In this document: positions 1 through 64,000 of the stretch, one piece after another | Layout of the letters: each line of letters begins with the position of its first letter | Numbering within the stretch: the first letter of the stretch is position 1 | Assembly (NCBI RefSeq): GCF_002240355.1 | Contig: NZ_CP016353.1 | Span: forward strand, 4,266,501-4,330,500 | DNA length: 64,000 nt | Direction of reading: 5' to 3' | Origin: Prauserella marina | GTDB lineage: Bacteria > Actinomycetota > Actinomycetes > Mycobacteriales > Pseudonocardiaceae | Program-made: the position numbers and the translations under genes | Notes under the pieces: generated by a model | Database searches by the model: none | The model's input: only the letters and a program-made list of their open reading frames with translations | Told to the model about the DNA's origin: nothing

Positions 1-407
1 TCGTCGGCGAGCAGGCCGCTCTCGACCTCGACCCCGGCCTCGGCGAGCACCCGTCCGCCACCAGCCGCAACGGGGTGAGGGTCGGCCACCGCGAACCTCA
101 CCGAGGACACTCCAGCGGCCAGCAGCGCCTCAGTGCAGGGCGGAGTCCTGCCGTAGTGGGAACAGGGTTCCAGCGTCACGAACGCGGTCGCGCCGCGGGC
201 CAGGTCACCCGCCTCCCGCAAGGCCATGACCTCGGCGTGCGGACCCGGCGGCGGCTGGGTGGCTCCCCTGCCGACGATCCGGCCCTCACGGTCGACGACG
301 ACCGCCCCGACGGGAGGGTTCGGGCTCGTGCTGCCCCTGACCGTCTCGCTCAGCGCGAGCGCGGCCTCCATGAACTCCCGAGCGCGCTCACCGGAGGTGC
401 CGGTCAC
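1..407 (-). CDS. ribD: Riboflavin biosynthesis deaminase/reductase RibD, N-terminal part (runs off left edge)
   Basis: Bifunctional enzyme of riboflavin synthesis that deaminates and then reduces the pyrimidine intermediate made from GTP. Only the first 135 residues are present, and they cover the zinc-dependent deaminase domain. The zinc and proton-transfer motifs are visible: PHAEVMAL near residue 52, and LEPCSHYGRTPPCTEALL near residues 76-93. I place the start at a GTG at 407, one base after the rpe stop, with GGGAGG about 9 bases upstream. The reductase domain lies outside the window. It is last in the rsmB-flavoprotein-rpe-ribD run. Confidence 0.93.
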   Translation of the reverse strand, partial: MTGTSGERAREFMEAALALSETVRGSTSPNPPVGAVVVDREGRIVGRGATQPPPGPHAEVMALREAGDLARGATAFVTLEPCSHYGRTPPCTEALLAAGVSSVRFAVADPHPVAAGGGRVLAEAGVEVESGLLAD

Positions 408-408
408 C

Positions 409-1098
409 TCAGTGCGCCTCCCGTGCCTTCGCGGCACTCGCTCGCAGCGCGGCGACCGCGGCACCGGGGTCGGCAGCACCGTAGACGGCCGATCCGGCGA
501 CGAAGCAGTCGACGCCCGCCTCGGCCGCCTGCTCGATGGTGTCGGCGTTGATCCCGCCGTCGATCTCCACCAGCACCGTCAGGTGTCCCGTGTCGACCAG
601 CCCGCGCGCGGTCCTGACCTTGTCGAGCACCGACGGGATGAAGGACTGCCCGCCGAAACCCGGTTCCACCGACATCACCAGCAGCGTGTCGTAGTGCTTC
701 AAGGTGTCGAGGTGGTCTTCGAGCGGGGTGCCCGGCTTGATGGAGAGCCCGGCCTTGGCCCCGGCGGCCCTCAGGTTCTTGGCGAGCATGACCGGATCGT
801 GTGCCGCCTCGACATGCACCGTCACGTTGTGCGCGCCCGCCTCGGCGTATCCGGGTGCCCAGCGGTCGGGGTCCTCGATCATCAGGTGACAGTCCATCGG
901 CACGTCGGTGCTCTTCAGCAGCGATTGCACGACGGGAAGCCCGAGAGTCAGGTTGGGAACGAAGTGACCGTCCATCACGTCGACGTGGATCCAGTCGGCG
1001 CGGGTTTCTCCCTCGCCCGCTACAGCGGCGATCTCCTCACCGAGCCTGGCGAAGTCCGCGGAAAGAATGCTGGGTGCGATCAACGGTTGGTGGGCCAC
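409..1098 (-). CDS. rpe: Ribulose-phosphate 3-epimerase
   Basis: Interconverts ribulose 5-phosphate and xylulose 5-phosphate in the pentose phosphate pathway. At 229 residues it has the normal length for this TIM-barrel enzyme. Metal and catalytic motifs are intact: [14 protein letters not shown] near residue 9, [12 protein letters not shown] at 38-49, CHLMIEDP at 70-77, [13 protein letters not shown] and EIDGGIN. It lies directly upstream of ribD. About 85 bases separate it from the flavoprotein gene, so it may have a separate transcript or be part of the fmt-rsmB run. Confidence 0.96.
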
Positions 1099-1183
1099 TC
1101 ACGCGAGTCTAGAGGGGAGGTTCCCTCCCCGGTCGGTGCGGACCCCCTGCCGGCCGGCACCCCGCCACGAGCGGGGATCCGGC

Positions 1184-1690
1184 TCACTCCAGCAGGTCGA
1201 GAACGCCGGTCCACGGCCGGTCGACGGCCAGTCTGCTCGTGGTCACGCCCGCCGAGGCGAGCGTGTCGAGATGCCCCTGCCAAGCGGGATGCCGGAACCT
1301 GCTGTCCCTGACCTGGTAGCCGACGACCATCCGCACTCCCGGCTCGCCGAGCGCGTCCCCGAGCACGGTGGTCGCCTGGTTGTCGGCCAGTCCCAGCGCC
1401 AGTTTGGCGACCGAACCGGCGCTCGCGGGCGCGAACAGGAAGACCTCGGGATCGGGGTGCGGCCGTTCCTCGCCCGGCAGCCGGGATTCGCTGCGCACGT
1501 CGAGACCGGTCAGCGCGCGGAGCCTTTCCAGTTCCCCGGTGGTCGTGAGCCACCGGTGAGCCGTCGGCGTCAGCGTGACCGCCAGCCGCCAGCCGCGCAG
1601 GGCGGCCGGTTCGGCGATCTCGGTGACGAACCGGGACTCGACACCGCCGCACGAGGAGGCGACCAGTCCCAGTACCGGTCCCGGTGTCAC
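1184..1690 (-). CDS. Flavoprotein of the HFCD/PPC-decarboxylase fold
   Basis: A 168-residue protein related to FMN-binding cysteine decarboxylases. It opens with a Rossmann-type stretch (GLVASSCGGVESRF) and carries APASAGSVAKLALGLADN near the middle, which resembles the FMN-contacting APAT...AKLA.GIADN segment of the HFCD family. The start is the GTG at 1690, overlapping the rsmB stop by four bases (GTGA), so the two are probably translationally coupled. The substrate is unknown. It is not CoaBC, which is encoded separately in this window and has the synthetase domain this protein lacks. Confidence 0.75.
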   Translation of the reverse strand: MTPGPVLGLVASSCGGVESRFVTEIAEPAALRGWRLAVTLTPTAHRWLTTTGELERLRALTGLDVRSESRLPGEERPHPDPEVFLFAPASAGSVAKLALGLADNQATTVLGDALGEPGVRMVVGYQVRDSRFRHPAWQGHLDTLASAGVTTSRLAVDRPWTGVLDLLE

Positions 1691-3114
1691 CGTGCGATGG
1701 CGAGCGCGACGAACATGGCGTCGGTGCCGTGCCGGTGTGGCCAGAGCTGGACGTAGGGTCCGTCGCCGAGCAGGGGAACGCCGGGGAAGTACTCCCTCGC
1801 GTCGATCACCTCGGCTCCCGCCCTGCGTGCGGCGTTGCCGAAAACGCCCTCGGTCTCGGCGAGGTGCGGGGAACACACCACGTAGGCGACGAGGCCACCG
1901 GCGCGCACCAGCCCGAACGCGGAGGCGAGCAGTTCGCCCTGCAAGCGGGTCAGGTCCGCGACGTCGGAGGGCTGTCTGCGCCAGCGTGCCTCCGGCCGCC
2001 TGCGCAGCGCGCCGAGCCCGCTGCACGGCGCGTCGACGAGCACCCTGTCGTAGCCGCCGTCGAGTCCGGGGTCCCTCCCGTCGGCGACGTGGACGGTCAC
2101 CGGAAGGCCCTCGGTGGCCCGCTCGACGAGCTTCGCCCTGTGCGGGGCCTTCTCGACGGCGTCCACCGTGACGCCGGCCGTGGCGGCGAGCGAGCCGAGC
2201 AACGTCGCCTTCCCTCCGGGGCCGGCGCACAGGTCGAGCCATCTGGTGTCGCCGCCGCTGCCGCCGTCGACCGGCACGTTGGTCGCGGCGATGGTGACGA
2301 GCTGGCTGCCTTCGTCCTGTACGACGGCGAGCTTCTCCTTGATCGGCTCCGCCTCGGCGAGATCGCCACCACCGGTGGGAAGGTGGACGCCGTAGGGCGA
2401 GTAGGGCGCTGGGTCGCCGCCGGTGATCGCGGCCAGCTCGTCAGCGGTGATCTCGCCGGGCTTGGCGAGCAGGTGCACGGCCGGACGGGTGTCGTCGGCG
2501 AGCAGCGCCGCCTCCAGCTCGGCTCCCTTGTCACCCAGTGCTTCCGCGAAGGAGCGCGCCACCCACCTCGGGTGCGAGGTGCGCATCGCGAGGTTCCCGA
2601 TCGGGTCGGTTTCCGCGTCGGGAGTCAGCTGCCGCATCCAGTCCGCCTCGTCCTTTTCGGACACGTTGCGGAGCACGGCGTTGGCGAAACCGGCGACGTG
2701 CGAGCCCGTCTCCTCCCTGACGAGGTCGACGGTGGAGGCCACGGCCGCGTGCGGAGGGATCCTCGTCCGCAGCAACTGGTAGGCACCCAGCCGCAACGCG
2801 TCGAGCACCACCTTGTCCACTTCGGACAGCGGCCGGTCGAGGCAGGCCGTGATGATCTCGTCGAGCAGCCCCTGCGCCCGCAGGGTTCCGTAGGTCAGCT
2901 CGGTCGCCAGCGCGGCGTCCCTGCCCGTGATGCGGCGCCTGCGAAGTTCTTCCGGCAGCATCAGGTTGGCGTAGGCGTCGCGCTCGCTGACGGCACGCAG
3001 CACGTCGAGGGCTACCCTGCGGGCCGGATCCTGCGCGGGGGGCTTCCTCGGCCCCTGCTTACGAGGGGCCGGGCGCCTGCTCCGGTCCGGCTTTCCCTGC
3101 CGGCCAGGTGTCAT
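1687..3114 (-). CDS. rsmB: 16S rRNA (cytosine-5) methyltransferase RsmB
   Basis: Methylates a cytosine of 16S rRNA using S-adenosylmethionine. A basic tail (about residues 1-30) is followed by an N-terminal NusB-like RNA-binding domain (about 30-175). The C-terminal Rossmann methyltransferase has the SAM loop [16 protein letters not shown], the catalytic-cysteine motif [15 protein letters not shown] and the second cysteine motif [12 protein letters not shown] chose the ATG at 3114 because it overlaps the fmt stop by four bases and has GGGGAG eight bases upstream. A longer reading from 3156 would overlap fmt by 46 bases. The protein is 475 residues. Confidence 0.93.
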
Positions 3115-4037
3115 GTCAGCCGCTCCCCTTGCTCGATTCTGGTGCCGCGGGCCCAATCGGCCGCCGCCATGCGTTTCTTGCCCTGAGCCTGTACGTCGCC
3201 GAGTTCGACGGGCGTCGTCGCCGTTCCTGCCAGTACCCGCTTGCGTTCGACGGCGAGTTCACCCGGCGCCAGCCCGGGCCCGTCGGCGTGGCGCACCGGC
3301 CCCAGCTTGATCCGCTCTCCCCTGAACGTCGCCCACGCACCCGGTTCGGGGGTCACGGAACGGATCCGCCTTTCGACGGCGACGGCGGGAGCGGAGAAGT
3401 CGGCGCCCGCATCGGCGACGGTCACCTTCGGCGCGTAGGTCACGCCCTCCGCCTGCTGTGCGACCGCGCTCAGCGTACCGTCCTCGATTCCATCCATTGT
3501 GGACACCAGCAGGCTGGCGCCCGAATCGGCGAGCCTGCCGAGCAGTGCGCCCGCGGTGTCGGTGCCGGTGATCTTCTCGGTGACGAAACCGAAAACCGGG
3601 CCCGCGTCGAGTTCCTTGACGATCCGGAACGTCGAGGCGCCGGTGATCTCGTCGCCGGCCCTGATCGCGGCCTGCACCGGCGCGGCGCCGCGCCACGAAG
3701 GCAGCAGTGAGAAGTGCAGGTTGACCCAGCCGTGCGCGGGAATGTCCAGCGCCCGCTGGGGCAGCAGCGCGCCGTAGGCCACGACGGGGCAGGCGTCCGG
3801 AGCGATCTCGGCCAGCCTCGCCAGAAACTCGGGATCTCCCGCCTTGCCGGGGGTCAGCACCTCGATGCCGTGCTCGTCGGCGACCGCGCCGACCGGAGAG
3901 CGCACCAGCTTGCGCCCACGGCCCGCTTGCGCGTCCGGCCGCGTGACGACGGCGACCACCTCGTGCCTCGGCGAAGCCAGCAGTGCCAGCAGCGAGGGTA
4001 CGGCGGGTTCGGGGGTACCGGCGAAGACAAGCCTCAT
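3111..4037 (-). CDS. fmt: Methionyl-tRNA formyltransferase
   Basis: Formylates initiator Met-tRNA with 10-formyltetrahydrofolate. It is 308 residues, the family norm. The N-terminal signature [12 protein letters not shown], the folate/catalytic motif [17 protein letters not shown] near residue 107, and the C-terminal tRNA-binding domain are all present. It is coupled to rsmB downstream by an ATGA overlap. The usual partner def (peptide deformylase) is not next to it; priA is upstream instead. Confidence 0.96.
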
Positions 4038-4104
4038 GGCCGCTCCGTACCGGTCGGGGATTCACACATCGCGAGCCAGTCTAGAGCGCCCGCGCCCACG
4101 AGCC

Positions 4105-4137
4105 GACCTCGCGGGCCGACTGGCCTTCCGCGAGGTC
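4105..4137 (-). terminator. Hairpin at the 3' end of priA
   Basis: A perfect 10-bp inverted repeat (GACCTCGCGG / CCGCGAGGTC) with a 13-base loop overlaps the priA stop codon and falls in the priA-fmt gap. There is no T-tract, as is common for actinobacterial hairpins that end or slow transcription. The function is inferred. Confidence 0.5.
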
Positions 4138-6211
4138 AGATCAGCGCGAGCGGATCCAGCTGGACACGCACCGGATCGGTTTCCTTGCGGGCGTTGCGCA
4201 ACGCGTTCACCGCGTGCGCGGCGTCGGCGAGCGCCCTTCCCTGCGCCCGGGGAACCCTCACGAGCGCGCGTTCCCGTTCCGCGCGGCCTTCCTCGTCGAC
4301 CTCGCCGAGCGGCACCGGACCCAGCACCTCGGCCGACGGCGGCAGGGTGATCTCGTCGAGCAGCGCGCCGACCGCCTCGGGAGTGCCCTCGAAGGCGGCC
4401 ATCCTGACCGCTGGCGGGAACCCGAGTTCCTTGCGCTCCGCTAATTCCAGCTCGGCGTGCCAGCCCGGGTCCCAGCGCACCAGTGCCTGCACGACGGGGA
4501 TTCCCGCCTCGGCGCCGACGACGACCCTGCCGCCCTCCCTCGCGGAGCGCACCATGGCAGCGGCGGTCAGCCACCGCCGCAAGGTCTCCTCTGCCGCCCG
4601 CAGATCCTGCCTTCCGAGCAGCGCCCAGCCGTCCAGCAACAGCGCCGCGCCGTAGCCGCCCTCCGCGACCGGCTCGGCTCCCGGTGTCGACACGACGAGC
4701 GCCGGTTTGGCGGGCACGCTCGCCAGCACCTCACCGCCTCCCGACGTACGAACGGCGACCCCCGCGAACGCCCTGCCGAGTTCCTCGGCGGTCCGCTTGG
4801 CGCCGACGACGACGGCACGCAGCCTGGCTGAGCCGCAGGTACCGCACCGGTAGTTGGCGTCGGCGACGCCGCACCACCGGCACCGGGGTACTCCGGCGGC
4901 GCCGCCTCCCGGCAGCAACAACGGTCCGGCGCACCTGCGGCAGCGGGCCGGAGTCCGGCACTGGGCACAGGCCAGCCCCGGAACGTAGCCCCTTCGCGGG
5001 ACCTGCACGAGCACCGGCGCACCGGCCGCGAGCGCGGCTCTCGCGGCCTCGAACGCGACGGAGGGCAGCCGCGCCACGCTCGCCGCCTCGTCCCTCGCCA
5101 CGTCGAAGTCCTCGCCGAAGGGGGTCACCCTCGGCGCGCTGGCGCGCACCTCCTCCCTCGCGGCGACGATCGGGTGTGCCCAGCCGCTTTCCAGCAGCAG
5201 TTGCGCCTCTGCCGTGCGGGTGTGCCCCGCGACGAGGAAGGACGCCTTCTCGGCGTGTGCCCTGACCATGAGCACGTCCCGCACCTGCGGATACGGCATG
5301 TGCGGGTCGGCGTGCAGGTCGTCGCCGTCGTCCCAGACGACGAAAAGGCCGGGATCGCTGACGGGGGCGAACATCGCCGCTCGCGTGCCGACGACGATGC
5401 GGACCGCGCCCCTCAGCACGGCGAGCCAGCGCCGGTACCGCTCGGAGGGGCCGAGATCGGCCGACAGCGCCACGACCGCGTCGGCACCCGCGAGTTCGGC
5501 GCACGCCGCCCGCACCCGCGCGACATCCCTGTGGTCCGGAAGGACGAGTACCGCGCTCTTGCCGGTCGCGGCCACCTCGGTGGCCAGTTCGGCGAGCCGG
5601 GAAGGCCAGTGCTCGCCGGGCAGCGCCTGCCACACGCCGTGCGCGGCCCTTCCGGCCCGCAGCGCGGCGAGGAACCCCGGCCCCCACGGGTAGCGCCGCC
5701 AGCCCTCGGCTTCGGGCGGCGAGGGAAGGGGTGCCGGCTCGCGAGGGGGCTCGGCCTCCACCTTCGCGTGCCGGGGCGGCAGCGCGAGGCGCAGTACGTC
5801 GATGAGGGTCCCGCCGTAGCGGGCGGCCACCGCCCTGCACAGCGCGGCTAGTGAGGGGGTCAGCACGCGCTCACTGGAGGTCACCCGCTCAAGGAACGAC
5901 AACCTGCCCTTGTGCTCGGTCTCGGTCGCGCGTTCCAGCAGAAAGCCGTCGACGAGCTGCCCGGCGAACCGCACGCGCACCCTGCACCCCGGCACCGCGG
6001 CGTCGGCCAGTTCCTTCGGCACCTGGTAGTCGAACGTGCGGTCGAGGTGCGCGAGCGGCACGTCGACGACGACCCTGGCGATCGGCTCGGACTCGGCAGG
6101 CTGGCGCTTTCCCTTGGCGGAACCGCGTCCGGCCTTCGCCTTTCCGCCCGATGGCCTGGGTTTCCCTGCCTTCGGCAACTCCCACAGCGGGGGCGCTTCG
6201 TCGTCCTTCAC
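4136..6211 (-). CDS. priA: Primosomal protein N' (PriA), actinobacterial helicase-degenerate type
   Basis: Replication-restart protein of 691 residues. The N-terminal DNA-binding region contains VVDVPLAHLDRTFDYQVP near residue 50. The zinc-binding cysteines of the middle insertion are all present (CAQC, CRRC, CRWC, CGTC). The helicase motifs are degraded: Walker A reads AATGKSA instead of the usual GxTGSGKT, and the DEEH box reads DDGDD, so ATP-driven unwinding is doubtful, as already proposed for mycobacterial PriA. The GTG start at 6211 overlaps the upstream acyltransferase stop by four bases. A much longer open frame continues upstream, but it lies inside that membrane protein gene. Confidence 0.9.
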   Translation of the reverse strand: MKDDEAPPLWELPKAGKPRPSGGKAKAGRGSAKGKRQPAESEPIARVVVDVPLAHLDRTFDYQVPKELADAAVPGCRVRVRFAGQLVDGFLLERATETEHKGRLSFLERVTSSERVLTPSLAALCRAVAARYGGTLIDVLRLALPPRHAKVEAEPPREPAPLPSPPEAEGWRRYPWGPGFLAALRAGRAAHGVWQALPGEHWPSRLAELATEVAATGKSAVLVLPDHRDVARVRAACAELAGADAVVALSADLGPSERYRRWLAVLRGAVRIVVGTRAAMFAPVSDPGLFVVWDDGDDLHADPHMPYPQVRDVLMVRAHAEKASFLVAGHTRTAEAQLLLESGWAHPIVAAREEVRASAPRVTPFGEDFDVARDEAASVARLPSVAFEAARAALAAGAPVLVQVPRRGYVPGLACAQCRTPARCRRCAGPLLLPGGGAAGVPRCRWCGVADANYRCGTCGSARLRAVVVGAKRTAEELGRAFAGVAVRTSGGGEVLASVPAKPALVVSTPGAEPVAEGGYGAALLLDGWALLGRQDLRAAEETLRRWLTAAAMVRSAREGGRVVVGAEAGIPVVQALVRWDPGWHAELELAERKELGFPPAVRMAAFEGTPEAVGALLDEITLPPSAEVLGPVPLGEVDEEGRAERERALVRVPRAQGRALADAAHAVNALRNARKETDPVRVQLDPLALI

Positions 6212-7374
6212 GCCTTCTTCTCTTGGCGCGCCTCGGTTCGTGGCCGCGTCGCGGGCACGACCGGTTTCGTGTCGAGACGGCGGGTGAGCAGTTTGAAGAC
6301 CGGCTGCTCGACACAGCGGGTGAGCACCCAGCCGAGGAAGACCGCGGTCGCCGCGAACGCGGGCATCCAGCCCCACCACGGCACGCCGAGGTCGGCCAGC
6401 CTGCGTGCCACCACGGTGCCGACCACGTAGTGCATGAGGTAGACGCCGTAGGAGATCCCGGCGAGCCATTGGATGGGCCTTGCCAGCTTCTGGAGCACCG
6501 GCAGTTCCCACACCGGCTGGTAGGCGGCCACGCAGATCAGCACGAGCGTGACGGCGAAGGCGAGCACCGAGTCGCCACCAGGCGGGTGCTTGTCGTGCGC
6601 GATGAGTACGACGCCCAGCATGAGATAGAGCTGGGTGAAGCTCATCCTGCCCTTGGACCAGCGGAAGATCGCCACACCGGCGACCAGCAGGTGGGCCCTG
6701 TTCAGCCCGGTGCCGTCGAGCGCCATGCTGAGCCACTGCGGAGGCGCCTGCCCCGGCCCCATGAACAGGTAACGCGCCGCGAGCGGAACCAGCAGCACGA
6801 GCCACAGCACCACCGAGGCCGCGGTCCCCCGCACCTTGGCCTTCCAGGCCAGCAGGCCGATCGCGGTGAAACCGGCCACCTGCACGGGAACGGTCCAGTG
6901 CGAGAGGTCGATGTACTGGACGTCGGCCAGCAACGTGTGCACGAGCCCGAGGTTGCCGACAAGGTCGCCGTAGGAGGGCCGGGGCAGGCCCTCCGGCGCG
7001 AACAGCAGGGTGATGCCGAAGATGAACACCACGGCGACCCAGAACGCGGGCAGCAGCCTGGCCAGCCTGCGGAACCACCAGCGCAACGGCGTCGACTTCC
7101 CGATGGTCATCGCGGCGAAGTAACCGGAGATGACGATGAGAATCGAGGCCCCGAACGGGAAGTCCATCTGAAGCGGGCCCGGCGGCAGCTCAAGGCCGGG
7201 AAGGGTCAGCGGCGCGAGGAAGGTGACGTGGAAGGCCAGCACGGCGACGATGCCGAGCACTCTGATCGCGTCCCAGCTGATGTGCCGGGTGCTCTTGGGT
7301 TTGGCCTGCTCCTGCCGGTCCGCAGGAGACCCAGCTGGTGCTGAGGACGCCGCGACTTCCTGAGTGTCCACCAC
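6208..7374 (-). CDS. Membrane acyltransferase, family 3 (OafA/YrhL type)
   Basis: A 388-residue integral membrane protein with about ten hydrophobic segments and the family opening WDAIRVLGIVAVLAFHVTF near residue 34, whose histidine is the expected catalytic residue. Such proteins acetylate sugars of cell-surface polymers or lipids. The acceptor cannot be told here. It sits between metK and priA, and its stop overlaps the priA GTG (GTGA), so translation of priA may depend on it. It begins with tandem GTG codons; the exact start is uncertain. Confidence 0.82.
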   Translation of the reverse strand: MVDTQEVAASSAPAGSPADRQEQAKPKSTRHISWDAIRVLGIVAVLAFHVTFLAPLTLPGLELPPGPLQMDFPFGASILIVISGYFAAMTIGKSTPLRWWFRRLARLLPAFWVAVVFIFGITLLFAPEGLPRPSYGDLVGNLGLVHTLLADVQYIDLSHWTVPVQVAGFTAIGLLAWKAKVRGTAASVVLWLVLLVPLAARYLFMGPGQAPPQWLSMALDGTGLNRAHLLVAGVAIFRWSKGRMSFTQLYLMLGVVLIAHDKHPPGGDSVLAFAVTLVLICVAAYQPVWELPVLQKLARPIQWLAGISYGVYLMHYVVGTVVARRLADLGVPWWGWMPAFAATAVFLGWVLTRCVEQPVFKLLTRRLDTKPVVPATRPRTEARQEKKA

Positions 7375-7419
7375 GAGATCGGGAGCTTAGGGCACGAACA
7401 CCTTCCGAGCGCCGCCGGG

Positions 7420-8622
7420 TCAGGCGCCGACGGCGCGCCGGAGATCCCCGGAGCGGGCCGTGCTCTCCCACGGCAGATCGAGTTCCGGCCTGCCGAAGTG
7501 GCCGTAGGCCGACGTCGGCGTGTAGATGGGGCGCAGCAGGTCCAGGTCGCGGATGATCGCGGCCGGGCGAAGGTCGAACACCTCGTTGATCGCCGCCTGG
7601 ATCTTGACGGGATCGACGGTCTCCGTTCCGAAGGTCTCGACGAACAAACCGACCGGAGCCGCCTTGCCGATGGCGTAGGCGACCTGCACCTCGACCCTGC
7701 CCGCGAGTCCGGCGGCGACGATGTTCTTGGCGACCCAGCGCATCGCGTAGGCGGCGGACCGGTCGACCTTGGAGGGGTCCTTGCCGGAGAACGCGCCACC
7801 ACCGTGGCGAGCCATCCCGCCGTAGGTGTCCACGATGATCTTGCGACCGGTCAGCCCCGCGTCGCCCATCGGACCGCCCACCACGAACCGGCCCGTCGGG
7901 TTGACGAGCAGCCTGGCATCGCCGCTGTCGAGGTCGACCCCGGAAAGCACGGGCGCGACGACGTGTTCCTTGACGTCGACGCCGAGCATCTTGTCGAGGT
8001 CGATGCCCTCGGCGTGCTGGCTGGAGACGACGACGGTGTCGAGCCGCACCGCCTGCTCGCCCGCGTACTCGATGGTCACCTGGGTCTTGCCGTCGGGCCG
8101 CAGGTAGGGCAGCACGCCCTCCTTGCGGACGGCGGTCAGCCGCTGCGAGAGCCGGTGTGCCAGCGCGATCGGCAAGGGCATCAACTCAGGAGTGTCCGAG
8201 CACGCATACCCGAACATCAACCCCTGATCACCAGCACCCTGCTTGTCCAAATCGTCGAGCGCGTTCTCCAACCGCGACTCATACGCCGTATCCACACCCT
8301 GCGCGATATCCGGCGACTGCGACCCGATCGCCACATTCACCCCACACGACGTCCCGTCGAACCCCTTCGCCGACGAGTCGTACCCGATCTCCAGAACCTT
8401 CTCCCTGACGATCGTCGGGATGTCGGCGTAGGCGTCGGTGGTCACCTCGCCGGCGACATGGACCTGGCCGGTCGTGATGAGGGTTTCGACGGCGACCCTG
8501 CTGCGGGGGTCCTTGGCGAGCAGCGCGTCGAGGATGGAGTCACTGATCGCGTCACAAATCTTGTCCGGATGACCTTCGGTCACGGATTCCGACGTGAAAA
8601 GCCTGCGGTTGGACGCGGTCAC
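7420..8622 (-). CDS. metK: S-adenosylmethionine synthetase
   Basis: Makes S-adenosylmethionine from methionine and ATP. Signature segments [13 protein letters not shown] near residue 8, [12 protein letters not shown] near 116-127 and [19 protein letters not shown] are present; it is about 400 residues. The GTG at 8622 gives a start like other actinobacterial MetK proteins and has AAGGAAG upstream; a GTG at 8634 is the alternative, but AAGGAA abuts it with no spacing. A stretch at about 8181-8400 has codon use unlike the rest of the gene (many GGG, TTG, GGT, GAT, TAT codons). Confidence 0.95.
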
Positions 8623-8673
8623 GACTGTCGTCACTTCCTTTTGCCGAGCTGGATTGCGGAGATGTCGAAGAGC

Positions 8674-9948
8674 CTACTGGCCTTTGCCAGGGCGATGCAG
8701 TAGTCCGGTTACGGCGTCCCACACTGTGGCCGCGAGAAGCGCTTTGGCGCCGAGCGGGATGCGTTCGCGCAGCCCCTCCGCCGACAGCAGCCAGCCGGTG
8801 TTCTCCTCCATCTCGAAGGCCTTGCCCTCACCGACGGCGTTGACGACGAGCAGGTCGCAGCCCTTGCGCTTGAGTTTGGCCGTGGCATGGTCGAGCACGC
8901 TGCCGTCGGCGTCGCCGGTCTCGGCGGCGAAACCCACGATGACCTGGCCGGGAAGCCGTTGCCGGACGAGCCCTGCCAGTATGTCCGGGTTTCTGACGAG
9001 TTTGATGTCCGGATCGGGGTTGTCGTCCGACTTCTTGATCTTGTAGTCGGCGGTGTCGGCAGGCCGGAAATCCGCGACGGCGGCGGCCATGACGATCACG
9101 TCGGCGGTGCGCGCCGCGTCCTGGACCGCCTCACCGAGCTGGGCGGCGGTGGAAACGGGGCGGATGTCGACACCGGCCGGTTCGGCCAGTGCCTGGGTGT
9201 GCGCGGTGACGAGGGTGACGCGCGCACCGCGCTGCGCGGCGACCCTGGCGAGCGCGTAGCCCTGCTTTCCCGAGGAACGGTTGCCGAGATGGCGGACCGG
9301 ATCGAGCGGTTCCCTCGTGCCTCCGGCCGAGATCACCACGTGCACGCCTTCGAGGTCGCGCGGCAGCGCATCGGCCCTCGCCAGCAGCAGCCTCGCGATG
9401 TCGACGATCTCGCGGGGATCGGCGAGCCTGCCCTTGCCGGTGTCGGCGCCGGTCAGTCTCCCGGCCGCGGGTTCGGCGACGAGCACTCCCCGTGAGCGCA
9501 GCAGTGCCACGTTGTCGCGGGTCGCCGCGTGCTCCCACATCTCGGTGTGCATGGCGGGAAAGAACGCGACGGGGCAGCGGGCCGTCAGCAGGGTACTGGT
9601 GAGCAGGTCGTCCGCCCTGCCATGGGCCGCCCTTGCCAGAAGATCGGCCGTCGCGGGAACGACGAGAACAAGGTCGGCTTCCTTGCCGATCCTGACGTGC
9701 TGGACGTCGGGAACCTCGGTGAAGACGCCGGTGTGCACGGGGTGACCGGACAATGCCTCGAACGTCGCGGCGCCGACGAAGTTCAGTGCCGCCTCCGTGG
9801 GCACGACGCGCACGTCGTGGCCCGTCTCGGTGAGACCGCGCAGCACCTCGCACGCCTTGTAGGCGGCGATACCGCCGCCTACGCCGAGCACGATCCTCGG
9901 CTTACCGGTGGCCTGTGCGCCCGGCACGGCTTGGCTCGATTCGGTCAC
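8674..9948 (-). CDS. coaBC: Bifunctional phosphopantothenoylcysteine decarboxylase/synthetase
   Basis: Carries out two consecutive coenzyme A steps. Residues about 15-190 form the FMN decarboxylase with GVGGGIAAYKACEVLRGL, the catalytic-histidine segment QHVRIGKEADLVLVVPATA and PAMHTEMW (PAMN in many homologues). Residues about 205-420 form the CTP-dependent synthetase with ISAGGTREPLDPVRHLGNRS. In the flexible flap the cysteine found in E. coli is replaced (LTGADTGKGRL), as I recall for other actinobacteria. GTG start; it follows rpoZ after 141 bases. Confidence 0.95.
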   Translation of the reverse strand: MTESSQAVPGAQATGKPRIVLGVGGGIAAYKACEVLRGLTETGHDVRVVPTEAALNFVGAATFEALSGHPVHTGVFTEVPDVQHVRIGKEADLVLVVPATADLLARAAHGRADDLLTSTLLTARCPVAFFPAMHTEMWEHAATRDNVALLRSRGVLVAEPAAGRLTGADTGKGRLADPREIVDIARLLLARADALPRDLEGVHVVISAGGTREPLDPVRHLGNRSSGKQGYALARVAAQRGARVTLVTAHTQALAEPAGVDIRPVSTAAQLGEAVQDAARTADVIVMAAAVADFRPADTADYKIKKSDDNPDPDIKLVRNPDILAGLVRQRLPGQVIVGFAAETGDADGSVLDHATAKLKRKGCDLLVVNAVGEGKAFEMEENTGWLLSAEGLRERIPLGAKALLAATVWDAVTGLLHRPGKGQ

Positions 9949-10065
9949 GTCAGTCCGTTTCCGTTGCGCCAGGCCGCATTCCGCTCCCGACGGCCGTTGC
10001 GGTGGACGGTGACGACGGCTCGGGATCGCCGCACTCGGTGGGTGGCAAGGACGGCACGAAGCGGA

Positions 10066-10084
10066 GAGGCGGCCTGGCCGCCTC
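10066..10084 (-). terminator. Hairpin downstream of rpoZ
   Basis: GAGGCGGC-CTG-GCCGCCTC is a perfect 8-bp stem with a 3-base loop, placed 5 bases after the rpoZ stop and before coaBC. It lacks a T-tract and may be a partial terminator or attenuator that makes coaBC partly independent of the mihF-gmk-rpoZ transcript. Inferred only. Confidence 0.5.
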
Positions 10085-10089
10085 AGGCG

Positions 10090-10365
10090 TTATTCGCCCT
10101 CGGTGTGCTCAAGCAGTCCGGCGTGGATCTCGCGCAGCGCGATCGAGAGCGGCTTCTCCCTCGGGCCCGGCTCGACGAGCGGGCCGACGTACTCAAGCAG
10201 GCCCTCGCCGAGTTGCGCGTAGTAGTCGTTGATCTGGCGTGCGCGCTTGGCCGAATAGATCACCAGCGCGTACTTGGAGCTGACCTTCTCAAGGAGGTCG
10301 TCGATGGGGGGATTGGTGATGCCTTCGAGCTGCTCGCTCTGAGGACCCAGCGTAATCGCGGTCAC
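10090..10365 (-). CDS. rpoZ: RNA polymerase omega subunit
   Basis: Small subunit that helps assemble RNA polymerase by holding beta-prime. It is 91 residues, with the conserved omega core [20 protein letters not shown] and [13 protein letters not shown], and a C-terminal tail [15 protein letters not shown] as in mycobacterial omega. The GTG start at 10365 overlaps the gmk stop by four bases (GTGA), so it is translated together with gmk. Confidence 0.96.
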
Positions 10366-11030
10366 TGACTGTGCTCCGAATCGTCAAAAACAGTGGTCTC
10401 GCCGGTTATCAAGTCTAGCAACTCACGTGCGGCGGTCTGCACGTCGGCGTTGACGACCCGCGCGTCGAACTCCCCAGCGGCCGCGAGTTCCCGTTCGGCC
10501 TCGCTCAGCCTGGCCTTCACGGCGTCGTCGGCTTCGGTGCCGCGGCCGGTCAGCCTGCCGACGAGCTCGCCCCATGACGGAGGCAGGAGCATCACCAGCC
10601 GTGCCTCCGGCATGGCCACGCGCACCTGCCTCGCGCCCTGGAGTTCGATTTCCAGCACCGCGGGCCTTCCGGCCCGCAGCGCCGCCTCGACCGGCTCGCG
10701 TGGAGTGCCGTAGCAGTTGCCGGCGAACTCCGCGTGTTCGAGAAGTTCGCCGTCGGCCACCATGGCGTCGAATGTCGCGCGGTCGACGAAGTGGTAGTGC
10801 TCGCCGTCCACCTCGCCCTCCCGGGGCTGACGGGTGGTGACGGAAACACTGAAATAGAGGCCGGGGTGAAGTTCGCGCAGCGCACTGACCACGCTCGACT
10901 TACCCACCCCGGAAGGTCCCGACACGACGGTGAGCCGGGGCCGGGAGGAACCCGGCACCGACCCACCGTTCGTCATGTGGCCGCCGCGTGCGCCGGCCTC
11001 GATCGAGCCGCCGTTGTGCCGCTCGCTCAC
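10362..11030 (-). CDS. gmk: Guanylate kinase
   Basis: Phosphorylates GMP to GDP. The P-loop [12 protein letters not shown] lies near residue 38, followed by the GMP-binding region with [20 protein letters not shown] and the ELQGARQVR segment. It is 222 residues from a GTG at 11030, which overlaps the mihF stop by four bases. An ATG at 10976 gives a shorter protein starting MTNGGSVPG, closer to the core, and cannot be excluded. It sits in the conserved actinobacterial order mihF-gmk-rpoZ-coaBC. Confidence 0.95.
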
Positions 11031-11344
11031 TCGCCGCTGAACTCGGCCAGCAGCGCCTTGCGCTGCCGGTCACCGAGGCCGCGCAGCCGACGGCTGGTAG
11101 CGATCTCAAGCCGCTCCATCGTCTGCTGCGCACGCACCTTGCCCACGCCCGGCAGAGCCTCCAGCAGTGCGGAGACCTTCATCTTGCCAAGGACCTCGTC
11201 CTCGTCGGCCTGCTTGAGCACGTCGGCGAGAGTCGTGCCGCCACGCTTGAGCCGTTCCTTGAGCTCCGCGCGGGCGCGACGGGCAGCGGCGGCCTTCTCC
11301 AGCGCCGCAGCACGCTGTTCCTCGGTGAGCTGGGGAAGTGCCAC
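11027..11344 (-). CDS. mihF: Actinobacterial integration host factor (mIHF type)
   Basis: A nucleoid-associated DNA-binding protein of 105 residues, unrelated in sequence to E. coli IHF. An alanine-rich amphipathic N-terminal helix ([22 protein letters not shown] split over residues 6-27) precedes a helix-two-turn-helix core with [19 protein letters not shown] near residues 62-80. The start is a GTG with GGAGG six bases upstream, so expression is probably strong. It is first in the operon that continues into gmk. Confidence 0.95.
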
Positions 11345-11531
11345 GTTTTCCTCCGGTATTACTCAAAATTCTGGGTGGGTGTGGCGACCGTACCCACCCT
11401 GGACCTCGGCCCACAATGCGGGGTAGCCGCTCGCCGGAACGCGCCGACCGCCTCAGATGTGCCTCGGACGGCCCCGCGCCCAGCCCGTTACCGCCACGGC
11501 TCACCGTGGCACGGGCCAAGTCAGACCCTAC

Positions 11532-13766
11532 TCACAAAAGCTTCTCCGGTGTCAGTGGCAAGTGCCTGATCCTTGTTCCGGTGGCGTGGAAAACGGCGTT
11601 GGCGATGGCCGGCGCGACGCCGATCGAGCAGATCTCGCCGAGTCCCTTCGCACCGACCGGATGGGCGTTGACCTCCGCTTTGTCCACGAAAAGCGCCCTG
11701 ACGTCGCCGATGTCGGCGTGCACTGGCACGTGGTAGTCGGTGAGCGCGGAGTTGGTGAACCGGCCGGAAACCGGGTCCTGGTCCAGTTTTTCCATCAGCG
11801 CACCGCCCATCGCGAAGATCATGCCGCCGCGGGCCTGGTTGGCCGCCGTCGCGCGGTTGAGGACCCTGCCGCAATCGAACACCCCGATGTGCCGCACCAC
11901 ACGCACTCGTGGAAGATCAACATCTATGCGGACCTCGGTGAAATGCGCGGCGAAGGTGGCGAGGGCGAACGGTTCCTCCCCCGAGGCCGGCGGTATGTGC
12001 CTGCCTTGGTCGGCGAGCACGCCGATACCGTGCCTCGTGAGCAGTTCGGCGTACGTCTCGCCGCGACGTGGCTCCGCACGCGCGAACATCCTGCCGTTCT
12101 CGACGGCGACCGCGTCCTGCTCGACCCCGTGCAAGGGAGACCGGGGATCCGTGACGGCAAGCCGGATCGCGGCGGCCCTGACCTTGCCCGCGGCGTCCTG
12201 CACGGCGCTGCCGGTACTTCCCGACGTCATCGAGCCGAACGTGGGCGCGCCCGGCGGCAAATCGCTGTCACCAGCCGAAATCCGCACCCGCTCCGGAGCC
12301 ATTCCCAGCCCCGAAGCGGCGATCTGGACCATCGTTGTCAGCGAGCCGCCGCCGATCTCCTGCGTCGCCGTCAGCACCTCCGCTCCCCCGTCGGCGGCAA
12401 GGCGCACGGCGGCGACGGCGGGCGCCGAATGCTCGGCCCTGATCGCGACGGCCATGCCGTAACCGACGAGTTCCCCGCCGTCCCGCATGCTGCCGGGACG
12501 GGCATTCCGTGCGCCCCAGCCGAATTCCCTCGCACCGATGTCGAGGCATTCGAGTAACCTGTTGCCGCCCCACGGTTTTCCGGTATGCGGGTGCGCACCG
12601 GAGGCAACGTTGCGCCTTCGCAGTTCGACCGGATCGATTCCGACGCGGTACGCCAGTTCGTCCATGGCGCACTCGGTCGCGAACTGGCCAGGGGTGTCGC
12701 CCGGTGTCCGCATGGCGCCGGAGGTGCCGATGTTGACCTTGGCGACCTTTGCCGTAGCCAGCAGGTTCGGCACCGCGTACAGCGCGGGTGTCGACTGGAT
12801 CGCCGGTTCGGCCCTGTCGTCGGTCGGCGAGGTGGGGTTGACGGTGTGATGTTCGATCACCAGCAGTTTCCCCGCCCCGTCCGCGCCGAGGCGGACCCTG
12901 TGCACAAGCTCCGGCATGTGCCCCGTGCCCGTGAAGACCTGCTTGCGCGTCAGCGTCAGCCGCACCGGCCGGTGCACCATCATCGACGCGAGCGGAGCCA
13001 GCAGGGTGTGCGCCCACAGGTAGGACTTGTTGCCGAAGCCGCCGCCGACGAGCGACGAGATCAGCCGGACGCTGCTCTCCGGAAGCCCGAAGGCCGTGGC
13101 GATCACCGGCCGGTGCGCGACCACCGACTGGGTCGAGTCGTGCACGATCAGCGTGCCGCTCTCCCACCTCGCGAGCGTGACGGAGGGTTCCATCGGAGCG
13201 TGCGACAACGCCGAGGTGCGGTAGTCCGCCTCGACGGTCACCGGGGTTCTCCTCGCGACCGAGCCTCGCTCGTAGTGCACCGGAAACCGGTCTGTGTAGG
13301 GGCCTTGCGGCACGTAGGCATCGGGAAGGCCCGCGTCGAGGTCCGGAACCGGCCGCCTCCGCTCGTAATCGACGCGCACCAGACTCGCGCCGTACTCGGC
13401 CTGCTCCAGGGTTTCGGCCACGACGACGCCGATGCACTGGTTGCCGAAGTGGATCACGTCGTCGGTGAGCGGCAGCCTGCTCTCGGCGAGGTAGGGGATC
13501 GTGGGAACCCCTTTCCACGCGGGCCGGTTGCGGTGGGTGATCACGGCGAGCACGCCCGGCGCGTCCAGCGCCCGCCTGCTGTCGATCCCGCGCACCCTTC
13601 CCGCCGAGATGGCGCTCGTGACGAGTACCGCGTGCGCGACCCCCTGCTGCCGCACGTCGCCGGTGTACACGGCCTTTCCGGTGACCTTGTCCCTGCCTTC
13701 GACCCTGCGCAGCGGGGCGCCGATCGGTTCGCTCCACTCGGTTCGCGTCTCGGCTGTGGTGTCCAT
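11532..13766 (-). CDS. Molybdopterin-binding subunit of a xanthine-oxidase-family oxidoreductase (PaoC/YagR-like)
   Basis: Large catalytic subunit, 744 residues. Cofactor-binding motifs follow the family order: VGGGFGNKSYLW near 250, GAMRTPGDTPGQFATECAMDE near 350, QEIGGGSLTT and GAPTFGSMTSGSTGS further on. The C-terminal GAKGLGEICSIG contains the catalytic glutamate. By resemblance to E. coli PaoC it may oxidise aldehydes, but the substrate is inferred. The ATG at 13766 overlaps the stop of the FAD subunit by one base (TGATG). A longer open frame upstream lies inside that gene and is not real. Confidence 0.88.
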   Translation of the reverse strand: MDTTAETRTEWSEPIGAPLRRVEGRDKVTGKAVYTGDVRQQGVAHAVLVTSAISAGRVRGIDSRRALDAPGVLAVITHRNRPAWKGVPTIPYLAESRLPLTDDVIHFGNQCIGVVVAETLEQAEYGASLVRVDYERRRPVPDLDAGLPDAYVPQGPYTDRFPVHYERGSVARRTPVTVEADYRTSALSHAPMEPSVTLARWESGTLIVHDSTQSVVAHRPVIATAFGLPESSVRLISSLVGGGFGNKSYLWAHTLLAPLASMMVHRPVRLTLTRKQVFTGTGHMPELVHRVRLGADGAGKLLVIEHHTVNPTSPTDDRAEPAIQSTPALYAVPNLLATAKVAKVNIGTSGAMRTPGDTPGQFATECAMDELAYRVGIDPVELRRRNVASGAHPHTGKPWGGNRLLECLDIGAREFGWGARNARPGSMRDGGELVGYGMAVAIRAEHSAPAVAAVRLAADGGAEVLTATQEIGGGSLTTMVQIAASGLGMAPERVRISAGDSDLPPGAPTFGSMTSGSTGSAVQDAAGKVRAAAIRLAVTDPRSPLHGVEQDAVAVENGRMFARAEPRRGETYAELLTRHGIGVLADQGRHIPPASGEEPFALATFAAHFTEVRIDVDLPRVRVVRHIGVFDCGRVLNRATAANQARGGMIFAMGGALMEKLDQDPVSGRFTNSALTDYHVPVHADIGDVRALFVDKAEVNAHPVGAKGLGEICSIGVAPAIANAVFHATGTRIRHLPLTPEKLL

Positions 13767-14749
13767 CAGCGCTGCCCCAGTTCCGTCAGTGCCCTGCGCA
13801 CGACCCTGCGCACGAGTTCGACCTTGTGCTCGTTGTCCTTGCCTGGCCGCGCGCCCTCGGTGGCCGCCTTCGCCGCGGCGTCGATCACCTCGGCGGTGGG
13901 GCGCTTGCCGGTCAGTACCCGCTCGGCGGCAACCGCGCGCCACGGCGCGGGAGCGACACCGCCGAGCGCTACCCGCGCCGTCCGTACCGCCCCTCCCCGG
14001 ATGTCGAGGGCGACGGCCGCGGAGACGAGCGCGAAGGCGAACGAGGCCCTGTCCCTGAACTTGAGGTAATGCGAGTGCCCGCTGTGTGCCCGCGCGGGCA
14101 GTTCGATGGCGGTGATGAGCTCGCCGGGGCGCAGCGTCGTCTCCCGGTGCGGGGTGTCGCCAGGCAGCAGGTGGAACTCGTCCATGGGGATCTCCCTGCT
14201 CCCCCGCTGGCTCTGGGCGATCACGACGGCGTCGACGGCTCTCAGCGCGACGGCGAGGTCGGAGGGATGCACCGCCGTGCACGAGGACGACGTACCGAAG
14301 ATCGCCTGACCGCTCCCGTCACCTTCGATCGCCGAGCAGCCGCTGCCAGGTGCTCTCTTGTTGCAGGCGAATTCGGGCAGCCGGAAGTAGCGGCATCTGG
14401 TGCGCTGCGAGATGTTGCCCCCGAGGGTGGCCATGCCGCGGATCTGCGCCGAGGCTCCCGCCCGCAGCGCCTCGGTGACCACCGGGTACTCCCTGGCAAG
14501 CCTGCTGTCGGCGACGGCGTTGGAGTACAGCGCGCCGATGCGCACGCCGCCGTCGCGGCGCCATTCGATCCGGTCGAGCCCGAGCAGGGAGACGTCGACG
14601 AGGCGGTGGGGCGTGGCGACCCCGTCCCTGAGCAAGGTGACGAGGTCGGTGCCGCCCGCGATGACCGTCGCGTCTTTCTCGCGGTGCAGGATCCGGACGG
14701 CTTCGGCGACCGACCTCGGCCGGTCGAGGTGGAAAGTCTCCACGGTCAC
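13766..14749 (-). CDS. FAD-binding subunit with an extra iron-sulfur site (PaoB/YagS-like)
   Basis: Electron-transfer subunit, 327 residues. The FAD loops are ATVIAGGTDLVTLLRDG near residue 27 and the LGGNISQRTRC segment near 108. The insertion RCRYFRLPEFACNKRAPG, then GSGCSAIEG and TSSSC, has the cysteine pattern of E. coli PaoB, which binds an additional [4Fe-4S] cluster, so this is PaoB-like rather than a plain CoxM. The GTG start at 14749 overlaps the iron-sulfur subunit stop (GTGA) with GAGGAGGG just upstream. Confidence 0.87.
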   Translation of the reverse strand: MTVETFHLDRPRSVAEAVRILHREKDATVIAGGTDLVTLLRDGVATPHRLVDVSLLGLDRIEWRRDGGVRIGALYSNAVADSRLAREYPVVTEALRAGASAQIRGMATLGGNISQRTRCRYFRLPEFACNKRAPGSGCSAIEGDGSGQAIFGTSSSCTAVHPSDLAVALRAVDAVVIAQSQRGSREIPMDEFHLLPGDTPHRETTLRPGELITAIELPARAHSGHSHYLKFRDRASFAFALVSAAVALDIRGGAVRTARVALGGVAPAPWRAVAAERVLTGKRPTAEVIDAAAKAATEGARPGKDNEHKVELVRRVVRRALTELGQR

Positions 14750-15420
14750 TTCCCTCCTCGCGCGGCACGGACCGCGGCGTTGATGTTCGGGTATGCGGCG
14801 CAGCGGCACAGGTTGCCGCTCATCTCCTCCGCGATGTCCTCGTCGGGGACGTCGGGTCGTTCGGCGAGCAGCCCCGCCGCCGACATGATCTGACCGGAGG
14901 TGCAGAACCCGCACTGGAATCCGTCGTGTTCGAGGAAGGCCCGCTGCACGGGATGCAACCCTTCGCCGCCGCCGAGCCTTTCCAGGCCCTCGATGGTGGT
15001 GACCTCGGCGCCTTCGTGCCGGGCCGCGATCGTCAGGCAGGACAGCGTCCTTCGCCCGTCGACGAGCACGGTGCAGGCGCCGCAGGCACCCTGGTTGCAG
15101 CCCTTCTTGGTGCCGGTGAGACCGATCCGGTCGCGCACCGCGTCCAGCAGGCTCGCGCGCACGTCCAGGTCGAGGGTGCGCGTCCTGCCGTTGACGCTCA
15201 GCGTCAGCCGCCTCGTCGGTGGAGGTGGCGGGGCCGCCGCGGCATCGGTCGCGGCGGCAGGCGGCGCGCCGACCGTCCTGAGCATGCTCGCGCCCGCGAT
15301 GCCCGCTCCCGCGGCGGCGCCGCGGACCAGAAACGTCCGCCGCGAACTGCCTCCGGCAGCACCGCCGGGATCATCCGGCTTGTCCGGATCATGGGAAACG
15401 GAACGCTTTCTCAAACCCAC
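14746..15420 (-). CDS. Tat-exported [2Fe-2S] subunit of the molybdenum hydroxylase (PaoA/YagT-like)
   Basis: Small electron-transfer subunit, about 224 residues. The N-terminus has a twin-arginine signal, SSRRTFLVRGAAAGAGIAG near residues 25-43, so the enzyme complex is probably moved folded across the membrane. A plant-type ferredoxin domain (GCNQGACGACTVLVDG and a later Cys) follows, then the helical domain with FQCGFCTSGQ and NLCRCAAYPNI for the second cluster. The start is uncertain: the GTG at 15420 has GGAAGG ten bases upstream, and a GTG or TTG nearby is possible. First gene of the operon. Confidence 0.85.
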   Translation of the reverse strand: MGLRKRSVSHDPDKPDDPGGAAGGSSRRTFLVRGAAAGAGIAGASMLRTVGAPPAAATDAAAAPPPPPTRRLTLSVNGRTRTLDLDVRASLLDAVRDRIGLTGTKKGCNQGACGACTVLVDGRRTLSCLTIAARHEGAEVTTIEGLERLGGGEGLHPVQRAFLEHDGFQCGFCTSGQIMSAAGLLAERPDVPDEDIAEEMSGNLCRCAAYPNINAAVRAARGGK

Positions 15421-15442
15421 CTCGACCACACCTTCCACCAGT

Positions 15443-15498
15443 AGACAGACGAAGATAAGAACTCTGTCATTCAGCAGTCTGCTGGCTATCGGTAAAAT
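15443..15498. promoter_or_regulatory. Divergent control region with a MarR operator-like palindrome
   Basis: CAGCAGTCTGCTG at 15472-15484 is a 13-bp palindrome around a central base. It lies between a -35-like TTCAGC (15470-15475) and a -10-like TAAAAT (15493-15498) for the marR-type gene. The -10 ends only 6 bases before the GTG, so that mRNA may be leaderless. A wider repeat GACAGA...TCTGTC also spans the region. The role as operator is inferred from position between the MarR gene and the oxidoreductase operon. Confidence 0.5.
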
Positions 15499-15504
15499 TC
15501 GAGT

Positions 15505-16032
15505 GTGACGAGAAAGCCGCCGGAGAGCCCCACGACGCCAGTGACGTCCCTGCCAGCGCACGAGCGGGTCGGGCACCACGTGAAGCGCGTCGAACAGGAA
15601 CTGATGGCGCTCAAACACGCCGCGCTGAAACCCTCGGGACTCACGGTGCCGCAGTACTCGGCACTGGCGACCACGGCGATGCACCCCGGGGTGTCAGCGG
15701 CGGCGCTGGCCCGCCTCGCGCTCGTCACGCCGCAGACCATGGCCACCACGCTGGCCAACCTGGAAGCAAAGGGGCTCATCAGCAGAGCGCGCGACCCCTA
15801 CCATCTCAACGCGCGGCAGATCGAGCTCACCGAACCGGGCTGGGCGACGCTGCGCCAGGCCGACGCCGCCGCCGTCGCGATCGAGCGCAGGCTCGGCGAC
15901 ACGTTCACCGAAACGGAACGCGCGACGCTGCTCGACCTGCTCGCCCGGTGCTCGCGGACGTTGCACGAGGAGGCAGCGCACGTATCGGGTGGCAGCGCGG
16001 CGCTGGCGCCGTTCAAACAACCCGCGCGGTAA
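15505..16032 (+). CDS. MarR-family transcriptional regulator
   Basis: A 175-residue winged-helix regulator: helices around RVEQELMALKHAAL, the recognition region SAAALARLALVTPQTMATTL near residues 68-87, and the wing with LISRARDPYHLNARQIELT. MarR proteins typically repress a neighbouring or divergent operon until a small phenolic or aldehyde ligand binds. Being divergent from the PaoABC-like genes with a palindrome between, it probably controls them. The GTG start has no clear Shine-Dalgarno, which fits a leaderless transcript. Confidence 0.88.
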   Translation: MTRKPPESPTTPVTSLPAHERVGHHVKRVEQELMALKHAALKPSGLTVPQYSALATTAMHPGVSAAALARLALVTPQTMATTLANLEAKGLISRARDPYHLNARQIELTEPGWATLRQADAAAVAIERRLGDTFTETERATLLDLLARCSRTLHEEAAHVSGGSAALAPFKQPAR

Positions 16033-16042
16033 CCCGGCGCTT

Positions 16043-16873
16043 TCAGCGCGCCAGCACGGCGACCGTCTCCCGCACGCGCAGGACCGCCTCGCGCAGCGCG
16101 GCCGGATCGGGACCGTGCTTGAGCAGATCACGCGACGACGCGGGAAGAACCGAAGCGGTGTCCGGCCCGAACACCTTCACGAGGTCGTCGGCCGTCGCGC
16201 CCTGCGCGCCGAAACCAGGCGCGAGGACGGGACCGTTCAGCGCGGTGAGATCCAGTTCGCCTGGCCGGATGGTGGCACCGACGACGACGCCGACCCCGCC
16301 CATCGGTGTCGCTCCCGCATTGCGCGCGGCCGCCTCGTCCACCATCGCCTGCGCGACGGACCTCCCCGAGGTGAGCGCGCCCTGCACCTGTCCTCCGTCG
16401 GGATTCGAGGTGCGGGCCAGCACGAACAACCCCCTCCCGCTCGCCTGAGCCGCCGCGAGCGCCGGTTCCAGCGCGCCGAAGCCCAGGTAGGGCGACACCG
16501 TGATGGCGTCGGCTGCCAACGGCGCGGCGTCGGTCAGGTAGGCCGAGGTGTACGCGGCCATCGTCGAGCCGATGTCGCCTCGCTTGACGTCGAGCAGCAC
16601 CAGGGCCCCCGCCTGCCTCGCGAGCACCAGCACCCGCTCCAGCACCGCGATCCCGGCCGAGCCGTACGCCTCGAAAAACGCCGACTGCGGCTTGAGCACG
16701 GCCACGTGCTCGGCAAGTACCTCGGTCGCCGACAACGCGAACCGCTCAAGCCCCGCCGCGTCGGCGGTGAGCCCCCACGCCGAGAGCAGACCCGGATGCG
16801 GGTCGATTCCCGCGCACAGCGGCCCGCGGTCGGCGACCGCCGACGCGAGCCGCTGCCCGAACGGAACCGTCAT
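16043..16873 (-). CDS. pyrF: Orotidine 5'-phosphate decarboxylase
   Basis: Last step of UMP synthesis. It is 276 residues, of the longer mycobacterial/myxococcal type. The substrate-binding segment [16 protein letters not shown] near residue 19 and the catalytic Lys/Asp motif [13 protein letters not shown] near residue 92 are present, followed by PYLGFGAL. The ATG at 16873 overlaps the carB stop by four bases (ATGA), making it the last gene of the pyr operon. It is convergent with the MarR gene, 10 bases apart. Confidence 0.95.
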
Positions 16874-19800
16874 GCCTTCGCCCGCAGCGCCGCCTGCAAG
16901 TCCTGGAGCGACCGGACCCCGATGTCGCCTCGGATGAGTGCCTCGATGCCGTGCACGGCCGCCGCCGCGCCCTGCACCGTCGTAACGCAAGGGATTCCCC
17001 TCGACACGGCGGCCGTCCTGATCTCGTAGCCGTCGATACGGGGACCGCTGTTGCCGTACGGCGTGTTGATCACCATGTCGACGCCGCCGTCGAGGATGAC
17101 CTCGACGATGTTGGGTTCGGCCTCACCACTGCCCTGGTAGTGCTTGCGCACCTCGGTGCACGGAACTCCGTTGCGCCGCAACACCTCCGCCGTTCCCGAC
17201 GTCGCCAGCACCTCGAACCCGAGATCGGCGAGCCGCTTGACGGGGAAGACGAGCGAGCGCTTGTCGCGGTTGGCGACGGAGACGAAGACCTTGCCCTTCG
17301 TCGGCAGCGAACCGTAGGCGCCGGCCTGCGACTTGGCGAACGCCTTGCCGAAGGACACGTCGACGCCCATGACCTCGCCGGTGGACTTCATCTCCGGTCC
17401 CAGCAACGAGTCGACGCCCTGCCCCTCGGGAGTGCGGAACCGGTGGAACGGAAGCACCGCCTCCTTGACCGCGACGGGCGCGTCGACCGGAAGGTGGCCG
17501 CCGTCGCCTTCGGCGGGCAGCACACCCCTCTCCCGCAGATCCTTCACCGAGGAGCCGGTCATGATCAGCGCGGCGGCCTTGGCCAGCGGGACCGCCGTCG
17601 CCTTCGACACGAACGGCACCGTGCGCGAAGCCCTCGGGTTCGCCTCAAGCACGTACAGCACGTCGTCTTTCAGCGCGTACTGCACATTGAGCAGGCCGCG
17701 CACCCCGACACCGCGCGCGATGGCCTCCGTGCACCGGCGCACCTCGTCGAGATCGGTGCGGCCGAGCGTGATGGGCGGCAGCGCGCACGCCGAATCACCG
17801 GAGTGGATACCGGCTTCCTCGATGTGTTCCATGACGCCGCCGAGGAACAACTCCTCGCCGTCGAACAGCGCGTCGACGTCGATCTCGATGGCGTCGTCGA
17901 GGAACCGGTCCACCAGCACCGGATGCTCCGGCGTGACCTCGGTGGCCCGCTGGATGTACCCGGCCAGCGACGCCTCGTCGTACACGATCTCCATGCCCCG
18001 CCCGCCGAGTACATACGACGGCCTGACCAGCACCGGGTAACCGATCTCGTCGGCGATGCGCTTGGCGCCCTCGAACGAGGTCGCTGTGCCGTAGCGAGGC
18101 GCGGGAAGACCGGCCTCGGTCAGCACGTCACCGAAGGCACCCCTGTCCTCGGCGAGGTGGATGGCCTGCGGAGGCGTGCCCACCACGGGCACGCCCGCGT
18201 CGGCGAGGCGCTGAGCCAGTCCGAGCGGGGTCTGCCCGCCGAGCTGCACGATGACACCGGCGACGGTGCCCGACTGCTGCTCCGCGTGCACGACCTCCAG
18301 TACGTCCTCGAAAGTCAGCGGCTCGAAGTACAACCGGTCGGAGGTGTCGTAGTCGGTGGAGACGGTCTCCGGATTGCAGTTGACCATCACCGCCTCGAAA
18401 CCCGCCTCACGCAGGGCGAGCGCGGCGTGCACGCACGAGTAGTCGAACTCGATGCCCTGCCCGATGCGGTTGGGCCCCGATCCGAGGATCAGCACCTTCG
18501 GCTTCTCGGGCTGGGCGGTCACCTCCGACTCGGCCGCGGGATCCAGTTCGTAGGCCGAGTAGTGATACGGCGTGCGGGCCTCGAACTCGGCCGCGCACGT
18601 GTCGACGGTCTTGAAGACCGGGTGCACGCCGAGCCGGTGGCGCAGCGTCCGCACCCCGTCCTCACCGGCGAGTTCCGGCCGTAGCGCGGCGATCTGCCGG
18701 TCGGAAAGACCGGTGCGCTTGGCTCTGCGCAGCAGCGAGGCGTCCAGTACCGGCGATTCCCGCACCTCGGCACCGACCTCGCCGATGAGCGCGATCTGGT
18801 CGATGAACCACGGGTCGACGCCACTGGCCTCGTGCACCTGCTCGACGGTGGCGCCAAGGCGCAGCGCGCGCTCGATCGCGTAAAGCCTCCCGTCGTGCGG
18901 GGTCCGCAGTTCGGCGAGCGTCGACTCCAGCGTCGCGCCGGCGGGATCCTCGCGCGTCCAGAAACCGACGGCCTTCGTCTCGACGGAACGCAGCGCCTTG
19001 CCCAGCGCCTCGGGGAAGCTCCTGCCGAGCGACATGGCCTCGCCGACGCTCTTCATCGTCGTGGTGAGAGTCGGGTCCGCACCGGCGAACTTCTCGAAGG
19101 CGAACCTCGGCACCTTCACCACGACGTAGTCCAGCGTCGGCTCGAAGCTGGCCGGGGTCTCGCCGGTGATGTCGTTGCTGATCTCGTCGAGCGTGTAGCC
19201 GATGGCGAGCTTCGCGGCGATCTTGGCGATGGGGAACCCGGTCGCCTTCGAGGCCAGCGCCGAGGACCGCGACACCCTGGGGTTCATCTCGATCACAACG
19301 AGGCGGCCGTCGGCCGGATTGACGGCGAACTGGATGTTGCAGCCACCCGTGTCGACGCCCACCTCGCGCAGCACGTCGATGCCGACGTCGCGCATGTGCT
19401 GGTACTCGCGGTCGGTCAGGGTCATCGCGGGCGCGACGGTCACCGAGTCGCCGGTGTGCACGCCCATCGCGTCGACGTTCTCGATCGAGCAGACCACCAC
19501 CACGTTGTCGTGCCGGTCGCGCATCAGTTCGAGCTCGTATTCCTTCCAGCCGAGCACGCTCTCCTCGACAAGCACCTCGGTGACCGGGCTCTCCTCAAGC
19601 CCGAACGAGGCCAGCCGCTCTAGTTCCTCGTCGGTGTGCGCCATGCCGGAGCCGAGTCCGCCCATCGTGAACGACGGCCGGATGACGACGGGAAGGCCGA
19701 CCTCGGCGACGGTGGCCCTGACCTCGTCCATGGAGTGGCACACCGCGCTGCGCGGGACGTCGCCACCGATGGTGCGCACGATGTCCTTGAACTTCTGCCG

Positions 19801-20184
19801 GTCCTCGCCACGCTGGATCGCGTCGATGTCGGCGCCGATCAGCTCGACGCCGTACTTCTCGAGCACTCCCCGCTCGTGCAGGGCCACCGCGCAGTTCAGC
19901 GCCGTCTGCCCGCCGAGGGTGGCCAGCACCGCGTCCGGCCGCTCACGCGCGATGACCTTCTCGACGAACTCCGGTGTCACCGGCTCGATGTAGGTCGCGT
20001 CGGCGAACTCGGGGTCGGTCATGATCGTCGCCGGGTTGGAGTTGACGAGGCTGACGCGAAGGCCCTCCTCCTTCAGCACCCGGCACGCCTGCGTGCCCGA
20101 GTAGTCGAACTCGGCGGCCTGTCCGATGACGATCGGACCGGAACCGATGACGAGGACATGCTCGATGTCGGTGCGTTTAGGCAT
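16870..20184 (-). CDS. carB: Carbamoyl-phosphate synthase large subunit
   Basis: Makes carbamoyl phosphate from ammonia delivered by CarA, bicarbonate and two ATP. It is 1104 residues with two homologous ATP-grasp halves, each preceded by a Rossmann-like segment ([20 protein letters not shown] near 11 and [19 protein letters not shown] near 561). The C-terminal MGS-like allosteric domain (about 950-1100) contains [19 protein letters not shown]. The start overlaps the end of carA by eight bases. Confidence 0.98.
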
Positions 20185-21304
20185 TCTTCGTCTCCATCAA
20201 GCCGACGAACTCGTCGAAGAGCGGGTTGGCGTCGTGCGGGCCGGCGGCGGCTTCGGGGTGGTACTGCACGGAAAAGGCGGGAACGTCCTGGCAGCGAAGG
20301 CCCTCGACGGTGCCGTCGTTGGCGCAGTAGTGACTCACGATCGCGGCGCCGAAGGGCGATTCGAACCGCTGGCCCGGCTCACCTTCCAGCGCGAACCCGT
20401 GGTTCTGCGCGGTGATGGCGACCCTGCCGGTCGCCGTGTCGAGCACGGGAACGTTGATCCCCCTGTGCCCGAAGCGCATCTTGTAGGTGCCGAGCCCCAG
20501 TGCCCTGCCGAGGATCTGGTTGCCGAAGCAGATGCCGAACAGCGGGATCTCCCTGGCGAGCGTGGCCGAGGTCAGTTCGATCGCGTGCCGCTGCGTCTCG
20601 GGGTCGCCCGGCCCGTTGGAGAGGAACACGCCGTCCGGTTCGACGGCGAGCACGTCGTCCATGCTGCTCGTCGCGGGCAGGACGTGGACCTCGATGCCCC
20701 GCTTGGCCAGCTGCCTCGGCGTGTTGGCCTTGATGCCGAGATCGAGCGCCGCCACCCGGTACAGCCGCTGTCCTTCCGCGGGAACCACGTAGGGCTTGCT
20801 CGTGGTCACCTCGCCCGCGAGATCGGCACCCTTCATCGCCGGGCTCGCCAGCACGGTGTCCAGCAGCTCCTCGACCGGCGCGAGCGCGTCGCCGGAGAAC
20901 ACGCCTGCGCGCATCGCCCCGTGCTCCCTCAGGTGCCTGGTCAGCGTGCGGGTATCCACCTCGGCGATACCGACGATGCCCTGCTCGCGCAGTTCGTCGT
21001 CGAGCGAGCGGGTCGCCCTCCAGTTCGATGGCGTCCTCGCCGGATCGCGCACGACGTAACCGGCGACCCAGATGCGCGAGGACTCGTCGTCCTCGTCGTT
21101 CCAGCCGGTGTTGCCGATCTGCGGCGCCGTCTGCACCACGATCTGCTTGCGGTACGAGGGATCGGTCAGCGTTTCCTGGTAGCCGGTCATGCCGGTGCAG
21201 AACACGGCTTCGCCGAGTGAGGTTCCCCTCGCACCGTACGCGGCTCCCCGGAAGACCCTGCCGTCCTCAAGCACGAGCGCCGCCGGTGTCCTGGTGCCGC
21301 TCAT
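20177..21304 (-). CDS. carA: Carbamoyl-phosphate synthase small (glutaminase) subunit
   Basis: Class I glutamine amidotransferase subunit, 375 residues, feeding ammonia to CarB. The N-terminal domain starts [16 protein letters not shown]. The amidotransferase domain has the nucleophile elbow [14 protein letters not shown] and the catalytic His/Glu pair in [13 protein letters not shown]. The ATG at 21304 overlaps the stop of the upstream membrane-protein gene by four bases. A 33-base longer reading from 21337 lies inside that gene. Confidence 0.97.
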
Positions 21305-21792
21305 ACCTGAGCACCTCCCTTGACCTCTTCGATCCACTGTGGATATTCACCGAGGTCGTCGCCCCGGAATCCGGTGTCCAGCTCGACATCGCCGAGCCGC
21401 CACGTCAACACGAGCAGGCTGTCCGTGCCCATGACCTTGCCAGCCATCCCCTTCGCGGTCTTCAATTCCACAATGGACTCCCGGGGAATCCAGAATCCCT
21501 TCGCCCCGGCGCGATCCACCTCGATACCGTCGTCGAACAACCGCAGTTCGGCAGGCCCCCGCATGCCGACTCCCCTGGTGACGACGCGTTGCTGCCAGTG
21601 CCCGGCGTTGGTCGTCGCCACATAGAGCCCCTTGGTGGTCATCACCGGCTCACCGGTGACCTCCGGCACCTCGGGGAACGGCGGAATACGCACGCTCTGC
21701 GCGATGGCCTGACGTCGCCAGCCCTTCCACATGCCGTAGACGGCCAGCGCGAAAAACGCCGCGACCAAAAGCGAAAGCAGAAGCCTATCCAT
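21301..21792 (-). CDS. Membrane-anchored conserved protein of the pyr operon (Rv1382-like)
   Basis: 163 residues. One N-terminal transmembrane helix (about 3-22) is followed by a soluble domain with beta-strand-like segments (GEPVMTTKGLYVATT, PAELRLFDDGIEVDRAG, DSLLVLTWRLGDVELDTGF) that resembles a PH-like fold. The same slot between pyrC and carA holds Rv1382 in M. tuberculosis, whose function I do not know. Its start and the pyrC stop share one base (TAATG), and its stop overlaps carA by four, so it is tightly co-translated with pyrimidine enzymes. Confidence 0.8.
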   Translation of the reverse strand: MDRLLLSLLVAAFFALAVYGMWKGWRRQAIAQSVRIPPFPEVPEVTGEPVMTTKGLYVATTNAGHWQQRVVTRGVGMRGPAELRLFDDGIEVDRAGAKGFWIPRESIVELKTAKGMAGKVMGTDSLLVLTWRLGDVELDTGFRGDDLGEYPQWIEEVKGGAQV

Positions 21793-23086
21793 TACCCAAT
21801 CTTCCCTTCGCGCGCCGTGATCCGCCCACGCAGCAGCGTGGCGCTCACCACGGCGGGCAATCGCATCCCCTCATACGGAGTGTTGGCCGAAATACTCGCC
21901 AGTTCCGGCCCGTGCACCGTCCACTCGGCGTCCGGGTCGACCAGCGCGAGGTTGGCGGGCTCGCCGACCTCAAGGGGCCTTCCCTGATCGGGAAGCCCCG
22001 CGATCTCGGCCGGTCGTTCGCTCATGACCCTCGCCACGCCGCGCCAGTCGAGCAATCCTGTGCGCACCATTGTCGCCACCACGATCGACAGCGCGGTCTG
22101 CAAGCCCAGCATGCCGGGTCGCGCCGCGGCCCACTCGCAGTCCTTGTCCTGCTCCGCGTGCGGCGCATGGTCGGTGGCCACACAGTCGATGACCCCTTCG
22201 GCCAGCGCCACGCGCATGCGCTCGACGTCGGCCTCGGCGCGAAGCGGCGGGTTCACCTTGTTGACGGGGTCGAAGCTAGCGAGCCGTTCGTCGGTCAGCA
22301 GCAGGTGGTGCGGCGTCACCTCGGCCGACACCGCGATTCCGAGCCCCTTCGCCCAGCCGAGCACGTCCACGGTTCCCGTCGTCGAGACGTGACACACGTG
22401 CAGCCGGGCACCCGCGTGCCGGGCCAGCACGCAGTCGCGCGCGACGATCGACTCCTCGGCCGAGGCAGGCCAGCCCGCGTACCCGAGCCTCGCGGCGCGC
22501 TCACCCTCGTGGGCCTGCGCGCCGCTGGTCAGCCTCGGCTCCTCCGCGTGCTGGGCGACGAGGACACCCAGCGCCGTCGAATACTCCAGCGCCCTGCGCA
22601 TCAACAGCGGATCGGCGACGCAGTGCCCGTCGTCGGAGAACACCCGCACCCCCGCGGCGGAGCCCGCCATGGTGCCCATCTCGGCGAGCCGCTTGCCTTC
22701 GAGCCCGACGGTCACCGCGCCCACGGGGTGCACGTCGACGAGCCCGGTTTCCCTTCCCCTTCGCCACACGTGTTCGACCACGACCGCGTTGTCCGCGACC
22801 GGATCGGTGTTGGCCATGGCGAAGACCGCGGTGTAGCCACCTATGGCGGCCGCGGCCGAGCCGCTTTCGATCGTCTCGGTGTCCTCCCTGCCAGGTTCCC
22901 TCAGGTGGGTGTGCAGGTCGACGAAGCCGGGCAGCAGCACCATGCCATCGGCTTCGATCACCTCGGCCGCGTCACCGGCGCCGAGCGAGCCCCGCTCGCC
23001 GATCTCGGCAATGACGCCGTCGGCGACGAGCACGTCGACCGGATCGCCCTCGCCGTAGCGAAGGGCCCCCCTGATGACGACCTCGT

Positions 23087-23090
<4 letters not shown>
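21792..23090 (-). CDS. pyrC: Dihydroorotase
   Basis: Cyclises carbamoyl aspartate to dihydroorotate. It is 432 residues, a class I amidohydrolase. Zinc ligands and substrate arginine appear in [18 protein letters not shown] near residue 55; further motifs are AHAEEP-type [18 protein letters not shown] and [15 protein letters not shown], followed by NPPLR-type [12 protein letters not shown] slightly earlier. The GTG at 23090 overlaps the pyrB stop (GTGA). A longer frame upstream lies inside pyrB. Confidence 0.97.
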
Positions 23091-24774
<1,684 letters not shown>

Positions 24775-24798
24775 TCACTCCGCCCAGTGATGATCTGC

Positions 24799-24846
24799 TT
24801 GACCTGGTGACGACAACGAGTAACCATTACTCTGAGTATTCGACTC
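24799..24846 (+). promoter_or_regulatory. bldD promoter region with two inverted repeats
   Basis: A -35-like TTGACC lies at 24799-24804. Downstream are two inverted repeats: GAGTAACCATTACTC (24818-24832, 6-bp arms, 3-base spacer) and GAGTATTCGACTC (24834-24846, 4-bp arms). BldD of Streptomyces represses its own gene through AGTnA-type repeats, so these are probable autoregulatory sites. A clear -10 is not obvious. Confidence 0.55.
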
Positions 24847-24904
24847 AGGAATTCCCTGTCGGTCATCCGGGCCGCATCGGGGCGAGGAAACGGAGAACCA
24901 CCAA

Positions 24905-25393
24905 ATGGGCGATTACGCCAAGGCGCTCGGGGCCAAGCTCCGCGGAATCCGCCAGCAACAGGGTCTTTCCCTGCATGGGGTCGAGCAGAAGTCCGGCGGC
25001 CGCTGGAAGGCCGTCGTCGTCGGCTCCTACGAGCGGGGCGACCGTGCGGTCACCGTTCAGAAGCTGGCCGAGCTCGCCGATTTCTACGGTGTCCCCGTGG
25101 TCGAGCTGCTGCCTGAGGGCCGGGTGCCCTCTGGAGCCGAGCCCGCCACGAAAATTGTGATCAATCTCGAACGGCTCCAGCAACTGCCTGCCGAGAAGGT
25201 CGGGCCGCTCGCGCGCTACGCGGCGACCATCCAGAGCCAGCGCGGCGACTACAACGGCAAGGTGCTCTCCATCCGCACCGAGGACCTGCGTTCGCTGGCG
25301 ATCATCTACGACATGACCCCTGGTGAGCTCACCGAGCAGCTCATCGACTGGGGCGTGCTGCCGCCCGAAGCCCGGCCTGCCAAGGAAGACTGA
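24905..25393 (+). CDS. bldD: BldD-type cyclic-di-GMP-responsive transcriptional regulator
   Basis: Development master regulator homologue, 162 residues. The N-terminal XRE-type helix-turn-helix covers about residues 5-70 (LRGIRQQQGLSLHGVEQKS, GSYERGDRAVTVQKLAELA). The C-terminal domain carries the c-di-GMP signature RGD-X8-R: R113-G114-D115 and R124-T125-E126-D127. Streptomyces has RQDD in the second half; the arginines and the outer aspartates are retained here. ATG start. Divergent from pyrR. Confidence 0.92.
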   Translation: MGDYAKALGAKLRGIRQQQGLSLHGVEQKSGGRWKAVVVGSYERGDRAVTVQKLAELADFYGVPVVELLPEGRVPSGAEPATKIVINLERLQQLPAEKVGPLARYAATIQSQRGDYNGKVLSIRTEDLRSLAIIYDMTPGELTEQLIDWGVLPPEARPAKED

Positions 25394-25407
25394 TCGCCGC
25401 CACGCGG

Positions 25408-25447
25408 TCGTGAGTGCCCGCCGGCCCAGCCGGCTGCCCACTCACGA
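25408..25447. terminator. Bidirectional terminator hairpin between bldD and nusB
   Basis: TCGTGAGTG...CACTCACGA form a 9-bp outer stem enclosing GCCGGC-CCA-GCCGGC, giving a long two-part hairpin in the 93-base convergent gap. Its symmetry suits termination from both sides. No T-tract is present. Confidence 0.72.
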
Positions 25448-25486
25448 CCCGGCGGCGGTCGATCGTGACGAAATGAACAACGAGAG

Positions 25487-25948
25487 CTACAGAACAGCAC
25501 GCAAGCGATCGGCGATGTTGCCGATCCGGCCGAGTACCCCGTTGACGAACCGGGGTGAATCGTCGGTGGAGAGCTCCTTCGCGAGCCCCACCGCCTCGTC
25601 GATGGCGACGGGGTCCGGCACGTCGTGCGCCCACAGCATTTCGTAGACACCGATGCGCAGGATCGCGAGATCCACCGGCGGCATCCGGCTCAGCGTCCAG
25701 CCCTGCGAGTGTTCGGCCAGAAGTTCGTCGACGCGCTCCAACTGCGCGCTGACGCCCTCGATCAAGGTGATCGTGTAGTCGTTCACCGGCTCGACAGCGG
25801 GCGAGCCGACCCGTTCCCGCAGCAACTCGACCGGGGTGGCCGAGCGCTGCGCGGCCTCGTAGAGGAATTCCACCGCGCGACGGCGGGAAGCGCGGCGACT
25901 CGTCGAGCCGCCGCGGCGGGGTGCTGGCGCGTCCACCGAAGCTCTCAC
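25487..25948 (-). CDS. nusB: Transcription antitermination factor NusB
   Basis: All-helical RNA-binding protein that joins NusE on rRNA leader boxA. It is 153 residues, with the family opening [16 protein letters not shown] near residue 16, the middle [21 protein letters not shown] and the C-terminal [26 protein letters not shown]. The GTG at 25948 overlaps the efp stop by four bases, so efp and nusB form one coupled unit, as in other actinobacteria. Confidence 0.96.
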
Positions 25949-26502
25949 GCCCGGCCGAGGTAGCGGCCGTCGCGGGTGTCGACCTTGACCTTCTCGCCGC
26001 TGCTGACGAACAGCGGTACCTGGATCTCGGCTCCGGTCTCCAGCGTCGCGGGCTTGGTGCCGCCGGTGGACCGGTCACCCTGCAGACCGGGGTCGGTGTG
26101 CTTGATGACCAGCTCGATCGAGGTCGGCAGCTCCACGTACAGCGGGACGCCCTCGTGCGTCGCGACCTGGACCTCGGTGTTCTCCAGCAGATATCCGGCG
26201 CCGTCACCGACGATCTCGGTGCTGACGTTGATCTGCTCGAACGTCTCCGAGTCCATGAACACGAAGTCGGTGCCGTCGTTGTACAGGTAGGTCATCTGCC
26301 GACGGTCGACGGTCGCGGTCTCGACCTTCGTACCGGCGTTGAAGGTCTTGTCCACCACCTTGCCGGAGAGCACGTGCTTGAGCGTCGTCCGCACGAACGC
26401 CCCGCCTTTGCCTGGCTTGACGTGCTGGAAGTTCACGACGGACCAGAGCTGGCCGTCGAGGTTGAGGACCAGGCCGTTCTTCAGGTCGTTGGTGGTGGCC
26501 AC
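25945..26502 (-). CDS. efp: Translation elongation factor P
   Basis: Relieves ribosome stalling at proline runs. It is 185 residues in three beta-barrel domains. The tip loop of domain I reads [12 protein letters not shown] near residue 27, with the lysine that is post-translationally modified in some bacteria; no modification genes are nearby. The start is the GTG at 26502 ([13 protein letters not shown]), with AGGAG about 10 bases upstream. A longer frame to 26670 has no such support. pepQ, often beside efp in actinobacteria, is absent. Confidence 0.96.
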
Positions 26503-26815
26503 TGAGTGAGTTCTCCTGTGTCGGGTCGGCCGCGTAGTGAACGGCCCCGGATCGTTGGTGGTGCTCGGGCCGAGGAACCCGGAGCTTCCTCCACACGACG
26601 AGCATGTCCTCGCTACGGGCCACCGCGATTGGTGACCGCCATACCGGCGCTCCATTGTACTGGCGGCCACGCTGCGGGAACGCGGCGCCTCCTCGACCCC
26701 GCCTCGGGCTTCCCGCTCACCACACGGAACTCGCGATGCTCCGGGGTTCGGTCGCGACAGGACGAGCCTCGGTCAAGGGGCTTCCACAACTGCCTCGCGG
26801 GTCTACAGTAGGGCG
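26503..26815. other. Intergenic region between efp and the 4-TM gene
   Basis: 313 bases without a convincing gene, between two divergently transcribed genes. On the minus strand TACAAT (26659-26654) could be a -10 for efp, giving a leader of about 145 bases, though I see no good -35. On the plus strand TACAGT (26804-26809) ends 6 bases before the ATG at 26816, the spacing of a leaderless actinobacterial transcript. Confidence 0.4.
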
Positions 26816-27469
26816 ATGCCGCACTGGGTAGTACGCGGATTCGGCATGGCCGTACTTCATGCCGCCGCGACCGTCGCGCTCGCGAAGATCGCCGTCTTTC
26901 AGCCGACCGAGGTCACTTTCGTCACCGCCGTCGTGCTCGCGCTGCTGGTGGGCGCCGCCGCGCTGTGGAGCGCACTCGACGCCTGGCTCGGTCTCCGCGA
27001 ACCCGGCCGGACCTGGTTCATCGCGGCGCTCGTCGCCGGGCCCGTCTCGGCCGTGCTCAGCGTGATCGGACGCGGCGTGTTCGTCGACCAGACCGGGACC
27101 AGTGAACTGGGTTCCGCGCTCACCGGCGGCGCCGCGTTCACCGCACTGCTCGTGCTGATCCCCGCAGGGCTCGGCATGTTCGTCGGCGGAAAGCTCAACG
27201 CGCGTGCGAACGACTTCGAGGACTCCGACGACGCCGAGGACTCCGGGAGCGGCCCCCTCGCGCCCGTCGGCGCGCGTGCGGACGAAGACACCGAAGGTGT
27301 CCTCGTCGGTTCCGGCAACGACGGCGGCACCGGCGATGACAACGGTGGCAGCGGGGACAGTGACGGCAGTGGGGACAACGCCGCCGACGGTGCCGGTGGC
27401 TCACGGGCCGGAAAGCGGCTCGGGCGGACGATGAGCCGCCGCACCCCGAAGATCGGCCCGGCGAGGTAA
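26816..27469 (+). CDS. Four-helix membrane protein with acidic Gly/Asp-rich tail (Rv2536 / B-4DMT-like)
   Basis: 217 residues. Four hydrophobic segments lie in the first 125 residues (about 8-26, 36-56, 66-84, 97-119). A soluble tail rich in Asp, Gly, Ser and Asn follows and ends in a basic stretch (RLGRTMSRRTPKIG). A divergent membrane-protein gene occupies the same place in M. tuberculosis (Rv2536, between pepQ and aroQ); such proteins are often named B-4DMT transporters, but no substrate is known. The ATG probably starts a leaderless mRNA. Confidence 0.7.
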   Translation: MPHWVVRGFGMAVLHAAATVALAKIAVFQPTEVTFVTAVVLALLVGAAALWSALDAWLGLREPGRTWFIAALVAGPVSAVLSVIGRGVFVDQTGTSELGSALTGGAAFTALLVLIPAGLGMFVGGKLNARANDFEDSDDAEDSGSGPLAPVGARADEDTEGVLVGSGNDGGTGDDNGGSGDSDGSGDNAADGAGGSRAGKRLGRTMSRRTPKIGPAR

Positions 27470-27505
27470 GCCCGACCGCCACTGACGTTCTCGCCGCTCA
27501 GCGGC

Positions 27506-29023
27506 TCAGGGCCGCACGCCCAGCGTCGGACCAGCCGGATACGCCTCCCAGTCGGCGCGGCTGACCGGTTCCACCTCGGAATCATTGCGGGCGGCCGCCT
27601 CGGTGGACGTCACCGGCCACAACCGGTCGTCCAGCACGAACGCCGTCCCCAGCCCGGGGGCGCCCACCGCCCGCGCCCCCGGCTCAAGCCGGGCCATCAC
27701 CGGCAGTTCGTCGAGCACCGGCAGCCGCTCGTCGAGTACGTGAACGGCAAGTTCCTCCGCGACCGAACGGCGATCGACCCTGACGATCTTGCCCCCCGCG
27801 ACAACGTCCATCGTCCGCACCGGCGAGGGCATGGCGAACCCGTCCAGCACGGCGAGCGCCTGTTCCGGGTTCGAGCACGCGTCGACCCCGTGCACGTCGA
27901 GCCCGAAATGCCGCAGCCCGGTCGGTGCCTTCGCCTTGCCGATCACGGTCGCGTGGATGACGTCGAGCGGCACCCTGGCACACGGTTCCGTTTCCGAGAT
28001 GGGCGCGTGCCCGTCGGGCTGGCGGACCAGGCCAGGCCCCTCCTGCCACTCGTCGGGGATGAGCACCGGCTCGTAAGGCGTCGCGGTGAAGTCCCTGTTC
28101 CAGAACGTGATCGTCGTGCCGTGCTCGGTCTGATGCGCGATGGCGAAAGCGGCAAGAGCATCGACCCACATCAGATCGGCGCTGAACGCGTCGACAAGGG
28201 AGTTGGTGCGCACGTTCCCGGTGTCGCCCACGCGGGAGAACCCAGTGGGGCTCAGCGATTCGACACCGGCGGAGAAGGTGGGATCCTTCGCGCGCAACAA
28301 GAACTGTCCCGCACCGTTCCACCCTGCCGCGCGGCCGGTCGTGTCCGTGAACATCACGTAGAACCAGCCGTCGAGATAGACGGCGGCAGGCTGCCCCGCG
28401 CCGTAGGTGTTGTCCCTGTGCTCGTCGTGGGCGGGCTTGATGACCGGCTCCTCCGAAGGGCGCGTCCAGTTCTGGCCGTCGGTGCTGGTGGCCAAGCCGA
28501 TCGCGTTGCCGAGAGCGTGATCGCCCGCCGCCCCGGTGTAGTACATGTAGTAGGTGCCGTCGACGCGGATCACCGACGGATCGCAGGTGTGCACCGCGTC
28601 GAACCGCCCCGGATTGCCGGAGAAGACGGCTTTCGGGATGCCACCGCCCGGCCCCGCGAACGGGCCATCCGGCGTGTCCGCCTCCGCGTACAGGATGTCA
28701 TCACCCGGCGGCGGCGCACTGCCGTACTGACTGCACCACCACATCCGGGTCCGGCCGCCGTCCATCATCACCGTCGGCCCGTAGTTGTAGACCGCGTCGG
28801 CGCCGCCCTCCGCGACGACACCGGCGCTGGCGCGCTGGTTGTCCGTGGACAACGGCTGCGGCGGCTCCGAGGGGGCCTGCTGCTCACCACCGCCGCCGAT
28901 GTCGGGCTGGGCGCCTTGAGCCTGAGGTTGCGCGCTGCCCGCCGTGCACGCTCCCGCGACCAGAGCGCTCGCCATGGCGAGCGCGCCGGCGACGATACGC
29001 GCGCGATATTGCCGGGTGCGCAT
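27506..29023 (-). CDS. Secreted lipoprotein with a five-bladed beta-propeller (GH43/GH32-like) domain
   Basis: About 505 residues. The signal sequence ends in a lipobox-like LVAGAC, followed by a Gly/Gln/Pro linker. The body has repeated blade-like motifs: GGRTRMWWCSQYG, HTCDPSVIRVDGTYYMYYTG and AGQPAAVYLDGWFYVMFTD, typical of furanosidase-type propellers (aspartate before the strand, aromatic strands). Whether it hydrolyses glycans is unknown; the catalytic acids were not identified. The ATG at 29023 has GGAGG 12 bases upstream; a TTG at 29035 is an alternative. Apparently monocistronic. Confidence 0.72.
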   Translation of the reverse strand: MRTRQYRARIVAGALAMASALVAGACTAGSAQPQAQGAQPDIGGGGEQQAPSEPPQPLSTDNQRASAGVVAEGGADAVYNYGPTVMMDGGRTRMWWCSQYGSAPPPGDDILYAEADTPDGPFAGPGGGIPKAVFSGNPGRFDAVHTCDPSVIRVDGTYYMYYTGAAGDHALGNAIGLATSTDGQNWTRPSEEPVIKPAHDEHRDNTYGAGQPAAVYLDGWFYVMFTDTTGRAAGWNGAGQFLLRAKDPTFSAGVESLSPTGFSRVGDTGNVRTNSLVDAFSADLMWVDALAAFAIAHQTEHGTTITFWNRDFTATPYEPVLIPDEWQEGPGLVRQPDGHAPISETEPCARVPLDVIHATVIGKAKAPTGLRHFGLDVHGVDACSNPEQALAVLDGFAMPSPVRTMDVVAGGKIVRVDRRSVAEELAVHVLDERLPVLDELPVMARLEPGARAVGAPGLGTAFVLDDRLWPVTSTEAAARNDSEVEPVSRADWEAYPAGPTLGVRP

Positions 29024-29541
29024 GCTGGCGGCCAACCTCCATCCCTCCCCCGCTACCGGGAGACGGTAACCCGGCCGAGACCAAAAACAGTCTACGAAAC
29101 CATCTCACCCGAACGGGTGCACACCTCGCGACATCGCGCCCATGCCGCCAATCGCGAGGTCGCGGCACCCGGTGGCGAGTACGACGGACGCCCGTCTCTG
29201 CGCGCCTCCCGGTACCGGATGGGCGTCCTGCCGCCAGGCGTTCCGGCACCGTGTGGAGTACGCGCGTCCAGCCACGGAAACCGCCTCGGCGAGCGCGTCC
29301 GCCCGCACTCGTGGCGACGATCAGTGCGAAACCGTTCCGCGCGCTCACCGGCCGAGGGCCGGGTTCGCACGCGCCGTGTTCTCTCACCGGTACGCGCCCC
29401 GCACCCGGTGAGATCTGGATCCGATTCCGGAAACCCCGGCCGCACAACGGTTTCCGGTCGGCCACATCGGACTCGCGGAACAACCGCAGCATGGTGGCAG
29501 CCTCCGGCCACCGCGCGTGCCGGACGAGAGCGGGCGCCCGC
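29024..29541. other. 518-base region without a supported gene
   Basis: The region between the propeller lipoprotein start and the aroQ stop has no frame with a family signature. It contains an inverted repeat CTCACCGG (29383-29390) / CCGGTGAG (29405-29412) with a 14-base loop, which could end aroQ transcription, and CGCGA-GGT-CGCG. It may be the remnant of a lost gene: pepQ is missing from this neighbourhood. Confidence 0.4.
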
Positions 29542-31100
<1,559 letters not shown>

Positions 31101-31161
31101 CTACGCCATCACGCTCACGCGCGCGCTGCGCCCTGGACGGCGCGGGGCTCCCGCGACATCC

Positions 31162-31587
31162 TCACTGTGGTGGCAGCCGCGTGGCTTCACTCACCGAGCA
31201 TGTCAGGTCGCCTTCCACGGGATTGGCACCGGGAACCGTGTCGGTGACGGTCCGGCCAGGGCCCAGCCGCCCCTCGACGAAGTAGGCGTCCGTGGCGTCA
31301 CCCGCGTTGTTCGAGATGGTCACGGTCACCGCGTACCGGTACTCGGTGCTCGTGCTGTTGGTCACCGCGAGAGCCACTCTCGGCGTGTACACGGTCTGCT
31401 CGCAGCCGGTGACCTCAACGTCCTGTTTGGCGTCACTCTCCGGTGGCGCGTCGGTGGCCGAGCGGGTGTCTCCCGAAGGGCTCCCCGCTGCCGTGGTCGG
31501 CTGCGGCTGGCCGGAACCACATCCGGCCGCCAGCGCGACGACGACGGCAAACATCCCGGCAAACCGGACCCGTGAACGCATTTTCAC
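31162..31587 (-). CDS. Small lipoprotein of unknown function inside the aro operon
   Basis: 141 residues. A signal peptide ends in the lipobox LAAGC near residue 23, followed by a Ser/Pro/Thr-rich linker and a compact domain with two cysteines (VTGCEQTVYTPRVALAVTN and GDLTCSVSEA) that could form a disulfide. NSTSTEYRYAVTVTISNNAG suggests an immunoglobulin-like beta-sandwich. The GTG at 31587 overlaps the aroK stop by four bases, so it is translated with aroK although it has no obvious link to aromatic synthesis. Not assigned to a family. Confidence 0.75.
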   Translation of the reverse strand: MKMRSRVRFAGMFAVVVALAAGCGSGQPQPTTAAGSPSGDTRSATDAPPESDAKQDVEVTGCEQTVYTPRVALAVTNSTSTEYRYAVTVTISNNAGDATDAYFVEGRLGPGRTVTDTVPGANPVEGDLTCSVSEATRLPPQ

Positions 31588-32144
31588 TCCACAAAGGACT
31601 CGTCTGGCCGTTCAGGCGACGATTGTTCCATGTTCCCGGCAAGGTGTTCGACGATCGCGGCGACCACCTCGCCCGCCGTCTTGTCGTCGGTGGCGACCTC
31701 GATCGTCGCGACCTCCCGGTAGATCGGCAGCCTCGCCTCCAGCAGCGCTTTGTAGGTGGCCCTTGGATTCACGCCGGCCAGCAACGGGCGCGCGGTGGAC
31801 ATACCGGTCCGCCGGACCCCCTCCGCCATGCCGACATGCAGGAACACCACGGTGTGCTCGCTCAACAGCTTGCGGGTGGCCTCCGAAAGAACCGCTCCAC
31901 CACCGAGTGCGTAGACACCGCTGTGCCTCGCCAGCCCGGCCGCGATGACCTCTTCCTCCCGCTCACGGAAGTACGCCTCACCGTGGGTGGTGAAGATGTC
32001 GCCGATCGTGCACCCGGCCGCCGCCTCGATCTCGTCGTCCGCGTCCACGCAGGCGACACCGAGCTGCCGCGCCAACAACGATCCCACCGTGCTCTTCCCC
32101 GAGCCGGGAGGACCGACGATGACGACAAGACCGCGAGTACCCAT
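31584..32144 (-). CDS. aroK: Shikimate kinase
   Basis: Phosphorylates shikimate with ATP. It is 186 residues. P-loop VGPPGSGKSTVG near residue 8, the shikimate-binding DADDEIE near 32, ALGGGAVLSEATR near 78 and the lid arginine region STARPLLAG are present. The ATG at 32144 lacks a strong Shine-Dalgarno. It lies 112 bases after aroC, so a local promoter is possible. Confidence 0.94.
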   Translation of the reverse strand: MGTRGLVVIVGPPGSGKSTVGSLLARQLGVACVDADDEIEAAAGCTIGDIFTTHGEAYFREREEEVIAAGLARHSGVYALGGGAVLSEATRKLLSEHTVVFLHVGMAEGVRRTGMSTARPLLAGVNPRATYKALLEARLPIYREVATIEVATDDKTAGEVVAAIVEHLAGNMEQSSPERPDESFVE

Positions 32145-32256
32145 GCAGGTCACGGTAGCCCTTGCCAGCACAGCGCCATCGTCCGCCTCACCCTCGCCGC
32201 CCGATCAGCCACCAGCGGTCACCAGGACGCCGCGACGACCGGGGCCGAACCGCGGG

Positions 32257-33450
32257 CTACCTGTCCCACCAGGCTTCGAGACCCGCGAGATAACCGTCGA
32301 CGTTGCGCTTCGACTCGGCCAGCGAGTCACCGCCGAACTTCTCCAGCGCGGCATCGGCGACCACCAGAGCCACCATCGATTCCAGGACGACACCGGCCCT
32401 CGGCACCGCGCAGACGTCCGAACGCTGGTGGATGGCCACGGCGGGTTCCCCCGTTTCGACATCCACTGTGGACAGAGCACGGGGGACGGTCGAGATCGGC
32501 TTCATCGCGACCCTGACTCGCAGCGGCTCACCGTTGGTGATACCACCCTCAAGGCCACCCGCCCTGTTCGATCGCCGCGTGACGCCCTTGGGCCCGCTGC
32601 CCCTGTCGATCTCGTCGTGCGCCTGGCTCCCCCACCGCCGAGCGGTCGTGAACCCGTCTCCGACCTCGACGCCCTTCATTGCCTGCACGCCCATGAGAGC
32701 ACCGGCGAGCCTCGCGTCCAATCGCCGGTCGCCGCTCACATGCGAGCCGAGACCGGGCGGCAGCCCATAGACGATGACCTCGATGACACCACCGACCGTG
32801 TCGCCTGCCTTCCGGACCGCGTCGACCTCGGCGACCATCGCCTCTGTCGCCTCGGTTCCGAAGGCACGCACCGGACTCTCGTCGATGGCAGCCAGATCCC
32901 CAGGGCCCGGCAACGGTCCCTCCGGCGCCTCGGCGCCGCCGATCGACACCACGTGGCTGACGACCTCCGCGCCGAGCAACTGCCGCAGAAACAGGCGAGC
33001 CACCGTGCCGAGCGCCGTGCGGGAAGCGGTCTCGCGGGCACTCGCCCGCTCCAGCACCGGCCGGGCCTCGTCGAAGCCGTACTTCTGCATCCCCGGCAGG
33101 TCGGCGTGGCCGGGGCGCGGGCGCGTGAGCGGTTCGTTACGTGCCAGCCCCGCAAGTTCGGCGGGCTCCACCGGGTCCGCCGCCATGACCCTTTCCCACT
33201 TGGGCCATTCCGCGTTCTCGATCTGCACCGCGACCGGACCACCCTGCGTCAGCCCGTGCCGCACGCCACCGATGATGTCGATCCGGTCTTTCTCGAAGCC
33301 CATCCGCGGGCTCCGGCCGAAACCGAGCCGCCTGCGAGCGAGCTGCTCATCGAGGTCGGCGGTCGTGATCTCGACCCCCGCGACCATGCCTTCGAGTATG
33401 GCCGCCAAAGCAGGACCATGCGATTCACCAGCGGTTATCCAGCGCAACAC
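32257..33450 (-). CDS. aroC: Chorismate synthase
   Basis: Last common step of aromatic synthesis; needs reduced FMN. It is 397 residues. The three family signatures are visible: [18 protein letters not shown] near residue 8, the central [13 protein letters not shown] with [15 protein letters not shown] near 133, and [17 protein letters not shown] near 340. GTG start at 33450. First of the aroC-aroK-aroB-aroQ series, which in this genome has the small lipoprotein between aroK and aroB. Confidence 0.97.
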
Positions 33451-33498
33451 ACCGGTAATCCTGTCACGAGGCCGGTCCGGCCCGTCAGTTGCCCATAC

Positions 33499-34176
33499 TC
33501 ACCTCCACCCCGATCCGGGGAACACCGCGATCAGACACGTCGCGGCGAGCATTCCCGGTCCGTGCGGCACTCCTTCCCGCCACCGGCGGGCACGAAGGAG
33601 TACCGCCGAACCGGCCAGCACGAGCGTCACCACCGCGGCCGCGAATGCGGCGACGACAAGTGCGGGCCAACCCGTCGCGCCGAGCACACCACCGAGGCTG
33701 CCCGACAACTTCACGTCACCCGCTCCGAGTGCGTTCGGCGCGACGGCATGCACCAGAAGATGGGCGGTGGCGAACACCGCGCCGCCCACCATCGCGCGGA
33801 CCGCGAGCCCTTCCTCGGGGCCGGTCACCGCGGCCACGCACAACGCCGCACCCAGAATCGGGTACGCGGGAAGCGTCAGTACGTCGGGAAGACGGCGGTG
33901 CCCGAGGTCGGCCAAGGCCAGCGGGACGGCCAGCGCGGTGACGGCAAGTGGCACGGGCAGCCACCATCCGGGCAGGCCGCTCACCGCCCACCGCAAGGCC
34001 ACGCCTGACCACGATGCCGCGACGCCGAGCGCGCACCACCGCGCGGACACGGTCGCGGGGCGGGCTGCCCCGCGGAGCAGCAGCGCGGCGCTCCAGCCGA
34101 CGACCCCGCCGACGGTGCCGAGCACGCCGATCGCGGCGAACATGATCAGGTTCCAGTACACGCGCTTCAGCTTCAC
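33499..34176 (-). CDS. Short prepilin peptidase (A24 family)
   Basis: Integral membrane aspartic protease, 225 residues, lacking the N-terminal methylase domain of long PilD proteins. The two catalytic aspartates are in LALADLGHRRLPD (D90) and GAGDVKLSG (D154). About six hydrophobic helices. A C-terminal HGPGMLAAT matches the conserved end. It would process pre-pilins of tad/Flp or type II systems, but none of their other genes lie nearby. M. tuberculosis has a similar gene next to aroE; here 21 kb separates them. Confidence 0.85.
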   Translation of the reverse strand: MKLKRVYWNLIMFAAIGVLGTVGGVVGWSAALLLRGAARPATVSARWCALGVAASWSGVALRWAVSGLPGWWLPVPLAVTALAVPLALADLGHRRLPDVLTLPAYPILGAALCVAAVTGPEEGLAVRAMVGGAVFATAHLLVHAVAPNALGAGDVKLSGSLGGVLGATGWPALVVAAFAAAVVTLVLAGSAVLLRARRWREGVPHGPGMLAATCLIAVFPGSGWR

Positions 34177-34468
34177 CGCTGGTCAGCGGGATGGCAAGAC
34201 TGAAGCGGAGTGAAGACTCCGTTCGCGCGGGATTCGGGCGGATATCACCCGATAGGCCATCGCCAGGCGCCGCGACCGGTCCGTTCGCACCGGTCCCCTG
34301 GGCTTCACACCGGTCCCGGACCTCTGGCCGGTCGCCGCCGGTTCGCGGCGGCGAGCAAGAACCCCGCCGCGTAGCCGGTTCTGAAATCGAGCGTCACTGC
34401 CTGAGGCACCAGCGCCGAACCGGGCAGGGACCGGGTGTCCTCGCGCTACGACATGACGAACACGACCG

Positions 34469-35563
34469 TTACGACATGACGATCGAGGCGCGCGTGACCT
34501 CGCGCCGCGCCGACGCGTCGAGGGCATCGACGATGCGTTCGAGCGGGAACTCCGCGTCGACGAGCCCTTCGAACGGGAACCGGCCGCCCTCCTCGGCGAG
34601 GAAGTCGAGCGCCTGCTTGAGGTAGAACGGCGCGTACCGGTCGACGTGCAGGACGCGCAGAGCGCGCCGGGTGGCCAGCCCCGGGTCGTAGTCGACGACG
34701 GAGCCTGGCGAGAGGTTGCCCATGACGAGATACGTGCCGCCCCGCCTGATCAGGGACAGTCCCTCGGCGAACGCGGCCGGAACGCCCGTCACCTCGATCA
34801 TGCCGTCAGGGCCGTGCTGTTCGGTGAGGTCGTGGACCCAGGAGCGCCGCTCGTCGGCATCCGGCATCGCGCTGATGTCGAGCGTGTGATCCGCCCCGAA
34901 CCGGCGGGCCTGCTCAAGGCGTGCGGGCACGCCGTCGACGACGATGGTCCGGATGCCGCGCGTCGCCGCGACCGCGGTGGCGTAGAGACCGAGCCCGCCG
35001 GCCCCCTGGATGAGGATCGTCTGGCCTGGGCCGAAACCGGCCTGGTCGATGCCGTACATCACCTGGCTCAGTGCACAGTTCGCCGCCGCCGCGACGGAGT
35101 CGGGCACGCGGTCGGGCACGCGGTAGACGTGCTGCCGTGGCGTCGCGTAGTAGTGCGTCGCGAACGAGGTGTGGAAGTGAGGCCATTCAGTGGGTTGCTT
35201 GGCGTAGTGCTCGTAGGCGTTGTCGCACAGGTTCCACTCGCCGCGCACACAGTGAAAACAGCGCTCGCACGCCTGGAAGTAGACGACGGCGATCCGGTCG
35301 CCGACCGCGAGCGGGGCACCGGCGTTGTCGCGGTCGGTGCCTTCGCCGAGCGCCGCGACCACCCCGGTCATCTCGTGGCCGATCCCGCCGGAGCGCTTCA
35401 CGGGATGCTTGCCGTTCCAGATGTGCAGCTCGGAGCCACAGACATTCGCGCGCGTCGTGCGCATCACCAATGCCCCCGGCCCCGGCTCGGGAACGGGGAA
35501 CTCCCGCAGTTCGAGCTTGCCCGGCTCGGTCATGTAGGCCAGCTTGCCTGTTTGGACGGTCAT
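34469..35563 (-). CDS. Zinc-dependent alcohol dehydrogenase (MDR superfamily)
   Basis: 364 residues. The catalytic zinc site is expected from NVCGSELHIWNG (Cys) and GIGHEMTGVV (His/Glu). The structural zinc site is complete in CERCFHCVRGEWNLC, and the nucleotide-binding loop is GAGGLGLYA near residue 180. The start is the ATG at 35563, with GGAGAG about 7 bases upstream. It follows the TRAP large-subunit gene by 49 bases in the leftward operon, so it probably oxidises an alcohol or polyol made from or imported as the TRAP substrate. The substrate is unknown. Confidence 0.86.
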   Translation of the reverse strand: MTVQTGKLAYMTEPGKLELREFPVPEPGPGALVMRTTRANVCGSELHIWNGKHPVKRSGGIGHEMTGVVAALGEGTDRDNAGAPLAVGDRIAVVYFQACERCFHCVRGEWNLCDNAYEHYAKQPTEWPHFHTSFATHYYATPRQHVYRVPDRVPDSVAAAANCALSQVMYGIDQAGFGPGQTILIQGAGGLGLYATAVAATRGIRTIVVDGVPARLEQARRFGADHTLDISAMPDADERRSWVHDLTEQHGPDGMIEVTGVPAAFAEGLSLIRRGGTYLVMGNLSPGSVVDYDPGLATRRALRVLHVDRYAPFYLKQALDFLAEEGGRFPFEGLVDAEFPLERIVDALDASARREVTRASIVMS

Positions 35564-35612
35564 ACTTCGGCTCTCCACAGCGATAGTTCGGGCGGTGTGC
35601 GTGGTCGGTGGC

Positions 35613-37037
35613 TCACACGAGAGACGGGAGTGAGGTCACGATGGCGGGGGCGAATGCCAGCAACGCGACGACGGCGAGGTCGGAAAGGACGAACGGGACC
35701 GCCGCCTTGTAGATCTCCGACATCGGCATCGACTTCGGCGCGTACTGGCGCATGACGAACAGCGACATCCCGAACGGCGGAGTCACGGTCCCGATCTGGA
35801 TCGCGATGATCATCAGGATGCCGAACCAGATCGGATCGAATCCGGCGATGTGCACGATCGGCATGAACAACGGGATCGTCAGCAACACGATCGCGATCGA
35901 TTCGAGGAAGAGCCCGAGGAGGACCACGATCCCGAGCATGACGATCAGCAGCACTGTCGGATTGCCCGTGATGCTCGTGACCCCGTCCACGAACGCCGTC
36001 ACGGTGCCGCTTCCCGCCATCACCCTGCCGTAGATCGTGGCCGCGGCGATGATGAGGAATACCATCCCGGTCGCGAGCAGGGTGTGCTTGAGTGCCGCGA
36101 CGACGACCTCGCGGGTCAGCCTGCGCTGAACGACGAGAATCACGGCCGTCAGGCCGACCGCCACCGCCGCGGCCTCGGTCGGCGTCGCGATCCCGAACAG
36201 GATGAGCGCGAGCACGCCCGCGATCATGCCGACCAGCGCGACCAGGTTCAGCAACGAGCCGCGCTGATCGTCAGAGCCGCCTTCCGGCCCCTTCGGAATC
36301 GTGGCGGGGGCCTCGGACATCGTGGCGACCGCCGCAGGGGCTCCCGAATCGGCGGATTCCCTCCGCTCCTTGCTCGCGCGAGCCGAGCGCTTCCCGAGCA
36401 CGGCAGGCCGCTCCGCGCCGCCGAAGAAGGCCGACCACGCCCCCACCACGACGGCGTAACCGAGCGCCATGAGAATGCCGGGGATGATGCCCGCGATCAG
36501 CAACGGTCCGACCGGGACACCTGCCGTGGCTCCCCACACGATGACGACCGTGCTCGGCGGGAGCACCATCGCGAGCCCGCCGGAGCCGAGCACCGAGCCG
36601 ACCGCGAGGCGGCGCGAGTACCCCCGCCGCTCCATCTCGGGTACGAGCGTGCCCGCGAGCATCGCGGTCGAGGCCATCACCGAGCCGGACAGCACCCCGA
36701 GCACGGCACCCATGCCGACGGAAAGGAACGCGAGCCTGCCGGGCAAACGCGCGAGCCCGCGCTCGGCCGCCCCGATCGCGGAAAAGGCCACGCCGGAGCG
36801 GAACAGGAGCTCGCCCATGAGAATGAACATCGGTATGGCCGTCAGGGTGAAGGTCGCCAGCCCCGAGACCATCGACACGACGGTCATCTCGATGCCGGGC
36901 GAAAACCCGTAGAGCAGGACCGCACCGACGGACGACACCACGAGCAACGCGACGGCCACCGGGATGCGCAGGAGCACCAGAACTCCAAGGCCCACCACGA
37001 AGATCGCGAGCCACGTCGCTGGACTGAGGTCGATCAT
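35613..37037 (-). CDS. TRAP transporter large permease (DctM-like)
   Basis: 474 residues, about 12 membrane helices. Typical DctM segments: VALLVVSSVGAVLLYGF, LTAIPMFILMGELLFRSG near residue 64, VLSGSVMASTAMLAGTLVPEM near 115 and GTVTPPFGMSLFVMRQYAP near the end. An Ala/Ser/Glu-rich hydrophilic insertion at about residues 206-260 between the two halves is longer than usual. The ATG at 37037 overlaps the small-permease stop by four bases. It drives sodium-coupled uptake of an organic acid captured by the binding protein. Confidence 0.92.
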   Translation of the reverse strand: MIDLSPATWLAIFVVGLGVLVLLRIPVAVALLVVSSVGAVLLYGFSPGIEMTVVSMVSGLATFTLTAIPMFILMGELLFRSGVAFSAIGAAERGLARLPGRLAFLSVGMGAVLGVLSGSVMASTAMLAGTLVPEMERRGYSRRLAVGSVLGSGGLAMVLPPSTVVIVWGATAGVPVGPLLIAGIIPGILMALGYAVVVGAWSAFFGGAERPAVLGKRSARASKERRESADSGAPAAVATMSEAPATIPKGPEGGSDDQRGSLLNLVALVGMIAGVLALILFGIATPTEAAAVAVGLTAVILVVQRRLTREVVVAALKHTLLATGMVFLIIAAATIYGRVMAGSGTVTAFVDGVTSITGNPTVLLIVMLGIVVLLGLFLESIAIVLLTIPLFMPIVHIAGFDPIWFGILMIIAIQIGTVTPPFGMSLFVMRQYAPKSMPMSEIYKAAVPFVLSDLAVVALLAFAPAIVTSLPSLV

Positions 37038-37591
37038 GCTTGCCCCTCTTCGGACACGTTCTCGGTGGCGTCGCGCTCGTCGCTGACGGGGGCGCCGGTG
37101 TGCAGCCGTTCGAGCGCGGTACGAAGTTCGTTGGCCGCGAACAGAACGAGGCCGACCGTGAGACCGAGCGTCAGAATCCATCTCGGAAGCCCGAACGTCG
37201 ATCCCATCCGGATCCCGGTGCCGAGGTCACGCACGAATATCTGGACGGCGAACCAGCCGAACGTTCCCGCGATCGCCGCGGTAACGAACCGCGAGGCGAC
37301 GTCGAGTTTGTGGTTGGTGCGCACGAAGCGGCTCGGTATCAGATCGACCCGCACGTTGCGGTCGTACAGCGCGACCATGCCGAGCGCGAAGAAGACCGTG
37401 AGCGGCAGCGCGAACTCGGTCGACTCGAACAGGAACCTGTTCGGTGCCCTGAACACGTACCGCAGCACGACTCCCGCGATCGTCGCGAGCGCCATGTAGA
37501 CCAAACCCGCGCCCGCGATCACGGCACTCGCCGTGGTCACGGCTCGCAGCACCCGGTCGGCCTGGCCTGGCCCTGCCTTGGCGGACTTCAT
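37034..37591 (-). CDS. TRAP transporter small permease (DctQ-like)
   Basis: 185 residues with four predicted transmembrane helices. The DctQ signature VVLRYVFRAPNRFLFESTEF near residue 44 and the ALPLTVFFALGMVALYDRNVRVDL stretch (two adjoining segments) are typical. ATG at 37591 with a four-base overlap (ATGA) to the binding-protein stop, so the three TRAP genes are co-translated. Confidence 0.9.
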   Translation of the reverse strand: MKSAKAGPGQADRVLRAVTTASAVIAGAGLVYMALATIAGVVLRYVFRAPNRFLFESTEFALPLTVFFALGMVALYDRNVRVDLIPSRFVRTNHKLDVASRFVTAAIAGTFGWFAVQIFVRDLGTGIRMGSTFGLPRWILTLGLTVGLVLFAANELRTALERLHTGAPVSDERDATENVSEEGQA

Positions 37592-38610
37592 CGTGCCTCG
37601 TAGAAATCGCGGACTTCGGTCGAGCGGGGCGCGCGCTCTTCCAGCAGCTCCCACCCGATGTCCCTTGCCCGTGACTGGAACCGCTCGGTTTCGGCTGCCG
37701 TCGGTTCGAGCAATTCCTTGCCGTCTTCTGCCCAGCGCTGGTACTCGTCCTCGACGACAGGCCGGTAGATGTCCGGCAGCGAGACCTCCAGTTCGGTCAT
37801 CGCCTTGTCGAGCGCCTCACGCGTGCGGTCGTCGAGACTGTGCCAGGTCTGGAGGTTCACCAGCAGCGGGTAGCGGATCGTCAGGTACGGCGCCATGTAC
37901 GACGCCTTGATGGGCTCGGCGATCCCGAGGTCGTACATCCCGCTGTTGCCCGCCGCGAAGCCGTCGATCGTGCCGCGCTCCATCGCCGTGTAAATCTCGC
38001 CGACCGGCATGTTCACGACCTCCGCGCCCAGCGCCTCAAGCATGGGTTGCTGGGTGGGACCGCCTCGCATCAGCCAGCCCGTCAGGTCGGGACGGCTGAT
38101 GTCGATCTCGGTCCAGCGCGAGCCGAAATGCAGCATGTAGGCCATTTCGGAGATCGTCACGCCCAGCACGCGCAGGCCGACCTCCTCGTGCCAGTTGTTG
38201 ATGACGTCGAGTGCCCCTGACTCCCGGTCGACCGCCGGGGCGTTGGGTGTCAGGTCGAACACCTCGGCCTCCGGCAGGATCTGCGTGTAGTACGCGCTCG
38301 ACACGCTCGCCAGGTCGAGCGCTCCGCTCTGCACGTTCTCGGCCGCGTCGTTGGGGGCGATCGTCTCGGGGCCACCGACATAGTCGATGGTGATCCAGGG
38401 CGCGTCCTTCTCAAGGCGCTCGATCATCTTCCAGAGCCCGAGGTTCTCGGGCGCGTCACGGGTCTGTGTCGTCGCCAGGCGCAGGGTGACCTTGCCGTCC
38501 TGGGACACGACGCCGCCGCCTGCCGAAAGACAGCCGCTGAGGACCACCGAGGCGAGGGCGCCTGCCCCGAGGCGCAGCGCGGCCCTGCGCCGGTATTTGG
38601 GTGCTGACAT
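37588..38610 (-). CDS. TRAP transporter substrate-binding lipoprotein (DctP/TAXI-DctP family)
   Basis: 340 residues. The N-terminus KYRRRAALRLGAGALASVV ends in the lipobox LSGC (Cys27), so it is a surface lipoprotein, possibly exported by Tat because of the arginine cluster. The body is a DctP fold: VTLRLATTQTRDAPENLGLWKM (split), AMERGTIDGFAAGNSGMYDLG and YPLLVNLQTWHSLDDRTREAL. DctP usually has an arginine that grips the substrate carboxylate; it was not located with certainty. First gene of the leftward operon, ATG with GAAGGAG upstream. Confidence 0.88.
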   Translation of the reverse strand: MSAPKYRRRAALRLGAGALASVVLSGCLSAGGGVVSQDGKVTLRLATTQTRDAPENLGLWKMIERLEKDAPWITIDYVGGPETIAPNDAAENVQSGALDLASVSSAYYTQILPEAEVFDLTPNAPAVDRESGALDVINNWHEEVGLRVLGVTISEMAYMLHFGSRWTEIDISRPDLTGWLMRGGPTQQPMLEALGAEVVNMPVGEIYTAMERGTIDGFAAGNSGMYDLGIAEPIKASYMAPYLTIRYPLLVNLQTWHSLDDRTREALDKAMTELEVSLPDIYRPVVEDEYQRWAEDGKELLEPTAAETERFQSRARDIGWELLEERAPRSTEVRDFYEAR

Positions 38611-38647
38611 CGTCGTCGCGTCTCCTTCTCGCCATCGAGTCGGCCGA

Positions 38648-38677
38648 ATTATTGTCATATGATCCGACATTTCGCAA
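38648..38677 (-). promoter_or_regulatory. Promoter and operator-like site of the TRAP operon
   Basis: On the minus strand, TTGCGA (38677-38672), an 18-base spacer and AATAAT (38653-38648) make a plausible promoter about 30 bases before the binding-protein leader. Inside it, ATTGTCATATGAT (38651-38663, plus-strand reading) differs by two bases from the site at 38814, so a regulator bound here would cover the -10. Confidence 0.55.
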
Positions 38678-38796
38678 CCAGGCCGGTCCGGCTGCCCGAG
38701 AAAAACAGGACACCGAGAGCGCTGATCGGCATACATATCAGCAGCTCAGCGCATATTTTCAGGTGAATCTGGCAAACTTTCGCCGCCGCCCTCGGA

Positions 38797-38829
38797 TTGA
38801 CGTCTCCTCTCAGATCGTCATACGATCCG
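38797..38829 (+). promoter_or_regulatory. Promoter and operator-like palindrome of the permease operon
   Basis: TTGACG (38797-38802), an 18-base spacer and TACGAT (38821-38826) precede the permease ATG by 38 bases. The perfect inverted repeat ATCGT-CAT-ACGAT (38814-38826) overlaps the -10. Both operator-like sites are followed by CCG. The GntR/FCD regulator encoded at the end of this operon is the likely binder (inference). Confidence 0.58.
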
Positions 38830-38863
38830 CCGGTATCGACGACGAGGACCAAGGAGGATTCTC

Positions 38864-40234
38864 ATGTCGAATGCGATCGAGCCGAGTGGCTCCTCCCCCG
38901 CGGAGCCTCGGCGAGACATGCGCCGCGTCGCCATCGCGGTCGGGATCGGCAACTTCATGGAATGGTTCGACTGGGGCCTCTACGGCTTCTTCGCGACCAT
39001 CATCGGAGCCCAGTTCTTCGCCGATTCCTCACCCGTCGTCGGCCTGCTGTCGGCTCTCGGCGTCTTCGCCGTCGGGTTCGTTTTCCGGCCGATCGGCGGC
39101 TTCGTCCTCGGCCCCATCGGCGACAAGTACGGCCGCCGCGTCGCGCTGTCCATCGCCGTCCTCCTCATGGGATTCGGCACGACGATGATCGGCCTGCTGC
39201 CGACGTACGCGGAGATCGGCATCTGGGCACCCATCCTGCTCGTGCTGATGCGCTGCATACAGGGCTTTTCGACGGGCGGTGAGGCCACCGGCGCCAACGC
39301 CTTCATGGTCGAGAGCGCGCCAGGACACCAGCGCGGCCGGTACGGCAGCATCAACTCGGCTTCCTCGGCCGCCGCACTGCTTTCGGCAAGCCTGCTCGCG
39401 CTGTGGCTCACCACCAGCCTCTCCGAGGACGACCTGAACTCGTGGGGCTGGCGACTGCCCTTCATCCTCTGCGCCCCGCTCGCGCTGGCCGGGCTCTACC
39501 TCCGCCTCAAGCTTGAGGACACGCCCGTGTTCGAGCACATCAAGCAGGAGCAGGAGATCGACCATTCGTCACTGTGGCGAAAGATCGCGCGAGACCGCAG
39601 GCCGGTTCTGCTGACGCTCGCGATCGGTGCCGTGCAAGGCATCGGCTACTACTACCTCGGCACCTACGCGGTGAACCTGCTGACGGTCTCGGTCGGCCTC
39701 GAACGTGCCGACGCGCTCGCGCTGATCGCCGTCGCACTGGCGATCTACATCGGATTCTGTGTCGCGGCCGGATTCGCCATCGATCGGTTCGGCCGCCGTA
39801 GCGTCAACCTCGTCGGCACACTCGGCTTCGTCCTGTCGTTGTTCCCGGTCTTCGCTCTGCTGGCGACCGGCGAGGGCGTTCTCATCGTGCTCGGCCTGAT
39901 CGTGCTCGGCCTGTTCCAGTCGCTGGTGAGCGTCTCGACCGTCGTGCTCATGGTCGAACTGTTCCCGTCGACCTCGCGGGCGAGCGGCAGCGCGTTCGGG
40001 TTCAACTTCGCCAACGTCATCTTCTCCGGCCCGGGTCCCTACATCGCCGCGTGGCTCGCCGCCTCGACCGGCAGCGCCGTCGCGCCAGCCGGATACCTCG
40101 TCCTCGTCTCGCTGCTCGCGCTGCCGATCCTCTACCGCTGGCTGCCCGAGACGAAGAACCGCGATCTCAACAGCACGGACGCCGTCGCACACCACCCATC
40201 CAGCTCGCGCGCAAAGGAGATCAACAGCGCATGA
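38864..40234 (+). CDS. MFS metabolite:proton symporter (MHS family, ProP/KgtP type)
   Basis: 456 residues, 12 membrane helices. MHS hallmarks: NFMEWFDWGLYGFFA near residue 30, RPIGGFVLGPIGDKYGRR near 76 and RCIQGFSTGGEATGANAFMVE near 128. Members import organic acids such as shikimate, citrate or dicarboxylates. Strong AAGGAGG upstream of the ATG. First gene of the rightward operon. Together with the divergent TRAP system it gives the cluster two uptake routes, perhaps for substrate and a related acid. Confidence 0.9.
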   Translation: MSNAIEPSGSSPAEPRRDMRRVAIAVGIGNFMEWFDWGLYGFFATIIGAQFFADSSPVVGLLSALGVFAVGFVFRPIGGFVLGPIGDKYGRRVALSIAVLLMGFGTTMIGLLPTYAEIGIWAPILLVLMRCIQGFSTGGEATGANAFMVESAPGHQRGRYGSINSASSAAALLSASLLALWLTTSLSEDDLNSWGWRLPFILCAPLALAGLYLRLKLEDTPVFEHIKQEQEIDHSSLWRKIARDRRPVLLTLAIGAVQGIGYYYLGTYAVNLLTVSVGLERADALALIAVALAIYIGFCVAAGFAIDRFGRRSVNLVGTLGFVLSLFPVFALLATGEGVLIVLGLIVLGLFQSLVSVSTVVLMVELFPSTSRASGSAFGFNFANVIFSGPGPYIAAWLAASTGSAVAPAGYLVLVSLLALPILYRWLPETKNRDLNSTDAVAHHPSSSRAKEINSA

Positions 40235-41076
40235 CGACGCCCCCGCCGAACCCGCCGAACTGGCGGGTGACGATCGCGAAGTACGGCACGCGGTCGACGA
40301 CGAAGTCCGACGTCTACCTCAACCACCACATCTACGGGCAGCCCGACGATCCGATCGGCATGGACTACTTCGTCTGGGTCCTGCAACGTCCAGGAAGGAC
40401 GATCGTCGTCGACACCGGCTTCTCGGAATCGGGCGGCGCGGCGCGGAACAGAACGTTCGTCGCGGAGCCCGCACGGATCTTCGCAGCGCTCGGCGTCGAT
40501 CCCGGCGACGAGCCAACGGTCGTTGTCACGCACGCCCACTACGACCACATCGGCAATCTGGGCTTGTTCCCGCGATCGGAGATCGTCATCTCGGCAGCGG
40601 AACTCGCGTTCTGGACGGGCCCGCTCGCCGGGCGGGCCCAGTTCGCGCACTCCGTCGAGACCGGCGAGATCGCCCAGCTCGCCGCCGCGAACGAGGCGGG
40701 GCGGGTGCGCACGTTCGACGACGAACTCGAACTCGACGCCGGAGTGCGGATCATGCGCGTCGGCGGCCACACCCCTGGGCAGAGCATCGTGCTCGTCTCC
40801 ACCGACGAGGGCCCGGTGCTGCTCGGCTCTGACGCGGTGCACTACTACGAGGAATACGAAAGCGACATGCCGTTCGCGTTCGTGGCCGAGCTGCCCGCGA
40901 TGTACTCCGGTTTCGACCGGATCAGGGCAATGCTCGCCGACGGCACCGCGAAGCATCTCGTCTCGGGGCACGACCCGGCCACACTCGCCCGGTTCCGTCC
41001 GGTCGAGGAAGGGCCGCTCGCCGGCATCGCGGCGACGATCGGATCCATCGACACCAACGCCGAGGAGGCGCAGTGA
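40231..41076 (+). CDS. Metallo-beta-lactamase-fold hydrolase (N-acyl homoserine lactonase-like)
   Basis: 281 residues. The dinuclear zinc motif HAHYDH (H101-H103-D105-H106) is intact; further ligands are in GGHTPGQS, LLGSDAVHYYEEYES and the terminal SGHDPAT. This arrangement is that of AiiA-like lactonases, so lactone ring opening is the likely chemistry. In this context a sugar-acid or muconolactone-type lactone is more likely than a quorum signal. The ATG overlaps the permease stop by four bases (ATGA). Confidence 0.85.
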   Translation: MTTPPPNPPNWRVTIAKYGTRSTTKSDVYLNHHIYGQPDDPIGMDYFVWVLQRPGRTIVVDTGFSESGGAARNRTFVAEPARIFAALGVDPGDEPTVVVTHAHYDHIGNLGLFPRSEIVISAAELAFWTGPLAGRAQFAHSVETGEIAQLAAANEAGRVRTFDDELELDAGVRIMRVGGHTPGQSIVLVSTDEGPVLLGSDAVHYYEEYESDMPFAFVAELPAMYSGFDRIRAMLADGTAKHLVSGHDPATLARFRPVEEGPLAGIAATIGSIDTNAEEAQ

Positions 41077-41924
41077 TGAGCACGGCAGGACGGTTCGCGG
41101 GAAAGGTCGCGGTCGTCACCGGCGCGGCCTCGGGACTGGGGCGAGCCTCCGCGGTTCGGCTCGCGGGGGAAGGCGCGAACGTCGTCGCGGTCGACATCGA
41201 CACCGACGCCGTCACGGCCGTCGCGGCCGAGTTGCCGACCCGCTCGATCGCGGTCGGCGGCGACGTGTCCCGTGAGTCCGACGTCGAGACCTACATGCGC
41301 GCCGCCGTCGACGCTTTCGGGAAGGTCGATCTGCATCACCTCAACGCGGGTGTCTTCGGGAGCTTCGCGACCCTGCCCGACCTCGACGTCGACGACTTCG
41401 AGCGCGTGATGGCCGTCAACGTCAGGGGTCCGTTGCTGGGTTTGCGGGCGGCGTTCCGGCACTGGCGGACGAGCGGTGAGCGCGGCACGATCGCGCTCAC
41501 CGCGTCCATCGCGAGCCTCACCGGTGCCGCCGACCTCGTCCCCTACCAGGTTTCCAAGCACGCGGTCACCGGTCTCGTCCGGTCGGCGGCCGTCTACGGC
41601 GGCCCGCTCGGCATCCGGGTCAACGGCGTCGCGCCGGGGATCGTGCCGACCGAACTGTTCCGGAACGCGGCCTCGGCCACGGGCGGAAAGAACGACATGT
41701 CGCGCCGCGCTTCCACCGCGCCACTGCGCCGCGCGGGCAAAGCGGAGGAAATCGCGGGCGTCGTCTCGTTCCTGCTTTCCGACGACAGCTCGTACCTGAC
41801 GGGACAGCTCGTCGCCGCCGACGGCGGCGCGTCGGTCGTGAACACCGTGCGGCCATCTGGCGGCGCGGGAGCCTGGGACACCGAGGTCGTGGACTCCGCC
41901 CTGTACGAGGGGTGGGTCCGATGA
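41076..41924 (+). CDS. Short-chain dehydrogenase/reductase
   Basis: 282 residues, classical SDR. Cofactor motif TGAASGLG at 15-22, NAG at about 90-92, and catalytic Ser144, Tyr157 and Lys161 (YQVSK). VDIDT after the second strand has an aspartate that favours NAD over NADP. The C-terminus is longer than usual (SGGAGAWDTEVVDSALYEGW). GAGGAGG lies 7 bases before the ATG at 41076; a GTG at 41073 is an alternative. The ATG abuts the lactonase stop. Confidence 0.87.
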   Translation: MSTAGRFAGKVAVVTGAASGLGRASAVRLAGEGANVVAVDIDTDAVTAVAAELPTRSIAVGGDVSRESDVETYMRAAVDAFGKVDLHHLNAGVFGSFATLPDLDVDDFERVMAVNVRGPLLGLRAAFRHWRTSGERGTIALTASIASLTGAADLVPYQVSKHAVTGLVRSAAVYGGPLGIRVNGVAPGIVPTELFRNAASATGGKNDMSRRASTAPLRRAGKAEEIAGVVSFLLSDDSSYLTGQLVAADGGASVVNTVRPSGGAGAWDTEVVDSALYEGWVR

Positions 41925-42829
41925 CGCGGCGAGTCGGGTTCGTCGGCCTCGGGAACATGGGCGGCCGCATGACGCGATGCCTTGTCGACGCGGGCATCGA
42001 GGTAATGGGCTTCGACGCGCGTGCCGACGTGATCGCCGCAGCCGGGGCGAGCGCCGCGCCGAGCGCGGCCGACGTGGCGCGGGAGTGCGACATCGTCCTG
42101 CTTTCCTTGCCGGACAGCCGGGTCGTCGAGAGCGTCGTGTACGGCGAAGGTGAACTGCTCGCGGCGCTGCGCCCCGGGACGGTGGTCGTCGACCTGAGCA
42201 CCTCGGCTCCGGCCTCGACGCGACGGATCGCGGCCGACGCCGCCGAACGTGGCGCGACGTGGATCGACGCGGGCATCTCCGGTGGAGCGGCCGCGGCCGA
42301 GCGCGGCGCCCTCACCTTGATGGTCGGTGGCGATCCGGCGGCTCTGGACACGGTGCGGCCGGTGCTCGACCACCTCGCGACCAAGATCGTGCACTGCGGC
42401 GACATCGGCGCGGGGCACACGGTCAAGCTGCTCAACAACTTCCTCAACGCCGTGACGCTGTCGGCGACCTCGGAGGTGATGGTCGCCGCGAAGAAGGCGG
42501 GACTCGACCTCGACAACGTCCTCGACGTCATCAACGCGAGTTCGGGCGAGAGCTTCGCCAGCCGCAACCGGTTCCCTCGCATCATCCACGGCGACTATCT
42601 GGAGGGAGGGCTGACGAACACCTTGATGCTCAAGGACGTGACGCTCTACCTCGACCTCGTCGCCGAACTCGGCGTCACGAGCCTCAATTCGCCCGGCCCC
42701 GTCGCGAGTTTCGGGCTCGCCAGGGCGCTCGGGTACGCGGACCAGATCAGCAACAGGGTCGTCGACGCGATCGGCGACGTCTCGGGCGGCGTTCGGCTGC
42801 ACGACGCGAGCACGGAGGAGCGCGCATGA
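41921..42829 (+). CDS. 3-Hydroxyisobutyrate dehydrogenase-like beta-hydroxyacid dehydrogenase (copy 1)
   Basis: 302 residues. N-terminal Rossmann motif GFVGLGNMGGRM (GxGxxG at about 9-14), substrate motif DAGISGGAAAAERGALTLMVGG near 117, and the catalytic lysine/asparagine pair GHTVKLLNN (K169, N173). Members reduce or oxidise beta-hydroxy acids such as tartronate semialdehyde, 3-hydroxyisobutyrate or related acids. ATGA overlap with the SDR gene. A second, distinct paralogue lies two genes downstream. Confidence 0.88.
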   Translation: MTRRVGFVGLGNMGGRMTRCLVDAGIEVMGFDARADVIAAAGASAAPSAADVARECDIVLLSLPDSRVVESVVYGEGELLAALRPGTVVVDLSTSAPASTRRIAADAAERGATWIDAGISGGAAAAERGALTLMVGGDPAALDTVRPVLDHLATKIVHCGDIGAGHTVKLLNNFLNAVTLSATSEVMVAAKKAGLDLDNVLDVINASSGESFASRNRFPRIIHGDYLEGGLTNTLMLKDVTLYLDLVAELGVTSLNSPGPVASFGLARALGYADQISNRVVDAIGDVSGGVRLHDASTEERA

Positions 42830-43227
42830 TCCACATCCCGCCACGGCAACAGGCCGGAACAGCGGGGAAGGCAGGCTCACAGTTCACGGGCGTGGCTTTT
42901 CCCTACGTGACCATGGCGGCGACCGACGGAGTCGTCATCAACACGGTCGATTTCACGCCAGGAGCACGCACGCACTGGCATTCCCACGAAGACGGGCAGA
43001 TCCTGCAGGTCCTCGCCGGCCGGGGCCTGGTCCAGAGCGAAGGCGGCCCCGTCGTCATCCTGCGCGCCGGCGACACCGTCTGGGTCCCGCCAGGGGAACG
43101 GCACTGGCACGGAGCCGCGCCGGACAGCTTCATGGTGCACACCGCGATCTCGCTCGGCGAGACCACCTGGGACGCGCCCGTGGCGGAGGAAGAGTACCGC
43201 GCCAAAGCCGAGGAGAACGAGCGATGA
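42826..43227 (+). CDS. Single-domain cupin of the manganese hydroxynitrile-lyase type
   Basis: 133 residues, one beta-barrel. Metal ligands predicted from WHSHEDGQ (H52, H54, Q58) and ERHWHG (H93). This H-x-H-x3-Q...H pattern, the GAR-THWHSH and VWVPPGERHWHGAAP segments and the size closely resemble the bacterial cupin hydroxynitrile lyase of Granulicella tundricola (recalled from the literature). The physiological reaction of such cupins is unclear, so I call it only a metal-dependent lyase/isomerase candidate. ATGA overlap with the dehydrogenase before it. Confidence 0.85.
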   Translation: MIHIPPRQQAGTAGKAGSQFTGVAFPYVTMAATDGVVINTVDFTPGARTHWHSHEDGQILQVLAGRGLVQSEGGPVVILRAGDTVWVPPGERHWHGAAPDSFMVHTAISLGETTWDAPVAEEEYRAKAEENER

Positions 43228-43631
43228 CGACAGAGGGCAGCCACCACGAGAGCTACGAGCGAGGCATCGACATGCGCAAACGCGTGCTCGGCGCCGAGCA
43301 CGTCGAGCGCTCGCTCGCGAGCGTCAGCGAGTTCTCAAGGCCCATCCAAGAGCTCGTGACCGAATACTGCTGGGGCGAGGTGTGGACGCGACCGGGGATC
43401 GAACCGAGGACGCGGTCGATGCTCAACCTCGCGATGCTGACGGCCCTCAACCGGCCGCACGAACTCGCGGTGCATGTCCGAGGCGCCGTCCACAACGGCG
43501 TCACGGCCGCCGAGATCCAGGAGGTCCTTTTGCAGACCGCGATCTACGTCGGCGTCCCGGCCGCGCTCGAATCGTTCCGCATCGCGGAGCGCGTGCTGAC
43601 CGAACTCGGCCAGGATGCCCAAGATGACTGA
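43224..43631 (+). CDS. Carboxymuconolactone decarboxylase-family protein (PcaC-like)
   Basis: 135 residues, the size of true 4-carboxymuconolactone decarboxylase. RGIDMRKRVLGAEHVERSL near the start, then TEYCWGEVWTRPGIEPRTRSMLNLAM and HVRGAVHNGVTAAEIQEVLLQTAIYVGVPAA follow PcaC closely. The two-cysteine AhpD redox motif is absent, so a decarboxylase or isomerase role is more likely than peroxidase. ATGA overlap with the cupin gene. Confidence 0.87.
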   Translation: MTTEGSHHESYERGIDMRKRVLGAEHVERSLASVSEFSRPIQELVTEYCWGEVWTRPGIEPRTRSMLNLAMLTALNRPHELAVHVRGAVHNGVTAAEIQEVLLQTAIYVGVPAALESFRIAERVLTELGQDAQDD

Positions 43632-44562
43632 GACTTCGATGACTTCGATCGGTTTCATCGGCCTCGGCCGGATGGGCCTGCCCATGGCGGGCAGGCTCAC
43701 CTCGGCCGGTTACCGCGTCCTCGGCTTCGATCTCTCCGAGGACGCGCTTTCCCGGCTCACGGCCGAAGGCGGGCACGCGGCCGATGACGCGGCGGCCGCC
43801 GCGGCCGCCGACATCGTCGTTCTCATGCTCCCCGACTCCGGAGCGGTCGAGCACGTTCTCGGCAAGGCCGACGTCGCGGCAGCCCTCGGCGAGGGAACGC
43901 TGGTGGTCGACATGAGCTCATCCGAACCGTTGCGCACCCGCGCGCTGGCCGAAAAACTTCGGCGGCAGGGCGTCGGCCTTGTGGACGCACCGGTATCGGG
44001 TGGAGTGCGGGGAGCGGAACGCGGCACACTGACGATCATGGTTGGCGGATCCGACGAGGAGATCGCGCGCGCCGAGCCGGTGCTCGGCAATCTCGGCACC
44101 GTGGTGCGCGCGGGCGGGACCGGAGCCGGTCACGCCGTGAAAGCCCTCAACAACCTCATGTCGGCGACCCACCTGTGGATCACCAGCGAGGCGATGCACG
44201 CCGGAAAGGGCTTCGGAATCGACCCCGAGGTGATGCTCGCGATCGTGAACGGCTCCAGCGGGCGCAGCGGCTCGACCGAGAACAAGTGGCCGAACTTCGT
44301 CCTGCCAGGTGGTTACGACTCCGGATTCGCCCTTCGGCTCATGCTCAAGGACATGCGGATCGCCGCGGACCTCTCGCGGGCCGTCGGGGTCGAACCAGTG
44401 CTCGGCGACGACGCGATCAGCCGGTGGGCGGCCGCGGCCGACGAACTCGCCGCCGACGCCGACCACACGGAGATCGCGCGCTGGATCGCCGACCACGCGG
44501 GCGAACCCTCGGCAACGGAACCGAAAACGGCGGATGTGCCCGCCTCGCGCGGGATTCGCTGA
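43624..44562 (+). CDS. 3-Hydroxyisobutyrate dehydrogenase-like beta-hydroxyacid dehydrogenase (copy 2)
   Basis: 312 residues. GFIGLGRMGLPMAGRL (cofactor loop, about 10-25), DAPVSGGVRGAERGTLTIMVGG (121-142) and the catalytic GHAVKALNN (K173, N177) are all intact. It is clearly a paralogue of the gene at 41921 but far from identical, suggesting different steps or stereoisomers. The ATG at 43624 has AGGA 8 bases upstream and overlaps the previous gene by 8 bases; an in-frame ATG at 43615 is possible. Confidence 0.88.
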   Translation: MTETSMTSIGFIGLGRMGLPMAGRLTSAGYRVLGFDLSEDALSRLTAEGGHAADDAAAAAAADIVVLMLPDSGAVEHVLGKADVAAALGEGTLVVDMSSSEPLRTRALAEKLRRQGVGLVDAPVSGGVRGAERGTLTIMVGGSDEEIARAEPVLGNLGTVVRAGGTGAGHAVKALNNLMSATHLWITSEAMHAGKGFGIDPEVMLAIVNGSSGRSGSTENKWPNFVLPGGYDSGFALRLMLKDMRIAADLSRAVGVEPVLGDDAISRWAAAADELAADADHTEIARWIADHAGEPSATEPKTADVPASRGIR

Positions 44563-44588
44563 CAGATGGAGAGCGGGAGACCTAAGGT
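44559..44588 (+). promoter_or_regulatory. Internal promoter for the GntR gene
   Basis: CTGACA (44559-44564), an 18-base spacer and TAAGGT (44583-44588) form a good promoter whose start point would fall on or next to the ATG at 44596, implying a leaderless mRNA. It would let the regulator be made without the catabolic operon being on. No copy of the 13-bp operator is seen here. Confidence 0.5.
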
Positions 44589-44595
44589 GTCAGCC

Positions 44596-45294
44596 ATGAC
44601 GACGGCCACGAACGACGGGCAGAGCCAGCTCGCGCCCGTCGTCCGGGTGGGCGCACCGCTGCGTGAGCAGGTGATCGATTCCCTGCGCCAGGCGATCATG
44701 GAGTTCCGGCTCAAACCGGGCCAGCGGCTGGTGGAGCGGGAACTCATCGAATGGCTCGGCGTCTCGCGGACGACGATTCGCGAGGCCATCCGCGAACTCG
44801 CGTCCGAAGGGCTGGTCACGGTCGTCCCGCAGAAGGGCGCGCGAGTGAGCGCCCCGTCCCGCGAGGAGGCCGCCGACCTCTACGAGATGCGGGCCTCGCT
44901 CGAATCGCTCATCGTGCGGCGCTTCGTCGAACGCGCGACCGACGAGCAGGTCGCCCGGATCGTCGCGGCGGTCGACGAATACGAGCGCGTCGTCGACGCC
45001 AGTGGCGACATGCACGCCGCGCTCGCCGCGAAGTCCGGGTTCTACCGGGTGCTCGTCGAGGGGGCTTCGAGCGCACCGCTGCAACAGATTCTCGAAGGTA
45101 TCCAGGCACGCGTGCAGATGCTTCGGGTGACGTCGCTGTCGCAGCCCGGCCGGCTCGGCGACGTCGTCGTGGAACTGCGCGAGATCGTCGAGGCCATCGA
45201 GCGTCGCAACGCCGCTCGCGCCTCGCGGTTGTGCGCCGAGCACATCATGATGGCCGCGCACACCGCGCTCGGCAACCTCCCCGACGGCGACTGA
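44596..45294 (+). CDS. GntR-family regulator with FCD ligand domain
   Basis: 232 residues. The N-terminal winged helix has LREQVIDSLRQAIMEF and ERELIEWLGVSRTTIREAIREL near residues 52-73. The all-helical FCD domain (about 95-225) is of the FadR/VanR group, with the metal-binding residues probably in the AARASRLCAEHIMMA helix and upstream. FCD regulators sense organic acids. It is probably the repressor of both divergent operons. The ATG at 44596 fits the leaderless promoter and the AAGG eight bases upstream; a start at 44566 is less likely. Confidence 0.88.
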   Translation: MTTATNDGQSQLAPVVRVGAPLREQVIDSLRQAIMEFRLKPGQRLVERELIEWLGVSRTTIREAIRELASEGLVTVVPQKGARVSAPSREEAADLYEMRASLESLIVRRFVERATDEQVARIVAAVDEYERVVDASGDMHAALAAKSGFYRVLVEGASSAPLQQILEGIQARVQMLRVTSLSQPGRLGDVVVELREIVEAIERRNAARASRLCAEHIMMAAHTALGNLPDGD

Positions 45295-45304
45295 CTCGGT
45301 CCTG

Positions 45305-45337
45305 AGGGTGCCGCGTGCCTTGGTCACGCGGCGCCCT
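45305..45337 (+). terminator. Hairpin after the GntR gene
   Basis: AGGGTGCCGCGTG / CACGCGGCGCCCT form a 13-bp stem with one G-U pair and a 7-base loop. It lies 10 bases past the gntR stop and before the next gene, so it should reduce or end readthrough. No T-tract. Confidence 0.62.
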
Positions 45338-45375
45338 GACCTGTCGTCACCTCACCTCGACCAGAAGGAGACGTC

Positions 45376-46146
45376 GTGAGCCTGACGCCGCGACAGCAAG
45401 AGATCAAAGACGAGTTCATCGCCGTGCGCGGAACCTGGAGCGAGGCGTGGGAGAGCATCCTGCGCCAGGACGCGGAGTTTCTGCGTGCCTATCTGAATCT
45501 GTCGGCCGTGCCGTTCCGCAAGAACCACCTCGACGATCTCACGAAGGAGTTCGTCTTCATCGCGGTCGACGCGGCGGCGACGCACATGTACTCACCGGGC
45601 ACGCGCGTGCACATCGCGACCGCGTTGCGCCTTGGCGCCACGCCCGCGCAGATCATGGAGGTCATCGAACTCACCTCGACACTGGGCATCCACGCGATGA
45701 ACATCGGCGTGCCGATCCTCGTCGAGGTGCTGGAGGAAAAGGGGCTGCGGACCGAGGCGGCACCGCTCGACGACGAGCAGAAGCGCATCAAGGCCGCGTT
45801 CGTGGAGCATCGCGGCTACTGGCACCCGTTCTGGGACCACATGCTCGAACTCGACCCCGAGATGTTCGAGGCGTACCTCGATTTCTCAAGCGTGCCGTGG
45901 AAGACCGGCACACTCTCACCGAAGGTCAAGGAGCTCGTCTACATCGCGTTCGACTCCGCGGCGACGCATCTCTACGTACCGGGTCTCAAACTCCACATCG
46001 AGAACGCGATCGGCCACGGCGCGACACCGGGGGAAATCCTTGAGGTCATGGAGATCGCGAGCGTTCTCGGTATCCACGCCGCGACCACCGCGGTGCCGAT
46101 CCTCGAAGAGGAGATCGAGCGCTTCGAGCGGGAGCCGAGGGGCTGA
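45376..46146 (+). CDS. Tandem carboxymuconolactone decarboxylase-like protein without cysteines
   Basis: 256 residues made of two homologous all-helical CMD domains (about 15-120 and 140-245). Compare KEFVFIAVDAAATHMYSPGT with KELVYIAFDSAATHLYVPGL, and the paired ATALRLGATPAQIMEVIELT / ENAIGHGATPGEILEVMEIA. The whole protein contains no cysteine, so it cannot be an AhpD-type peroxidase. GTG start with AGAAGGAG upstream. It is separated from gntR by a hairpin, yet is the same kind of enzyme as the PcaC-like gene at 43224. Function inferred as ring-opened lactone processing. Confidence 0.8.
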   Translation: MSLTPRQQEIKDEFIAVRGTWSEAWESILRQDAEFLRAYLNLSAVPFRKNHLDDLTKEFVFIAVDAAATHMYSPGTRVHIATALRLGATPAQIMEVIELTSTLGIHAMNIGVPILVEVLEEKGLRTEAAPLDDEQKRIKAAFVEHRGYWHPFWDHMLELDPEMFEAYLDFSSVPWKTGTLSPKVKELVYIAFDSAATHLYVPGLKLHIENAIGHGATPGEILEVMEIASVLGIHAATTAVPILEEEIERFEREPRG

Positions 46147-46166
46147 ACCGCACTGGCGCCGCACTG

Positions 46167-46841
46167 TCAGCCGGACACCGGCAACCGGAGCAGAGCGGGG
46201 CCGTCCGGCAACCGGATCTCCAGCGCCTTGATGTCCGCGCGGTCCAAGGTGGTTCCGATGGAAAGCTTCGCGGTGTCCTTCGGCGCCGCGTACCAGGTCG
46301 CGAGGCGCTGGGTACCGCCGTCGGCGCGCACGGCCACCAGCACGTAATCCCCGCCGGAGCCACCGCTGTAGCTGCACGACATGTCGACCTGCGTACCGGA
46401 CCCGGAATCGGTCAGGCTCACATCGGCGGCCACCGGGTAGGCCCCGAGCGGAGTCATGGCCGTCCCCTCCCGCTCGGTGCTCGCGGGGAGCACCAGCGCG
46501 AACACCAGTGCCAGCGCTGCGGCGATCCCGGCCGCCGCGACCGCCACCGCACCAACGGTCCTGCCGCGCCTGCGCCGCTTGCGCACACTCCACAGCAGCG
46601 AGGGAAGCAGGTCGGCGGGCAACGGTTCCCTCGAAGGACGGTGACCGGCGTCGACCTGGCCGAGCAGACCCGGCATTCCCGCAAGTTCCCTGACTCCGCG
46701 GGCGCAGCCGGCGCAGTGCCGCAGGTGTTCTTCGAACGCCGCCCTGTCCTCGGGGGACAGCGCCCCGAGCACGTACGCGGCATCGAACGTCGCGAACGGA
46801 TCCGTTCGCCCGGACACGGATACCTCGTCGCCCCCGTTCAC
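46167..46841 (-). CDS. Anti-sigma factor with zinc-finger (zf-HC2) N-terminus
   Basis: 224 residues. The cytoplasmic N-terminus has the anti-sigma zinc motif HLRHCAGCARGV (H-x3-C-x2-C) near residue 39, one transmembrane helix at about 96-117, and an extracytoplasmic domain ending in ALEIRLPDGPALLRLPVSG that probably senses or is cleaved on stress. The GTG start overlaps the sigma-factor stop by four bases, the usual arrangement for a sigma/anti-sigma pair. The trigger is unknown. Confidence 0.87.
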   Translation of the reverse strand: MNGGDEVSVSGRTDPFATFDAAYVLGALSPEDRAAFEEHLRHCAGCARGVRELAGMPGLLGQVDAGHRPSREPLPADLLPSLLWSVRKRRRRGRTVGAVAVAAAGIAAALALVFALVLPASTEREGTAMTPLGAYPVAADVSLTDSGSGTQVDMSCSYSGGSGGDYVLVAVRADGGTQRLATWYAAPKDTAKLSIGTTLDRADIKALEIRLPDGPALLRLPVSG

Positions 46842-47350
46842 CGGGTCACCCCCCTCTCCTCAAGCACGAGCCGCAGGGCACGCAGCGCGTAGTGCGTTCT
46901 CGACTTGACCGTTCCCTCGGCGACTCCCAGCCTCGCCGCGGCGTCGGCGACCGACATTCCTCGAAAGAAGCACAAGCCGAGCACCTCGCGGTGCCGAGGC
47001 GACAGTTCACCGAGCGCGTCGGCGACGATCCAGCCCTGTACCGCCCTTTCGGTGTCGTCCGGAACGGCAAGCTCCGGCACCTGGTCCGTCGCGACCTCCG
47101 CCCGCGCGGCCGCCGAGCGCCAGCCGTCGATGGCGATCCGCCTCGCCACGGTGAACAACCAGGCGCGAGCCGACCGCTGGGACTGGTCGAGGACCTTCGG
47201 ATGCCGCCACGCCCTCAGCAGGGTCTCCTGAACGACGTCCTCGGCTTTCGCGCGGTCGCCATGGGTGAGGTGCAGCGCGTACGACCACAGCGCGGCGGCG
47301 TGCTCGTCGTGCAGGGCACGCATCAGCCGGGGTTCCGCGCCCTCGTTCAC
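46838..47350 (-). CDS. ECF RNA polymerase sigma factor
   Basis: 170 residues: region 2 (ALWSYALHLTHGDRAKAEDVVQETLLRAW, in two parts, near 19-47, with RAWLFTVARRIAIDGWRS) and region 4 (LSPRHREVLGLCFFRGMSVADAAARLGV then EGTVKSRTHYALRALR near 118-160). It resembles the SigK/SigL group paired with RskA/RslA-type anti-sigma factors. The GTG at 47350 overlaps the stop of the upstream membrane-protein gene (GTGA); a longer upstream frame is inside that gene. Confidence 0.9.
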   Translation of the reverse strand: MNEGAEPRLMRALHDEHAAALWSYALHLTHGDRAKAEDVVQETLLRAWRHPKVLDQSQRSARAWLFTVARRIAIDGWRSAAARAEVATDQVPELAVPDDTERAVQGWIVADALGELSPRHREVLGLCFFRGMSVADAAARLGVAEGTVKSRTHYALRALRLVLEERGVTR

Positions 47351-47733
47351 ACGGGTTCGCCCTGTCTTTCCGCCCTCGCGAACCGGGGAAGCAGCAACAG
47401 CGAGCCGAACACGACACACGCGGCCTCGGTGACGACGCCCCACAGTTCCGCCTGCGTCGCGAACTGCTCTCGCACCCCGAACAGGCCCACCGTCAGCGAC
47501 AGCACGTAGGCCACGAGGGTCACCACGCCGAAACCGACCGCGGCCAGCGCTGGCAGCCAGTGATGCCACACCAGCACGGCGATCGCGATCACCGCCCCCG
47601 CTGCGACGTTGACCAGGAACAGCGGGCCGATGACGTCGGTGTTTCTCGCCCAGTCGAGCCACACGTCGAGGTGAACCCATGCCGAGCCGAGCAATCCGAG
47701 CGCCACCAGCAGGCGGAGCAGCCAACCCGTCAT
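47347..47733 (-). CDS. Four-helix membrane protein upstream of the sigma factor
   Basis: 128 residues, almost all hydrophobic: helices near 4-24, 36-57, 62-84 and 96-115, with the motif SAWVHLDVWLDW between helices one and two. No family assigned. It is first in a three-gene unit with the sigma and anti-sigma factors (GTGA overlap), and is divergent from the Rieske lipoprotein, suggesting all four act in one envelope process. Confidence 0.72.
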   Translation of the reverse strand: MTGWLLRLLVALGLLGSAWVHLDVWLDWARNTDVIGPLFLVNVAAGAVIAIAVLVWHHWLPALAAVGFGVVTLVAYVLSLTVGLFGVREQFATQAELWGVVTEAACVVFGSLLLLPRFARAERQGEPV

Positions 47734-47845
47734 CGTCGCCTCCAGCCCTCGCGGATCGGTACACCTATGACACGGTGGCGGACCCGATCGGGTTCGATCG
47801 GGGCGCGCGGTGAACCCGATCCCCGGTCACCTCGTGTCCAGACAC

Positions 47846-48301
47846 ATGACTGCCCAATCACACACCCGCCGCACCGTCATCACCAGTGGAGCCGCGGTAG
47901 CCGGAGCAGCCGTGGGTACGGTCGCGCTCGCCGCGTGCGGCGGCGGCGATTCATCCTCGCCGGCCGACCAGGGCGGTTCCGGTGAATCCGGTCCGCCCGC
48001 ACAGCCAGGACAGCGCATCGCGGCGGTGAACGACGTTCCCGTCGGTGGCTCCACGGTGATCACCACCCCCAGTGGTCAGGAAGCCGTGCTCGCCAGGGAG
48101 TCGGACACGAAAGTGAGCGCTTTCAGCGCGATCTGCACCCACCAGGGCTGCGCGGTCACCGCGGAGGGCGCCGAACTGCGCTGCCCTTGCCACGGTTCGA
48201 TGTTCGACGCCTTCACCGGGGCCGTGAAACAGGGGCCCGCGACCGAGCCGCTGCCGAGCATCGCCGTCACGGTCGAGAACGGTGAGATCGTGACGGCATG
48301 A
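47846..48301 (+). CDS. Rieske [2Fe-2S] lipoprotein exported by Tat
   Basis: About 151 residues. Twin-arginine start SHTRRTVITSGAAVAG, then lipobox LAAC (Cys31), a Gly/Ser linker and a Rieske domain with ligands CTHQGC and CPCHGSMFD. It is too short to be QcrA and has no membrane helices beyond the signal, so it is a stand-alone electron carrier on the outer face of the membrane. The ATG at 47846 puts the arginines at residues 8-9; a GTG at 47810 is possible. Confidence 0.85.
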   Translation: MTAQSHTRRTVITSGAAVAGAAVGTVALAACGGGDSSSPADQGGSGESGPPAQPGQRIAAVNDVPVGGSTVITTPSGQEAVLARESDTKVSAFSAICTHQGCAVTAEGAELRCPCHGSMFDAFTGAVKQGPATEPLPSIAVTVENGEIVTA

Positions 48302-48320
48302 CGCGCTCGGCAGCCCGGCG

Positions 48321-48363
48321 CTGACGGGGGTGCTCACCGATGAGGGGGACGCACCCCCGTCAG
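48321..48363. terminator. Bidirectional terminator between the Rieske gene and PTS EIIA
   Basis: CTGACGGGGGTGC (48321-48333) and GCACCCCCGTCAG (48351-48363) form a perfect 13-bp stem with a 17-base loop in a convergent gap, overlapping the EIIA stop codon. Confidence 0.75.
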
Positions 48364-48815
48364 CCCGTCCAGCGGAAGATCTCCTCGCCGGCGGTCACGG
48401 CGACGCCGGGCCGGATCCCGGCCAGCGCGCTCTGCTGAGCGTCGAGCGCGACCACGGGAACGATGGCCGAATAACCCGCCTCGGTCACCGCCTCGGGGTC
48501 CCAGTTCACGATGGGCTGGCCACGCCGCACGGTCTCACCTTTGACGACGTGCAGGGTGAACCCGTCGCCCTTCTGTTTGACGGTGTCGATGCCGAGGTGC
48601 ACGAGTACCGCGTTGCCGTCCTCGCCCGCCACGACGAAGGCGTGCGGGTGCAGCGTCACCACGACGCCGTCGATGGGCGCGACGGCGTCGGCCCTCCCCC
48701 CGCTCGGCACCACCGCGATGCCCGGCCCCACCATCGCCTGCGCGAAAACGGGGTCGGGCACCTCGGAGATGGGCGCGGTGGTCCCGGTGACCGGGCTGCA
48801 CACCGGAAGGCTCAC
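48360..48815 (-). CDS. PTS sugar EIIA component, glucose/GlcNAc type
   Basis: 151 residues, Crr-like. The phosphorylated histidine is H73 in VLVHLGIDTVK and the helper histidine is H58 in LHPHAF. It relays phosphate from HPr to EIIB. The GTG at 48815 overlaps the EIIB stop by four bases. In this cluster EIIA and EIIB are separate genes, transcribed away from the regulator, EIIC and HPr genes. Confidence 0.9.
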   Translation of the reverse strand: MSLPVCSPVTGTTAPISEVPDPVFAQAMVGPGIAVVPSGGRADAVAPIDGVVVTLHPHAFVVAGEDGNAVLVHLGIDTVKQKGDGFTLHVVKGETVRRGQPIVNWDPEAVTEAGYSAIVPVVALDAQQSALAGIRPGVAVTAGEEIFRWTG

Positions 48816-49048
48816 AGCAGGTCCTCGATGTCGCTCGCGATCGTGTCGGCCTCGGGTCCGACGATCACCTGAACCACATCGCCCACCTTGACGACGCCGA
48901 GCGCGCCCGCCTTTTTCAACGCGGGCTCGTCGATGAGCGAGCCGTCGTGCAATTCGCACCGCAGCCGGGTGATACACCCTTCGATCTCGACGATGTTGCC
49001 CGCTCCGCCGAGCGCGGCGAGGATGTTCGCCGGCCTTTCGTCCGCCAT
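48812..49048 (-). CDS. PTS sugar EIIB component, glucose/GlcNAc type
   Basis: 78 residues, a stand-alone EIIB domain. The phosphocysteine is C25 in IEGCITRLRCEL. It passes phosphate from EIIA to the sugar on EIIC. ATG with CAGGAGG eight bases upstream. First gene of the leftward EIIB-EIIA unit, divergent from the GntR gene across a shared control region. Confidence 0.9.
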   Translation of the reverse strand: MADERPANILAALGGAGNIVEIEGCITRLRCELHDGSLIDEPALKKAGALGVVKVGDVVQVIVGPEADTIASDIEDLL

Positions 49049-49096
49049 GGCCGCCTCCTGGTGTGTTCTGTACTGGGCACGAACCCGTAACGGCGG

Positions 49097-49150
49097 TTGA
49101 CACCGGTTGGGTATCGGAGCATTCTGCCCCATCAACGAATGGTCTAGACC
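49097..49150 (+). promoter_or_regulatory. Promoter with a DasR-type (dre) operator
   Basis: TTGACA (49097-49102), a 17-base spacer and CATTCT (49120-49125) form a promoter reading toward the GntR gene. The perfect 10-bp palindrome GGTCTAGACC at 49141-49150 is the core of the Streptomyces dre consensus (ACTGGTCTAGACCACT) bound by DasR. It lies just downstream of the expected start point and between two divergent PTS units, so it can control both. Confidence 0.75.
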
Positions 49151-49195
49151 GGAACGTACCAATCTTGAGCCGTGGACGCGAGTACGGAGGTGCCG

Positions 49196-49969
49196 ATGGA
49201 GCACGGTGCCGACCGCGTCATCGACGGCCCAACCCCGAAACACACGCAATTGCGCGAGATATTGCGCCGGTTGGCCGAACGCGAACTGGCTCCCGGCGCA
49301 CCCATTCCCTCGGAAAGGGAACTCGCGCGGCGGTACGCCGTCTCGCGGCTCACGGTCCGCACCGCCATTGGAAAACTCGTCGACGAAGGTCTGTTGTCGA
49401 GGGTGCGGGGACGGGGTACCTTCACCGCGGCCAGGCGGATGGAGCTACAGCTGTCCCTCATGTCGTTCACCACGGAGATGCGACGGCGCGGCCTGCGGCC
49501 GAGTACCGAGATCCTTTCCACCGCAACGGAAGTACCGTCGGCCGAGACGGCGACCGCGCTACGGCTCGGCGACCGCGAGGTCGCCTCGAAACTCAGCAGG
49601 CTCCGCCTCGCCGACGGTGTTCCGCTTGCCGTCGAACGCGGCTGGTACCGCAGTGCCGCCGTGCCCGGCCTGTTCGACCTCGACCTGACGCAGTCGCTCT
49701 ACGACCAACTGGCCAGGAATTACGACATCCGGTTCGACACTGCCTGGCAGACGGTGTGGGCGGAGGCCGCCGGCAGGGAAACCGCGCGGCTGCTCGGCAT
49801 CAAGACCGGCAGCCCGCTTCTCGTCTTCCGCAGGATCTCCAGCGTGCGCGGAGAACCCGTCGAGGACATGACGTCCTGGTACCGGGGAGAGCACTACCAG
49901 GTGACCATGCAACTGGACCGGAACTCCCCGGAATCCGGCCCGCTGCCAAACCATGGAGGACGGCCATGA
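49196..49969 (+). CDS. GntR/HutC-family regulator (DasR/NagR-like)
   Basis: 257 residues. Winged helix: KHTQLREILRRLAERELAPG, then SERELARRYAVSRLTVRTAI near residues 42-61 and the wing RVRGRGTF. The C-terminal UTRA domain (about 90-250) has SRLRLADGVPLAVERGWY and the DLTQSLYDQLARNYDIRFD region typical of regulators that sense amino-sugar phosphates. With the GGTCTAGACC site upstream, it is probably a local DasR-type repressor relieved by GlcN-6-P or GlcNAc-6-P. ATG with GGAGG 5 bases upstream. Confidence 0.87.
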   Translation: MEHGADRVIDGPTPKHTQLREILRRLAERELAPGAPIPSERELARRYAVSRLTVRTAIGKLVDEGLLSRVRGRGTFTAARRMELQLSLMSFTTEMRRRGLRPSTEILSTATEVPSAETATALRLGDREVASKLSRLRLADGVPLAVERGWYRSAAVPGLFDLDLTQSLYDQLARNYDIRFDTAWQTVWAEAAGRETARLLGIKTGSPLLVFRRISSVRGEPVEDMTSWYRGEHYQVTMQLDRNSPESGPLPNHGGRP

Positions 49970-51282
49970 GTGCCACGTCAGCGGAATCGAAGAGCAAGGG
50001 CAGGAGGTTAGCGGGGCTGCAACGCTTCGGTCGCAGCCTGATGCTCCCGATCGCCACTCTGCCCGCGGCGGGCCTGCTGCTCCGGCTCGGCCAGGACGAC
50101 ATGCTCGGCCGGTGGTCGGCGACGCAGGACATCGCGAAGGTACTCGCGGCGGCGGGAGGCGGTCTCTTCGACTGGTTGCCTCTGCTGTTCGCCGTCGGTA
50201 TCGCGGTCGGGTTCGCCCGCAAAGGCGACGGTTCGACGGGTGTGGCCGCGGTTGTCGGCTTCATCGTGTTCAACAAGGTCGTGCAGGTGTTCGCACCGAT
50301 CAACGAGCTGGAAGGATTCGACGAAGGCTGGTATCTCGCGCCGATCAAATGGCCCTACAGCGTGCTGTCGGGTGTCGTGGTCGGCCTGGTGACGGCGGTG
50401 CTGTGGCAGCGTTTCCACCGCATCAAGCTCCCGCCCTATCTCGCCTTCTTCGGCGGCCGCAGGTTCGTGCCGATCATCAACTCGTTCGTGCTGCTGCTGC
50501 TCGGTGTCGTGTTCGGGCTGATCTTCCCGGTGATCGACGCCGGGATGCAGAACCTCGGTGAGGCGGTCACCAGCGACGCCGTCATCGGCGGCGGCGTGTA
50601 CGGCTTCTTGAACCGGCTGCTGATCCCGATCGGTCTTCACCAGCTGCTCAACGTGCCGGTGTGGTTCATCTTCGACGGTGGCGACATCAACAACTTCTTC
50701 GAGGGCGACCCCAGCGCGGGCGCGTTCACGACCGGATTCTTCCCGATCTTCATGTTCGCCCTCCCCGCCGCGGCGCTGGCGATCTGGCAGACCGCGCGGC
50801 CAAGCCAGAAGAAGATCGTCGGCGGCATCATGATCTCGGCGGCGCTGACGTCGTTCCTGACCGGTGTCACCGAGCCGATCGAGTTCGCGTTCATGTTCGT
50901 CGCCTGGCCGTTGTACCTCATCCACGCCGTGCTGACCGGCATCTCGCTGGCTCTGGTGAACGCGCTGGACATCCATCTCGGCTTCGCGTTCTCGGCCGGT
51001 GGTATCGACTTCGCGCTCAACGCGGGCGCCCCGGCCGCGAGCAAGGCGTGGTTGCTGATCCCGATCGGGCTCGCCTACGCGGCCATCTACTACCTGATCT
51101 TCCGGTGGGTCATCACCAAGTGGAACCTGCGCACACCCGGCAGGGAGGACGAAGGGGACGCGGCCGTCACCGATCCGACCGCCGACCAGCCGGACAGCGA
51201 GCCGGACACCGGCAAGGAACCCGCGGGAAGCGGCACCACGAAAGCCAAGGACAGCGGTTCTCAGGCGGAATCGCCACAGTGA
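49966..51282 (+). CDS. PTS sugar EIIC permease, glucose/N-acetylglucosamine type
   Basis: 438 residues, about ten membrane helices. Family motifs: RSLMLPIATLPAAGLLLRLG near residue 23, FINRLLIPIGLHQ-type FLNRLLIPIGLHQLLNVPVW, TGVTEPIEFAFMF and HLGFAFSAGGIDFAL. The closest resemblance is to NagE-type GlcNAc permeases. A hydrophilic tail (about 390-438) replaces the fused EIIB of NagE; EIIB is a separate gene here. ATGA overlap with the regulator gene; longer readings upstream lie inside it. Confidence 0.92.
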   Translation: MSATSAESKSKGRRLAGLQRFGRSLMLPIATLPAAGLLLRLGQDDMLGRWSATQDIAKVLAAAGGGLFDWLPLLFAVGIAVGFARKGDGSTGVAAVVGFIVFNKVVQVFAPINELEGFDEGWYLAPIKWPYSVLSGVVVGLVTAVLWQRFHRIKLPPYLAFFGGRRFVPIINSFVLLLLGVVFGLIFPVIDAGMQNLGEAVTSDAVIGGGVYGFLNRLLIPIGLHQLLNVPVWFIFDGGDINNFFEGDPSAGAFTTGFFPIFMFALPAAALAIWQTARPSQKKIVGGIMISAALTSFLTGVTEPIEFAFMFVAWPLYLIHAVLTGISLALVNALDIHLGFAFSAGGIDFALNAGAPAASKAWLLIPIGLAYAAIYYLIFRWVITKWNLRTPGREDEGDAAVTDPTADQPDSEPDTGKEPAGSGTTKAKDSGSQAESPQ

Positions 51283-51296
51283 ACGGAAGGGAACCG

Positions 51297-51563
51297 ATGG
51301 CCGAGGTCAGAGTCACGGTGGCGAGCAAAGTCGGCCTGCACGCCAGGCCCGCCGCACTCGTCGCCAAGACGGCGGCAGCGCAGCGGGTGCCGGTGACCAT
51401 CGCCAAAGCCGGTGCGGAACCGGTACCGGCAGGCAGCGTGCTCAGCCTGCTCACGCTCGGCGCGCGGCACGGCGACGAGGTGGTGATCGCCGCGGACGGT
51501 GACGGCGCGAAGGATGCCGTCGAGGCGGTCGCCGCGCTCGTCACCACCGAACTGGACGGGTGA
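51297..51563 (+). CDS. ptsH: PTS phosphocarrier protein HPr
   Basis: 88 residues. Active histidine H15 in KVGLHARPAALVA, and the Ser46-equivalent S47 in AGSVLSLLTLGA. It carries phosphate from enzyme I (not in this window) to EIIA. The ATG at 51297 is preceded by GGAAGG; a GTG at 51279 would overlap the EIIC stop by four bases and add six residues. Confidence 0.93.
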   Translation: MAEVRVTVASKVGLHARPAALVAKTAAAQRVPVTIAKAGAEPVPAGSVLSLLTLGARHGDEVVIAADGDGAKDAVEAVAALVTTELDG

Positions 51564-51568
51564 TCGCG

Positions 51569-51610
51569 GCGGGCTGTGCCATCGGCTTGCCGTGAGCACA
51601 GCCCGCGTTT
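51569..51610 (+). terminator. Terminator after ptsH
   Basis: GCGGGCTGTGC (51569-51579) and GCACAGCCCGC (51596-51606) make a perfect 11-bp stem with a 16-base loop, followed by GTTTCCCCC. It ends the gntR-EIIC-HPr unit. Confidence 0.75.
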
Positions 51611-51649
51611 CCCCCGTGTGGGGCGGCGCCATCCGGGTACCCGGATGGC

Positions 51650-51937
51650 ATGGAGCGACGGCAGGAACGGCCGCGCACCCGGAAGGACTACGAGCGCGGC
51701 CTACCCGATTACCACGACCCGACCGCGGGATTCGGCGGTGCCGCACCCGCCTACAGCGCGTTGACGCTGCGGATCGTGCTCGCCGCCATCTCGGTGCTGG
51801 TATGCGCGGGCGCGGCGGTGTTGTTCGCGTTGTACGGCGTCGTGTGGCTGACCGTGGTGCTATGTGTGCTGGCCGTGGTCATGATGGTCGACCTCGGCTG
51901 GGTCATTCACCGCAAACGCAGAGGTGAACCCGGATGA
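51650..51937 (+). CDS. Small two-helix membrane protein (DUF6343-like)
   Basis: 95 residues. A charged N-terminus (ERRQERPRTRKDYERG) is followed by two hydrophobic helices (about 41-63 and 65-85) and a basic end. The APAYSALTLRIVLA entry to the first helix resembles DUF6343 proteins of actinobacteria; the assignment is from memory. Overlaps the next gene by four bases (ATGA). Function unknown. Confidence 0.6.
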   Translation: MERRQERPRTRKDYERGLPDYHDPTAGFGGAAPAYSALTLRIVLAAISVLVCAGAAVLFALYGVVWLTVVLCVLAVVMMVDLGWVIHRKRRGEPG

Positions 51938-52575
51938 GCGGGCCCCGCGCCTTCGCCAACCGCGACGAGGGAGGGCGGGTGCTGGGGACCTTGCTGCGGG
52001 AGGAGACCTGGGCCGAGCCCGTCGTGCTCGGCTTGGCAAGGGGCGGTGTTCCGGTCGCGGCCGGGGTCGCCACCGCGCTCAGGGCACCGCTCGGCGTGGC
52101 GGTCGCGCGGAAGATCGGCGCGCCGGGACATCCCGAGTTCGGGGTCGGCGCCGTCACCGCCAACGGCCCCCCAATCTACGACAGCGGCAGCGTCAGCGCG
52201 CTCGGGCTCACCGAGGCGCAACTGACCGAGGCGAGCGAGCGCGAACGCGCGGAGGCCCGGCGAAGGGTCGAGCGTTACCAGCGTGGCCTGCCCGCCCTGC
52301 CGGTCGAAGGCAGGGACGTCATCCTCGTCGACGACGGTCTCGCGACCGGGGTGACCGCGACCGCGGCACTGCGCGCGCTGCGGGCCGAGGGACCACGCAG
52401 GCTCGTGCTCGCGGCACCGGTGTGCGCCGCTCAGGCGGTCGACGGGCTGCGCGGCGAAGCCGACGAACTGGTGTGTGTCTCGCGTCCACACGATTTCCGG
52501 GCCGTCGGCCAGTGGTATGCCGACTTCGGCCAGACCAGCGACGACGAGGTGATCTCGTTGCTCGGCCGGGACTGA
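51934..52575 (+). CDS. Phosphoribosyltransferase-fold protein
   Basis: 213 residues. A type I PRTase core with the PRPP-binding motif DVILVDDGLATGVTATAALRAL near residues 128-149, an N-terminal VLGLARGGVPVAAGVA and ARKIGAPGHPEFGVGAV. Proteins of this sort in actinobacteria often have no known base substrate and are co-located with dormancy or stress genes. Coupled to the small membrane protein upstream. Confidence 0.82.
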   Translation: MSGPRAFANRDEGGRVLGTLLREETWAEPVVLGLARGGVPVAAGVATALRAPLGVAVARKIGAPGHPEFGVGAVTANGPPIYDSGSVSALGLTEAQLTEASERERAEARRRVERYQRGLPALPVEGRDVILVDDGLATGVTATAALRALRAEGPRRLVLAAPVCAAQAVDGLRGEADELVCVSRPHDFRAVGQWYADFGQTSDDEVISLLGRD

Positions 52576-52635
52576 GCGGGGTCACGTCGGCCACCTCTCG
52601 CCCCGCGGCGGCACCGTCGTTCGTAGGGTGGGGCC

Positions 52636-53457
52636 ATGGACAGCGTGCGGTTGATCGAACAATGGCCGGTACCCACCGCCGCGGCGGCTGTGGTCGCCGC
52701 CGACGGCAGCGTCATCGGCGGGCACGGCGACACCACTCGCCCGTTTCCGCTGGCCTCGGTCACCAAGCCACTGACGGCATACACGGCGCTGATCGCGATC
52801 GAGGAGGGCGTCGTCGAACTGGACACCCCAGCGGGTCCTCCCGGCTCGACGATCAGGCACCTGCTCGCTCACGCAGGCGGCCTCGGCTTCAATGAGCACA
52901 AGGTTCTTTCCGCGCCGGGAAAGCGCAGGATGTACTCCAACGCGGGTTTCGAACAACTCGCCGACGCGCTGGCGGAACACTCGGGTATCGCGTTCGCCGA
53001 CTACCAGCGTGAAGCGCTGATCGAGCCACTGCGGCTGAAGGACACCAGGCTCGACGGCTCCCCAGCGGCGGGCGCGGTGTCCACTGTGGATGACCTGGTC
53101 CTGTTCGCGGCCGAACTACAGCAGCCGAAGCTGATCGCGCCGGAAACGCTCACCGAGGCGACGACGGTCGTATTTCCCGGCCTCAGCGGCGTACTCCCCG
53201 GATTCGGCCACCAGGAACACAACGACTGGGGCCTCGGGTTCGAGATCAGGGACCACAAGAGTCCCCATTGGACGGGCGCGAACAGCTCACCGGCCACGTT
53301 CGGCCACTTCGGACAGTCCGGAACCTTCCTGTGGGTCGATCCCGAAGCCAACGCAGCGACCGTGGCACTCACCGACCGCAACTTCGGCCCATGGGCGGCC
53401 GAGGCATGGCCGCCGTTCACCGACGCCGTGCTCGCCGAACTCAGCGGCCGGTCATGA
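52636..53457 (+). CDS. Serine hydrolase of the beta-lactamase/PBP class C fold
   Basis: 273 residues, no signal peptide. The three catalytic boxes are SVTK (S41, K44), YSN (Y100-N102) and HFGQSG (about 225-230). It is shorter than AmpC or D-Ala-D-Ala carboxypeptidases, so it may be an esterase or peptidase acting in the cytoplasm. TAGGGT (52624-52629) ends 6 bases before the ATG, suggesting a leaderless mRNA. The 3' end overlaps the convergent dehydrogenase gene by 17 bases. Confidence 0.85.
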   Translation: MDSVRLIEQWPVPTAAAAVVAADGSVIGGHGDTTRPFPLASVTKPLTAYTALIAIEEGVVELDTPAGPPGSTIRHLLAHAGGLGFNEHKVLSAPGKRRMYSNAGFEQLADALAEHSGIAFADYQREALIEPLRLKDTRLDGSPAAGAVSTVDDLVLFAAELQQPKLIAPETLTEATTVVFPGLSGVLPGFGHQEHNDWGLGFEIRDHKSPHWTGANSSPATFGHFGQSGTFLWVDPEANAATVALTDRNFGPWAAEAWPPFTDAVLAELSGRS

Positions 53458-54388
53458 CGCGGATCGGCGAACCGGCCGCGAACGCCGCGATGTTCTCCAC
53501 GGCGTCGCCATAGAAGACCTCGTACACGTCGCGGGTGACGTACCCGAGATGCGGGGTCAGGGTCACGTTCGGCAACGACCGGAGCGGGTGGTCGGCGGGA
53601 AGTGGCTCGACGTCGTAGACGTCGAGCGCCGCGCCACCGATGCGCCGCTCCGTCAGCGCGGCCAGCAGTGCCCGCTCGTCGACGATCGGGCCGCGTGAGG
53701 TGTTGACCAGCAGCGCGGTGGACTTCATCGCGGCGAGTTCCCGTTCGCCGATGAGGCCCCTTGTGCGACCGCTGAGCACGAGGTGGACCGACAGCACGTC
53801 CGATTCGGCGAGCAGTTCGTCCTTCGACACCGCGGTGACCCCGTGTTCGGCCGCCCGCTCCGCCGTCAGGTTCTGACTCCACGCGATGGTGCGCATTCCG
53901 AACGCCTGCCCGACCTCGGCGACCCTCGACCCGAGCCTGCCGAGGCCGAGCAGCCCGAGCGTGCCGCCCCGCAGGCTCGTGCCCACGGTGCGCTGCCAGC
54001 CACCCCTGCGCATGTTCTGCTCCTCCTCGGGGATGCCGCGCATCGCGGCGAGGATGAGCGCCCACGTCATCTCGGCCGTCGGGTGCGGCAGGTAGCCGGT
54101 GTGCGTCACCACGACGCCCCGTTCTACCGCGGCCTCGACGTCGATGGCCGCGTTCCTGACGCCTGTGCTGACCAGCAGCTTGAGCGAGGGCAACCCGGCG
54201 AGCAGATCGGCCGGAAACCGGGTGCGCTCCCGCATCGCGACGATGACGTCGAACCCGGCGAGCCTGCGTACCAGTTCGGCCCTTTCACCGATGTGCTCGG
54301 TGAACACCTCGATGTCGGCGCCGAGTGAATCCCAGTCGGCGAACCCGAGCGCGACGTTCTGGTAGTCGTCGAGGATGGCGATCTTCAT
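53441..54388 (-). CDS. D-2-hydroxyacid dehydrogenase
   Basis: 315 residues. NAD motif GLLGLGRLGSRVAE near 144, with catalytic residues Arg in NTSRGPIVDE, Glu in YDVEPLPADHP and His in LTPHLGYVTRDV. Similar proteins act on 2-oxo acids such as phosphoglycerate, glyoxylate or hydroxypyruvate. The absence of an ACT domain and the short length argue against SerA. Convergent overlap with the serine hydrolase. Confidence 0.88.
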   Translation of the reverse strand: MKIAILDDYQNVALGFADWDSLGADIEVFTEHIGERAELVRRLAGFDVIVAMRERTRFPADLLAGLPSLKLLVSTGVRNAAIDVEAAVERGVVVTHTGYLPHPTAEMTWALILAAMRGIPEEEQNMRRGGWQRTVGTSLRGGTLGLLGLGRLGSRVAEVGQAFGMRTIAWSQNLTAERAAEHGVTAVSKDELLAESDVLSVHLVLSGRTRGLIGERELAAMKSTALLVNTSRGPIVDERALLAALTERRIGGAALDVYDVEPLPADHPLRSLPNVTLTPHLGYVTRDVYEVFYGDAVENIAAFAAGSPIRVMTGR

Positions 54389-54397
54389 GCCACCACG

Positions 54398-55600
54398 CTA
54401 GGCCACGAACAGGTCGACCCTGACCAGGTGGTGGTCGGAGGCGTCGTTCAGCCGCGCCAGTGGTGAGCCGGGAACGGGCCAGAACACGCCGCTGCCGAAC
54501 ACCGGAAGTCCACGTGAGGGCAGCACGTAGTCGACCCGCAGGTTGCCGGGACTCTCGTCGCCGAAGTCGGCGGTGTCGAGCCAGGGGCTGCCTTCGTGTT
54601 CGTCGTTCGCTCCGCCCTGCTGCCGCGCCGCGACGGCGGCTCCCGCGCTGGCTGGTTTCGGGTCGTGCACCCTCGGCGCTGACAACAGCATCGTCGCCGC
54701 GGCCTCGACGCTGTCGCCGTCGAACGGATCGGCGTTGTAGTCACCGGCGATGACGAACCGCTCCCCGTTCGGCAACCCGCCGCGCACGCCTTCGTCGTCG
54801 TAGATGTAGTCGCCGTGACCCGGCGTCACGTAGTCGGCCCAGAACCTGATCTCGTCGTGGTTACGGGTGCCGTTGCGGTCCTCCGGCCCGTCGAACGACG
54901 GCGGCGTCGGGTGCGCGACGAGAAAGTGCACGCTGCGCCGTCCGACGACGACGGGGACGTCCCAGTGCGATTTCGACGAAAGCCGCAGCACGTCCAGGAT
55001 TTCCGGCGAGTACCAGTCGGCGGGTTCTTCGGTCGCCGGGTCGTCGGGCAGGGTCGCTCCCGGCATGTCGGCCCAGCGGAACCGCTGAAAGGTGCGGATC
55101 GCGCCGGTGTCGATGGGATGCCGGGACAGCACCAGCATCCCGTACTGGCCCTCGAAGTCGCCGAAACCGTGCGCGTCGTTTCCGCCGTCGGCCCGCCCGT
55201 CCCTGTCGAGGTCGAAACCGGTGGGCACACCCGTGTTGACCGGCGCCGTGAACGCGTAGGGGTAGTCGACGGGTCGCGCGCCTCGCTGACTGACCGCGAG
55301 GTAGTTGTCACGGAACGCGTCCACGGCGGCGTAGCCGGGGACGTAGTCGAACTCGTTGATCAGCACTACATCCGGCCGGTTGCGCTGAATGACCTCGGCG
55401 ACCTTCCTCGCCTGCGGATCGTCCGGTGTGGACAGATCGGCCAGCAGGCCGCCTTCGTCCGCCCTGTTAAGCGAGGCGTTGAACGTCGCGAACCGTACCG
55501 GTTCCACTCCAGCTTCGGCGGGCGCGGACACCGCGACGGTCAGTGACGCGGTCCACGCGACGGTGGCGGTGACAGCGAGCAGGCGACGGAATCCGACCAC
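54398..55600 (-). CDS. Secreted endonuclease/exonuclease/phosphatase-family protein
   Basis: 400 residues. The signal peptide (RRLLAVTATVAWTASLTVAVS) probably ends near residue 29 (APAEAG). The EEP fold shows ATFNASLN, DVVLINEFD (metal Glu), RHPIDTGAIRTF, VAHPTPPSFDG, VIAGDYNADPFDGD and the terminal ASDHHLVRVD with the catalytic Asp-His. It is an exported phosphodiesterase or phosphatase. GTG start with GGGAGG five bases upstream; the longer open frame to 56341 lies antisense or out of frame to aroE and is not used. Confidence 0.87.
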   Translation of the reverse strand: MVGFRRLLAVTATVAWTASLTVAVSAPAEAGVEPVRFATFNASLNRADEGGLLADLSTPDDPQARKVAEVIQRNRPDVVLINEFDYVPGYAAVDAFRDNYLAVSQRGARPVDYPYAFTAPVNTGVPTGFDLDRDGRADGGNDAHGFGDFEGQYGMLVLSRHPIDTGAIRTFQRFRWADMPGATLPDDPATEEPADWYSPEILDVLRLSSKSHWDVPVVVGRRSVHFLVAHPTPPSFDGPEDRNGTRNHDEIRFWADYVTPGHGDYIYDDEGVRGGLPNGERFVIAGDYNADPFDGDSVEAAATMLLSAPRVHDPKPASAGAAVAARQQGGANDEHEGSPWLDTADFGDESPGNLRVDYVLPSRGLPVFGSGVFWPVPGSPLARLNDASDHHLVRVDLFVA

Positions 55601-55691
55601 GGTGACCTCCCAGTCCGCGCCCACTGTAGGGCAACCGCGCGGGAACCGGGTGAACGCGCGGCTGACGGCGACGGAACTCGCGGGGCCCGAC

Positions 55692-55754
55692 CGCGCATCT
55701 CGGCGGCCCGGACGCGGATCTCGGCGCCCTGAGTGCGGATCTCGGCGGGCTGGG
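55692..55754. repeat. Three tandem 21-bp repeats
   Basis: Units at 55692-55712, 55713-55733 and 55734-55754 share the core GCGGATCTCGGCG (first unit GCGCATCTCGGCG) followed by a variable GC-rich end. They lie between the secreted EEP gene and the aroE stop, in a 170-base gap. Not CRISPR: there are no spacers. Confidence 0.75.
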
Positions 55755-55770
55755 CGGGGACTCGCCCCGG

Positions 55771-56640
55771 TCAGGCGTCGGTCGGCAACGGCAGCGGTAC
55801 CGCGTTCCCCGTCGCCTCCCGCAGCGCGTCGCGCATGGCGACCTTGGGCGCGGGCTCGCCGGTGAACTGCTCCACCTGGCCGAACGCCTGATGCAGCAAC
55901 ATGTCCAGTCCGGTGGCCAGCCTGCCGCCACGGGCGGCCACGGCTTCGGCCAGCGGCGTCGGCCACGGGTCGTAGATGACGTCGAGCAGGCAGGGCAGCA
56001 CGGCCAGTTCGGCGGCGTGCGGCGCGATCGCGGCGGGCGGAACCGTCGTCACCAGCACGGCGGCGTCCTTCGCCAGCTCCCGGAAGTCCACATCGGACCA
56101 CCGCAGCACCTCGGCCGCGATACCGGTGCGCTCGGCGGCGGCGACCGCCTCCCTCGCCCTTTCCGGTTCGCGCACCACGAGCCGTACCCTTCCGGCCCCT
56201 AGTTCGGCGAAAGCGGCCACCGCCGCGGAGGCGGTACCGCCCGCGCCGAGCACGACCCCGGTGAAAGACGGCGAGCCGACCCAGCCCGCCGAGGTCAGCG
56301 CACCGGTGATCCCGTCGACGTCGGTGCAATCGGCGGCCCACTCACCACTACCCCGGTGCACCAGGGTGTTGGCCGCGCCGACGGCAACCGCCCTCGGCGT
56401 CGCCTCCTCGGCGACCCGCAGGGCGGCTCGCTTTCCCGGCATGGTCACGGAGAGACCGGCCCACTCCTGGCCGAGACTCTTGACGAATCCCGGCAGTCCT
56501 TCCTCGTCCACCTCGACCCTGTCGTAGGTCCAGCCGCCGAGGCCGAGTGCCGCGTAGGCCGCGCCGTGCAGGACGGGCGAAAGCGAATGGGAAACCGGCT
56601 TTCCGAGAACGGCCGCCTTGCGCACGGCGTCAGTAGACAC
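55771..56640 (-). CDS. aroE: Shikimate dehydrogenase
   Basis: NADPH-dependent reduction of 3-dehydroshikimate. It is 289 residues. The substrate domain has GKPVSHSLSPVLHGAAYAALG near residue 14 and SVTMPGKRAAL near 65 (catalytic lysine). The cofactor domain has VVLGAGGTASAAVAAF near 130, and the C-terminal GLDMLLHQAFGQVEQFTG is typical. The GTG at 56640 overlaps the mltG stop by 11 bases and has GAGGAA upstream. Last gene of the alaS-ruvX-mltG-aroE run. Confidence 0.95.
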   Translation of the reverse strand: MSTDAVRKAAVLGKPVSHSLSPVLHGAAYAALGLGGWTYDRVEVDEEGLPGFVKSLGQEWAGLSVTMPGKRAALRVAEEATPRAVAVGAANTLVHRGSGEWAADCTDVDGITGALTSAGWVGSPSFTGVVLGAGGTASAAVAAFAELGAGRVRLVVREPERAREAVAAAERTGIAAEVLRWSDVDFRELAKDAAVLVTTVPPAAIAPHAAELAVLPCLLDVIYDPWPTPLAEAVAARGGRLATGLDMLLHQAFGQVEQFTGEPAPKVAMRDALREATGNAVPLPLPTDA

Positions 56641-58393
56641 CGCGTTTCCTCGCATCCGCCGCGGCGCGCTCGTGCTCTTCGAGGTTGTTGGTGAAACAGG
56701 ACAAGCCGTTCTTCTCGCACTTGACGAAGAACAGGTAGTCGCCGGTCGCCGGCTTTTCAGCGGCCTTGATGGCTTCCATGCTCGGCGCGGAGATCGGAGT
56801 AGGTGGCAGCCCGGTGTTCTTGTAGGTGTTGTAGGCGCCGGCGCGTTCCCTGTCCTCGGCGTTCGTCCGCACCTCCGGCCGGTCGAGCACGTAGTTGACC
56901 GTCGAGTCGAACTCCAGCCGCATGTCGATGTCGTTGCGGTTGTAGATGACGCGGGAGACCTTCCCGAAGTCCGTCTCCACCGCTTCCCGCTCGATCAGCG
57001 AGGCGATGATCAGGATCTGGTAGGGGCTGTAATCGGTTTGCCCTGCCGCGTCGGGAAGACCGGCGGCCTGCATGCGCGTCGCCGACGTCTTCAGCACCTC
57101 CTGCAAGAGCTGCTTCGCGTCCCAGCCCGGCTTCACGTCGTAGACGCCGGGCTGGATGATGCCCTCCAGCCTGCGTTTCGGTTCCGCCTTGGCCGCGTCA
57201 GCCGCCGCCCACTCGGGCACGCCGAGTTCAGCGAGGTCGGAATCCGCGACCACCTGGCGCAGTTCGTCGGCGGGAATGCAGGTGTCGTCGCCGTTGAGCT
57301 CCGCGCACGAGGCGTTGGACAGCAACGTGAACACGCCTGGGGTCACCTTGCCGTCGGGCTGGGTGAGGTCGTCGAGCTGGGTGCCCGCGCGAAGTTGCAG
57401 TTCACCGACCCGCGCACCAGGTTCGACGAGCTTGGCGACCGCGTTCGCGCCGGACATTTTCGTCTTCACGACGTAGTAGCCGGGCTGCACACCCAGAATC
57501 CGCGAGTCGTCCTCGCTGGCGTTGACGAACGCGGCGGCGCTGGCCACCACGTCGAGCTCGTGCAGGCGCGACGCGATGGCCCTGGTCGAGTCGCCCTCCT
57601 CGATCTCGATCAGCACGTCGCGCTCGCCGGTTCCCGCGTAGTCCTCGGCGCCGAACCCGAACAACTCCCTCGCGCCCCAGTAGGCACCGCCCACCAGCAC
57701 GACGATGACGGTCAGCGCGACGAGCCAGCCGAGGAACCGCTTGCCCCGCTTGCGTTTCGGAGGGTCCTCAGGCGGATCGTCGCGCTCGTCGTCGAAGTAC
57801 TCGGGAACCGCCCTGTCGTCGTCGCGCTCGTCGTCGTAGTACTCGTCGTCGGTGACGTCCTCGTCGAGCAGGTCGTCATAGCCGAGGTCGAGGATCTCGG
57901 TGGGGTTCTCGTCAGGCGGTACGCCCTCGTTGGGAGAACGCCGCCTTCGTGGCCGTGTTCCGCCCCTGCCCGCCGCCTGGGCGCGTCGTTCCTCAGCGGG
58001 ATCCCTTCGCCGTGGCGGTCCAGGCGAACGTTCGGGGTCGGGCTCACGAGGCGGTTCCGCCGCGCGAGGGGTGTGCCGGACGGGCCTCGCCGGTGGTTCG
58101 CCCGCCCCTTCCATCCGTCGCGCCCTGGGCGGCGGCCCCTGAGCACGGGGCGGCCTCGGGGGAACACCACGGGCTGGTGGTTCCTCGTCCCGGTCGTACG
58201 GATCGACCTCACGCCTGATGCCCGCGTCCGGTTCGGACGCGGCGTGCCGCGAGCGGCGCGCCTGCGGCCTGCCGGCCGCGCGCTGCTGGGGCTCTCTCGG
58301 CTCGCCCCTCTGCGCTCGCGGAGGCTGTTCCGGGGGCTGCTGAGCCGGTCTCAACCGTCGCCTGCCACCGGAACCGTCGTATGGCGTGCTCAT
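56630..58393 (-). CDS. mltG: Endolytic transglycosylase MltG with long disordered N-terminus
   Basis: 587 residues. About the first 215 residues are a cytoplasmic, Pro/Arg/Asp/Glu-rich disordered region with acidic blocks. A single transmembrane helix follows ([19 protein letters not shown]), then the YceG domain. The catalytic glutamate is in [18 protein letters not shown], followed by [17 protein letters not shown]. It cleaves nascent glycan strands and so terminates peptidoglycan polymerisation. ATG overlaps the ruvX stop by four bases. Confidence 0.93.
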
Positions 58394-58877
58394 GCCGGGC
58401 CTGCTCCTCTCGCCGCAGCCCCCCTGGCATCAAGCCAACCCTGCAGTATCTCCACGGCCGCCGCCTGATCGACGACGGCCCTTTGCTTGCGTCCCTTGAC
58501 TCCGCGTTGCGACAACATCCGGCTCGCGCTCACCGTGGTGAGCCGCTCGTCGGCCAGCCTGACCGCGACCGGCTCGATCCGCTTCGCCAGCGCCGCCGCG
58601 TAGGCAACGGCGATGTCGGCGGCCGAGCCCTGGCGGTCGGCCAGCGTTCTCGGCAGCCCCACGATCACCTCGACCACCTCGTGCTGGGCGGCAAGCCGGG
58701 CCAGTTCGTCGATATCGTTGTCGTCGTCCGCATCACGCGACAGCGTAACGAGGGGGCTCGCCAGAATCGGCGCGGGATCGCTGAGTGCCACGCCGACCCT
58801 GACGGAACCCACATCGACGCCAAGCCGCCGACCGGGCCCAGGATCGTTGTCCCCTGGCCGGTCGGGTCGTGTATCGC

Positions 58878-58881
<4 letters not shown>
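58390..58881 (-). CDS. ruvX: RuvX/YqgF-type Holliday junction resolvase-like nuclease
   Basis: 163 residues, RNase H fold. [16 protein letters not shown] near residue 20 has the first catalytic aspartate, [16 protein letters not shown] and [15 protein letters not shown] follow, and the last aspartate is in [17 protein letters not shown]. Family members also process pre-16S rRNA. GTG start overlapping the alaS stop (GTGA). Confidence 0.95.
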
Positions 58882-61538
<2,657 letters not shown>

Positions 61539-61648
61539 TGGTTTTCCTTGAAAGGTGAGGTCCGGCGGCGCGCACGTGCGCTCTTACCGGAAGGGAACGA
61601 GGCCGAGGTGGGGCGGCGAAGGGCTGGGGCTGGCCTTACGGAAAGCGC

Positions 61649-61978
61649 TCAGCTCTCCGCCCGGCGCGCTCGCCGCGCACGCGTTTCGGGTGCCGCGTGC
61701 CTGCCGGCTTCCCCCTGCCCGCGGGCAGCGCCCCGCACCTGGGGTCGTTGCACTCCGGCACGCTCTTCCACGATGTCGTTCAGCTCCTCTTCGCGCTCGC
61801 TCATTCCGGCGCGGACGTCCGCACCGAAGGCGCCGATGGCACCGGCGAGCTCCCTGACGGCGCCGCCTACGTTCGAGGCTAACCCCGCCGGGGTGGCTTG
61901 ACGAGCGGTTTCGGTGGCCTTCCTCGACAACGCGACTCCCGCCGCGACGCCGACACTGAGCCAGAACAGTCGCCTCAT
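61649..61978 (-). CDS. Small membrane-anchored protein (DUF6167-like)
   Basis: 109 residues. It begins MRRLFWLSVGVAAGVALSRK, a single N-terminal helix, followed by an amphipathic helical region (ASNVGGAVRELAGAIGAFGADVRAGM) and a basic, disordered end. It matches DUF6167 proteins found next to alaS in actinobacteria (recalled). ATGA overlap with the DUF948 gene. Function unknown. Confidence 0.72.
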   Translation of the reverse strand: MRRLFWLSVGVAAGVALSRKATETARQATPAGLASNVGGAVRELAGAIGAFGADVRAGMSEREEELNDIVEERAGVQRPQVRGAARGQGEAGRHAAPETRARRARRAES

Positions 61979-62388
61979 CGCTTGCCGCTCCTGCGCTTGC
62001 GCCGCGAGTGCTTGCCCTCGATCCCGTTGCCGTTCTTGGCGCCACGACGGGCGCGGACGGCCTTGGACAGCCCGTAGGACAGCGCCGCGGTCTTCACGAG
62101 TGGCCCGCCGAGCGTCGCGGTGAACACCGAGGACAACGCCGACACGTTGCCCGAAACGGCCTGCGCGTTGGCCGTGATCCCGTCCACCCGCTCAAGCTGG
62201 GTGTTCACGTGGGTGATCGTGTCGTTGGCGCCGTGCAGCAACGGATCCGCGTTCTCGTGGGCCTTGCGGATGGCGATCGTGGCCTCGTCCAGCGTGCGCC
62301 CGAGCTTGATCAACGCGATCGCCAGGAACACCACCAGCAACACGAACGCGCCCGCGGCGATCAGCGCGGCGATCTGCCCAGCCGACAC
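61975..62388 (-). CDS. DUF948-family membrane protein
   Basis: 137 residues. One N-terminal transmembrane helix (about 6-27) and a long helical segment (LIKLGRTLDEATIAIRKAHEN, then TQLERVDGITANAQAVSGNVS), ending in a very basic tail (KHSRRKRRSGKR). DUF948 proteins are small membrane-attached coiled-coil proteins of unknown role. GTG start with GAAGGAGG upstream. Conserved company of alaS in actinobacteria. Confidence 0.8.
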   Translation of the reverse strand: MSAGQIAALIAAGAFVLLVVFLAIALIKLGRTLDEATIAIRKAHENADPLLHGANDTITHVNTQLERVDGITANAQAVSGNVSALSSVFTATLGGPLVKTAALSYGLSKAVRARRGAKNGNGIEGKHSRRKRRSGKR

Positions 62389-62485
62389 GTGCCCTCCTTC
62401 AAGATCGATGGCGACTGCCTCGATGTCGATTGCGCGTCAGGCTACCGTGCGTCGCCGGATCCGTCCGGAGCGCCCTGCCGGTCGA

Positions 62486-63370
62486 TCACCCTCCGTGTCG
62501 CGGCGCATCCGTGACACCCCGGTACAGCACCGCCATGTCCTCGTCAGCGTGCCCCGACTCTACGACGGCCGAAAGGTGGGACAGCGTCGCGCGCAACCCG
62601 CCAAGATCGGCTTCTCCCGCCGAGGCGAGCGCCAGTTCGGCGTCTTTCATGGCGAGTGCGGCGGTGAAGCTCGGCGGATAGTCGCCCGCGATCATCTCCT
62701 CGCCCTTGGCGTGCGCGTAGGCGGCGTCGAGCGGTCCGCCTTCGATGGCCTCCAGGAACAGCTTCGGGTCGACGCCGAGCAGGTGCGCGAGCGCGATGCT
62801 CTCCGCGGCGGCGTTGGTCAGGCCGAGCAACCACGTGTTGACCACGAGCTTGAGCTTGCTCGCCGCACCGGCGAGGCCCACCCACATCGTGCGGGAGCCG
62901 ACCGTGTCGAAGACCGGCGCGCACCGTTGCCCCAGCCGCAACGGACCCGAGGCCAGCACCACGAGCGTGCCCTGCTCGGCAGGCGCCCTCGTACCGAGGA
63001 CGGGGGCGTCGACGAAGGCGACTCCCGCGTCGGCGGCCAGCGCGGCGAGTTCGGCGGTCCACTCCGGCCCGACCGTGCTCATCTGCAACCACACCGCGTC
63101 CTCGGCGAAGGCTTCCAGCGCTGGATTCACCGTGTCGTGCACCGCGCGGCCCTCGGACAACATCGTCACCACGAGTCCCGCACCGGCGACGGCCTCGCGT
63201 GGAGTGTCCGCCACGATCGCGCCCCGTTCGGCCAGCGCGCGGGTCTTGGCCGTCGTCCGGTTCCACACCCTGACCGGGAGCCCAGCCCCGAGCAGATTCG
63301 CCGCCATCGGCTCGCCCATGGTCCCTGTCCCCAGCACGGCGACCGTCGGCGACGGTGTCGGCACCGGCAT
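62486..63370 (-). CDS. NAD(P)-dependent beta-hydroxyacid dehydrogenase-like oxidoreductase
   Basis: 294 residues. Rossmann motif AVLGTGTMGEPMAANL near residue 11, substrate loop DAPVLGTRAPAEQGTLVVLASG near 121 (the usual SGG is replaced by LGT), and the catalytic lysine/asparagine in SKLKLVVNTW. It is the third member of the 3-hydroxyisobutyrate dehydrogenase superfamily in this window, but unlinked to the catabolic cluster and the most divergent. Substrate unknown; ATG with AGGGGAG upstream. Confidence 0.85.
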   Translation of the reverse strand: MPVPTPSPTVAVLGTGTMGEPMAANLLGAGLPVRVWNRTTAKTRALAERGAIVADTPREAVAGAGLVVTMLSEGRAVHDTVNPALEAFAEDAVWLQMSTVGPEWTAELAALAADAGVAFVDAPVLGTRAPAEQGTLVVLASGPLRLGQRCAPVFDTVGSRTMWVGLAGAASKLKLVVNTWLLGLTNAAAESIALAHLLGVDPKLFLEAIEGGPLDAAYAHAKGEEMIAGDYPPSFTAALAMKDAELALASAGEADLGGLRATLSHLSAVVESGHADEDMAVLYRGVTDAPRHGG

Positions 63371-63472
63371 GGCTGGCTCCCCTCACCCGGCGCCGTCCGG
63401 CGCCTCTCGACCTGTCCGGAGGTGGGGTAACCGGAAGAGGGCGCGCTCATGCTTGCGGGTCTCGAGTTGACC

Positions 63473-64000
63473 CTAGGCGCGAGGATCGTCCCTGATCGTG
63501 CGGCGTAACCGGGGAACGCGCTCGGCCAACGTCCGCTCGGCGCCCCTGCTGGTCGGGTGGTAATAGTCCTTGCCGACCAGCTCGTCGGGCGGATACTGCT
63601 GGGCGAGCACGCCGTCGGCGACGGCGTGCGGGTAGCGATAGTTCTGTGCGTTGCCGAGTTTCGCCGCCCCCGCGTAGTGACCGTCGCGAAGGTGAGGGGG
63701 CACCGTCCCGGCGCCCCCGGCGCGCACGTCGCCGAGCGCGGCGTCGATACCGGCGATGACGGCATTGGATTTCGGCGCCGTGGCCAGGTGCACGGTGGCC
63801 TGCGCGAGCGCGAGCCTTCCCTCCGGCATTCCGATGAACTGCACGGCGTGCGCGGCGGCGACCGCCGATTGCAGTGCCGTCGGGTCGGCGAGCCCGATGT
63901 CCTCGCTCGCGTGCACGACGAGCCGCCTCGCGATGAACCGCGGGTCCTCCCCCGCCTCGATCATCCTTGCCAGATAGTGCAACGCGGCGTCGACGTCGGA
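63473..64000 (-). CDS. rarA: Replication-associated recombination protein RarA (MgsA), C-terminal part
   Basis: AAA+ ATPase acting at stalled forks. Only the last 175 residues are in the window; the gene continues beyond the right edge. The visible part is the family C-terminal domain: [20 protein letters not shown], then [33 protein letters not shown] and the end region [22 protein letters not shown]. The ATPase domain is outside. Confidence 0.93.

Follow-up and report, generated by a model that had tools for sequence, protein, structure and literature searches.

In the lumichrome catabolism of Nocardioides simplex, opening of a pyrone by a metal-dependent hydrolase yields a product on which a cupin acts, with an aldolase step proposed after it (PMC12746152, available part). 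An itaconate cluster includes a lactonase for 2-hydroxyparaconate, the lactone of a branched hydroxy-dicarboxylate (PMC9875883, available part). The window (the whole stretch of DNA analysed here, 64,000 nucleotides from Prauserella marina) contains, at 34.47–46.15 kb, an island of 13 genes in two divergent operons. The first-pass annotation knew of no described pathway with this set, and a literature search likewise found no paper describing it; a literature search for DUF6282 found nothing. Our preferred reading, with a probability of roughly 0.55, is that the island was moved horizontally and serves, under FCD/GntR control, to catabolise a small carboxylated lactone or hydroxy acid.

Gene layout and insertion of the island

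The leftward operon contains the genes for DctP, DctQ, DctM and a zinc alcohol dehydrogenase (ADH), and the rightward operon those for, in order, an MHS permease, an MBL hydrolase, an SDR, HAD1, a cupin, a PcaC-like CMD protein, HAD2, an FCD/GntR regulator and a tandem CMD protein, CMD2 (Table 1). All 13 genes were found on the strands first annotated, and the accompanying remark that almost all overlap by ATGA is fair: with the starts chosen, there are overlaps at six of the eight junctions in the rightward operon, one of them by GTGA. Five of these overlaps are of 4 bases if HAD1 starts at ATG 41921 (the HAD1 junction becomes 13 bases with GTG 41912), and that between the PcaC-like CMD and HAD2 genes is 17 or 8 bases, depending on the HAD2 start. 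The HAD2 and FCD genes are 3 bases apart and the FCD and CMD2 genes 81, and both TRAP gene junctions have 4-base overlaps. The DctP start at 38610 is preferred over 38670 because the latter would run over box 1.

Table 1. Features of the P. marina island (positions in the window)
Feature	Position	Strand	Basis
Whole inserted island	34252..46165 (limits approximate)		Flank comparison with L157, L158, L159
Zinc alcohol dehydrogenase, accessory	34469..35578	-	Pfam ADH_N, ADH_zinc_N
TRAP large permease DctM	35613..37037	-	Pfam
TRAP small permease DctQ	37034..37591	-	Pfam
TRAP solute-binding protein DctP	37588..38610	-	Pfam; best PDB 4mnc
Presumed operator box 1, ATTGTCATATGAT, before dctP	38651..38663	+	Genome motif search
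Presumed operator box 2, ATCGTCATACGAT, before MHS gene	38814..38826	+	Genome motif search
MHS (metabolite:H+ symporter) permease	38864..40234	+	Pfam
Metallo-beta-lactamase-fold (MBL) hydrolase, probable lactonase, core	40231..41076	+	Pfam; metal ligands
Short-chain dehydrogenase/reductase (SDR), core	41073..41924	+	Pfam; conserved residues
Beta-hydroxyacid dehydrogenase HAD1, core	41921..42829 (frame open from GTG 41912)	+	Pfam; best PDB 3cky
Single-domain cupin, core	42826..43227	+	Pfam, scanned as frame 42259-43227; invariant residues
PcaC-like carboxymuconolactone decarboxylase (CMD)-family protein, core	43224..43631	+	TIGR02425
Beta-hydroxyacid dehydrogenase HAD2, core	43615..44562 (possible start 43624)	+	Pfam; best PDB 3cky
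GntR regulator, FCD class, presumed binder of both boxes	44566..45294	+	Pfam
Tandem CMD protein (CMD2), core	45376..46146	+	Pfam; PDB 2q0t

The site that holds an 11.9 kb insert in the window is nearly empty in three relatives: the distance from left to right flank is 171, 241 and 315 bp in L157, L158 and L159, respectively. A second Prauserella genome (G014) carries the same 13 genes elsewhere, on another contig. The 13 genes of the island are thus one unit. A viral origin was rejected, as none of the 104 pattern matches in a scan of viral contigs encoded a relative.

Enzymes and carriers

The MBL protein has the dinuclear metal motif HxHxDH and its partners, and its metal ligands H100, H102, D104, H105, H179, D200 and H246 are invariant in 26 of 26 sequences. 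It shares these ligands with the AHL lactonases and 4-pyridoxolactonase of the same fold but scores far under their cut-offs (30–73 bits with six NCBIfam lactonase models whose cut-offs are 325–475 bits; the best AHL lactonase model, AidB, gives 73.3 against 360, so its equivalog score is not reached), and the island has no signalling or pyridoxine genes. Pyridoxine degradation is ruled out by the missed equivalog cut-offs of 4-pyridoxolactonase (39.3 against 325) and pyridoxal 4-dehydrogenase (151.1 against 325). Other lactonase or lactone-forming best models in the related loci described below are fuconolactonase, PcaD and PtlE, all below cut-off. SDR residues S145, Y158 and K162 are conserved at ≥97% in 53 sequences; its best solved match is levodione reductase, and cyclohexanol dehydrogenase is fourth.

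These SDR matches, together with a PtlE-like flavoprotein and a dehydroquinase-II-like protein in related loci with boxed operons, would suit a carbocyclic route resembling those for phloroglucinol or inositol. In it, oxidation of a cyclic alcohol by the SDR would give a ketone or diketone, hydrolysis by the MBL enzyme would break a C-C bond of the cyclic diketone and not a lactone, and the HAD and CMD proteins would finish the chain. We consider such a route unlikely, since the closest named models of the MBL protein are lactonases, though far below cut-off, and the phloroglucinol enzymes acting after the SDR come from different families. According to the available part of PMC10470551 these are a cyclase-family hydrolase and a 3-hydroxyacyl-CoA dehydrogenase-like enzyme; both are absent from the island, which rules out the phloroglucinol route itself.

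HAD1 and HAD2 both have NAD_binding_2 and NAD_binding_11 domains (Pfam), and the best solved match of each is 2-(hydroxymethyl)glutarate dehydrogenase (PDB 3cky). They share the catalytic lysine of that enzyme and of the HIBADH/tartronate semialdehyde reductase superfamily (K172 in HAD1 and K176 in HAD2, conserved at ≥97%), but miss the equivalog cut-offs by at least 87 bits among the NCBIfam matches listed, and in HAD1 conservation of the SGG-motif serine falls short of 97%. The 3cky enzyme presumably belongs to an anaerobic nicotinate context, which is absent here.

Among the NCBIfam matches listed for the island proteins, only the PcaC-like CMD protein reaches a specific equivalog cut-off, a model match to TIGR02425 that passes by 0.7 bits (156.4 against 155.7). 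The tandem CMD protein gives 429.5 bits with PDB 2q0t (profile A1), a putative carboxymuconolactone decarboxylase subunit of the same tandem CMD family, entered without an assigned tested function. Cupin residues H51, H53, Q57 and H92 are invariant in 22 sequences. DctP, DctQ and DctM are all present together (Pfam), the MHS permease scores 366.5 with TIGR00883, below its cut-off of 443.45, and the best NCBIfam model of the zinc ADH, HpnZ, gives 225.6, below 328.1. We take the DctP relatives 4mnc and 4nap/4pgn to have been solved with aromatic acids, that in 4mnc being, we presume, benzoylformate, so an aliphatic lactone substrate fits poorly. The available part of PMC5812351 does not name the 4mnc ligand.

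The island might instead be a side route for an aromatic acid, the PcaC-like protein acting on a muconolactone-type compound, the MBL enzyme replacing the enol-lactonase PcaD, and ring cleavage occurring elsewhere in the genome. The passed PcaC model, the PcaD-like hydrolases (below cut-off) in related loci and the aromatic ligands presumed for the DctP relatives would agree with it, but we hold it to be quite unlikely: the island has no dioxygenase or muconate cycloisomerase, such a route leaves the two HADs and the SDR without a role, and another match to the PcaC model lies elsewhere in the genome, in a 389-residue frame.

Conserved core and palindromic boxes

The first-pass annotation proposed looking for the gene set in other actinobacteria. 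The conserved core consists of seven enzymes, MBL-SDR-HAD1-cupin-CMD-HAD2-CMD2, and of 79 related loci examined outside the genus 41 have all of them; these loci were picked by the tandem CMD gene, and some are cut short. Since the seven genes recur together in these 41 loci, their association is more than chance; the order HAD1>cupin was counted 66 times in the 79 loci. Across 84,980 collected species genomes, 202 stretches encode relatives of the tandem CMD protein. Two of the initial assignments do not hold: the tandem CMD gene, listed as an addition after the operon, belongs to the core, and the TRAP genes and zinc ADH, taken as pathway members, are not in the widely conserved set (at the thresholds used, TRAP genes in none of the 79 loci and an ADH, at ~40%, in one). 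Within the samples searched, the TRAP system and zinc ADH stand beside the cassette in two Prauserella, beside a reduced form of it in one other genus, and nowhere else. Carrier class differs widely between loci, and so the substrates may differ as well.

In the genome outside Prauserella (G018) the set is split: ADH-TRAP and MHS-SDR-cupin-FCD remain in the island, and the missing core genes MBL, HAD1, HAD2, CMD2 and CMD are at a second locus, with no SDR or cupin match there. Such a split is not a rule, as neither G056 nor G134 has any SDR match at 1e-45. No clear remnants of MBL, HAD1, CMD or HAD2 were found at the gene joints of L120, so loss and gain of genes are indistinguishable there.

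The two operons share a palindromic box, ATYGTCATAYGAT, and the two island boxes are the only matches with at most one mismatch in the 6.99 Mb genome (reversed-pattern control, 0). The pattern AYYGTNNNACRRT has 56 sites in the 79 related loci, 45 of them between predicted genes and spread over 33 loci; seven control palindromes have 0–7 intergenic sites in the same loci. In a permuted-half-site control, where two permutations describe the same motif since Y includes T, counts were 33 and 16 for the two motif-equivalent forms, 28 for the motif itself and at most 11 for all others. The exact box is absent in 46 of the 79 loci, and also in L021, L024, L025 (where the remaining core genes of G018 lie), L026 and L027. 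The operator type of FCD-class GntR regulators is a GTNNNAC-type palindrome, which the presumed operators of the island match, and the island regulator has both the GntR helix-turn-helix and the FCD domain (Pfam); we infer that it binds both boxes. An FCD/GntR regulon is supported by similar palindromes upstream of cassettes related to this one in other Actinomycetota, in Burkholderiaceae, in Acidiphilium and in Sodalis (those in Acidiphilium, Paraburkholderia and Sodalis lie ahead of cassette genes), and core and matching control signal recur in many soil and plant-associated bacteria.

The boxes common to both operons and their insertion as a unit suggest that the two are probably one co-regulated catabolic unit. 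It is highly improbable that the TRAP-ADH operon and the MHS cassette are unrelated neighbours divergent by chance, as the near absence of TRAP and ADH from the 79 loci (some cut short) might be read, because the operons share boxes and were inserted jointly, and dctP is divergent to the MHS gene in all three genomes of the 150-genome family sample that have a close DctP.

Proposed pathway and comparison with known systems

The substrate, on this reading a carboxylated lactone or hydroxy acid, is most likely imported, opened, oxidised and decarboxylated with no oxygenase or CoA ligase. Neither is encoded in the island, and the first-pass statement that no ring-cleavage dioxygenase or CoA ligase is present agrees with the Pfam matches of the 13 proteins, which include no such family. 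The TRAP or MHS carrier would take up the acid. A cyclic alcohol, ketone or lactone would be made or interconverted by the SDR (plus the zinc ADH in Prauserella); the MBL enzyme would convert the lactone to a hydroxy acid; and HAD1 and HAD2 would catalyse two separate NAD(P)-dependent steps in which beta-hydroxy acids are oxidised to beta-oxo or formyl acids. Decarboxylation may fall to the PcaC-like and tandem CMD proteins, with the cupin assisting as isomerase, hydratase or decarboxylase, and the product would pass to central metabolism, in other hosts via an aldehyde dehydrogenase or aldolase. More speculatively, and very doubtfully, the core could be a bacterial pathway, as yet undescribed, that handles the lactones of branched hydroxy-di- or tricarboxylates, such as 2-hydroxyparaconate/itatartarate or other hydroxymethyl acids from fungi or plants, in which lactonase action, NAD-dependent oxidation of hydroxymethyl to formyl and decarboxylation by CMD-fold proteins would proceed with neither CoA ester nor oxygen. 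Its genes would have passed from phylum to phylum as a cassette that brings along an operator.

Seen as one probable regulon, marked by a recognisable box and with carriers that can be exchanged, the set becomes a single testable pathway. The six enzymes beside the tandem CMD gene in 41 of the 79 loci bear only vague family names, and functions for the 2q0t family, the TM1010-like cupins and several transporter proteins would follow at once.

Among known systems, the protocatechuate branch of the beta-ketoadipate pathway is like the island in the passed PcaC model and in the logic of its lactone hydrolysis step, but no PcaGH, PcaB, PcaD, cycloisomerase or enol-lactonase is present among the 13 island proteins. 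The missing partner genes rule out a standard protocatechuate route, as the first-pass annotation had concluded, and the second PcaC-model match in the genome is in keeping with this. Lumichrome catabolism, in the available part of PMC12746152, resembles, as described, the proposed island pathway in its hydrolase, cupin and proposed aldolase steps, and differs in substrate. The MmgE/PrpD protein type of the itaconate cluster, as given in the available part of PMC9875883, also occurs in Burkholderiaceae loci related to the island.

Gene content and site of insertion

The first-pass annotation described two divergent operons, and thirteen genes are indeed present at 34,469-46,146: leftward, zinc alcohol dehydrogenase (ADH) and TRAP transporter genes, and rightward, a cassette headed by an MHS permease gene. 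The window spans C1:4,266,501-4,330,500 in a genome of 6.99 Mb. A Pfam family is assigned to all thirteen proteins, and neither a ring-cleavage dioxygenase nor a CoA ligase, both of which had been claimed to be missing, is among these families. Among the NCBIfam matches listed (for the SDR and FCD proteins, the best 25 each), the sole equivalog cut-off reached is that of PcaC, by the CMD protein, with a margin of 0.7 bits (156.4 versus 155.7); another PcaC-model match in the genome lies in a 389-residue frame at C1:1,994,936. The DctP start is most likely at 38,610 rather than 38,670, because the longer frame would cross a conserved box. Directly to the right of the island lie genes for an anti-sigma factor (zf-HC2) and an ECF sigma factor, then a Rieske protein (window 46167-47350, 47810-48301). 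Outside the island, at 62486-63370, the start of a protein resembles by eye a NAD_binding_2-type dehydrogenase.

The flank proteins were used as queries in five relatives. The flanks, 11.9 kb apart in the window, are nearly adjacent in three loci (table), and by this comparison the island is an inserted unit. The same-genus genome G014 has all 13 island genes at 91% DNA identity on a contig other than that of the flanks; its flank copies enclose about 3.9 kb without a BLAST match to window 31-50 kb (L160), and the site may therefore take up insertions repeatedly. In the fifth relative, G018 of another genus, the two flank genes are on separate contigs.

Flanks of the island site in relatives, in window coordinates
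Locus	Left flank to	Right flank from	Gap (bp)
L157	34,251	46,166	171
L158	34,251	46,160	241
L159	34,062	46,166	315

Boxes of the divergent region

Alignment with G014 and G018 reveals two conserved boxes in the divergent region, ATTGTCATATGAT and ATCGTCATACGAT, presumed to be palindromic operators. With ATYGTCATAYGAT at no more than one mismatch only these two match genome-wide, and the reversed control pattern has 0 matches. In the window alone, 8 of 100 shuffles reach two sites with a 14-base form at up to two mismatches, and the argument therefore rests on the genome-wide count and on conservation. The looser ATYGTNNNAYRAT has 10 sites in the genome (control, 1 forward and 1 reverse), eight of which have a different spacer. 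Four more palindromes, ATTGTTSAACAAT, at C1 307973, 898390, 1357685 and 4766011, may serve another regulator as operator sites.

Across 79 related loci (L038-L116; the same-genus L037 was omitted), AYYGTNNNACRRT occurs at 56 sites, 45 of them between predicted genes, spread over 33 loci, and each of seven control palindromes has 0-7 intergenic sites. The predicted intergenic share of these loci is 170,818 of 1,525,743 bases, and the intergenic enrichment has a binomial p of 7e-33, which ignores relatedness among loci. The box is also found upstream of cassette genes in Acidiphilium cryptum, Paraburkholderia and Sodalis plasmids; loci L025, L021, L024, L026 and L027 contain no exact match. The island is thus read as probably one regulon.

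The core cassette in other genomes

A profile scan with the tandem CMD (CMD2) alignment A1 of 84,980 species genomes gave 202 relatives, of which the best 80 were retained. Part of the gene set singled out in the first-pass annotation recurs in other bacteria: all seven core genes are together in 41 of the 79 loci outside the genus. By tblastn thresholds HAD1 is present in 69, cupin in 67, MBL in 67, HAD2 in 63, SDR in 57 and CMD in 55, and CMD2, being the gene of selection, in all 79; outside the core, FCD is present in 41, MHS in 17, ADH in 1 and TRAP in 0. Since 16 of these loci span less than 19 kb, the counts are lower bounds; the full core is found in 33 of the 63 loci of at least 19 kb. 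Counted as neighbours, HAD1 is followed by cupin 66 times and HAD2 by CMD2 60 times, and reduced sets include MBL, SDR and CMD2 only (6 loci) or CMD2 alone (4 loci). Pairwise identities of the core families correlate at 0.57-0.82 in 42 seven-gene loci including L037, uncorrected for species relatedness.

The distribution of the cassette is sparse. Of 396 evenly drawn Actinomycetota genomes, two match the CMD2 profile at 1e-60, one of them the window's own. In the family, MBL matches at 1e-40 occur in 12 of 150 genomes, and not all of these have the cassette. Close DctP homologues are found at 1e-30 in 3 of 150 family genomes and at 1e-60, among 296 class genomes, in the window's own only; plasmid records hold distant ones but no close one.

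In G018 the genes are divided between two loci. Its island has ADH-TRAP facing MHS-SDR-cupin-FCD, ordered as in the window, with 75-90% protein identity and both boxes, and without MBL, HAD1, CMD, HAD2, CMD2 or clear remnants of them. The second locus, L025, has CMD2, FCD, HAD2, HAD1, MBL and CMD, no SDR or cupin match, and an adjoining sodium:sulfate/CitMHS-type carrier gene. The genome's single SDR match at 1e-45 is in the first locus and both of its HAD1-query matches are in L025. Since the two loci jointly make up the full set, this one case supports a single pathway; the split pattern does not extend to two other genomes with SDR-less loci, G056 and G134, where SDR finds no match at 1e-45.

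The carrier class varies, with TRAP in the window and MHS, sodium:sulfate/CitMHS, ABC (binding proteins SBP_bac_8, Peripla_BP_6 or Peripla_BP_4) or other MFS types. Companion genes of related loci, several operons of which adjoin boxes, include those for aldehyde dehydrogenase, DUF6282 proteins, HpcH/HpaI aldolase, a thiamine enzyme, NIPSNAP, a MmgE/PrpD protein, an alpha/beta hydrolase whose scores are PcaD-like, a PtlE-like flavoprotein, a dehydroquinase-II-like protein and an L-fuconolactonase-like amidohydrolase; every NCBIfam match listed for them falls below cut-off. DUF6282 proteins (L079:7477-8406, L070:5996-6994) recur, often beside MBL; one of them has a very weak phosphotriesterase family match and on that ground may be a further hydrolase. 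A 304-residue protein adjoining an HpcH/HpaI aldolase gene (L064:731-1645) has 0 Pfam or NCBIfam matches at 0.001, and its cluster is present in 10 of 84 loci examined. Cobalamin-independent methionine synthase-like proteins are encoded near MBL genes at L066:4949-6154, in an operon with a box upstream, and, by eye, at L075:2542-3750.

Predicted enzymes and precedents

In the MBL protein the metal ligands do not vary across 26 sequences, the cupin HxHxxxQ...H site is kept in 22, and SDR residues S145, Y158 and K162 are conserved at 97% or above in 53. The catalytic lysine also reaches this level in HAD1 (n=66) and HAD2 (n=60); other conserved residues differ, the SGG-motif serine reaching 97% in HAD2 and falling below that in HAD1, which suggests that the two catalyze different steps. 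The catalytic roles of these residues are those of their families. 2-(Hydroxymethyl)glutarate dehydrogenase (3cky) is the best match of both HAD1 (168.9 bits) and HAD2 (179.9 bits), CMD2 falls in the 2q0t family, and the closest solved structure to the cupin is TM1010 (2f4p), then 4bif, 4uxa and 8oz8. That closest to DctP is 4mnc (120 bits), which we take to hold benzoylformate; 4nap and 4pgn presumably hold indole-type acids.

From the families, invariant sites and companions we infer a route in which a substrate would be imported, a lactone opened, two beta-hydroxyacid dehydrogenations carried out, and the product decarboxylated by CMD/cupin. The remark that no described pathway with this gene set is known agrees with our finding no published account of it in literature that included few subscription papers, which is weak evidence of novelty. 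Lumichrome catabolism is a precedent for the proposed route; there a pyrone is reported to be opened by a cobalt-dependent hydrolase whose product is the substrate of a cupin, with an aldolase proposed as the following enzyme (PMC12746152). An itaconate cluster is also a precedent and is reported to contain a 2-hydroxyparaconate lactonase, which differs in enzyme type (PMC9875883).
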